31,890 nucleotides of DNA, from positions 1 to 31,890 of IMG/VR virus record IMGVR_UViG_3300028829_002662; one strand, written 5' to 3'. The notes below the pieces were generated by a model. The model was not told the DNA's origin, did no database searches, and saw only the letters and a list, made by a program, of their open reading frames with translations. The translations under genes and the position numbers were made by a program. Positions 1-31,890 of this stretch are shown here, piece after piece. Source of the DNA: a virus. The first letter of the stretch is position 1, and every line of letters begins with the position of its first letter.

Positions 1-74
1 ACGAAGGTTCTGGTCGTATCGAGCAGAATTCCAACAAGTACTACAGAAGAGTAACTGTTTCAAACTTGATGTAA
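1..74 (+). CDS. C-terminal end of probable major capsid protein gp23 (partial)
   Basis: An open frame enters from the left edge (first full codon at position 3) and stops with TAA at 72-74. The visible end reads EGSGRIEQNSNKYYRR and finishes SNLM. It is followed directly by a strong terminator, as expected for the last gene of a highly expressed unit. In marine T4-like phages the major capsid gene 23 lies just before the gp3-uvsY-uvsW segment found here, so gp23 is the best positional guess. Only 23 residues are visible, so another virion protein cannot be excluded. Confidence 0.5.
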   Translation, partial: EGSGRIEQNSNKYYRRVTVSNLM

Positions 75-100
75 TCGAAACTGCACGTTTTTGTTATGGA

Positions 101-126
101 AAAAAGGGGCTTCGGCCCCTTTTTTT
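101..126 (+). terminator. Rho-independent terminator after the capsid gene
   Basis: A perfect 10-bp inverted repeat (AAAAAGGGGC / GCCCCTTTTT) closes on a very stable TTCG tetraloop and runs into a T tract. It lies 27 nt after the upstream stop codon. Its T tract touches the next late promoter, so the downstream genes start a new transcription unit. Confidence 0.93.
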
Positions 127-133
127 ATAAATA
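126..133 (+). promoter_or_regulatory. T4-type late promoter TATAAATA
   Basis: An exact match to the T4 late promoter element recognised by gp55-loaded RNA polymerase. By analogy with T4 the start of transcription would be about 6 nt downstream, near 139, leaving a leader of roughly 22 nt before the ATG at 161. It immediately follows the terminator and precedes two virion-type genes. Confidence 0.85.
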
Positions 134-160
134 GTATTAGAATTATTTTTGGAGAGTTGT

Positions 161-835
161 ATGTCCTATTCTAAAGAATTAATTAAAGAGTTAAACATTA
201 AAATTCCTAATTTAGGAGATATTGGTTCCGCTATTGAAAAGGGCGTTCAAGACCCTATGAAACAACAAGTTCCAATTTCGAATGCTCCAAAAACAGAACC
301 CGGTGTCGTTACAGCTTTAGGTCAAAGGATTGACTTTAATCCTGCATTAGATGCTTTTCCGGCAGCAGCGTCTAAATCTACACAAGCTGCAATTGATACT
401 GCATTTTCCAGACCAAATCTTAGACCAAATCTTATGAAAGCTGGTGCTGCTGCTCTTGCTGGAGGTGCTTTGATTGGTGGTGGTTTAGCTTTAGGTCGTA
501 GAATCGGCAACATTGGAACTAAGAAAGATAAAAAAAAATTAAAAGAAGCAGGTAAAAAAGAAGATCTTTACTACAAGAAAGTAGATCTTGATCCTTATGC
601 TCCAACATATACTGTTCCTCAACTTGCTACTACAGCAGGTGGTATAACAGGAACAACTGCTGGTTCTATCTATGGCGGCAGATTAGGTTCTGCTTTAGGT
701 GGTCCTGTTGGTGGGTTTTTGGGTGCTGGTGTTGGCGGTGCTTTAGGCGGTGCTGCAGGTTCTATTGGCGCTTATCAGCTTGCTAAGCTGGCAAGACCAA
801 AGAAGAAAAAGAAACTGGTACAGTACTACAGATAA
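161..835 (+). CDS. Glycine-zipper virion-type protein of unknown function
   Basis: A 224-residue protein starting at ATG 161, with GGAGAG 4 nt upstream; a TTG 12 nt earlier would sit in front of the ribosome site and is unlikely to be used. The first 90 residues are polar. A Gly/Ala-rich hydrophobic stretch follows (about residues 95-118), then a Lys-rich loop, then a second, longer glycine-zipper region (about 155-210) with repeated GG and GxxxG spacing, and a basic tail ending in a run of five lysines. This pattern suggests membrane insertion or tight helix packing. A structural, DNA-ejection or membrane-active role is possible; I recognise no family. The late promoter upstream and the next gene overlapping by one base point to late, virion-related expression. 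Confidence 0.7.
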   Translation: MSYSKELIKELNIKIPNLGDIGSAIEKGVQDPMKQQVPISNAPKTEPGVVTALGQRIDFNPALDAFPAAASKSTQAAIDTAFSRPNLRPNLMKAGAAALAGGALIGGGLALGRRIGNIGTKKDKKKLKEAGKKEDLYYKKVDLDPYAPTYTVPQLATTAGGITGTTAGSIYGGRLGSALGGPVGGFLGAGVGGALGGAAGSIGAYQLAKLARPKKKKKLVQYYR

Positions 836-1374
836 TGGCAATCAAAAATTCACAGCCCTCTTCTCTGAACTATATCCACCCTAATAATTTTACATTTAGG
901 GTAAAAAGACTCCCTGATCTAAACTTCACAGTGCAGTCTATTAATGTTCCGGGTATTTCTGTTGGTCGTGTTGATCAACCAAACCCGATTCAGGGCGCTC
1001 CTTTACAAGGTGATAGATTATTCTTTGCAGATTTATCCGTTGCTTTTCTTGTAGATGAGAACATGGAAAACTATAGAGAAATTTTCTCTTGGATGAGTAG
1101 AGTAACAAATCAAAGTTATAAGCTTCCGGGCAACTATCATTACTCTACAGTAAGAGATGCTGCACCTGCTTCTGATACTGGTTTATTTTCAGATATTTCA
1201 ATTAATATATTGACTTCTGCTAAAAATCCTAATATAAGATTAAAGTTTACTGATGCTTTTCCTATTCAGTTATCGGATTTACTTTTTGATTCTCAATCAG
1301 ATCCGTCTCAGTTTGCAAAGGCACAAGTAGTATTCACTTATAGAGATTATGATTTTGAAATAGTTGGTGGTTGA
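835..1374 (+). CDS. Tail-tube-like virion structural protein (gp3 position)
   Basis: A 179-residue protein whose ATG shares its A with the upstream stop codon. The N-terminal third has the pattern FTFRVKRLPDLNF followed by VQSINVPGISVG, and the middle has FLVDENMENYREIFSWM. I associate this pattern with tail-tube, sheath-terminus and baseplate structural proteins of T4-like phages. In marine T4-like genomes the gene between 23 and uvsY is usually the tail-completion / sheath-stabiliser gene 3, and the length fits (T4 gp3 is about 176 residues). The gp3 identity is inferred from position; a tail-tube paralogue (gp19 or gp54 type) is the alternative. Confidence 0.55.
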   Translation: MAIKNSQPSSLNYIHPNNFTFRVKRLPDLNFTVQSINVPGISVGRVDQPNPIQGAPLQGDRLFFADLSVAFLVDENMENYREIFSWMSRVTNQSYKLPGNYHYSTVRDAAPASDTGLFSDISINILTSAKNPNIRLKFTDAFPIQLSDLLFDSQSDPSQFAKAQVVFTYRDYDFEIVGG

Positions 1375-1811
1375 TGAACATAAAAGATATCTATGAGAGT
1401 TGGGATCAAGATTCCAAGTTTGAAAGAGATCTTCTTACAGAAGAAACGTTAAAAATTCCAAGATTACATTCCAAGTATCTTAGAATGCTTTCTGAAGAAA
1501 GAATTAAACTTAAAAAATATGAGTCTGATTACAAAAAGCTTTTTCGTGTTAAGCACGAATACTATAGAGGTGATTTAGACAAAGATACTCTTAAAGAGAT
1601 GGGATGGAATCAAAACCCACTCAAGATTTTACGTCAAGACTTAGACATGTACATACAGCAAGACGATGACATTATTGATATATCAAACAGAGTCGCACTT
1701 CAGAAAGAAAAAATATCTCTTATAGAATCTGTGATGCAGCAGATTAACAATAGAGGATATCAGGTTAAATCAATCATTGACTGGGAAAGATTTAAAGAAG
1801 GTTTGAATTGA
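1374..1811 (+). CDS. uvsY: UvsY recombination mediator
   Basis: A 145-residue protein. The ATG at 1374 overlaps the preceding TGA (TGATG); a TTG one codon earlier is a less likely start. In T4, UvsY loads UvsX recombinase onto gp32-coated single-stranded DNA. The family pattern is visible at the N-terminus (LTEETLKIPRLHSKYL) and in the C-terminal segment (QINNRGYQVKSI followed by DWERFKEG), which parallels the end of T4 UvsY. Size matches T4 UvsY (137 residues). It overlaps uvsW by 4 bases, so mediator and helicase are probably translationally coupled. Confidence 0.88.
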   Translation: MNIKDIYESWDQDSKFERDLLTEETLKIPRLHSKYLRMLSEERIKLKKYESDYKKLFRVKHEYYRGDLDKDTLKEMGWNQNPLKILRQDLDMYIQQDDDIIDISNRVALQKEKISLIESVMQQINNRGYQVKSIIDWERFKEGLN

Positions 1812-3235
1812 TAGAAATAAAAAAAGTTAATGAAGTTTATATAAATGTTGATTGTCCAGAAGACGTTGCATACGAACTGAGTGATTTATTCACATTTGAA
1901 GTCCCCGGTGCAAGATTTAGTCCTGCATACAAAAAAAATTTATGGGACGGAAAAATAAGATTATTTAACATCAGAAAGAAAAAACTGTATGCAGGACTTT
2001 TAAGCCACGTCAAAGAGTTCTTTGAACAGAAAGAGTACGAGTACAGCGTAGAATTTCCTACAGACCCTTTATCAATAAAAGACTTTCAGTCTTTTATCAG
2101 GGACATTGGCGTCCCTGAATCTATTAAGCCTAGAGATTACCAAATTGAAGCTATAAAATATGCTACTTCTAACTCTAGAGCACTTTTACTCTCACCTACG
2201 GCTTCTGGTAAATCTCTTATCATTTATCTATTAACTAGATTATATGAAGAGAAGACTCTTATCATCGTACCTACAACTTCTCTTGTTTATCAAATGAGAG
2301 ATGATTTTGTTTCTTATGGGTATGATATAGATAACATTCACTGTGTCATGTCTGGTAAGGAAAAGGTTTCAGATAAGCCTGTCATTATCTCTACGTGGCA
2401 GTCAATACACAAAGAACCTAATAGTTTTTATTTTCCTTATAAAGTCATTATAGGGGATGAAGCTCACTTGTTCAAGGCTAAATCGTTAACATCGATTATG
2501 GAGAAGACGACAGACGTTCCTTACAGGTTTGGGTTCACAGGGACACTGGATGGTTCGTACACGAACAAGCTTGTTTTAGAAGGACTTTTTGGTGCTGTTA
2601 GGAAAGTTACAACCACCAAGGAGTTGATGGATGCAAACCACCTAGCCGACATGAAGATAAAGTGCGTTTGTTTAAGCCACTCTGATGAAGTTAGAAAGTT
2701 TATGAAAGGTGCGACTTACCAACAGGAGATCGACTACCTCTGTTCTAACGACAAGAGAAATAAATTCATAAGAAATTTAGCCCTGTCAAGCAAAGGCAAC
2801 ACTCTTGTTCTTTTCCAGATGGTAGACAAGCAAGGTAAGATATTATTCGATCTTTTGAAGGATAGAGGTAGGGACGTTTTTTACGTAGACGGGAAGACTA
2901 AAGCAGAAGACCGGGAGTATGTTAGAAAGTATGCGGAGAACAATGATGATGTAATTATTGTGGCGTCTTATGGCGTATTCAGTACCGGAGTGAACATTAA
3001 AAATTTACATAATGTTGTTTTTGCGTCTCCGTCTAAATCCAGAATCAGGAATCTTCAGTCGATTGGTAGGGGTCTCAGAAAATCTTCTATTAAAAACAAA
3101 GCTGTCATTTACGACATCTCTGACGATATCAAGTATAAGAAAAAAGAGAATTATACTTATCTTCATTTCAAAGCACGTCTAAAGATATATACTGAGGAAA
3201 AATTTAATTTTAAAGTTTATGAGTTTGATATATGA
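1808..3235 (+). CDS. uvsW: UvsW recombination DNA/RNA helicase
   Basis: A 475-residue superfamily 2 helicase. In T4, UvsW unwinds R-loops and branched DNA and helps switch from origin-dependent to recombination-dependent replication. The start is TTG at 1808, overlapping the uvsY stop, with GAAGG upstream; the N-terminus from here aligns with the small N-terminal domain of T4 UvsW (FTFEVPGARFSPAYKKNLWDG). Walker A is SPTASGKS (129-136), the DEAH box is at 217-220, motif III is TGTL (244-247) and motif VI is QSIGRGLR (417-424). Length is close to the family's usual size. The stop overlaps the start of gene 55 by 4 bases. Confidence 0.95.
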   Translation: MIEIKKVNEVYINVDCPEDVAYELSDLFTFEVPGARFSPAYKKNLWDGKIRLFNIRKKKLYAGLLSHVKEFFEQKEYEYSVEFPTDPLSIKDFQSFIRDIGVPESIKPRDYQIEAIKYATSNSRALLLSPTASGKSLIIYLLTRLYEEKTLIIVPTTSLVYQMRDDFVSYGYDIDNIHCVMSGKEKVSDKPVIISTWQSIHKEPNSFYFPYKVIIGDEAHLFKAKSLTSIMEKTTDVPYRFGFTGTLDGSYTNKLVLEGLFGAVRKVTTTKELMDANHLADMKIKCVCLSHSDEVRKFMKGATYQQEIDYLCSNDKRNKFIRNLALSSKGNTLVLFQMVDKQGKILFDLLKDRGRDVFYVDGKTKAEDREYVRKYAENNDDVIIVASYGVFSTGVNIKNLHNVVFASPSKSRIRNLQSIGRGLRKSSIKNKAVIYDISDDIKYKKKENYTYLHFKARLKIYTEEKFNFKVYEFDI

Positions 3236-3732
3236 AAAAGAAAACACCAGTAAATTACATCGACAACAAGACGTTTTATCTCAGGCTAGTTGAGCATCAG
3301 AAAGAGTGTTATGAAGCAGATAAGCTCGGTGAAGAAAGACCGATTATTTCTAACGACATTGCTATTTGTTTACAGACAATTGCAACTCGATTGGCCACCA
3401 AACCAAATTACTCTGGGTATATTTTTAAAGAGGACATGATTGGTGATGGTATTGAAAATGCGTTCGAAGCCGTTATGAAGTTTGATCCTGCTAAGGGAAG
3501 CAATCCTTTTGCTTATTTCACACAGATCATCTGGAATGCGTTTATTAGGAAGATCGAGAAAGAGAAAAAGCTTCTCCTTATTAAGAAAAAGTACTATGAT
3601 TACAAATACGTAAATCAGGAGCTTGTGGACTACTCACTTTCTGACAAGGCCACGCTTCCGTATGCAGATACGTATATACAAAATGATTACATGGACGAGC
3701 TAGAGAAGAAGCACGACGAAAAGAATGGCTAA
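3232..3732 (+). CDS. 55: gp55 late-transcription sigma factor
   Basis: A 166-residue protein starting at an ATG overlapping the uvsW stop (ATGA). In T4, gp55 is a minimal sigma-70 relative that directs host RNA polymerase to TATAAATA late promoters, with co-activation by the gp45 clamp. The conserved sigma region 2 core spans about residues 67-105 (EDMIGDGIENAF, then FDPAKGSNPFAYFTQIIWNAF split around a loop), followed by a Lys-rich stretch. Both gp45 and TATAAATA sites occur in this window, so the late-gene circuit is represented. It overlaps gene 47 by 8 bases. Confidence 0.92.
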   Translation: MKKKTPVNYIDNKTFYLRLVEHQKECYEADKLGEERPIISNDIAICLQTIATRLATKPNYSGYIFKEDMIGDGIENAFEAVMKFDPAKGSNPFAYFTQIIWNAFIRKIEKEKKLLLIKKKYYDYKYVNQELVDYSLSDKATLPYADTYIQNDYMDELEKKHDEKNG

Positions 3733-4780
3733 GATTGTTTTGATTGCCGATACACATTATGGTGTTAGAAATGATAATGTTAACTACTACAACTATTTTG
3801 AAAAATTTTTTGATAAGGTATTTTTTCCTTACCTAAAGAAAAACAAAATAGACAAGGTTGTGCATCTTGGAGATGTTGTTGATCGTAGAAAGTATATCAA
3901 CTTTCTGACAGCACATAATCTCAGGAAGACATTTCTTCAGCCTCTAGAAGAAATGGGTATGGAGATGGATATTATTGTTGGCAATCATGACACATTCTAC
4001 AAGAATACTAATCAGATTAATGCTATTGATGAAGTTGTCAGACGTTATAATAATATTAACTTCTACAAAGACCCAGAGGAAGTAGATCTTTTTGGTGTTA
4101 CGGCTCTGTATCTTCCTTGGATTTGTAACGACAACCACAAACAAAGCATGGATATGTTGAAGCTTTCTGAGTCTCGTTTGTGTATAGGTCATCTTGAAAT
4201 CGAAGGATTTGCGATGCATCCGGGACAACTCAGTAAAGAAGGTCTGAGTGCCTCTGTTTTCAAAAAGTTTGAAAAAACTTTATCTGGACATTTTCATCAC
4301 AGATCGGACAGCAACGGAATATACTATCTTGGTTGCCCGTACCAGATGAATTGGTCTGACTATGGTTACGTCAAAGGGTTTCATGTTTTGGACACAGAGA
4401 CATTGGAACTGACTTTTGTTGAGAATCCATACGACATCTACACGAAGTACGTTGTAGACGGTTCTGGAAAGTACAAGAAGTCTGCTAAAGAGGTAGACGT
4501 AAAAGACCACTATGTTCGTGTTGTTGTTAAGGAAAAGGTTGACGTTGAAGAGTTTGACAAATTCATCGGTGAATTAGAGTCTTTTTCTCCTCTTGAGGTT
4601 AAGATTGTCGATGAGACAATGATCTACCAAGAGAGAAGTTCGGATGTAGATTTAGACAATATTGAAAACACCAGAGAGATCATGGATAGATATGTTGACA
4701 TGATTGAAACTGACGTGGATCTTGATAAACTCAAAAACAAGATCCACGACATCTACTACAAGGCAATGAATGCGGAATAA
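3725..4780 (+). CDS. 47: gp47 recombination endonuclease subunit (Mre11-type)
   Basis: A 351-residue calcineurin-like phosphoesterase, the nuclease partner of gp46. The complex resects double-strand ends to make 3' tails for UvsX. The metal-binding motifs are complete: D9xH11, GD50VVDRR, GNH88D, H156 in GHLE, and H189/H191 in GHFHH. Length matches T4 gp47 (339 residues). The start overlaps the end of gene 55 and the stop shares one base with the start of gene 46, so the two nuclease subunits are adjacent and likely co-translated. Confidence 0.96.
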   Translation: MAKIVLIADTHYGVRNDNVNYYNYFEKFFDKVFFPYLKKNKIDKVVHLGDVVDRRKYINFLTAHNLRKTFLQPLEEMGMEMDIIVGNHDTFYKNTNQINAIDEVVRRYNNINFYKDPEEVDLFGVTALYLPWICNDNHKQSMDMLKLSESRLCIGHLEIEGFAMHPGQLSKEGLSASVFKKFEKTLSGHFHHRSDSNGIYYLGCPYQMNWSDYGYVKGFHVLDTETLELTFVENPYDIYTKYVVDGSGKYKKSAKEVDVKDHYVRVVVKEKVDVEEFDKFIGELESFSPLEVKIVDETMIYQERSSDVDLDNIENTREIMDRYVDMIETDVDLDKLKNKIHDIYYKAMNAE

Positions 4781-6492
4781 TGTACATTAAGTTTGAGAAA
4801 ATTCGTTGGATGAATTTCCTGTCTACAGGAAACGTTTTTACCGAAGTAGATTTAGCAGATCACAAAACCAGACTGATCATTGGTGACAATGGGTCAGGCA
4901 AGTCTACTATTCTAGATGCTTTGACATTTTGTTTGTATAACAAGCCGTTTAGAAAAATTAACAAGCCTCAACTCATAAATTCTATCAACAAGAAAAATTG
5001 TCTTGTCGAGTTAGAATTAGAGACTGGTGGAAATAAATACAAGATAACAAGAGGCATAAAGCCCAATGTGTTCGAGATCCACAAGAATGGTGAACTGTTG
5101 AGTCAAGATGCAGCAAACAAGGATTACCAAGAGGTTCTTGAAAAGAATATACTTAAACTAAACTACAAGTCTTTCTGTCAGGTAGTTATTGTGGGATCAG
5201 CATCCTTTGTTCCCTTTATGCAATTGAACACAACTTCCCGAAGAGAGGTAATAGAAGACATTTTAGATATTAAGATTTTTTCATCTATGAGCAGTTTGGT
5301 TAAAGATGAAATATCTTCTTTAAAGACCAAACTTTCCCAAAATACTGACAAAAGAAGTCTAAAAGAGGAAAGCATCAGGATGTTTAAAGAAACTCAGAAA
5401 AAACTTAATCGTAACACTGAGGAAATTATAACCAACTACAACAAAAAAATAGATGAAACCAAATCAAAAATAGAAGACGCTCAGAAAGAAGTTAATATTC
5501 TTGTCGAGCACGTTTCTGATTTTAATGATGTTAAAAGGCAGAATAAAGATCTTACGCAAAAGATGAATGAGATTCAAAAGATAGAATATGGAATCAAACA
5601 AAAAGTTAGTAAGATCAAAAAAGATATAGAATTCTATGAAAAAAATGATCAATGTCCGACGTGTCATCAAGACATCAACGACACTTTCAGAGATGAAATT
5701 AAGGTATCAAAATCTAAAAAAATATCTGATTATGAAGAAGGTCTGAATTCTCTTTCAGAAAAAAATCAGAAGATCAGTTCTAGAATCGATAAAATCTCAA
5801 ACATTCTTGAAGAGATGACTCAAAAAAATATTGAGTTGTCTGAGAAAAATAATGAGATAAGAATGAACAATAATTATGTCTCTGACATTGTTCGTGAAAT
5901 CGATAAACTCAATAAAGAGCGTAAACAAGATCAGGACGATAGTGAGCTTCTTAAGCTTGAAGGCGAATTCAAAGAATTGAAAAAAGAATATCTTGTCTTA
6001 AAGGAAGAGGCCAGCATTCTTGAGGTTGCTGTGTCGTTGTTGAAAGATAGTGGAATTAAATCCAAGATCGTAAAACAATATGTTCCCATTATGAATTCTC
6101 TTATCAACAAGTATTTACAGGCTATGGACTTTTTTGTCAGTTTTGAGCTTGATGAAAGCTTCTCAGAGAAGATTTTGTCCAGACATAGAGATGTCTTTAG
6201 TTATGATTCTTTTTCCGAGGGGGAGAAGTTTAGAATTGATCTTGCGCTCCTGTTTACGTGGAGAAAGATTGCTAAACTCAAGAATAGTGTTTCCACAAAT
6301 ATTTTGATCATGGATGAAGTGTTTGACTCCTCTCTTGATTCGGGAGGAACGGATGATTTTATGAAACTGATCAATGAAACGGATGACATGTCTAACATCG
6401 TCATCATTAGCCATAAAGGGGATCAATTACATGATTCCTTTGATAATGTTATAAAGTTCGAAAAAGTGAAAGGTTTTAGTAAGGTAGCATAA
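4780..6492 (+). CDS. 46: gp46 recombination endonuclease subunit (Rad50-type ATPase)
   Basis: A 570-residue SMC/Rad50-like ATPase. Walker A is GDNGSGKST (35-43). A long, charged coiled coil occupies about residues 170-430 and is interrupted by the zinc-hook CPTC (292-295), which dimerises Rad50-type proteins. The signature motif FSEGEKFRIDLAL (478-490), Walker B ILIMDEVFD (508-516) and D-loop SSLD (517-520) follow. Length is close to T4 gp46 (560). With gp47 it forms the end-resection nuclease for recombination-dependent replication. Confidence 0.96.
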   Translation: MYIKFEKIRWMNFLSTGNVFTEVDLADHKTRLIIGDNGSGKSTILDALTFCLYNKPFRKINKPQLINSINKKNCLVELELETGGNKYKITRGIKPNVFEIHKNGELLSQDAANKDYQEVLEKNILKLNYKSFCQVVIVGSASFVPFMQLNTTSRREVIEDILDIKIFSSMSSLVKDEISSLKTKLSQNTDKRSLKEESIRMFKETQKKLNRNTEEIITNYNKKIDETKSKIEDAQKEVNILVEHVSDFNDVKRQNKDLTQKMNEIQKIEYGIKQKVSKIKKDIEFYEKNDQCPTCHQDINDTFRDEIKVSKSKKISDYEEGLNSLSEKNQKISSRIDKISNILEEMTQKNIELSEKNNEIRMNNNYVSDIVREIDKLNKERKQDQDDSELLKLEGEFKELKKEYLVLKEEASILEVAVSLLKDSGIKSKIVKQYVPIMNSLINKYLQAMDFFVSFELDESFSEKILSRHRDVFSYDSFSEGEKFRIDLALLFTWRKIAKLKNSVSTNILIMDEVFDSSLDSGGTDDFMKLINETDDMSNIVIISHKGDQLHDSFDNVIKFEKVKGFSKVA

Positions 6493-6989
6493 TGGAAGAT
6501 AGAGAACTTGTAGACTCTAAGAACGATATTCTAACAACAAAGTTAGACCCTTTTGATTTTAACAATCCTATTGAAGACCCTAAACAATTGGCTACCGACA
6601 TGATCGGTACAATAAGAAAACATAAGATATTGGCTTTGTCTGCAAACGAAATTGGTTTGAATGCAAGAGTGATTGTCTTGGACACAGATCCAATTTTTGC
6701 AATGTTTAATCCTGTTATTACGACTACATTTGGTGAGGATATATATTTGGATGAAACCGATATAACTAGAAGTGATGTTGTTTGTAAGGTCAAAAGACCC
6801 TCTGGTGTTCGCATTAGATTTCAGGACATCAATGGTGAGTTTAACGTAGAGAAATTTGTAGGTCTAACTGCAAGAAATCTTCTTCATCATATTGACAACA
6901 TCAACGGTCAGGTGTTCTACAATAAGGCTACGTCTTATCATAGACAGCAAGCTCTTAAGAACAGAAAGAAGATGTCGGGCCAAAAATGA
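6492..6989 (+). CDS. Peptide deformylase-fold protein, catalytic motifs lost
   Basis: A 165-residue protein that follows the deformylase fold from end to end: LSANEIGLNARVIVLD (motif 1 region, G55 kept), the FNPVI strand, CKVKRPSGVRIRFQDINGE, and the terminal helix ARNLLHHIDNINGQ. Every catalytic motif is altered. Motif 2 (EGCLS in active enzymes) is replaced by LDETDI with no cysteine. Motif 3 (HExxH) reads HHIDN, so the general base Glu is His133 and the second metal-binding His is Asn136. It should therefore not bind metal in the usual way or deformylate. Some cyanophages carry active deformylases; this may be a decoy or repurposed relative. It overlaps gene 46 by one base and the next gene by four. 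Confidence 0.75.
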   Translation: MEDRELVDSKNDILTTKLDPFDFNNPIEDPKQLATDMIGTIRKHKILALSANEIGLNARVIVLDTDPIFAMFNPVITTTFGEDIYLDETDITRSDVVCKVKRPSGVRIRFQDINGEFNVEKFVGLTARNLLHHIDNINGQVFYNKATSYHRQQALKNRKKMSGQK

Positions 6990-7276
6990 CTGAATTCAAA
7001 TACAAAGAAAATGAAATTCTATTCGAGATTGAAGAGTATATTGAGTCAACCTATAGCCAGCACTACAAAAGCAAGAAAACCGATATGCAAGCTGTTGATG
7101 TTTGGGAAGCTCTAGGTACACTTGAAATGACTGCTAGAGATAATTCTTTAAAATATTTGCTTAGATACGGAAAAAAAGATGGTAAAAACAAAAAAGATCT
7201 GTTAAAAGCAATACATTATATTATATTGATGATATACACTTTTGAAGAGGAAAGTAAAAATGCTTCTGCATCCTGA
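6986..7276 (+). CDS. DUF3310-like small phage protein
   Basis: A 96-residue protein starting at an ATG that overlaps the preceding stop (ATGA). The arrangement QHYKSKK, QAVDVWEAL, SLKYLLRYGKKDGKNKKDLLKAIHY matches the DUF3310 pattern (HYK..., KYxxRxGxK, DLxKAxxY) common in phage genomes, sometimes labelled nucleotide kinase without firm proof. Its biochemical role is not established. The neighbour downstream is a dUTPase/dCTP-deaminase-family gene, overlapping by 17 bases, which hints at nucleotide metabolism. Confidence 0.72.
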   Translation: MTEFKYKENEILFEIEEYIESTYSQHYKSKKTDMQAVDVWEALGTLEMTARDNSLKYLLRYGKKDGKNKKDLLKAIHYIILMIYTFEEESKNASAS

Positions 7277-7736
7277 ATCACAATTTACTTCTACTAAAAT
7301 TACTAACGTAGAGAAAGGCGATGTTCAACCAAATGCTGTAGATATTCGTTTAGAAGAAGTGGAGAAAATTGAGTCGTCTGATTTCGTCTTGGACGAAATT
7401 GACAAGAAACATAGAATCACATCAAAGATGCCAGTTCAGACGGATGGGTTTTATGTCTTACAGCCGGGATCTTACAAGATCATTATGAAAAATAATGTTG
7501 AAATCGGAGAGTCTGAGGCAGGTGTTGTTATCAGCAGATCTTCTTTGATCAGAAACGGCGTTTATCTTTGTTCTGGTCTTTATGATACTGGATACAAAGG
7601 ATCTATGGTTGCTCTTATGGTTGTTACATCAGGAACAGCAAAAATTAAAAAAGGTACTAGAGTTGGTCAGTACCTCATTCTTGAATCAGAAAGCAATGGT
7701 ACGTACCAAGGCAATTATGGTGAAAAATCTGTTTAA
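7260..7736 (+). CDS. dUTPase/dCTP deaminase-family protein
   Basis: A 158-residue protein with ATG at 7260, well placed after AGAGGAAAG; a TTG 18 nt earlier lies ahead of this ribosome site and is less likely. Family motifs are QPNAVDIRL (23-31), SRSSL (92-96), GLYDTGYKG (106-114, D109) and GTRVGQ (132-137). The QPxxxDxRL form is typical of dCTP deaminases. However, the position after the DxGYxG motif where deaminases carry the catalytic Glu (TLEF) reads ALMV here, with Met120. D109 and the Ser-rich motif favour pyrophosphatase (dUTPase-like) chemistry. Either role would keep uracil out of phage DNA and feed thymidylate synthesis with ThyX. The exact activity is uncertain. Confidence 0.8.
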   Translation: MLLHPESQFTSTKITNVEKGDVQPNAVDIRLEEVEKIESSDFVLDEIDKKHRITSKMPVQTDGFYVLQPGSYKIIMKNNVEIGESEAGVVISRSSLIRNGVYLCSGLYDTGYKGSMVALMVVTSGTAKIKKGTRVGQYLILESESNGTYQGNYGEKSV

Positions 7737-7751
7737 CTTAAAACGAGGTAT

Positions 7752-8603
7752 ATGATGAAAACTGAAATTTCTATTGAGGAATTGCAGAAAAGGAAATTGT
7801 TTGTAGCAACACCTATGTATGGCGGTCAATGTCACGGCATGTTTGCTAGATCGACCGCAGACTTAGCCGCTGTTTGTGCAAAATATAATATCGAGATTCG
7901 ATTTTATTACCTTTTCAACGAGTCTTTAATTACAAGAGCTAGAAACTATTGTGTTGATGAGTTTATCAGATCTGGTTTCTCGCACCTTATGTTTATTGAC
8001 TCGGACATTGGATTTAATCCTAAAGACGTGCTTGCACTTATGGCTTTGCAAGATGAAGAATCTGAATATGACATTATTGCTGGAGCATATCCAAAAAAGA
8101 ACATCTCATGGGAAAAGATCAAGATGGCAGTTGATCAAGGTGTAGCTGATGATGATCCAAATACACTTGAACAGTTTGTGGGCGATTATGTTTTTAATCC
8201 GGTAGCAGGACAAAAAGCTGTTCCGGTTAATGAGCCTGTTGAAGTTGGTGAAGCTGGTACTGGTTTTATGATGATTCGTCGTGAAACATTTGAAAAGTAT
8301 GACCAGATCTATCCCGAATATAAGTACAAGCCTGATCATGTCAGAACCGCAAACTTCGATGGTTCTAGAGAGATTATGGCTTACTTTGATTGTATTATTG
8401 ATCCTGAATCTAAGAGATATCTATCAGAAGATTATATGTTTTGTTACAATACACGTAAAGCTGGAATGAAAGTCTGGCTGTGTCCTTGGATGGAACTTAA
8501 GCATTGCGGTTCATATATATTTGGTGGTAGTCTTGGAGCATTGGCGCAGATTGGTGCTGTTGCCACAGCAGATATGAACCAGCTTAAGAAGATGAAAAAG
8601 TGA
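7752..8603 (+). CDS. GT-A type glycosyltransferase
   Basis: A 283-residue protein (281-283 depending on which of two adjacent in-frame ATGs is used; ACGAGG lies just upstream of both). The N-terminal LFVATPMYGGQ and the acidic motif FIDSDIGF (81-88, DSD at 83-85) resemble nucleotide-sugar and metal binding in GT-A glycosyltransferases. GAGTGFMMIRRETF and SEDYMFCYNTRKAG further down match the acceptor/catalytic half of such enzymes. The substrate is unknown; it could modify phage DNA, host envelope or a phage protein. It sits between nucleotide metabolism and the sliding clamp and ends with a 1-base overlap onto gene 45. Confidence 0.75.
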   Translation: MMKTEISIEELQKRKLFVATPMYGGQCHGMFARSTADLAAVCAKYNIEIRFYYLFNESLITRARNYCVDEFIRSGFSHLMFIDSDIGFNPKDVLALMALQDEESEYDIIAGAYPKKNISWEKIKMAVDQGVADDDPNTLEQFVGDYVFNPVAGQKAVPVNEPVEVGEAGTGFMMIRRETFEKYDQIYPEYKYKPDHVRTANFDGSREIMAYFDCIIDPESKRYLSEDYMFCYNTRKAGMKVWLCPWMELKHCGSYIFGGSLGALAQIGAVATADMNQLKKMKK

Positions 8604-9271
8604 TGAAAATACACAAGGAAACGTTTGATGTGTTGAAAAACTTTTCAACTATCAACCCTTCTGTTTACGTGGAGTCTGGGTCTTTGATCCAGACTACCTC
8701 TCCCTATAATAATGTTTTTGCATTTGTGGAGGTAGATGAATTTTTTGACAAGCCTTTTGGCATTTATGAATTGTCAAGATTTCTTAACATTGTTTCCATG
8801 ATGCCTGATCCTGAATTTGATTTTGGTGACAAGTCTGTTGAGATTAGTTCAGGAAAACATAGTGTAAATTATCAGTATGCTGACAAGAGTATGATTATCC
8901 ACAAAAAAGTGGATCCCACTAACGTGACTTCTTTTTCTGGGTCATTGAACTTTGCAATGACCAAAAATGATGTGGTTGTTTTACGTAAAGCTGCTGCTCT
9001 TTTGGATATGCCTGAAGTTCAGTTTGAGTGTGCTGACGGTAAGATCATTGCCAGAGCAATTGATATGGACAATGGCACGATTGACGACTGGACAACAGTT
9101 ATCACTACGACAGATCAAGAAAATAGCGGACCTATTACATTTTCGTTTGATAGCTTAAAGCTTATGGACGGGGACTATGATGTATGTTTGGATCCTAATT
9201 CTCCCTTTGGCGTCTTCAAGACAAAGCAGATTCCTGTGACTTATGCTGTCAGTGTACGAGGTGACGTATGA
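8603..9271 (+). CDS. 45: gp45 sliding clamp
   Basis: A 222-residue protein starting at ATG 8603, overlapping the preceding stop; a GTG one codon earlier is possible but less likely. The N-terminus (KIHKETFDVLKNFSTINPSV) follows T4 gp45 (LLKNFATIN), and length agrees with the 228 residues of T4. The trimeric clamp tethers gp43 to DNA and, in T4, also activates gp55-dependent late transcription. Genes 45, 44, 62 and regA follow each other with 4-base overlaps, as in T4 relatives. Confidence 0.93.
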   Translation: MKIHKETFDVLKNFSTINPSVYVESGSLIQTTSPYNNVFAFVEVDEFFDKPFGIYELSRFLNIVSMMPDPEFDFGDKSVEISSGKHSVNYQYADKSMIIHKKVDPTNVTSFSGSLNFAMTKNDVVVLRKAAALLDMPEVQFECADGKIIARAIDMDNGTIDDWTTVITTTDQENSGPITFSFDSLKLMDGDYDVCLDPNSPFGVFKTKQIPVTYAVSVRGDV

Positions 9272-10206
9272 TTGTTGATGATTGTATTTGGGCTGAGAAA
9301 TATCGTCCCAAAAGAGTACAAGATGTTGTTTTACCAGAAAGTATCAAAGAGAAGCTGCAAAGGTTTGTAGACAAAGGGAATCTACCAAACCTGATATTTT
9401 CTGGTTCTTCTGGCTGTGGTAAAACTACGGTTGCCAAAGCCATGTTGGATGAGTTGGGTTGTGATTATATTGTGATCAACGGTTCCCTAGATGGGAACAT
9501 TGATACTTTGAGGGTGAAGATTAAACAGTTTGCTTCTGCAGTTTCGATGACAGGCGGTAGGAAGTATGTCATACTTGACGAGGCTGACTATCTTAATCCA
9601 AACTCAACACAACCTGCTCTCCGAAACTTTATGGAAGAGTTTTCAAAGAACTGTGGATTTATCCTAACTTGTAACTACGTCAACAAAATCTTACAGCCTT
9701 TAAGGTCAAGATGTTCTCACGTAGAGTTTAAATTTTCAAAGGATGAAAAACCACAGATTGCAAGTCAATTCTTCAAAGGTCTTAAGAGTATTCTTGAGAC
9801 TGAAGGTGTAGAATACGACAAGAAGACTCTAGTTTTGCTTCTCGAAAGGCACTTTCCAGACTTCAGGAAAATCTTAAATGAGGTTCAGTATCATTCATCG
9901 ACAGGAGAGCTTAGTGCAGATGTCGTTAGTTCCTTTGACGAAGCATACAGTCAACTGTTCAAATATCTAAAAGAAAAGAACTTCACGGAAGTTCGTAAGT
10001 GGGTTTCTCACAACAACGACATTCATCCAGACACTCTGTTCTCAAACATCTATACAATGTCTATTTATTATCTTGAAAAAGCTTCGATTGCACAGCTTGT
10101 TATGATTCTTGCAGATTATCAGTACAAGCAAGCTTTTGTGGCGAATCCTGATATCAACGTGACAGCGTGTTTAACAGAGATTATGGCGGGGTGTATGTTC
10201 AAGTGA
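9268..10206 (+). CDS. 44: gp44 clamp loader ATPase
   Basis: A 312-residue AAA+ ATPase that, with gp62, loads the gp45 clamp onto primer ends. It begins WAEKYRPKRVQDVVLP, typical of clamp loader large subunits. Walker A is GSSGCGKT (46-53), Walker B is LDEAD (103-107) and the sensor/arginine-finger motif RSRC is at 147-150. Length is close to T4 gp44 (319). The start overlaps the end of gene 45 and the stop overlaps the GTG start of gene 62. Confidence 0.96.
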   Translation: MIVDDCIWAEKYRPKRVQDVVLPESIKEKLQRFVDKGNLPNLIFSGSSGCGKTTVAKAMLDELGCDYIVINGSLDGNIDTLRVKIKQFASAVSMTGGRKYVILDEADYLNPNSTQPALRNFMEEFSKNCGFILTCNYVNKILQPLRSRCSHVEFKFSKDEKPQIASQFFKGLKSILETEGVEYDKKTLVLLLERHFPDFRKILNEVQYHSSTGELSADVVSSFDEAYSQLFKYLKEKNFTEVRKWVSHNNDIHPDTLFSNIYTMSIYYLEKASIAQLVMILADYQYKQAFVANPDINVTACLTEIMAGCMFK

Positions 10207-10568
10207 AGCTCTTCGACTATGTGAAAAATATTTCTGTCGAAAATGACCCTGTTGAACAAACAGGGTCAGAGTATGATGCTTACATCATAAACAAGGCTTT
10301 CTCTTTGTATCCTGATACAATCTTGTTCTCTAACGAAATGAACATGAGACCTGAGATACCAAATAACAGACATTACTCTTATCTTTTTAATTCTGTCAGG
10401 AAAAGAAAAAGGTTTACACCTTGGCCTAAAAATAATTTCACAGAAGATGAAAGGCTAGTATCTAAAATATATAAATATAATCAGCATAAAACAAAGCAGG
10501 TAATGAAGCTGTTGTCGAAAGAACAATTAGATGTGCTGAAAGAAATGTATGATGAAGGTGGGGCATGA
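10203..10568 (+). CDS. 62: gp62 clamp loader small subunit
   Basis: The likely start is GTG at 10203, overlapping the gene 44 stop (GTGA) and giving a 121-residue protein beginning VKLFDYVKNIS. An earlier in-frame ATG at 10167 would reach 133 residues but lies deep inside gene 44. The core YIINKAFSLYPDTILFSNEMN with RKRKRFTPW parallels the short gp62 of marine T4-like phages; T4 gp62 is longer (187). It forms a 4:1 complex with gp44. A TATAAATA octamer lies inside this gene at 10470-10477, in codons for IYKYN, and may be chance. Confidence 0.85.
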   Translation: MKLFDYVKNISVENDPVEQTGSEYDAYIINKAFSLYPDTILFSNEMNMRPEIPNNRHYSYLFNSVRKRKRFTPWPKNNFTEDERLVSKIYKYNQHKTKQVMKLLSKEQLDVLKEMYDEGGA

Positions 10569-10972
10569 ACGCAGATATTATTGATTCGTTTGTTGAGGTT
10601 AATCTTGAAGGTGAAGATGACTTTCGTAAAATTAGAGAGACACTTACTAGGATAGGTGTATCCTCTAGGAAGGAAAAGAAGCTTTTCCAATCCTGTCACA
10701 TTCTCCATAAACAAGGTAAGTATTATATTGTTCATTTCAAACAGATGTTTGCTTTGGACGGTAAACCTTCCAATATGGAAGAAAACGACACAGGCAGACT
10801 CAATACTATTGCAAATCTCCTTGCTGAATGGAACCTCCTGAAAGTTAAAGATTCAGATAAGACAAAAGATCCTGTAGCTTCGATGAGCCAAATTAAAGTT
10901 GTTCCTTACAAAGAGAAGGAACAATGGGAATTAGTGCCGAAGTATAATATAGGATCTAAAAGAATACCTTGA
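10565..10972 (+). CDS. regA: RegA translational repressor
   Basis: A 135-residue protein whose ATG overlaps the gene 62 stop. It matches T4 RegA closely in two blocks: KIRETLTRIGVSSRKEKKLF with SCHILHKQGKYYIVHFKQM, and the C-terminus WELVPKYNIGSK. In T4, RegA binds the ribosome-binding regions of early mRNAs, including those of genes 44, 45 and 62, and shuts off their translation. Its place as the last gene of the 45-44-62 cluster is conserved. A terminator follows within 30 nt. Confidence 0.95.
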   Translation: MNADIIDSFVEVNLEGEDDFRKIRETLTRIGVSSRKEKKLFQSCHILHKQGKYYIVHFKQMFALDGKPSNMEENDTGRLNTIANLLAEWNLLKVKDSDKTKDPVASMSQIKVVPYKEKEQWELVPKYNIGSKRIP

Positions 10973-10989
10973 TCTCTAATTACATTTTG

Positions 10990-10997
10990 TATAAATA
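10990..10997 (+). promoter_or_regulatory. T4-type late promoter TATAAATA upstream of hsp20
   Basis: An exact TATAAATA in the 86-nt gap between regA and hsp20. It directly abuts the 5' arm of the terminator hairpin at 10998. With T4 spacing (element at -13 to -6) transcription would begin near 11003, inside that arm, so the late transcript would lack the full hairpin. The leader to the hsp20 ATG at 11059 would be about 56 nt. Confidence 0.82.
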
Positions 10998-11036
10998 GAA
11001 CCATTGAATGCCGAAAGGGTTCAATGGTTCTTTTTT
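10998..11036 (+). terminator. Rho-independent terminator after regA
   Basis: An 11-bp perfect stem (GAACCATTGAA / TTCAATGGTTC) with an inner CC-GAAA-GG mini-hairpin, followed by six T residues. It should stop transcripts coming from the replication cluster through regA before they reach hsp20. Confidence 0.88.
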
Positions 11037-11058
11037 GCTTTATATAAGGAGAAAGCGT

Positions 11059-11487
11059 ATGAACAAGGTATATTACAATTCACCATTTTTCATTGGTTTA
11101 GAAAAAACATTAGAAACCCTTGAAAATTTATCGTCACAACAACAAAGTTACCCACCCTACAACATCATTGAAACAGACGAACAAAATATAATTATTCAGT
11201 TTGCTGTTTCCGGCTTTGATGAGAGTGAGTTAAAGGTTGTTCATGATGGGTCTGCTGCCAATAGAATCTTGACTGTAAAAGGCGAGAGACAGAAAGAAGA
11301 AGGTAGTGAGATAGATTATAGCTACCATCATCGTGGCATTTCGATGAAGAATTTCGAAAAGAGATTCACATTGGGAGAATACGTTGAGGTAAATTCGGTG
11401 AAATTAAGACAAGGTATTTTAGAGATCAAGCTTGTCAAAAATATTCCTGAAGAGCAACGACCAAAAGAATATAAAATAGAGTCGTAA
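11059..11487 (+). CDS. Hsp20-type small heat-shock protein
   Basis: A 142-residue alpha-crystallin-family chaperone. The start is ATG 11059, preceded by AAGGAGA; an in-frame ATG at 11008 lies inside the terminator stem and is rejected. The N-terminus resembles IbpA-like proteins (YNSPFFIGLEKTLE). The crystallin core runs from YNIIETDEQNIIIQFAVSGF through LTVKGERQKEE to GILEIKLVKNIPEE, followed by the PKEYKI tail. Cyanophages and related marine T4-like phages commonly carry Hsp20 at this position, next to the replication genes. Here it has its own late promoter and is flanked by terminators, which suggests a role in folding or assembling late proteins. Confidence 0.92.
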   Translation: MNKVYYNSPFFIGLEKTLETLENLSSQQQSYPPYNIIETDEQNIIIQFAVSGFDESELKVVHDGSAANRILTVKGERQKEEGSEIDYSYHHRGISMKNFEKRFTLGEYVEVNSVKLRQGILEIKLVKNIPEEQRPKEYKIES

Positions 11488-11493
11488 AAAACT

Positions 11494-11518
11494 AAAGCCC
11501 CCGAAAGGGGGCTTTTTT
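11494..11518 (+). terminator. Rho-independent terminator after hsp20
   Basis: A 9-bp stem (AAAGCCCCC / GGGGGCTTT) closing on a GAAA tetraloop and continuing in a run of six T, only 6 nt after the hsp20 stop. It makes hsp20 a single-gene unit and means the polymerase gene needs its own promoter in the 44 nt that follow. Confidence 0.95.
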
Positions 11519-11562
11519 GTTGAAAGCGTGTGTGATAAAATTCGGTAAATGAAGGAAATGCT

Positions 11563-14085
11563 ATGAAATTCTACACACGATGCGATACGCTTGGATATTA
11601 CTTTCATATTCGTGGATATGACAACGGTGAGCTTTTTGAGGAAAAACATAGAATTAAACATTCCCACTATGAGGCAGCACCAAAAAATTTTGATACAACT
11701 TTAAAGACTATGGATGGCCGTGGTGTTGTACAGGTAAATTTTAAAGACAGGGCTGAGCTTAAAAAGGCACGTCAAGAAATTACAGAGACAGTAAATCGTG
11801 AATATTTTGGAATGGAATTAGGTCTCTATCCATTCATAAACAATATGTTCAAAAACAATGTTCGGTACGATTCCAAATATATTCGTGTTGTAAATATTGA
11901 TATTGAGATTGCTGCTGATGATGGGTTTCCTGACATTGAAGAAGCCTTAAAGCCCATAACAGCAATAACGATGTATTACGATGGGACTTATTACGCTTAC
12001 GGTATAGGTGATTATGTTAATCATAGAGAAGATGTTCAGTATAAAAAGTGTGAAGATGAACTTTCTCTGATACTTGAATTCGTAAATGATTGGAGAGTAA
12101 TAAATCCCGACGTTGTTACGGGATGGAACGTTGAGGGCTTTGATGTTCCTTACATGATCAATAGATTTGAGCGTGTGGCTGGTAAATCGATAGCTGAAAG
12201 ATTGTCGCCTTGGGATACCATCTTCGATAAAACTATCACTAAACGTGGAAAGTTTGGAGAAGAGACACAAAAACTCAAAGACATAAAGGGTCTAACTGTT
12301 CTTGATTACATCATTTTGTATAAAAAATTTACTTACAAGGCACAAGAGAACTATAGACTCGACACCATCGCTAATGTTGAGCTTGGTGAGAGAAAGGTAG
12401 ATTACTCAGAGCATGGGTCACTTTTGGCTTTACATAAAAACGATCATCAAAAGTTCATTGAATACAACATTAAAGATGTTGAGCTTGTTCAGAGGCTTGA
12501 TGAAAAGCTTGGTTTGTTGGAGTTGGTGTACACTCTTGCATATGACGCAAAAGTAAATTTTTCAGATTCTTTGACATCTGTAAAGATGTGGGATGTGATT
12601 ATTCACAATCATCTTATAAAGAAAAATATTGTAGTTCCGGGAAAACCTTTGGATGTTGAAAAAGGTGATAAGATTAAAGGTGGATATGTTAAGCAGCCTA
12701 AACCGGGAATGTATGATTGGGTATGTTCCTTTGACCTTGATTCGCTGTATCCACACTTGATCATGCAGTACAACATTTCACCCGACACCTTTAAAGGTCA
12801 TGTCGGTCAAAGTGTTACTGTGGATAGCATACTTTCTCGCAGTAAAAATATGAAAGCCATACAAAAAAGCCTTGATGAAACAGATTGCTGCATGGCTGCT
12901 TCTGGGTTTGTCTTTTCAAAGAAAAAACAAGGCTTTTTGGCAGAGCTTATGGAAACTATGTATGAAGATCGTGTTAAATATAAGAACATGATGAAAGAAT
13001 CGTCTAGGAAGTATAAAGAGACGGGCGAACAAAAATATAAATTAGAGATCACACGTTATCACAACATGCAGATGGCAAAAAAGATTCAATTGAACTCTGC
13101 TTATGGAGCTTTGGCTAACGAGTGGTTCCGGTGGTTTAATAATAGTTATGCTGAGTCGATTACCTTGTCTGGACAGCTTGCTATTCGATGGATACAGAAA
13201 AAACTAAACAATTACCTGAATAAAGTTGTAGGGACTACCGATGAGGATTTCATTGTTGCGTCAGATACTGACTCTGTTTATGTTGTTTTTGATAAATTGG
13301 TTAAACTTACTTTCGGTGACACATCTGAAGTTCCAAAACAGAAGATTGTTCGTTTCTTGGACAAAGTATGTGAGCAAAAGATCCAACCATTTATCGAAAA
13401 AGCTTATCAAGAGTTGGCTGACTACACTAGAGCGCATTCTCAAAAGATGAGTATGAAAAGAGAATGTATTGCTGACAAGGGTATTTGGACAGCAAAGAAA
13501 CGTTACATTCTTAATATGTATGTTAATGAGAACGAGGTGTATGATACGCCGAAACTCAAGATGATGGGTATCGAAGCTATCAAGTCATCTACACCTACAA
13601 TCTGCAGACAGTATATCACGGATACAATAAGATTAATTATGGATACTGATGAAAATCAGGTTCAAGATTTCATATCAAAAATTAAAAGGGATCATTTTAA
13701 TTGTACGTTTGATGAAGTCGCATTTCCCAGAACAGCAAATAACGTAAAAAGATACAGAGATGATACGACAATATATAAGAAAGGTACACCGATTGCGGTA
13801 AGAGGATCTTTAATCTTCAACAAAGCCATCGAAGATTATGGACTAAAAAATCTTTATGAGCCAATAAAGGATGCTGATAAAGTAAAATTTTGTTATCTAA
13901 AGCTCCCTAACCCGGTTAAAGATAACGTGATTTCGTGTTCGTCTGGATTGCCGAGTGAATTTGGACTTGAAAAGTACGTGGATTACAAGATACAATTCGA
14001 AAAGGGTTATCTTGAGCCTATGAAAGCCATCCTCAATGCTATAGGATGGGAACACGAAAAGAGAAACACCCTTCCATTTTTATAG
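11563..14085 (+). CDS. 43: gp43 family B DNA polymerase
   Basis: An 840-residue replicative polymerase with 3'-5' proofreading exonuclease. The ATG follows AAGGAA. Exonuclease motifs are Exo I DIE (113-115), Exo II NVEGFD (189-194) and Exo III YNIKD (301-305). Polymerase motif A is DLDSLYP (391-397), motif B KKIQLNSAYG (506-515) and motif C SDTDS (567-571). All metal-binding residues are present, so it should be active in both functions. It is somewhat shorter than T4 gp43 (898). No intron, split or inserted endonuclease is seen. It works with gp45, gp44/62 and gp41 encoded here. Confidence 0.97.
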   Translation: MKFYTRCDTLGYYFHIRGYDNGELFEEKHRIKHSHYEAAPKNFDTTLKTMDGRGVVQVNFKDRAELKKARQEITETVNREYFGMELGLYPFINNMFKNNVRYDSKYIRVVNIDIEIAADDGFPDIEEALKPITAITMYYDGTYYAYGIGDYVNHREDVQYKKCEDELSLILEFVNDWRVINPDVVTGWNVEGFDVPYMINRFERVAGKSIAERLSPWDTIFDKTITKRGKFGEETQKLKDIKGLTVLDYIILYKKFTYKAQENYRLDTIANVELGERKVDYSEHGSLLALHKNDHQKFIEYNIKDVELVQRLDEKLGLLELVYTLAYDAKVNFSDSLTSVKMWDVIIHNHLIKKNIVVPGKPLDVEKGDKIKGGYVKQPKPGMYDWVCSFDLDSLYPHLIMQYNISPDTFKGHVGQSVTVDSILSRSKNMKAIQKSLDETDCCMAASGFVFSKKKQGFLAELMETMYEDRVKYKNMMKESSRKYKETGEQKYKLEITRYHNMQMAKKIQLNSAYGALANEWFRWFNNSYAESITLSGQLAIRWIQKKLNNYLNKVVGTTDEDFIVASDTDSVYVVFDKLVKLTFGDTSEVPKQKIVRFLDKVCEQKIQPFIEKAYQELADYTRAHSQKMSMKRECIADKGIWTAKKRYILNMYVNENEVYDTPKLKMMGIEAIKSSTPTICRQYITDTIRLIMDTDENQVQDFISKIKRDHFNCTFDEVAFPRTANNVKRYRDDTTIYKKGTPIAVRGSLIFNKAIEDYGLKNLYEPIKDADKVKFCYLKLPNPVKDNVISCSSGLPSEFGLEKYVDYKIQFEKGYLEPMKAILNAIGWEHEKRNTLPFL

Positions 14086-14094
14086 GAGCTTTTT

Positions 14095-15120
14095 ATGAGC
14101 AATTTTTTTAGAAATCTTGCTGACGAAGTGAAAGATGTCGATAGCAGCATTTTGGCCGATGGTGAAGGTGCCGCTGAGTTTACTGGATACATTGACACGG
14201 GTTGTCTAATGTTAAATGCGGTTCTTTCTGGTAGTCTTTATGGTGGCGTTCCAAACAACAAGGTAACTGCCTTTGCCGGAGATCCTGCAACAGGTAAGAC
14301 ATTTTTTGTGTTGTCTGCTGTTCGAGAGTTTTTGAAGGCCAATCCCAAATCAGGTGTTGTTTACTACGATACAGAGGCCGCAGTAACAAAGCAGATGATG
14401 GAGGAGAGGGGAATTGACGTAAATAGAGTCATTCTAGCTGAACCAGATACTATTGAGTCTTTTCGTACTCATTCTTTGAAGTTTCTGGACAAATATATGA
14501 CGGCAGGAACCAAAGAAGAGGAGATGCCTCCAATGATGATGGTTCTCGATTCTTTGGGTATGATGTCAACTAAGAAAGAGATGCAAGACTCTCATGATGG
14601 CAAAGACACCCGAGACATGACTAAATCTCAAGTCATTAAGGGAACTTTTAGAACTCTGACCTTAAAGCTTGCCCGTGCTAAGGTTCCTTTGTTGATCACC
14701 AACCATGTGTATCAGGTCATAGGATCTTATGTTCCTATGAAGGACATGGGTGGCGGTTCTGGTCTTAAGTTTGCTGCATCGACCATTGCCTTTCTTTCTA
14801 AGAAAAAGGTCAAAGAGGGTACAGACTTTACAGGCAATATAATTACTGTGAAGATGAACAAGTCTAGACTGAGTAAAGAAAATTCACAGGTAGAACTTCT
14901 TCTTAACTATAAGACTGGATTAAGCAAGTGGCATGGTGTTCTTGAATTTGCGGAAAGTAAAGGCATTGTCGAAAAATCTGGTGCTAGATACAAGTTCCCA
15001 GATGAGTTGGCCTCTGTGTTCGCTAAACATGTTTATGAGAAGCCTGAAGAATACTTTACTGATTCAATAATGGAAAAGATTGAACAAGCCGTAGCAGAGG
15101 AGTTTAAGTACGGTCAATGA
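14095..15120 (+). CDS. uvsX: UvsX RecA-like recombinase
   Basis: A 341-residue strand-exchange ATPase. The ATG follows TAGGAG with a 9-nt gap from the polymerase stop. Walker A is GDPATGKT (62-69); VVYYDTEAAV follows, then Walker B MMMVLDSLG and the L2-region GGGSGLKFAAS. It forms filaments on single-stranded DNA with help from UvsY. Length is slightly below T4 UvsX (about 390). It overlaps gene 41 by 4 bases. Confidence 0.96.
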   Translation: MSNFFRNLADEVKDVDSSILADGEGAAEFTGYIDTGCLMLNAVLSGSLYGGVPNNKVTAFAGDPATGKTFFVLSAVREFLKANPKSGVVYYDTEAAVTKQMMEERGIDVNRVILAEPDTIESFRTHSLKFLDKYMTAGTKEEEMPPMMMVLDSLGMMSTKKEMQDSHDGKDTRDMTKSQVIKGTFRTLTLKLARAKVPLLITNHVYQVIGSYVPMKDMGGGSGLKFAASTIAFLSKKKVKEGTDFTGNIITVKMNKSRLSKENSQVELLLNYKTGLSKWHGVLEFAESKGIVEKSGARYKFPDELASVFAKHVYEKPEEYFTDSIMEKIEQAVAEEFKYGQ

Positions 15121-16487
15121 TTGAAGATTTGATCCTAACGAATTTAGCAATAAACGAGAAGTACTCTAGAAAGGTTCTTCCGTTTATTGATTCGGCTTAC
15201 TTCAGTACGAAGAGTCATAAGATTACTCTTAAGATGATAAAGGATCATATTGAAAGGTATAACGTAAATCCAACTAAAACGTCTTTGGTTGTTGATCTTG
15301 AAGAAATGGACAACATTTCTGAAGACGATTTTAATAGCATTAAAAATCTGATTACTGGATTTCAGGTTGATGATGATGTTGAGATAGATTGGCTTGCTGA
15401 TGCTACGGAGAAGTTTTGTCAGGAAAAGGCTGTCTATAACGCTTTGATGCAGTCTATTGAGATTGTTGATGGTCAGAACAAGAGCCTGACCAAGGGTGCG
15501 ATTCCAAAGATTCTTACAGACGCTTTAGCGGTGTCGTTTGATACTGATGTTGGACACGATTACGTTGAAGATGCAGAAAAACGTTATGATTTTTATCATC
15601 GTAAGAATGATAAGATTCCGTTTGATATCGATCTCTTCAACACCATTACCAGAGGTGGGTTTGAGAACAAGACCCTTAACGTTTTTATGGCAGGACCGAA
15701 TGTCGGTAAGTCATTAACAATGACACACTTTGCTGGTGCTCATCTAGCTATGGGAAAGAACGTTCTTTACATTACTTTGGAGATGGCAGAGGAGAAAATC
15801 TCTGAGAGACTTGATGCCAACATTCTTGATGTTTCTATTGAAAACATCATACAACTTTCCAAAGAAAACTTCCTATCAAAGGTAAAGAAGTTTAGTGATA
15901 GAACAACTGGTAAACTTCTTACCAAAGAATATCCTACAGCACAGGCAAATGTAAATCACTTCAGGGTTCTTTTGAATGAACTTAAGCTTAAGAAGAAGTT
16001 TTGGCCCGACATCATTTACGTTGACTATATTAACATTATGACATCTTCTAGAGTGTCTGCTGGCTCTGGTATGAACTCATACACAATTATTAAGAGCATT
16101 TCGGAAGAACTGAGGGGGTTGTCTGTTGAACACGGTCCACCTGTCGTTACGGCGACACAGACCACTCGATCAGGTTTCAAGAACTCTGATGTTGATATTG
16201 AAGATGTTGCTGAGTCTTTTGGTCTTCCTGCAACGGCAGACTTTATGGTCGCTCTAACAAGAAATGACCAATTAGATGAGCTTGGTCAGATCATGGTTAA
16301 GCAGCTTAAGAATAGATATGCTGACAAGAACAAGAACAAGAGGTTTGTTGTTGGCGTTGATATGGAAAAGATGAGACTATATAATGTTGACAATTCAGCA
16401 CATGATGACGTTATGGACTCACCAGTTTTCGATAGCACCAACACTGGAGAGAAATTTAATATGAACAAATTTAAGGATTTTATGTAG
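15117..16487 (+). CDS. 41: gp41 replicative DNA helicase
   Basis: A 456-residue DnaB-like hexameric helicase that moves at the replication fork with the primase gp61 (not in this window). The ATG overlaps the uvsX stop (ATGA). Walker A is GPNVGKS (193-199), preceded by TRGGFENKTLNVFMA. Walker B is IIYVDYINIM (about 302-311), and the TATQTTRSG motif follows. Length is near T4 gp41 (475). The TAG stop shares its last base with the GTG start of thyX. Confidence 0.95.
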   Translation: MIEDLILTNLAINEKYSRKVLPFIDSAYFSTKSHKITLKMIKDHIERYNVNPTKTSLVVDLEEMDNISEDDFNSIKNLITGFQVDDDVEIDWLADATEKFCQEKAVYNALMQSIEIVDGQNKSLTKGAIPKILTDALAVSFDTDVGHDYVEDAEKRYDFYHRKNDKIPFDIDLFNTITRGGFENKTLNVFMAGPNVGKSLTMTHFAGAHLAMGKNVLYITLEMAEEKISERLDANILDVSIENIIQLSKENFLSKVKKFSDRTTGKLLTKEYPTAQANVNHFRVLLNELKLKKKFWPDIIYVDYINIMTSSRVSAGSGMNSYTIIKSISEELRGLSVEHGPPVVTATQTTRSGFKNSDVDIEDVAESFGLPATADFMVALTRNDQLDELGQIMVKQLKNRYADKNKNKRFVVGVDMEKMRLYNVDNSAHDDVMDSPVFDSTNTGEKFNMNKFKDFM

Positions 16488-17149
16488 TGAACAAGGTAAG
16501 ACTTCTTGCAATGACTCAGCCTGAAAAAGAAACAAACATCCCAGATTCTTCTGGCTTGATTGCATATTGTGCGAGAGTGAGTAATCCAGACAATCAAGAC
16601 AACTACGATACGGCCCCTAGATTGATTGATTATTTAATTGAACATGCACACTGGTCTCCCTTGGAAATGGTAAATCTTGTTTTTGAGATTGACTGTCCAA
16701 GAGACATTGCACGACAGATTTTACGTCACAGATCCTTCTCTTACCAAGAGTTTTCTCAAAGATATGCAGAGACGACTCAGCTCGGAATGACAACAAGAGA
16801 ATTTAGATTGCAAGACACTAAAAATCGTCAAAACTCAATTGAGACAGATGACGATGTTTTAAAGAGACAATGGGAAGCTAAACAGCAACAACTGCAGCAT
16901 GAAGTCACTTTGGCTTATAAGTGGGCTTTAGAGAACAACATGGCCAAGGAATGTGCTAGAGTTATTCTACCGGAAGGTATGCAGATGACTCGGATGACGA
17001 TGAACGGGACATTAAGGTCTTGGTTACATTATCTTGATCTTAGGCAAGCTAATGGTACTCAGAAAGAACACACAGAAATTGCCATGTTGATGAAGCCTAT
17101 TATTGCAAAAAAGATTCCTATCGTATCTAAATGGATAAATAGAACATAG
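16487..17149 (+). CDS. thyX: Flavin-dependent thymidylate synthase ThyX
   Basis: A 220-residue enzyme that makes dTMP from dUMP using FAD and methylenetetrahydrofolate. The start is GTG 16487, sharing its G with the gene 41 stop. The diagnostic RHRX7S motif is intact (R80 H81 R82 to S90, within RHRSFSYQEFSQRYAE), as is the LIEHAHWSPLEM segment that contributes to the flavin site. It pairs with the dUTPase-family protein to supply thymidine nucleotides. T4 uses a ThyA-type enzyme (gene td), so this is the marine-phage alternative. A late promoter variant lies inside its last codons. Confidence 0.95.
   Translation: MNKVRLLAMTQPEKETNIPDSSGLIAYCARVSNPDNQDNYDTAPRLIDYLIEHAHWSPLEMVNLVFEIDCPRDIARQILRHRSFSYQEFSQRYAETTQLGMTTREFRLQDTKNRQNSIETDDDVLKRQWEAKQQQLQHEVTLAYKWALENNMAKECARVILPEGMQMTRMTMNGTLRSWLHYLDLRQANGTQKEHTEIAMLMKPIIAKKIPIVSKWINRT
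17134..17141 (+). promoter_or_regulatory. Late promoter variant GATAAATA ahead of fibre genes
   Basis: GATAAATA differs from the T4 element only at the first base; marine T4-like phages have been described as using an NATAAATA late motif. It overlaps the last codons of thyX. A transcript would start near 17147 and leave a leader of about 25 nt to the ATG at 17172, the same spacing as at the other late sites here. Confidence 0.6.
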
Positions 17150-17171
17150 GATAAAAATATTGGAGTTGTAA

Positions 17172-19025
17172 ATGTCCCTACAAATAAGGAGAGGTTTGGA
17201 AGCTGATCGTCTTAGCATTACTCCTGATGTAGGCGAGCCTATCTTTACTATAGACACTAGAAGAATTTTTGTTGGTGATGGTGTAACTGCTGGCGGTATC
17301 CTTGTAGGGGATCAGTTAACCAATAGCTACGCCACTTCCACTTTTTCTTCTAATGCTTATCTGCAAGATTCTTTAGCTTTAATACCAACATCCGATGTTA
17401 CAAACACATACCTACAATATTTTGTAAGTCAGGAATTAACAAACTTAGTAGATTCTGCTCCAGAGACATTAGATACTCTTAATGAGTTAGCTGCTGCTCT
17501 AAATGACGATGCAAATTTTTCTACTACCATATCTACATCTATTGGTTTAAGAGCTACCAATACATACGTAAATTCTACTTTTAGTTCCAATTCTTATCTA
17601 CAAGTTTTAGTTAACAACATAAACAATCAGTTGCTTGTAGTAGATGCAGTAACACTGGATGGAATAGATTCAACTGGATTTACAAGCAACAATTATATCC
17701 AAAATAGATTTACTTCTAATAGTTACTTAAACGATAACTTTACCACTAATGGATATATTACTTCTACATTCTCTTCAAATAATTATATAATTAACATTGT
17801 AGATACTAAAGCTACTAACTCTTATGTTAATTCTACCTTTACATCCAACAATTACGTGGACGGTAGATTTGCATCTAATAGCTACATCACTTCTACATTT
17901 AGTGCTAATTCATATTTACAGTCATATGTGTCGTCTGAAATTTCTACACTAGTTGGATCTGCACCTGCAAGTTTAAATTCTCTAGGAGAGCTATCATCAG
18001 CTATCGGTGACGATCCAAGTTTTTCATCTAATGTGACTAATAGATTTGGACTTAGAGCAACTAACACATATGTAAATGATACGTTTAGTTCCAATGCATA
18101 TCTACAAGCACAATTAGCTGCATACGAGCAGGGTGAAGTATCTAACAATTACATTCAGCCAATACTTGATAGCAAAGCAACGAACACATTTGTCATTGGG
18201 ACATTTAGTTCTAATAATTACCTACAATATCAGTTAAATTTGTTTGAGCAAGGCGAAGTATCAAACAACTACTTACAGCCCATACTAGACTCAAAAGCGA
18301 GTAACACTTACGTAAATAATATTGTATCTATTAGAGCAACTAACACATATGTAAATGATACGTTTAGTTCTAACACATATGTGCAAAGCAGATTTGCTCC
18401 CATCACGTATGTAAACTTTACTTTCGGATCAAACAATTACAATAAAGATGTATACACATCGAACAATTATGTGGCTGACTTTTTTGTAACAAACAACTAC
18501 ATTGAAGGAAGATTTAGTTCAAACAGCTATCTTATTAATACGTTTACTACTAATAATTACATTACAACATCATTTGCTCGTAAAGATCAAAACGAAACAT
18601 TCTCTTCAAATGTTATAATAGAAGACACTCTGATTATTGGTTCGGGGAACAACGTCTTTACTAACGTTGTAGATACACAAAGCTACAATAACGTAACTGA
18701 AAAGTTTGAGTTGGAGGGTGTAAGTACTGCTAGTAATACAAGTGCTGTAATTGATACTTACTCACACGGAAGTGAAAAAGTTTCTCTTGAGTACCTTGTT
18801 CATCTAGAAAGAGGAAATGGTGACGAAACACAAGTATCTAAAATACTAGCAACTTACAATGGCGTTTCGAACGTCACATTCTCAGAATATGGACAAATTT
18901 TCACATCTAATGAAGTATTAGGAGATTTATCTGTAGTATATAATGGAGCTAACGTTGAGTTGATTCTTGAGCCATTGGTTCTCTCTAGTTTGAGATCAAA
19001 GGTAGTTAAGACCGTCATAGTATAA
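17172..19025 (+). CDS. Long tail-fibre protein with Mtd-type N-terminus and decapeptide repeats
   Basis: A 617-residue fibre protein. Residues 1-45 (MSLQIRRGLEADRL, then EPIFTIDTRRIFVGDGVTAGG) match the N-terminal domain of major tropism determinant-like and other phage fibre proteins, which attaches the fibre to the tail. The shaft contains two helical-looking blocks (TLDTLNELAAAL near residues 100-112 and a diverged SLNSLGELSSAI block) and an array of 10-residue repeats at about 171-253. Residues 512-617 form a beta-rich C-terminal domain (KILATYNGVSNVTFSEYGQI) that recurs at the end of the next gene. No cysteine-rich or C-type lectin tip is seen. GGAGTTGT lies before the ATG. It is probably a virion adhesin expressed late. 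Confidence 0.8.
   Translation: MSLQIRRGLEADRLSITPDVGEPIFTIDTRRIFVGDGVTAGGILVGDQLTNSYATSTFSSNAYLQDSLALIPTSDVTNTYLQYFVSQELTNLVDSAPETLDTLNELAAALNDDANFSTTISTSIGLRATNTYVNSTFSSNSYLQVLVNNINNQLLVVDAVTLDGIDSTGFTSNNYIQNRFTSNSYLNDNFTTNGYITSTFSSNNYIINIVDTKATNSYVNSTFTSNNYVDGRFASNSYITSTFSANSYLQSYVSSEISTLVGSAPASLNSLGELSSAIGDDPSFSSNVTNRFGLRATNTYVNDTFSSNAYLQAQLAAYEQGEVSNNYIQPILDSKATNTFVIGTFSSNNYLQYQLNLFEQGEVSNNYLQPILDSKASNTYVNNIVSIRATNTYVNDTFSSNTYVQSRFAPITYVNFTFGSNNYNKDVYTSNNYVADFFVTNNYIEGRFSSNSYLINTFTTNNYITTSFARKDQNETFSSNVIIEDTLIIGSGNNVFTNVVDTQSYNNVTEKFELEGVSTASNTSAVIDTYSHGSEKVSLEYLVHLERGNGDETQVSKILATYNGVSNVTFSEYGQIFTSNEVLGDLSVVYNGANVELILEPLVLSSLRSKVVKTVIV
17682..17930 (+). repeat. Decapeptide repeat array in first fibre gene
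   Basis: These 249 bases encode eight near-contiguous units of about 10 residues, each beginning [ST]SNxY and most ending in F (TSNNYIQNRF, TSNSYLNDNF, TTNGYITSTF, SSNNYIINIV and so on), with one 3-residue insertion. The DNA period is 30 bp, but the copies have diverged at silent sites. Single units are scattered through all five long fibre genes, and a second contiguous array begins at 29041. Confidence 0.85.
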
Positions 19026-19028
19026 ATA
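19021..19028 (+). promoter_or_regulatory. T4-type late promoter TATAAATA ahead of second fibre gene
   Basis: An exact TATAAATA overlapping the final codon and stop of the preceding fibre gene. A transcript would start near 19034, leaving a leader of about 17 nt that carries a strong AGGAGG (19040-19045) before the ATG at 19051. Confidence 0.85.
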
Positions 19029-19050
19029 TCTATTACAATAGGAGGATCAA

Positions 19051-20334
19051 ATGGCACGTAGTACATTTCGAATTTTAGACGGTCTTGCAGTTACTGGCGG
19101 TAACGTTGATGTAACCAATACCCTGTCGGCAAACGACTTATCTGGTGATGGTTCCGCCCTTACCAATGTCGATGCTGCTACTCTTGGTGGTGTAGCCAAG
19201 ACCAGTCTTGCATCTAACAACTTTGTAAAGTCTATCTTTACTTCGAATAACTATGTGGACGGAAGATTTGCAGCAAATGCTTATCTTACTTCTACATTCT
19301 CTTCGAATGCTTACATCACAGCACACGTAGCATCAGAAGTCGCTGAATTGGTTGATGCTGCACCAGCAGCTTTAGACACTCTTAATGAGTTGGCTGCTGC
19401 TCTCGGAGATGATGCAAACTTCTCCACCACAATTACTACTTCCATCGGTTTAAGAGCTACCAACACTTATGTAAATGCTACCTTCAGTTCTAACAACTAT
19501 CTGCAGGACACATTAACTCAGTTTGGTTCAGGTAACGTATCCAATAACTATTTAACTGGAACATTTGCATCTAACAACTATGTGCAAACCCAGCTTGGAA
19601 CTAAATTAAATTCATCTTCCTATACAGCTTCTGATGTTCTCTCTAAGTTGTTAACAGTAGATGGCTCTGGGACAAACTTAGATGCAGACAAGTTAGACGG
19701 TCAACAAGGTTCATACTATCTTGACTGGACTAATACTACAAACAGGCCTGACCCTGTAATTACTTTAGGTGGTGATCTATCTGGTTCTGTTACTCTTACT
19801 AATTTAGCAAGCGGAACTCTTACAGCTACTATTCAGCCAAACTCTGTTGCACTTGGCACAGATACAACTGGCAACTATGTAGCAACGATTTCAGGTACTA
19901 CTAACGAAGTAGAAGTCTCTGGTTCTGGTTCCGAAGGTGCTGGAGTAACAGTAGGTCTTCCAAACGATGTTACAATTGGTAATGACCTCACAGTTACTAA
20001 TGATATTATTCAAACGAATCATTCGTTTGTATCTTCTACGATTACTACAACATCTACATCACAGACAAACTTGGATACATTCAGCACTTCTACATATTCT
20101 GGAGCAGAAGTAAATGTTACAGCCATTTCTAATGGTGAGAGACATATGACAAAGATTCTTGTTGTCCATGATGGTACAACAGCACATGCTACTGAGTATG
20201 GTTCTATTTTTACAAATGCATCTTTAGCATCATATGATGTAGATATAAGTTCTGGTAACGTCAGACTTAGAGTTACACCAGCATCTGCAACTTCTACTGT
20301 GTTTAACACTTCTATGATGCTAATTGAAAACTAA
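19051..20334 (+). CDS. Tail-fibre protein with repeat shaft and shared tip domain
   Basis: A 427-residue fibre protein with an excellent ribosome site (AGGAGG, 5-nt gap). The N-terminus (FRILDGLAVTGGNVDVTN) is a common start of marine phage fibre proteins. The shaft has several SNNY decapeptides, one DTLNELAAALGDD block near residue 110 and one LNSSSYTASDVL...DGSGTNLDADKLDG unit near residue 190. Residues about 325-427 form the same C-terminal domain as the previous gene (KILVVHDGTTAHATEYGSIF, then YDVDISSGNVRLRVTPAS), which probably trimerises or binds a receptor. It has its own late promoter. Confidence 0.8.
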   Translation: MARSTFRILDGLAVTGGNVDVTNTLSANDLSGDGSALTNVDAATLGGVAKTSLASNNFVKSIFTSNNYVDGRFAANAYLTSTFSSNAYITAHVASEVAELVDAAPAALDTLNELAAALGDDANFSTTITTSIGLRATNTYVNATFSSNNYLQDTLTQFGSGNVSNNYLTGTFASNNYVQTQLGTKLNSSSYTASDVLSKLLTVDGSGTNLDADKLDGQQGSYYLDWTNTTNRPDPVITLGGDLSGSVTLTNLASGTLTATIQPNSVALGTDTTGNYVATISGTTNEVEVSGSGSEGAGVTVGLPNDVTIGNDLTVTNDIIQTNHSFVSSTITTTSTSQTNLDTFSTSTYSGAEVNVTAISNGERHMTKILVVHDGTTAHATEYGSIFTNASLASYDVDISSGNVRLRVTPASATSTVFNTSMMLIEN

Positions 20335-20346
20335 TGGATAAATTGA

Positions 20347-21021
20347 ATGGCAACTCTGTATGGAGCTTCACTACCTTTAACTGATTTATCATTATCATTA
20401 GATGCTGCTAATCCTAAAAGTTATCCGGGTAGTGGAACAACGTGGAGCGATTTGAGCGGTAATGGTAATCATGCCACTTTTTCTGGTAGTCCGTCTATAT
20501 CTAATGGTGTAATTACCTTTGATGGTACTGATGATTTTGCTACAATTTCTACTAATGGAACTGGGTCTTTAGATTTTTCTAGTGAGCAGACAGTAGTAAT
20601 GTGGTTAAAACACAGCTATACATCAGGTCGTAGAAATCCTTGGGATCAGGCTTATGGTGGGTATGGAACTTGGACCCATGAGCAGGGAAATAATATTAAT
20701 GGTTATTATGGAGATGCTGGAGGTGATGCTCAACCTTATTCGTCAAGTAACTCTGGGACAACAGAAAGAAATGTTTGGAATTGTATAGTCAGGGGAAGAA
20801 ATACTAGTCAAGTATTTTGGTGGCAAAACGGTGAAAGAACTTCGACAGCAACCAATTCCTATGGAACTCTTACAACCACAACTAATAATATTAGAATCGG
20901 AAGAGGATATGCTGGATACTGGATTGGTGAGATGGGTCCGGTGTTAGCATATAAGAGATGTTTGTCTGATGATGAAGTTCTACAGATTTATAATGCTATG
21001 AGAGGGAGATTTGGAAGATGA
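20347..21021 (+). CDS. LamG/concanavalin-like lectin-domain virion protein
   Basis: A 224-residue protein made of essentially one jelly-roll domain. It opens with LSLSLDAANPKSYPGSGTTW and WSDLSGNGNHATFSG, followed by ITFDGTDDFA, a standard LamG-type phage adhesin start. It ends with MGPVLAYKRCLSDDEVLQIY and the tail MRGRFGR. Such domains usually bind glycans or pack as fibre appendages. The ribosome site is weak, so it may be translated by coupling from the previous gene 13 nt upstream. The ATGA overlap with the next gene links the two LamG-type proteins. Confidence 0.8.
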   Translation: MATLYGASLPLTDLSLSLDAANPKSYPGSGTTWSDLSGNGNHATFSGSPSISNGVITFDGTDDFATISTNGTGSLDFSSEQTVVMWLKHSYTSGRRNPWDQAYGGYGTWTHEQGNNINGYYGDAGGDAQPYSSSNSGTTERNVWNCIVRGRNTSQVFWWQNGERTSTATNSYGTLTTTTNNIRIGRGYAGYWIGEMGPVLAYKRCLSDDEVLQIYNAMRGRFGR

Positions 21022-22193
21022 GTCTTCATCATAATCCTAGAATCGTTACTGATGGTTTGGTGTTTGCCTATGACATGGATAATGTTGCTAAATCGTTTAA
21101 AGGTAAGCCTACAACAAATTTAATCACTAGCACTATAGATAACTGGTCTGGAAGCAGTTTGAGAAATGCAACTTTGTTGAACGAGACATACAAACGCTCT
21201 GCTGTTTATAGATTGGAAGTAGCAGCAGGAGCAGACCCAGCAACTAATGTGGATGCTTATTATATGTACAATGTTCCCAATTTGTCTGAGGGAGATGTTT
21301 TTACATTTAGTGCTGACGTTAGGGTTATTCAAAAATCTACTGCCACTTCTCAAACATCGCCTGCTGATAATGGATTTTGGATATGGTTTGCAGGTTCTTC
21401 AGAACATGTTAACTTTAAGGATCTTGAGTTAGGCAAATGGACAAATATACAAGTTACAGCTACGGTGGGATCAACTTATGATTATATTTGGGCAAGAATA
21501 GATCACGATAATAGTATTATTGATATTGCCAACATACAATTAGAGCAGCAACCATTTGCTACACCATTTGTAAATGGCACTAGATCAAACACACAAGCAC
21601 TTTTAGATATGTCCAAGAGTAAAAATACTGTTACTGCTACAAGTTTGACATATCGTCAAGATGATACGCCTACGTTTGATGGAACGGATGATTATCTCAA
21701 TATTGCTCCGCAATCTATTCCCGCAAATTCTAGCTTATCTTTATCAGTTTGGATCAATACTTCTTCAGTGAGTGCAAGTTCTATAATCGAAGCAGAAAAT
21801 TTTGTTGGAGGAAGAACACTTAATGTTCACATACCTTGGTCAGATAATACGGTATATTTTGATTGTGGCGGAGCTAATAGTTCAACATCGTATGATAGAA
21901 TTACATACGCAACAACTGTTGAACAAAGAACTGGTTGGCATAATTGGGTCTTTACAAAAGATATTTCTGCTAATGAAATGAGAATATACGCTGATGGCAA
22001 TCTTGTAGTATTTGCTGGAAATAAAAATATCATTCCAGGTCCAACACAGTTCGCCACTATAGGTTCATATGTAAATGGAGCGTCTAATTTTTATAACGGT
22101 GAAATCTCCCAAGTAAAAATATACGATAGAGCATTAACAGCAGCAGAAATAAAGCAAAACTTTAATGCTACTAGAGGAAGGTTTGGAATCTAA
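21018..22193 (+). CDS. Two-domain carbohydrate-binding and LamG virion protein
   Basis: A 391-residue protein overlapping the previous gene by 4 bases. It begins NPRIVTDGLVFAYDMDN, typical of LamG phage proteins. Residues about 35-190 look like a beta-sandwich carbohydrate-binding module (FTFSADVRVI, WTNIQVTATVG, IANIQLEQQPFATPFV). Residues about 210-391 form a second LamG-like domain (TFDGTDDYLNI, SLSVWINTSS, WHNWVFTKD, ISQVKIYDRALTAAEIKQNF) ending TRGRFGI. The ending is almost the same as that of its neighbour, suggesting duplication with gain of the extra module. Confidence 0.8.
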   Translation: MSLHHNPRIVTDGLVFAYDMDNVAKSFKGKPTTNLITSTIDNWSGSSLRNATLLNETYKRSAVYRLEVAAGADPATNVDAYYMYNVPNLSEGDVFTFSADVRVIQKSTATSQTSPADNGFWIWFAGSSEHVNFKDLELGKWTNIQVTATVGSTYDYIWARIDHDNSIIDIANIQLEQQPFATPFVNGTRSNTQALLDMSKSKNTVTATSLTYRQDDTPTFDGTDDYLNIAPQSIPANSSLSLSVWINTSSVSASSIIEAENFVGGRTLNVHIPWSDNTVYFDCGGANSSTSYDRITYATTVEQRTGWHNWVFTKDISANEMRIYADGNLVVFAGNKNIIPGPTQFATIGSYVNGASNFYNGEISQVKIYDRALTAAEIKQNFNATRGRFGI

Positions 22194-22285
22194 TGGGAGC
22201 AATATCAGACGGTGAGTTGGACCCAAACGGTGAACCTCTTATGGTCGAATATACATTAGATGAATGGAACGATATAAATACTTAA
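22193..22285 (+). CDS. Small acidic protein of 30 residues
   Basis: A 30-codon frame starting at an ATG that shares its A with the preceding stop (TAATG), the same coupling used throughout this operon. It has several acidic residues and begins MGAISDGELDPNGEPLMVEY. AGAGGAAGG lies about 13 nt upstream. The late promoter for the next fibre gene is embedded in its last codons (DINT). I do not recognise a family. It may be a real small virion gene or a remnant; the start coupling favours translation. Confidence 0.5.
   Translation: MGAISDGELDPNGEPLMVEYTLDEWNDINT
22273..22280 (+). promoter_or_regulatory. T4-type late promoter TATAAATA ahead of third fibre gene
   Basis: An exact TATAAATA inside the last codons of the 30-residue ORF. 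The predicted start near 22286 leaves a leader of about 25 nt containing AGGGGA before the ATG at 22311. From here the genes run to 31580 with overlaps or very short gaps. Confidence 0.82.
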
Positions 22286-22310
22286 AAGCTAATCAGGGGA
22301 AAGTGAACCT

Positions 22311-24368
22311 ATGGCGAATAACAAAAAATTTGTTGTTAAGAATGGTCTTACAACAAGTAACATAGAATTTAAAGATGACATTAACAATGGTACTAATACT
22401 ATTACAATGTCTATGCTTTCTACTGATGTACTTTCCTTCAGTGGAGACTCAGGGCAGTTATTCTCCATATCTGATAGCTTAACAGGAACTATTTTTTCCG
22501 TAAATGATATTTCCGGTATCCCTTCTTTAGAAGTTGATGACGATGGAACTATCAGACTAGCAGAGTTTGCTGGTAATATTATAGTAGGATCTAATACAGA
22601 TAATGGAAGTGATAAACTTCAAGTAACTGGCAACACCATTGTTGATGGTACAATTAAAGCTACAGACTTTACTATTGGAACCTCTGGAAAATTAGCATCC
22701 AATAACTTTGTCAAGGCAACCTTTACATCTAATAACTATTTGCAGTCTCTCGGTTACACCACAAATACTGGAGATGTCTCAAACAATTACCTTCAAGGTC
22801 TTGGGTTTACTACTAATGTAGGTGATGTCACCAATACATATCTTACTGCAACATTTAGTTCTAATAATTATCTTCAAGGTCAGTTAAGCACTAAACTAAA
22901 TTCTTCCTCTTATACAGCATCAGATGTTCTTACAAAGATTAAGACAGTAGATGGTTCTGGATCTGGATTGGATGCTGATACTTTGGATGGTCTTCAAGGT
23001 TCTTCTTATGTGTCTAACAATTATGTTGATGGTAGGTTTACTTCTAACACATTTTTAGTAGCAACTTTTACAACCAACAACTACATTCAATCCTATGTCT
23101 CTTCAGAGGTAGCTTCTTTAGTTGATTCAGCCCCTGCTACTTTAGACACTCTTAATGAGCTTGCTGCTGCTCTTGGTGATGATGCTAACTTTGCTACGAC
23201 TGTTTCAACACAAATAGGCATTAGAGCAACCAACACTTATGTAAACTCTACATTTAGTTCTAATAATTATCTACAAGGACTTGGATATACAACAAATACA
23301 GGTGACGTATCTAATAACTATTTACAGTCTCTCGGCTACACTACTAATACTGGAGATGTCTCAAACAATTACCTTCAAGGTCTTGGGTTTACTACTAATG
23401 TAGGTGATGTCACCAATACATATCTTACTGCAACATTTAGTTCCAATAATTATCTTCAAGGTCAGTTAGGTGATAAACTAAATTCTTCTTCTTATACTGC
23501 TTCTGATGTTTTGACGAAAATTAAAACTGTAGATGGTTCTGGATCTGGATTGGATGCTGATACCTTAGATAGCTTACAGGTTACGTCTTTAGTTTCTAAT
23601 AACTACTTCCAAGACAATTCAGGTGGTGGTGATGTAGCAAACTCATATCTTATAGCAACGTTTACCTCTAATAACTATATCCAAACACAGCTTGGAACTA
23701 AACTAAATTCTTCTTCTTATACAGCATCAGATGTTCTTACTAAAATTAAAACTGTAGATGGTTCTGGATCTGGATTAGATGCTGATTTGTTGGATGGTCA
23801 AGAAGCTTCAGCGTTTCAAACTGTAGCTGCTCCAAACGCTCCCAGCATTACCTCTACAACTGTAGTGAACGAAACAATAGAAATGGTATTTGGTCAATCG
23901 TCTACATCTGGTGTTACAAGATATGAAGTATGGAGTGACGGTGCTACTGGTTCTGACTATTCTTTGATTTCTATTATCCCTGCTCAAGATGCTGCTGCGT
24001 CTATGAGTGTAGTTGACCTATCTTTTGATACTGGAGGAACAGTTGCATATCGTGTATATGCTATTAAAAATGGTGTATATTCTACTGCTGCAACTACAAC
24101 CAAATCATTTACGATTCCATCTTTAGATGTCACTAACATGTCTGTCGTGTCCAGTATCACTAATTATGATATACAATACGATCTTCCTGAAACTAGATTT
24201 TTGGACCATATTGAAATTTACAAAGATGCTGAAACGACTTTAGTGGCCTTATCAAGGACTGGTGCAGCTTTGATATACAGCGGATCAAGTGATAATTTCA
24301 CTTATAATGTACCACCTTCAGATAAAGCAAAATATCACCAATTTTGGGTAGAGGTTGTGAGTGTGTAA
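22311..24368 (+). CDS. Long tail-fibre protein with repeat shaft and C-terminal Fn3-like domains
   Basis: A 685-residue fibre protein. The N-terminal domain (KKFVVKNGLTTSN, FSISDSLTGTIFSVNDISG, RLAEFAGNIIVG) is a widespread attachment domain of marine phage fibres. The shaft combines SNNY decapeptides, YTTNTGDVSNNYLQ units, one DTLNELAAALGDD block and three LNSSSYTASDVLTKIK units. A 144-bp direct repeat duplicates part of it. After DLLDGQEASAF the repeat style stops; residues 507-685 look like two small beta-sandwich domains of fibronectin type III kind (TRYEVWSDGATGSDY, VAYRVYAIKNGVYS, LDHIEIYKDAET). These may bind a receptor or carry another fibre. Confidence 0.8.
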   Translation: MANNKKFVVKNGLTTSNIEFKDDINNGTNTITMSMLSTDVLSFSGDSGQLFSISDSLTGTIFSVNDISGIPSLEVDDDGTIRLAEFAGNIIVGSNTDNGSDKLQVTGNTIVDGTIKATDFTIGTSGKLASNNFVKATFTSNNYLQSLGYTTNTGDVSNNYLQGLGFTTNVGDVTNTYLTATFSSNNYLQGQLSTKLNSSSYTASDVLTKIKTVDGSGSGLDADTLDGLQGSSYVSNNYVDGRFTSNTFLVATFTTNNYIQSYVSSEVASLVDSAPATLDTLNELAAALGDDANFATTVSTQIGIRATNTYVNSTFSSNNYLQGLGYTTNTGDVSNNYLQSLGYTTNTGDVSNNYLQGLGFTTNVGDVTNTYLTATFSSNNYLQGQLGDKLNSSSYTASDVLTKIKTVDGSGSGLDADTLDSLQVTSLVSNNYFQDNSGGGDVANSYLIATFTSNNYIQTQLGTKLNSSSYTASDVLTKIKTVDGSGSGLDADLLDGQEASAFQTVAAPNAPSITSTTVVNETIEMVFGQSSTSGVTRYEVWSDGATGSDYSLISIIPAQDAAASMSVVDLSFDTGGTVAYRVYAIKNGVYSTAATTTKSFTIPSLDVTNMSVVSSITNYDIQYDLPETRFLDHIEIYKDAETTLVALSRTGAALIYSGSSDNFTYNVPPSDKAKYHQFWVEVVSV
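22743..22886 (+). repeat. 144-bp direct repeat, copy A (copy B at 23325-23468)
   Basis: The two 144-bp stretches in one fibre gene align without gaps at an offset of 582 bases with only about four mismatches. They encode the same run of YTTNTGDVSNNYLQ and decapeptide units. The flanks are clearly less similar. Confidence 0.9.
23325..23468 (+). repeat. 144-bp direct repeat, copy B
   Basis: Second copy of the repeat at 22743-22886. Recombination between the copies would delete or duplicate exactly 194 codons without changing the reading frame, because the offset of 582 is a multiple of three. Confidence 0.9.
23529..23630 (+). repeat. 102-bp repeat shared between two fibre genes (copy 1 of 3)
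   Basis: This block encodes VDGSGSGLDADTLDSLQV through NNYFQDNSGGG. It is repeated at 26432-26533 and 28073-28174 with at most one difference, in a different gene. All copies end in a GGT tract of different length. Confidence 0.93.
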
Positions 24369-24369
24369 T

Positions 24370-24525
24370 ATGGATGAGACATTAGAACACATGCAACAAA
24401 GATTAGCAGAAGATGAAGAAGCACTTGCTGTTGAAATGGAAATGGAAGAACTAAATGTAGATATGATTATAGTTCTTAAAGATTCTATAAAAAATTATAA
24501 GAAATGTATAGGAGATTTAACTTGA
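24370..24525 (+). CDS. Small acidic, probably helical protein of 51 residues
   Basis: A 51-codon frame with ATG just after the fibre stop (TAATATG). The sequence MDETLEHMQQRLAEDEEAL with the following AVEMEMEELNVDMIIVLK is rich in Glu, Met and Leu with heptad-like spacing, so a helical coil is likely; the end is basic (SIKNYKKC). It overlaps the next gene at TTGA. No family recognised. Its place between two fibre genes suggests an assembly helper or minor structural protein. Confidence 0.6.
   Translation: MDETLEHMQQRLAEDEEALAVEMEMEELNVDMIIVLKDSIKNYKKCIGDLT
24510..24514 (+). promoter_or_regulatory. Ribosome site that selects a TTG start
   Basis: AGGAG lies 7 nt upstream of TTG 24522, which overlaps the preceding stop codon as TTGA. 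The in-frame ATG at 24504 lies ahead of this site and has only weak purines before it. The TTG is therefore the better start for the following gene. Confidence 0.65.
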
Positions 24526-26237
24526 GTGTTGAATCATCAAAGTTATCAAGAAGCAATATTTCGTCAATCACAGGCGCACTATATACCGACGGTAATGGTC
24601 AAAACTCTATTGTTCCTGTTTGGGCAAGAGGAATGGACAACTTAACGACTAACGGTATAGGCGGAGAATATGATGGAGGTGATAGAAATGTTAGTCTCGG
24701 TGCTTATGGTGTAGATGGCGATTTATTGCTTACTGCAGGATGGGGTGATGGCGCTGCTATTCGTAGGTTGAACAACGATGGATCGATGACAAAATTATGG
24801 CATGATAATAATGCTTTATATAGAGATACTGCTTCTACCTACACTCATATAGTTTCGTTGGCATTTCATTCTGGATCAAGTCAGATGTTGTTAATGACAT
24901 ACAACGTCAACGGATATTCGATGGTTGATTACTCAGACCTAAAGACAGGCGGCACAACGGTTACTAATACACGACCTTCTAGTCAATATGTTTTTAGCAA
25001 CGGAGTAAATATAGACACAGCAGGTAGTAGTTACTATTGTGGTGTTGTTACTGCTGGTGATTGGATTTACATTTCAGACAACGCCGCAACTCATTATAAA
25101 AAATATCCTAGAAGACATTGGACTAATGGGACTGAAGAGTTGATAGACGGAACGTCAGCTTCTTACATTTATTCTAGTGGAGGAAATACTGCTGCAACTG
25201 TAGATAGAAACGGATATAGAGCATATTTAGCATACGATGAAATAAATGATCGTGTCTTCTATAACAATTACGTAAACTCTAACTTTATGATGATTGTAGA
25301 TGCTTCAACAGCAAATCCAAAGTGTGTATGGTGTGATTTGGGTGATGCTGGTGTAGGTGATGATGGTTACGAGCAAGGGCTGTTTGTTCCTGATCCTACT
25401 AATTATCCTAATAAAATTTGTATAGGTGGTAGCAGCAGATTTGTATATTGTGATGTGACAAACTGTTTTTCAGGGTCTGCTCCACAAATAATAAGTCAAA
25501 TTTATGTAGAAGATTCTACATATGGAGTTGCGGCATCTGCGCAAGTCAGAAGTGGAACTAAAAAGCAAGACCACACTGCTGCTTGGACCGACAAACTACC
25601 TTCATATCCTACTTTCAATCCTGTTGCCTCGGACAGAAACAAATTTTCGATGGATGGTTGGATGGATTGGGACAATAACAGGATAGTGGGAGCGCTTCAT
25701 CACAATAATATAACAGAAGATACTACTACTGGAGGCAGAGGTAGAAGTTATAGGTCATCATATTCGAATCCAATATTCAGAATGCAGTCAGCTAACGGGA
25801 CATATTGGTGGATTAAAGTTGGTTACAGCGGTGATGGACACACTTTTAAAGTTTGGCCTGATAGTGTTGGTGGAGGTTTGATAGGAAATTGGAGTTGTGA
25901 ATTTGGACCATTTACAATGTCCAATAGTGAAAATATTAATTTTGCTAATATTCTAAAAGAAGACCATTTTGTTCCAAGCAATTGCACTTTAAATTATTAT
26001 GTAAGTAATAATAACGGAAGCACATGGGAATCATATTCTGATGGTGTACATAGTTTTTCAAGCACTGGAAACCAATTAAAGATTAAATATACAGCAACAG
26101 GATTCCCAAACAAGGCACCATATAAAATGTCTACTATTCCTGATTATGTAATGTATGGATCACTTTACTCTGGGGGACTAGATGCTAATATTCCTATGAA
26201 AGTGGTTAGAAATAGAATTAGAGGAAGGAAATTCTAA
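24522..26237 (+). CDS. Large non-repetitive virion adhesin of unknown fold
   Basis: About 571 residues from TTG 24522 (577 from ATG 24504). Unlike its neighbours it has almost no fibre repeats. It is rich in Trp, Tyr, Gly and Asp, with blocks resembling propeller or sandwich strands (GDLLLTAGWGDGAAIRRL, HIVSLAFHSGSSQMLLMTYN, DRVFYNNYVNSNFMMIVD, NKICIGGSSRFVYCD). This could be a beta-propeller-like domain of several blades. The end (NYYVSNNNGSTWESYSDG, then KIKYTATGFP) resembles small carbohydrate-binding sandwich domains. Around nine cysteines are present, unusual for the locus. It terminates NRIRGRKF. I know no family; receptor binding is the likely job from context. Confidence 0.7.
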   Translation: MSVESSKLSRSNISSITGALYTDGNGQNSIVPVWARGMDNLTTNGIGGEYDGGDRNVSLGAYGVDGDLLLTAGWGDGAAIRRLNNDGSMTKLWHDNNALYRDTASTYTHIVSLAFHSGSSQMLLMTYNVNGYSMVDYSDLKTGGTTVTNTRPSSQYVFSNGVNIDTAGSSYYCGVVTAGDWIYISDNAATHYKKYPRRHWTNGTEELIDGTSASYIYSSGGNTAATVDRNGYRAYLAYDEINDRVFYNNYVNSNFMMIVDASTANPKCVWCDLGDAGVGDDGYEQGLFVPDPTNYPNKICIGGSSRFVYCDVTNCFSGSAPQIISQIYVEDSTYGVAASAQVRSGTKKQDHTAAWTDKLPSYPTFNPVASDRNKFSMDGWMDWDNNRIVGALHHNNITEDTTTGGRGRSYRSSYSNPIFRMQSANGTYWWIKVGYSGDGHTFKVWPDSVGGGLIGNWSCEFGPFTMSNSENINFANILKEDHFVPSNCTLNYYVSNNNGSTWESYSDGVHSFSSTGNQLKIKYTATGFPNKAPYKMSTIPDYVMYGSLYSGGLDANIPMKVVRNRIRGRKF

Positions 26238-28348
26238 TGGCAACTGTTACGGGTTCAACTTTAGTACGTGACCTTACTGATTTAACTTCAATATCAACTA
26301 CTGGTAATATTACTGTAGGTGGTACTGTTGATGGTCGTGACGTAGCTACTGATGGATCTAAGCTAGATGGCATTGAAGCAAGTGCAACAGCAGACCAGAC
26401 AGCAGCAGAAATCCTCACTGCCATTAAGACTGTAGATGGTTCTGGATCTGGATTAGATGCTGATACCTTAGATAGCTTACAGGTTACGTCTTTAGTTTCT
26501 AATAACTACTTCCAAGACAATTCAGGTGGTGGTGGTGGTAATGTTTCCAATAGTTATCTCACCTCAACGTTTACCACTAACAATTACGTTGATGGAAGAT
26601 TTACGTCTAATAACTTTGTAAAAGGAATTTTTACTTCTAACAACTATGTCCAAACACAGTTAGGAACAAAGTTAAATTCTTCTTCATATACAGCATCCGA
26701 TGTTCTTACTAAGATCAAAACAGTAGATGGTTCTGGATCTGGATTAGATGCTGATACTTTAGATGGTCTGAATTCAACATCTTTATCATCCAATAACTAT
26801 ATCCAAACACAGTTAGGAACAAAGTTAAATTCTTCTTCCTACACTGCATCAGATGTTTTAACTAAAATCAAAACAGTAGATGGCTCGGGGTCAGGATTAG
26901 ATGCTGATACTTTAGATGGTCTGAATTCAACATCTTTATCATCCAATAACTATCTCCAGAGTCAGTTAAGCACTAAACTAAATTCTTCTTCTTATACAGC
27001 ATCAGATGTTCTTACTAAAATTAAAACAGTAGATGGTTCTGGATCTGGCTTAGATGCTGATACCTTAGATGGTCTTCAAGGTTCTTCTTATTCATCTAAC
27101 AATTACATTATTAATCACTACACATCTAATAACTACATTCAAACATTTGTAGCTGCAGAAGTGGCTAGTATTGTGGACTCAGCACCTGCAGCACTTGATA
27201 CACTAAACGAACTTGCTGCTGCTCTTGGTGATGATGCTAACTTCTCTACTACTGTGTCAAACCAAATTGGAATTAGATCTACAAACACTTATGTAAACTC
27301 TACATTTAGTTCTAACAACTACCTCCAGAGTCAGTTAAGCACTAAACTAAATTCTTCTTCTTATACTGCTGCAGATGTTCTTAATAAGATTAAGACGGTA
27401 GATGGTTCTGGATCTGGCTTAGATGCTGATACCTTGGATGGTTTGAACTCAACATCCTTATCATCTAATAACTATGTTCAGACCCAGCTTGGAACAAAGT
27501 TAAATTCTTCCTCTTATACAGCATCAGATGTTCTGACTAAAATTAAGACTGTAGATGGATCAGGATCAGGTCTAGATGCAGATACTTTAGATGGCCTTCA
27601 AGGTTCTTCTTATTCCTCTAATAACTATATTACTAATCACTATGCATCTAACAACTATATTCAAACATATGTATCTTCTCAAGTAGCTAGTGTTGTGGAC
27701 TCAGCACCAGCAGCTCTTGATACTCTTAATGAGCTTGCTGCTGCTCTTGGTGATGATGCTAACTTCTCCACTACAGTGTCTAATCAAATAGGCATTCGAT
27801 CGACCAACACTTATGTTAACTCTACATTTAGTTCTAACAACTACCTTCAAGGTCAGTTAGGAACAAAGTTAAATTCTTCTTCCTACACTGCATCAGATGT
27901 TTTAACTAAAATTAAAACAGTAGATGGCTCGGGGTCAGGATTAGATGCTGACTTGTTAGACGGTCTTCAAGGTTCCTCTTATTCATCCAATAACTATATC
28001 CAAACACAGCTTGGAACTAAACTAAATTCTTCTTCCTACACTGCATCAGATGTTTTAACTAAAATTAAAACAGTAGATGGTTCTGGATCTGGATTGGATG
28101 CTGATACCTTAGATAGCTTACAGGTTACGTCTTTAGTTTCTAATAACTACTTCCAAGACAATTCAGGTGGTGGTGGTGGTGGTGCTACTGGTGGTGGCTC
28201 TGATGAAATTTTCTATGAGAACGATCAAACAGTAACAACAAACTACACATTAACGACAAACAAAAACGCTATGTCGGCTGGTCCTATTACTGTCAACGGC
28301 GGCGTTACAGTAACCATTCCATCCGGCGCATCTTGGACGGTAGTATAA
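26237..28348 (+). CDS. Long repeat-rich tail-fibre protein
   Basis: A 703-residue fibre coupled to the previous gene by TAATG. The N-terminus (LVRDLTDLTSISTTGNITVG, GTVDGRDVATDGSKLDGIEA) is a common fibre start. The rest is a concatenation of seven full and one partial LNSSSYTASDVLTKIKTVDG units with GSGLDADTLDGL, two DTLNELAAALGDD blocks and SNNY decapeptides. It ends with a Gly hinge and a compact C-terminal domain (FYENDQTVTTNYTLTTNKNA, then ITVNGGVTVTIPSGASWTVV), which I recall as a common ending of marine phage fibre proteins. The 102-bp repeat occurs at both ends of the repeat region. Confidence 0.82.
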   Translation: MATVTGSTLVRDLTDLTSISTTGNITVGGTVDGRDVATDGSKLDGIEASATADQTAAEILTAIKTVDGSGSGLDADTLDSLQVTSLVSNNYFQDNSGGGGGNVSNSYLTSTFTTNNYVDGRFTSNNFVKGIFTSNNYVQTQLGTKLNSSSYTASDVLTKIKTVDGSGSGLDADTLDGLNSTSLSSNNYIQTQLGTKLNSSSYTASDVLTKIKTVDGSGSGLDADTLDGLNSTSLSSNNYLQSQLSTKLNSSSYTASDVLTKIKTVDGSGSGLDADTLDGLQGSSYSSNNYIINHYTSNNYIQTFVAAEVASIVDSAPAALDTLNELAAALGDDANFSTTVSNQIGIRSTNTYVNSTFSSNNYLQSQLSTKLNSSSYTAADVLNKIKTVDGSGSGLDADTLDGLNSTSLSSNNYVQTQLGTKLNSSSYTASDVLTKIKTVDGSGSGLDADTLDGLQGSSYSSNNYITNHYASNNYIQTYVSSQVASVVDSAPAALDTLNELAAALGDDANFSTTVSNQIGIRSTNTYVNSTFSSNNYLQGQLGTKLNSSSYTASDVLTKIKTVDGSGSGLDADLLDGLQGSSYSSNNYIQTQLGTKLNSSSYTASDVLTKIKTVDGSGSGLDADTLDSLQVTSLVSNNYFQDNSGGGGGGATGGGSDEIFYENDQTVTTNYTLTTNKNAMSAGPITVNGGVTVTIPSGASWTVV
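26432..26533 (+). repeat. 102-bp repeat shared between two fibre genes (copy 2 of 3)
   Basis: Matches 23529-23630 and 28073-28174. It is followed by a GGT tract that encodes five Gly in total here, against three in copy 1 and six in copy 3. Confidence 0.93.
26664..28139 (+). repeat. Coding repeat array, LNSSSYTASDVL type, seven units
   Basis: Units begin near 26664, 26824, 26973, 27347, 27506, 27872 and 28021, spaced about 150-160 bp, or about 370 bp where a DTLNELAAAL block is inserted. Neighbouring and distant units share long identical tracts, for example 26814-26906 against 27857-27949, which differ at only one or two bases. Confidence 0.9.
28073..28174 (+). repeat. 102-bp repeat shared between two fibre genes (copy 3 of 3)
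   Basis: Third copy of the block, at the end of the shaft of the 26237-28348 gene. Its GGT tract encodes six consecutive Gly and joins directly to the C-terminal domain. Confidence 0.93.
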
Positions 28349-28752
28349 TGAGCACATTAAAAGTAACGGCAATAAAAAATGCTTCTTCGTCAGCTAACAA
28401 CTTGGTTTTTAATAGTGACGGCACACTTGATGATCCTGTGGGTAATGTTAGAACCCCTCGTAGGACAGCTATAACCACAGCTACATCTATTGCCAATGAA
28501 GGAGTATATTACTGTACCAATGCACCTACCCTTACTTTGGGAGCACCAGCAGACGGTTCAGTAATGACAATCTATAATAATAACGCAAGTTCTATGACTC
28601 TGAACAGAGGTTCGACTGTTTCTACAATGAGAAAGGGTGCTGACAATGATACTACCAATAATACTTCACTTACTCTCGGGGCATATTCGACCACTACGAT
28701 AACTATGTTTCAGGCTGTGTTTGCATTAGTAACAGGAACGGACGTAAGTTAA
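28348..28752 (+). CDS. Short free-standing fibre tip-domain protein
   Basis: A 134-residue protein whose ATG shares its A with the preceding stop (TAATG); an upstream TTG in the fibre gene is unlikely. It starts STLKVTAIKN, typical of small marine phage fibre proteins. The rest is a beta-rich domain (VRTPRRTAITTATSIANEGV, LTLGAPADGSVMTIYNNN, MRKGADNDTTNNTSLTLGAY) ending TGTDVS. The same domain is fused to the C-terminus of the long fibre at 28954-30348 (ending TGTDVT), so this may be a separate-subunit version of that tip. Confidence 0.75.
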   Translation: MSTLKVTAIKNASSSANNLVFNSDGTLDDPVGNVRTPRRTAITTATSIANEGVYYCTNAPTLTLGAPADGSVMTIYNNNASSMTLNRGSTVSTMRKGADNDTTNNTSLTLGAYSTTTITMFQAVFALVTGTDVS

Positions 28753-28754
28753 TT

Positions 28755-28979
28755 ATGAGATTCAGAGTACAGAAATCAAAAAAACACCAAGCGTGGCTGG
28801 TGCTTCAAAACTGTAATGACATCATAGTTGCTGGCTTTGATAAAGCTAAATATGCACATAGAACAAAAAACTTCCTAAATAGTGGTGGAGCATTTGATGG
28901 ATTTTTTCCTTCATTCTTTTGCACGGAAGTAGAAATATTCGACGGGGAACCAAATGTCGGTAAACAAGAATCTCAGTAA
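28755..28979 (+). CDS. Small basic protein of unknown function between fibre genes
   Basis: A 74-residue protein, ATG 28755, two bases after the previous stop, overlapping the next fibre gene by 26 bases in another frame. It starts with a basic segment (MRFRVQKSKKHQAWLVL), then NDIIVAGFDKAKYAHRTKNF and an aromatic stretch (FDGFFPSFFCTEVEIF). It has none of the fibre repeats. I recognise no family; the compact alpha/beta look and context would fit a small accessory or chaperone protein. Confidence 0.65.
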   Translation: MRFRVQKSKKHQAWLVLQNCNDIIVAGFDKAKYAHRTKNFLNSGGAFDGFFPSFFCTEVEIFDGEPNVGKQESQ

Positions 28980-30348
28980 GTTAGCTTTAAACGTTAACAC
29001 GAATGGTGATGTCACAGATGACGGTTTAGCCGTAGCTTATACATCTAATGCTTATGCACAAGAAACATTCGCATCTAATAGTTTTGTAAAAGCAACATTT
29101 ACGTCAAATAACTATTCCCAAGGAAGATTCGCTTCTAACAATTTTGTTAAATCAAATTTTACCTCCAACAACTATGTTGAGGGTGAACTTAATACGAGAT
29201 TGGGTATAAGAGCAACAAACACTTATGTTCAGTCTACGTTTACGTCAAACACATACGCACAAGATTTCTTTACTAATGCGAGCAACATCACGTCTGGCAC
29301 TCTGGCGTCAGGTAGACTTTCTGGTACTTACTCAATTAATATTTCTGGATCTGCTGACAGACTTGATGGTAAAGATTCTGTAGATTTTGCGTCAAATACT
29401 TATATTGAATCTAAAAACTTTTCTTCTAATAGTTACATTCAAGGAAGATTTACGTCTAACAACTTCGCTAAGTCTTTGTTTTCGTCAAATAACTATGTTC
29501 AAACACAACTCGGCTTAAAACTAAATTCTTCTTCTTATACTGCATCAGATGTTCTTACTAAGATCAAAACAGTAGATGGCTCGGGGTCAGGATTAGATGC
29601 TGACTTGTTGGATGGCAAAAACAGCACGTTATATACTACAAATACTTATATTGAATCTAAAAACTTTTCTTCTAATAGTTACATTCAAGGAAGATTTACG
29701 TCTAACAACTTCGCTAAGTCTTTGTTTTCGTCAAATAACTATGTTCAAACACAGCTTGGAACTAAACTAAATTCTTCATCTTACACGGCTGCAGATGTTT
29801 TAACCAAGATTAAAACTGTAGACGGTGTAGGATCAGGTCTAGATGCTGACTTGTTGGATGGCAAAAATAGCACGTTATATACTACAAATAATTATATTCA
29901 GACATTTACTCAATCAACATTTGTAGCAAACAACAATGTTATAACGGTCGATACAGTAAATAATAGAATAGGTATTGGTGATTCGTCACCAAGCACAGAA
30001 CTTGAGGTAAGCGGAACAATTACCGACGATGTTAGTGCTGTCAGAACCCCAAGACATACTTCACTCAGCGCTGATACGACCATAACAAATGAAGGTGTTT
30101 ATATACTACAAACTGGCGTATCAATAATTACTTTAGGCGCTTCTGCCGTTGGAACAGTTATGGCAGTATATAATAACGTGAACGGCACCGTCACACTAGA
30201 GGATGGTTCAACAGTAACATCTATGAGACGTGGTGCTGACAATGATACTACTCATAACAATACCTTGACATTAGGAGCTAGGTCCATGACTACAATAACG
30301 TGGATTGATAGTAACGCAGTTGTAGTAACAGGAACGGATGTTACATAA
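28954..30348 (+). CDS. Long tail-fibre protein with decapeptide array and tip domain
   Basis: A 464-residue fibre. Residues 30-79 are five consecutive decapeptides (TSNAYAQETF, ASNSFVKATF, TSNNYSQGRF and so on). NITSGTLASGRLSG and SADRLDGKDSVDFASN follow, then two nearly identical modules of SNNY and LNSSSYTASDVL/LDADLLDGKNSTLY units. VDTVNNRIGIGDSSPSTELE leads into the C-terminal domain (residues about 360-464) shared with the 28348-28752 protein. A 115-bp perfect repeat lies in the two modules. The gene ends in the TAATG coupling to a tail-collar-like gene. Confidence 0.8.
   Translation: MSVNKNLSKLALNVNTNGDVTDDGLAVAYTSNAYAQETFASNSFVKATFTSNNYSQGRFASNNFVKSNFTSNNYVEGELNTRLGIRATNTYVQSTFTSNTYAQDFFTNASNITSGTLASGRLSGTYSINISGSADRLDGKDSVDFASNTYIESKNFSSNSYIQGRFTSNNFAKSLFSSNNYVQTQLGLKLNSSSYTASDVLTKIKTVDGSGSGLDADLLDGKNSTLYTTNTYIESKNFSSNSYIQGRFTSNNFAKSLFSSNNYVQTQLGTKLNSSSYTAADVLTKIKTVDGVGSGLDADLLDGKNSTLYTTNNYIQTFTQSTFVANNNVITVDTVNNRIGIGDSSPSTELEVSGTITDDVSAVRTPRHTSLSADTTITNEGVYILQTGVSIITLGASAVGTVMAVYNNVNGTVTLEDGSTVTSMRRGADNDTTHNNTLTLGARSMTTITWIDSNAVVVTGTDVT
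29393..29507 (+). repeat. 115-bp perfect direct repeat, copy A (copy B at 29639-29753)
   Basis: Identical over 115 bases at an offset of 246 bases (82 codons). The DNA on the 3' side, although coding for the same kind of unit, differs at many silent sites, so identity ends abruptly. Confidence 0.94.
29639..29753 (+). repeat. 115-bp perfect direct repeat, copy B
   Basis: Second copy of 29393-29507. The abrupt change from identical to diverged sequence points to a recent conversion or crossover confined to this block. Confidence 0.94.
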
Positions 30349-30791
30349 TGAGTTCAATTCTGCTTGCAGCAACTAATTTTTTTGGCGGTGAAGCTTTTGA
30401 GGCTGGAACAGCAATGTTGTTTAATATGTCTACTGCCCCCACTGGTTGGACTAAGGACACCACATATGACAATAGGGCATTTAGAGTAATAACAGGCACT
30501 ATTGGAGTAGGTGGCAATAGAGACTTTACAACAGCATTTGCATCATCTATGGCTGTAAATTCAACAACCATTACCACTTCAACAATGGGTAATCACAACC
30601 ACGGTCGTCCCACTAATCGGACTGACGACAATCAAAACAGTGGCGGTGGCAGCAATGGTGGTTCTACTGGTTCTGCCACCACTGTTGGTACATTTATAAG
30701 TGATACTACTGGTAATAGTGGTTCTCATGATCACACTTTAAGTATGCAAGTTACGTATGTTGATACTATTATAGCATCGAAGGCGGCTTAA
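30348..30791 (+). CDS. Tail-collar-like fibre tip protein, first of three paralogues
   Basis: A 147-residue protein coupled by TAATG. The pattern GTAMLFNMSTAPTGWTKDTT, AFRVITGTIGVGGNRDF, GNHNHGRP and GSHDHTLSMQVTYVDTIIASK is that of phage tail-collar and fibre-tip domains. The two HxH pairs (HNH and HDH) are the kind that bind metal ions in T4 gp12 and gp37 trimers. The loop between them is Gly/Ser/Asn-rich and may be the variable, receptor-facing part. Two further paralogues follow. Extra N-terminal residues (SSILLAATNFFGGEAF) are unique to this copy. Confidence 0.82.
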   Translation: MSSILLAATNFFGGEAFEAGTAMLFNMSTAPTGWTKDTTYDNRAFRVITGTIGVGGNRDFTTAFASSMAVNSTTITTSTMGNHNHGRPTNRTDDNQNSGGGSNGGSTGSATTVGTFISDTTGNSGSHDHTLSMQVTYVDTIIASKAA

Positions 30792-30792
30792 T

Positions 30793-31194
30793 ATGTCAGA
30801 ATTTGCAACTGGAGTTATTCAAGTGTTTCAGCAAACTTCTGCTCCTACGGGATGGACTAAGCTGACCACACATAACGATAAAGCTATAAGACTTGTTTCG
30901 GGTAATGTCGGAACGGGCGGTAATGCAAACTTTACAGGTAGTTTTGGGGCTTCAATATCTACTAGCGGAAGAACACTTACGACAAACCAAATACCTTCAC
31001 ACACCCACAACTGGGCGTCACTTAGACAGAACAGTGGAACATCAAACTTAGTTTATGTAGGGGGTTTAGGAAATAATACTGGTGCTGTTGCTACTAACAA
31101 TGATGGAAGCAATAGCCCTACTGGTGGATCCCACTCGCATGGTATAAATATGCAGGTTCAATACGTCGATTGTATTCTGGCGGAGAAAGACTAA
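30793..31194 (+). CDS. Tail-collar-like fibre tip protein, second paralogue
   Basis: A 133-residue protein, ATG one base after the previous stop. It shares QQTSAPTGWTKLTTHNDKAI, RLVSGNVGTGGNANF, PSHTHNW and GGSHSHGINMQVQYVDCILA with the copies on either side. The middle loop (RQNSGTSNLVYVGGLGNNTG) is not conserved among the three. A TATAAATA octamer lies in its codons for GINM. It probably forms a trimeric metal-binding tip. Confidence 0.82.
   Translation: MSEFATGVIQVFQQTSAPTGWTKLTTHNDKAIRLVSGNVGTGGNANFTGSFGASISTSGRTLTTNQIPSHTHNWASLRQNSGTSNLVYVGGLGNNTGAVATNNDGSNSPTGGSHSHGINMQVQYVDCILAEKD
31143..31150 (+). promoter_or_regulatory. Possible late promoter TATAAATA inside the second collar gene
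   Basis: An exact octamer 44 nt before the ATG at 31194, in codons for GINM. The first paralogue has SMQV and the third IDFSV at this place, so the octamer is not forced by a fully conserved protein sequence. It could give extra late expression of the last genes, or be chance. Confidence 0.4.
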
Positions 31195-31580
31195 TGGTTG
31201 ATGCAGGAACACTACAAGTATTTTACCAGACTGCTGCTCCTACGGGATGGACTAAAGGTACTTCACATGACAACAAAGCACTAAGGCTTGTTTCAGGTAC
31301 TGCTTCTTCTGGTGGAACTAACACTTTCACTGGTACATTTACAAACAGAAGCGTTGATAATTTTAGCTTAACTAAATCAACAGTTCCTTCTCACAATCAC
31401 AACTTTACATGGAAGACTTCCAAAACTTTCGGAACTGCAACAAATTCTGCTATGGGAACGAACAATACGGATAGCTTTCAGAATGCAAATATAGGTGGAG
31501 CTGGTAGTGGTAGTGGTCACAGTCACGGTATTGACTTTTCTGTGAGATATGTTGATGTTATTATAGCTTCGAAGGACTAA
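31194..31580 (+). CDS. Tail-collar-like fibre tip protein, third paralogue
   Basis: A 128-residue protein; the ATG shares its A with the previous stop and has GGAGA upstream. An in-frame non-ATG start 24 nt earlier lies ahead of this site. It keeps YQTAAPTGWTKGTSHDNKAL, RLVSGTASSGG, PSHNHNF and GSGHSHGIDFSVRYVDVII, with its own middle loop. It ends ASKD and is followed by a duplicated copy of its own 3' end. Confidence 0.82.
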   Translation: MVDAGTLQVFYQTAAPTGWTKGTSHDNKALRLVSGTASSGGTNTFTGTFTNRSVDNFSLTKSTVPSHNHNFTWKTSKTFGTATNSAMGTNNTDSFQNANIGGAGSGSGHSHGIDFSVRYVDVIIASKD

Positions 31581-31684
31581 TAAAATGCTAATAGATAGAA
31601 ATAGTGTTGACCTTCATTTAAAAGATGTTGATATTATTATAGCTTTAAAGGATTAATAAAATGTCAATAGATAGAAATAGAGTT
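31551..31684 (+). repeat. Tandem duplication of a gene junction, period 76 bp
   Basis: 31551-31608 and 31627-31684 are similar copies of the same junction: the 3' end of the collar gene, the spacer TAATAAAATG, and the first codons of the next gene (ATAGATAGAAATAG). They differ at scattered bases only, at a constant offset of 76. Confidence 0.85.
31585..31656 (+). pseudogene. 23-codon hybrid ORF created by the junction duplication
   Basis: A complete frame of 23 codons. Its first residues (MLIDRNSV) copy the start of the next gene (MSIDRNRV) and its last residues (DVDIIIALKD) copy the end of the previous collar protein (DVIIASKD). It is best explained as a remnant of a tandem duplication that joined the start of one gene to the end of the other. 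The frame, start and stop are intact, so translation is possible, but a function is doubtful. Confidence 0.7.
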
Positions 31685-31890
31685 ACTTTGATCATTGAAG
31701 ATGGAACAATAATCAATGATGGAATGGTTTTTACCGAACTAGATTTTTCTAGTGTTGAATTTCCTACCAATGTACGTGTTGTTCAATGGAACGGAACATC
31801 CGGTGAGATTGAATTCAGTGACGGCTCTATGAACGAACAGATTTCAGAGCTTCCCTCTTATGTAAATCAGTGTGTAGCTTTACATACAGA
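31661..31890 (+). CDS. Fibre-associated small protein, N-terminal part (runs off the window)
   Basis: ATG 31661 opens a frame that reaches the right edge (76 codons seen). MSIDRNRVTLIIEDGTIIND, then VRVVQWNGTSGEIEF and ISELPSYVNQCVALHT resemble a small protein family often found just after fibre genes in marine and other tailed phages, with the pattern V-Q-W...G-IE...L.....V. Its role is unknown; a fibre assembly helper is plausible from position. AAAGGA lies upstream. Confidence 0.65.
   Translation, partial: MSIDRNRVTLIIEDGTIINDGMVFTELDFSSVEFPTNVRVVQWNGTSGEIEFSDGSMNEQISELPSYVNQCVALHT

Follow-up and report, generated by a model that had tools for sequence, protein, structure and literature searches.

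Recombination-driven mosaicism in a multi-gene adhesin island of a probable marine T4-like myovirus

The swapping of host-recognition segments is best described in T-even phages. Recombination at conserved repeated motifs swaps the variable host-recognition segments of their distal tail-fibre adhesins, and the motifs are glycine-rich stretches flanking the hypervariable segments of gp38 (Tetart, Desplats and Krisch 1998, PMID 9737921; Trojet et al. 2011; both points as cited in PMC3797505 and PMC6027323). This is the closest precedent of the locus described here. In pelagimyophages and cyanomyophages, a hypervariable adhesin island, the host recognition cluster, lies between VrlC and gp14, and major-tropism-determinant and concanavalin-A-type domains were reported in structural proteins of these phages (PMC7029224). 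Work on metaviromic islands, done by read recruitment, found that marine phages that are otherwise alike differ in their genes for tail fibres and carbohydrate binding; neither recombination junctions nor the sharing of shaft DNA was its subject (PMC3909814). Recent shuffling of tail-fibre domains was also found in a protein-profile survey of receptor-binding proteins, which left the genetic process open (PMC10684548). Mosaicism of tail fibres is already known. What is new here is the sharing of shaft DNA across many genes and the conversion between fibre genes.

The window, i.e., the whole stretch of DNA that was analysed, is a 31,890-base virus fragment of a T4-like myovirus. Its source is probably an uncultured marine T4-like myovirus with a multi-gene host-recognition (adhesin) island that diversifies by three processes, i.e., exchange, unit change, and conversion; a probability of roughly 0.8 was given to this joint reading. 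As in T-even swapping, so far as the cited accounts present it, exchange falls at repeated motifs, since the shafts contain the junctions at 19653 and 23013 as well as the break between two relatives (G001 and L154). However, the motifs of the island differ from those cited for gp38 in being long shafts (decapeptide, LNSSS, and DTL) that several genes have in common. Also unlike the T-even case in those accounts, approximately 12 adhesin genes lie beside gp41-thyX and conversion took place between genes of the same genome. No gp37/gp38 family was named among the Pfam and PHROG matches of the island fibres. The island thus appears to work like T-even adhesin swapping, the likeness being one of process and not of gp37/gp38 homology among these matches. 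Like the marine host recognition cluster, it is hypervariable between relatives and has a conserved core and adhesin domains, but its place, in the window as in the relatives, is after gp41-thyX and not between VrlC and gp14. In contrast to the protein-profile survey, its junctions were resolved at the DNA level.

The genes 5' of the island were placed in the order gp19, UvsY, UvsW, gp55, gp47, gp46, clamp, clamp loader, RegA, Hsp20, polymerase, UvsX, gp41, and ThyX. The clamp loader, RegA, and Hsp20 were named from gene order and sequence alone. The assignment as a T4-like myovirus was made on matches for gp19, UvsW, gp46, gp47, clamp, polymerase, UvsX, UvsY, gp55, and gp41. The recombination functions named in the preliminary description were recognized, i.e., the UvsY recombination mediator (1371-1811; PF11056, 1.1e-26), the recombination nuclease of gp47 (3725-4780) and gp46 (4780-6492; PHROGs 100 and 77 for the pair, 3725-6492), and the UvsX recombinase (14095-15120; PHROG 97, 3.3e-82), and UvsW was found too. 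UvsX, UvsY, gp46/47, and UvsW are T4 core genes and are general in T4-like phages. The gp41-type DnaB helicase (15117-16487), aligned by tblastn to cyanomyophage gp41, is the conserved left flank of the island and is collinear in the relatives; its closest proteins are those of cyanomyophages, with 58% identity. The ThyX thymidylate synthase (16487-17149; Pfam Thy1, 4.2e-41) is the left anchor. The end of ThyX is a recurrent left breakpoint, i.e., 17147 between the window and G001 and 17165 between the window and L103. UvsY, gp47, gp46, UvsX, gp41, ThyX, and all genes of the island are on the plus strand.

The adhesin island starts at 17172, 3' of gp41 and thyX, and runs to the window end and beyond. 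In the 98% relative G001, fibre and tip genes extend approximately 2.7 kb past the point equivalent to the window end. The earlier count of about fifteen fibre or tip genes was slightly high; approximately 12 of 14 ORFs are fibres, lectins, or tips, and the non-adhesin ORFs are those at 28755-28979 (74 aa) and 31661 (chaperone start). In phage records, neither a DNA-level match to the island nor a match to the 74-aa protein was found, and no relative of the window's helicase was found in GTDB genomes.

Five long fibres were identified, i.e., ORFs 17172, 19051, 22311, 26237, and 28954 of 617, 427, 685, 703, and 464 aa. The first (17172-19025) has an Mtd_N domain at the N-terminus (Pfam, 2.9e-8), a decapeptide shaft, two DTLNELAAAL-type blocks, and a unique C-terminal domain. 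The second (19051-20334) contains a single LNSSS unit and a single DTL block. The third (22311-24368) has three LNSSS units, a DTL block, and a 582-bp internal repeat, and the fourth (26237-28348) has seven LNSSS units and two DTL blocks. The tip module of the fourth, C2, is also present on several other N-termini. The fifth (28954-30348) carries the N-module MSVNKNLSKLAL.

Between and behind these fibres, two LamG/ConA-like lectins were found at 20347-21021 (Pfam Laminin_G_3, 5.5e-10) and 21018-22193 (5.5e-21). In the second lectin, the first approximately 35 aa and the last approximately 25 aa are conserved among relatives and the middle is variable. The 577-aa protein at 24504-26237 has no shaft and no family match; it showed 92% identity in G001 and 47-49% in other viral contigs, and its predicted structure is a low-confidence model (pLDDT 33). 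A short tip protein with the C3 module (28333-28752) is a paralogue of the ORF28954 tip with 62% nucleotide identity. It is followed by the conserved 74-aa protein (28755-28979), an island marker just 5' of the MSVNKNLSK fibre, which is not recognisable as an adhesin and for which no PHROG match was found. Three collar-type tip proteins with HxH motifs were predicted from sequence at 30348-30791, 30793-31194, and 31170-31580, and the family of the middle one resembles the solved tail-fibre tips 9qgo and 9nxk in sequence. The structure predicted for one collar tip is a low-confidence model (pLDDT 52). The start of a tail-fibre assembly chaperone lies at 31661-31890, cut by the window end (Pfam Phage_tail_APC, 1.2e-15 on the G001 homologue).

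The five long fibres had been described as built from three shared shaft elements. This is right for the number of fibres and for the decapeptide, which is found in all five, but the DTLNELAAAL-type block is absent from ORF28954 and the LNSSSYTA[S/A]DVL unit is absent from ORF17172, so each occurs in four of the five. The thirteen unit copies in four genes (1 + 3 + 7 + 2) were recovered if both variants are counted, i.e., 11 with S and 2 with A. The DTL block, an element widespread in fibres, is matched by the solved fibres 9d93 (tail collar fibre gp4) and 6v8i (upper fibre gp68) and by many actinophage tail proteins. However, gp4 and gp68, which have the same block by sequence, are single fibres of other phage groups.

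The sharing of modules between island genes was found at the DNA level, well above the need of the protein sequence. Repeated 24-mers numbered 1345 in the island, whereas the 17-kb backbone and the Markov resamples had none; after synonymous-codon shuffling within the five fibres, the mean was 10. For repeated 40-mers, 650 were observed vs 0 after shuffling, and the longest exact repeat is 115 nt (29393/29639) vs at most 38 in synonymous shuffles. Because shuffled synonymous codons lose the repeats, the identity of shaft DNA is not explained by protein conservation. The repeat offsets of 582 and 246 were also confirmed, but their being multiples of three was discarded as evidence, since any in-frame coding repeat gives such offsets. 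In G001, few long exact repeats were found between fibres, the longest being 37, and therefore shaft homology is not maintained in every lineage.

Relatives were collected by scanning IMG/VR with ThyX, the 74-aa protein, ORF24504, ORF19051, LamG, collar tip, and UvsX. The haplotypes of the slot were G001, L154, L091/L012/L010, L103/L093, L019/L020, L014/L013/L015, L022/L021, L018, and G002 (119 kb). Identity to the window was 98% along the backbone in G001, 99.8% downstream of 29639 in L154, and approximately 90% in L091/L012/L010. Alignment of relatives at this locus, which the preliminary description had proposed as a check, showed that close relatives are collinear up to ThyX and massively different in the island. 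They differ in gene content and repeat number, and junctions inside shafts exist. G002 has a second site with a decapeptide fibre, beside a large baseplate-like protein and before the tail sheath; this large protein, upstream of the fibre, looks VrlC-like (named by eye).

The junctions define chimeric fibres. The window matches G001 with 98% identity as far as 17147, after which 5.9 kb are replaced; homology returns at 23013 inside the shaft of ORF22311. In the window, the replaced part comprises four genes plus the N-terminal portion of ORF22311, vs approximately 0.4 kb in G001, whose fibre joined at 23013 carries an N-terminus other than that of ORF22311. ORF22311 has its N-terminus to 22642 in common with L103 and the part from 23013 in common with G001. 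In L103/L093, this N-terminus leads, after 22642, to a different shaft and tip, and the ORF19051 tip belongs to a fibre of 1021 aa whose N-terminus is a different one, the junction being at 19653. Across eight haplotypes, the ORF28954 N-module was joined to six different C-terminal modules; a G001 N-terminus at 10688, clustered with the MSVNKNLSK module via shaft residues, was left out of this count. G001 and L154 share the MSTLRLYGDTSGY module but join it to different tips; the two are 97.8% identical up to the break, which falls where the decapeptide shaft begins. L091 and L103 have a common tip (96% nt) on different N-termini. The chimeric fibres are real, as near-identical contigs from other samples have the same structure.

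Changes in unit number were also found. The tandem 246-bp shaft unit of ORF28954 (29393-29884) has two copies in the window vs one in L154 (99.8% flank) and one in G001. All data are metagenome contigs, probably short-read, and since exact repeats reach 115 nt, a single copy-number difference such as that of L154 could be an assembly error. The G001 copy is a hybrid, with copy 1 at its start, copy 2 at its end, and the switch within approximately 14 identical bases. ORF26237 has its seven units and two DTL blocks, vs three units and one block in different order in the G001 orthologue.

Exchange of shaft DNA within one genome, as had been suggested, is seen in a 103-nt conversion tract. Positions 23529-23631 of ORF22311 are identical to 28073-28175 of ORF26237. 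Near 26432-26534 lies a third site, with a single base difference. These three sites in two genes are 102-103/103 identical to each other, whereas the G001 sites orthologous to the tract are 86/103 (plus a 9-nt gap; site 23529-23631) and 95/103. The flanks of the window sites are only 64% and 48% alike. Because paralogues are closer than orthologues and the edges are sharp, conversion or copying took place between fibre genes after the split from G001.

For the position of joins, a small set of 16 distinct ends of syntenic blocks was picked by hand from the relatives. Seven lay in shafts (expected share approximately 0.30, P = 0.18), five at gene edges (expected 0.13, P = 0.047), four at N- or C-module borders, and none of the 16 within unique tips. 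Shafts and gene edges together held 12 of 16 vs 43% expected (P = 0.01). A strong shaft enrichment from all BLAST pieces was dropped, because hits between paralogous repeats necessarily terminate in shafts, which inflates such a test. The proposal that shafts are the main homology arms was not borne out, since gene edges and conserved N-modules were used about equally and the islands of L014 and L022 are nearly shaftless. The shafts are one among several exchange sites.

These patterns are probably explained as follows. Each long fibre consists of an N-terminal attachment module, a repetitive shaft, and a C-terminal tip. During co-infection, related phages would trade blocks by homologous or short-homology recombination, and chimeric fibres and exchanged lectin genes would result from joins in shafts, at the ends of conserved N-modules, and at the edges of genes. 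Most likely, the T4 system would recombine at any available homology, i.e., shafts, N-modules, and conserved gene ends; joining by UvsX/UvsY/gp46-47 is suggested by the presence of these genes. Unequal exchange or slippage between in-frame tandem units would shift fibre length by whole units. Gene conversion between the shafts of a phage's own fibre genes would keep stretches of DNA alike, and converted shafts would persist as homology for exchange between phages and for unit change. The chimeras, the copy-number change, and the conversion tract are the demonstrated parts of this explanation. The tips probably set host range, judging from the LamG, Mtd_N, and HxH tip domain types, and selection for working modules presumably removes joins inside tips. 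It is doubtful that the shaft likeness kept by conversion is itself selected, with shared shafts as exchange points yielding viable new fibres, in co-infection and among own genes, at raised frequency.

Avoidance of tip interiors can come from selection; if broken tips were selected against, joins with no preference for shafts would leave this pattern too. Recombination might then be random along the island, with survivors keeping shafts and tips intact and the repeats having no causal part in swaps between phages. This account is possible at less than even odds. It agrees with joins at gene edges and module borders being as common as those in shafts, and with L014 and L022, in which the whole island changed and the slot is filled with almost no shaft sequence (1-2% of bases). 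However, pairing or slippage of the repeats is required to explain the hybrid copy, the changes in unit number, and the conversion tract, and the shaft DNA identity exceeds protein constraint. Collapsed copies and chimeric contigs produced by assembly across the repeats are improbable. The data are metagenome contigs with exact repeats of 98-116 nt at 22764/23346, at 29393/29639, and also within L091, but separate contigs of slightly different strains share the same structures, which are therefore not assembly accidents, and the stretch in which the G001 hybrid switches is too short for k-mer collapse.

The preliminary description had suggested that the arrangement could work as a library in which shafts are homology arms for swapping tips. 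A built-in library with frequent active tip swaps between a phage's own fibre genes via the shafts, as a host-range contingency system, is quite improbable. Shared shaft DNA, the conversion between ORF22311 and ORF26237, several tips per genome, and a complete T4-type recombination set speak for it. However, no recent movement of a tip between genes of one genome was seen in the compared contigs, DNA identity between paralogous tips is 62-69%, and the longest exact repeat between fibres in G001 is short. Contigs of at least 99% identity also have nearly all the same structure. Four groups with six pairs of near-identical contigs (99.0-99.8%) showed no large structural change, i.e., L103/L093 (99.8% over 11.6 kb, no gap), L091/L012 (99.4% over 9.4 kb, two gap positions), L091/L010, L014/L013, L014/L015, and L019/L020, the island overlap being only approximately 1 kb for L013 and L020. 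The structure is shared throughout L091/L012/L010 (99.4-99.7%), and above 99% identity a unit change was found only between the window and L154. This collinearity counts against rapid programmed switching. Programmed variation by a diversity-generating retroelement (DGR) or an invertase is extremely improbable and was rejected. The DGR of Bordetella phage BPP-1 targets Mtd, and an Mtd_N domain is present on ORF17172, but Mtd_N is a common attachment domain. No reverse transcriptase, template/variable repeat, recombinase, or invertase was recognised among the window ORFs examined, and the window has only two weak inverted repeat pairs of 21-23 nt. The island is thus a case of recombination-driven evolutionary mosaicism, not of a fast built-in switch, and other phages, rather than other parts of the same genome, are the source of the swapped tips and N-termini.

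The DNA steps of tail-fibre mosaicism are rarely caught, and they are unusually visible in this island. Comparison at 98-99.8% identity shows fibre length changing by a whole unit, a repeat copy of hybrid make-up, and a tract converted between two fibre genes, and the near-identical contigs limit the rate of change. Short-read contigs of repeat-rich fibre islands need care. The island makes it testable, with long reads, whether fibre repeats are purely structural or are exchange points too.

The left border of the fibre island was compared at the ThyX C-terminus (last 15 codons, within 16487-17149) among the window, its relative G001 and L103, another haplotype of the slot after ThyX. The C-terminus of G001, IVSRKVPIVSKWLNST, was L103-like and unlike that of the window, though G001 is otherwise 98% identical to the window. 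The left exchange therefore extended into thyX.

In two further haplotypes, the slot after ThyX was occupied by non-fibre genes (L022, 5788-9278; L018, 12814-15713). By eye, these genes look like 2OG-Fe(II) oxygenases and other types.

In the window and six other haplotypes, the gene immediately ahead of the MSVNKNLSK-type fibre encodes a 74-aa protein (28755-28979 in the window), perhaps a small chaperone or regulator. L022/L021 do not have this arrangement.

In G001 and the 119-kb relative G002, the island is followed by three small proteins, secreted- or lipoprotein-like in appearance (L176, 1332-3025, downstream in G001; L177, 19405-21122). A family search gave no convincing match for the three, and they are possibly akin to the curli-like cluster of pelagimyophages.

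In the region covered by L251, 12878-19399, and L252, 2-1699, G002 has an additional decapeptide fibre, placed 3' of a protein of 2174 aa resembling VrlC by eye and 5' of the tail sheath. Therefore, one shaft type serves two distant loci.

Contig 3300017752_004579 (L018/L181) was 98% identical to the window in UvsX, 91% in ThyX and only 68% in gp41. Judged from these sequences, mosaicism extends to core genes as well as the island.
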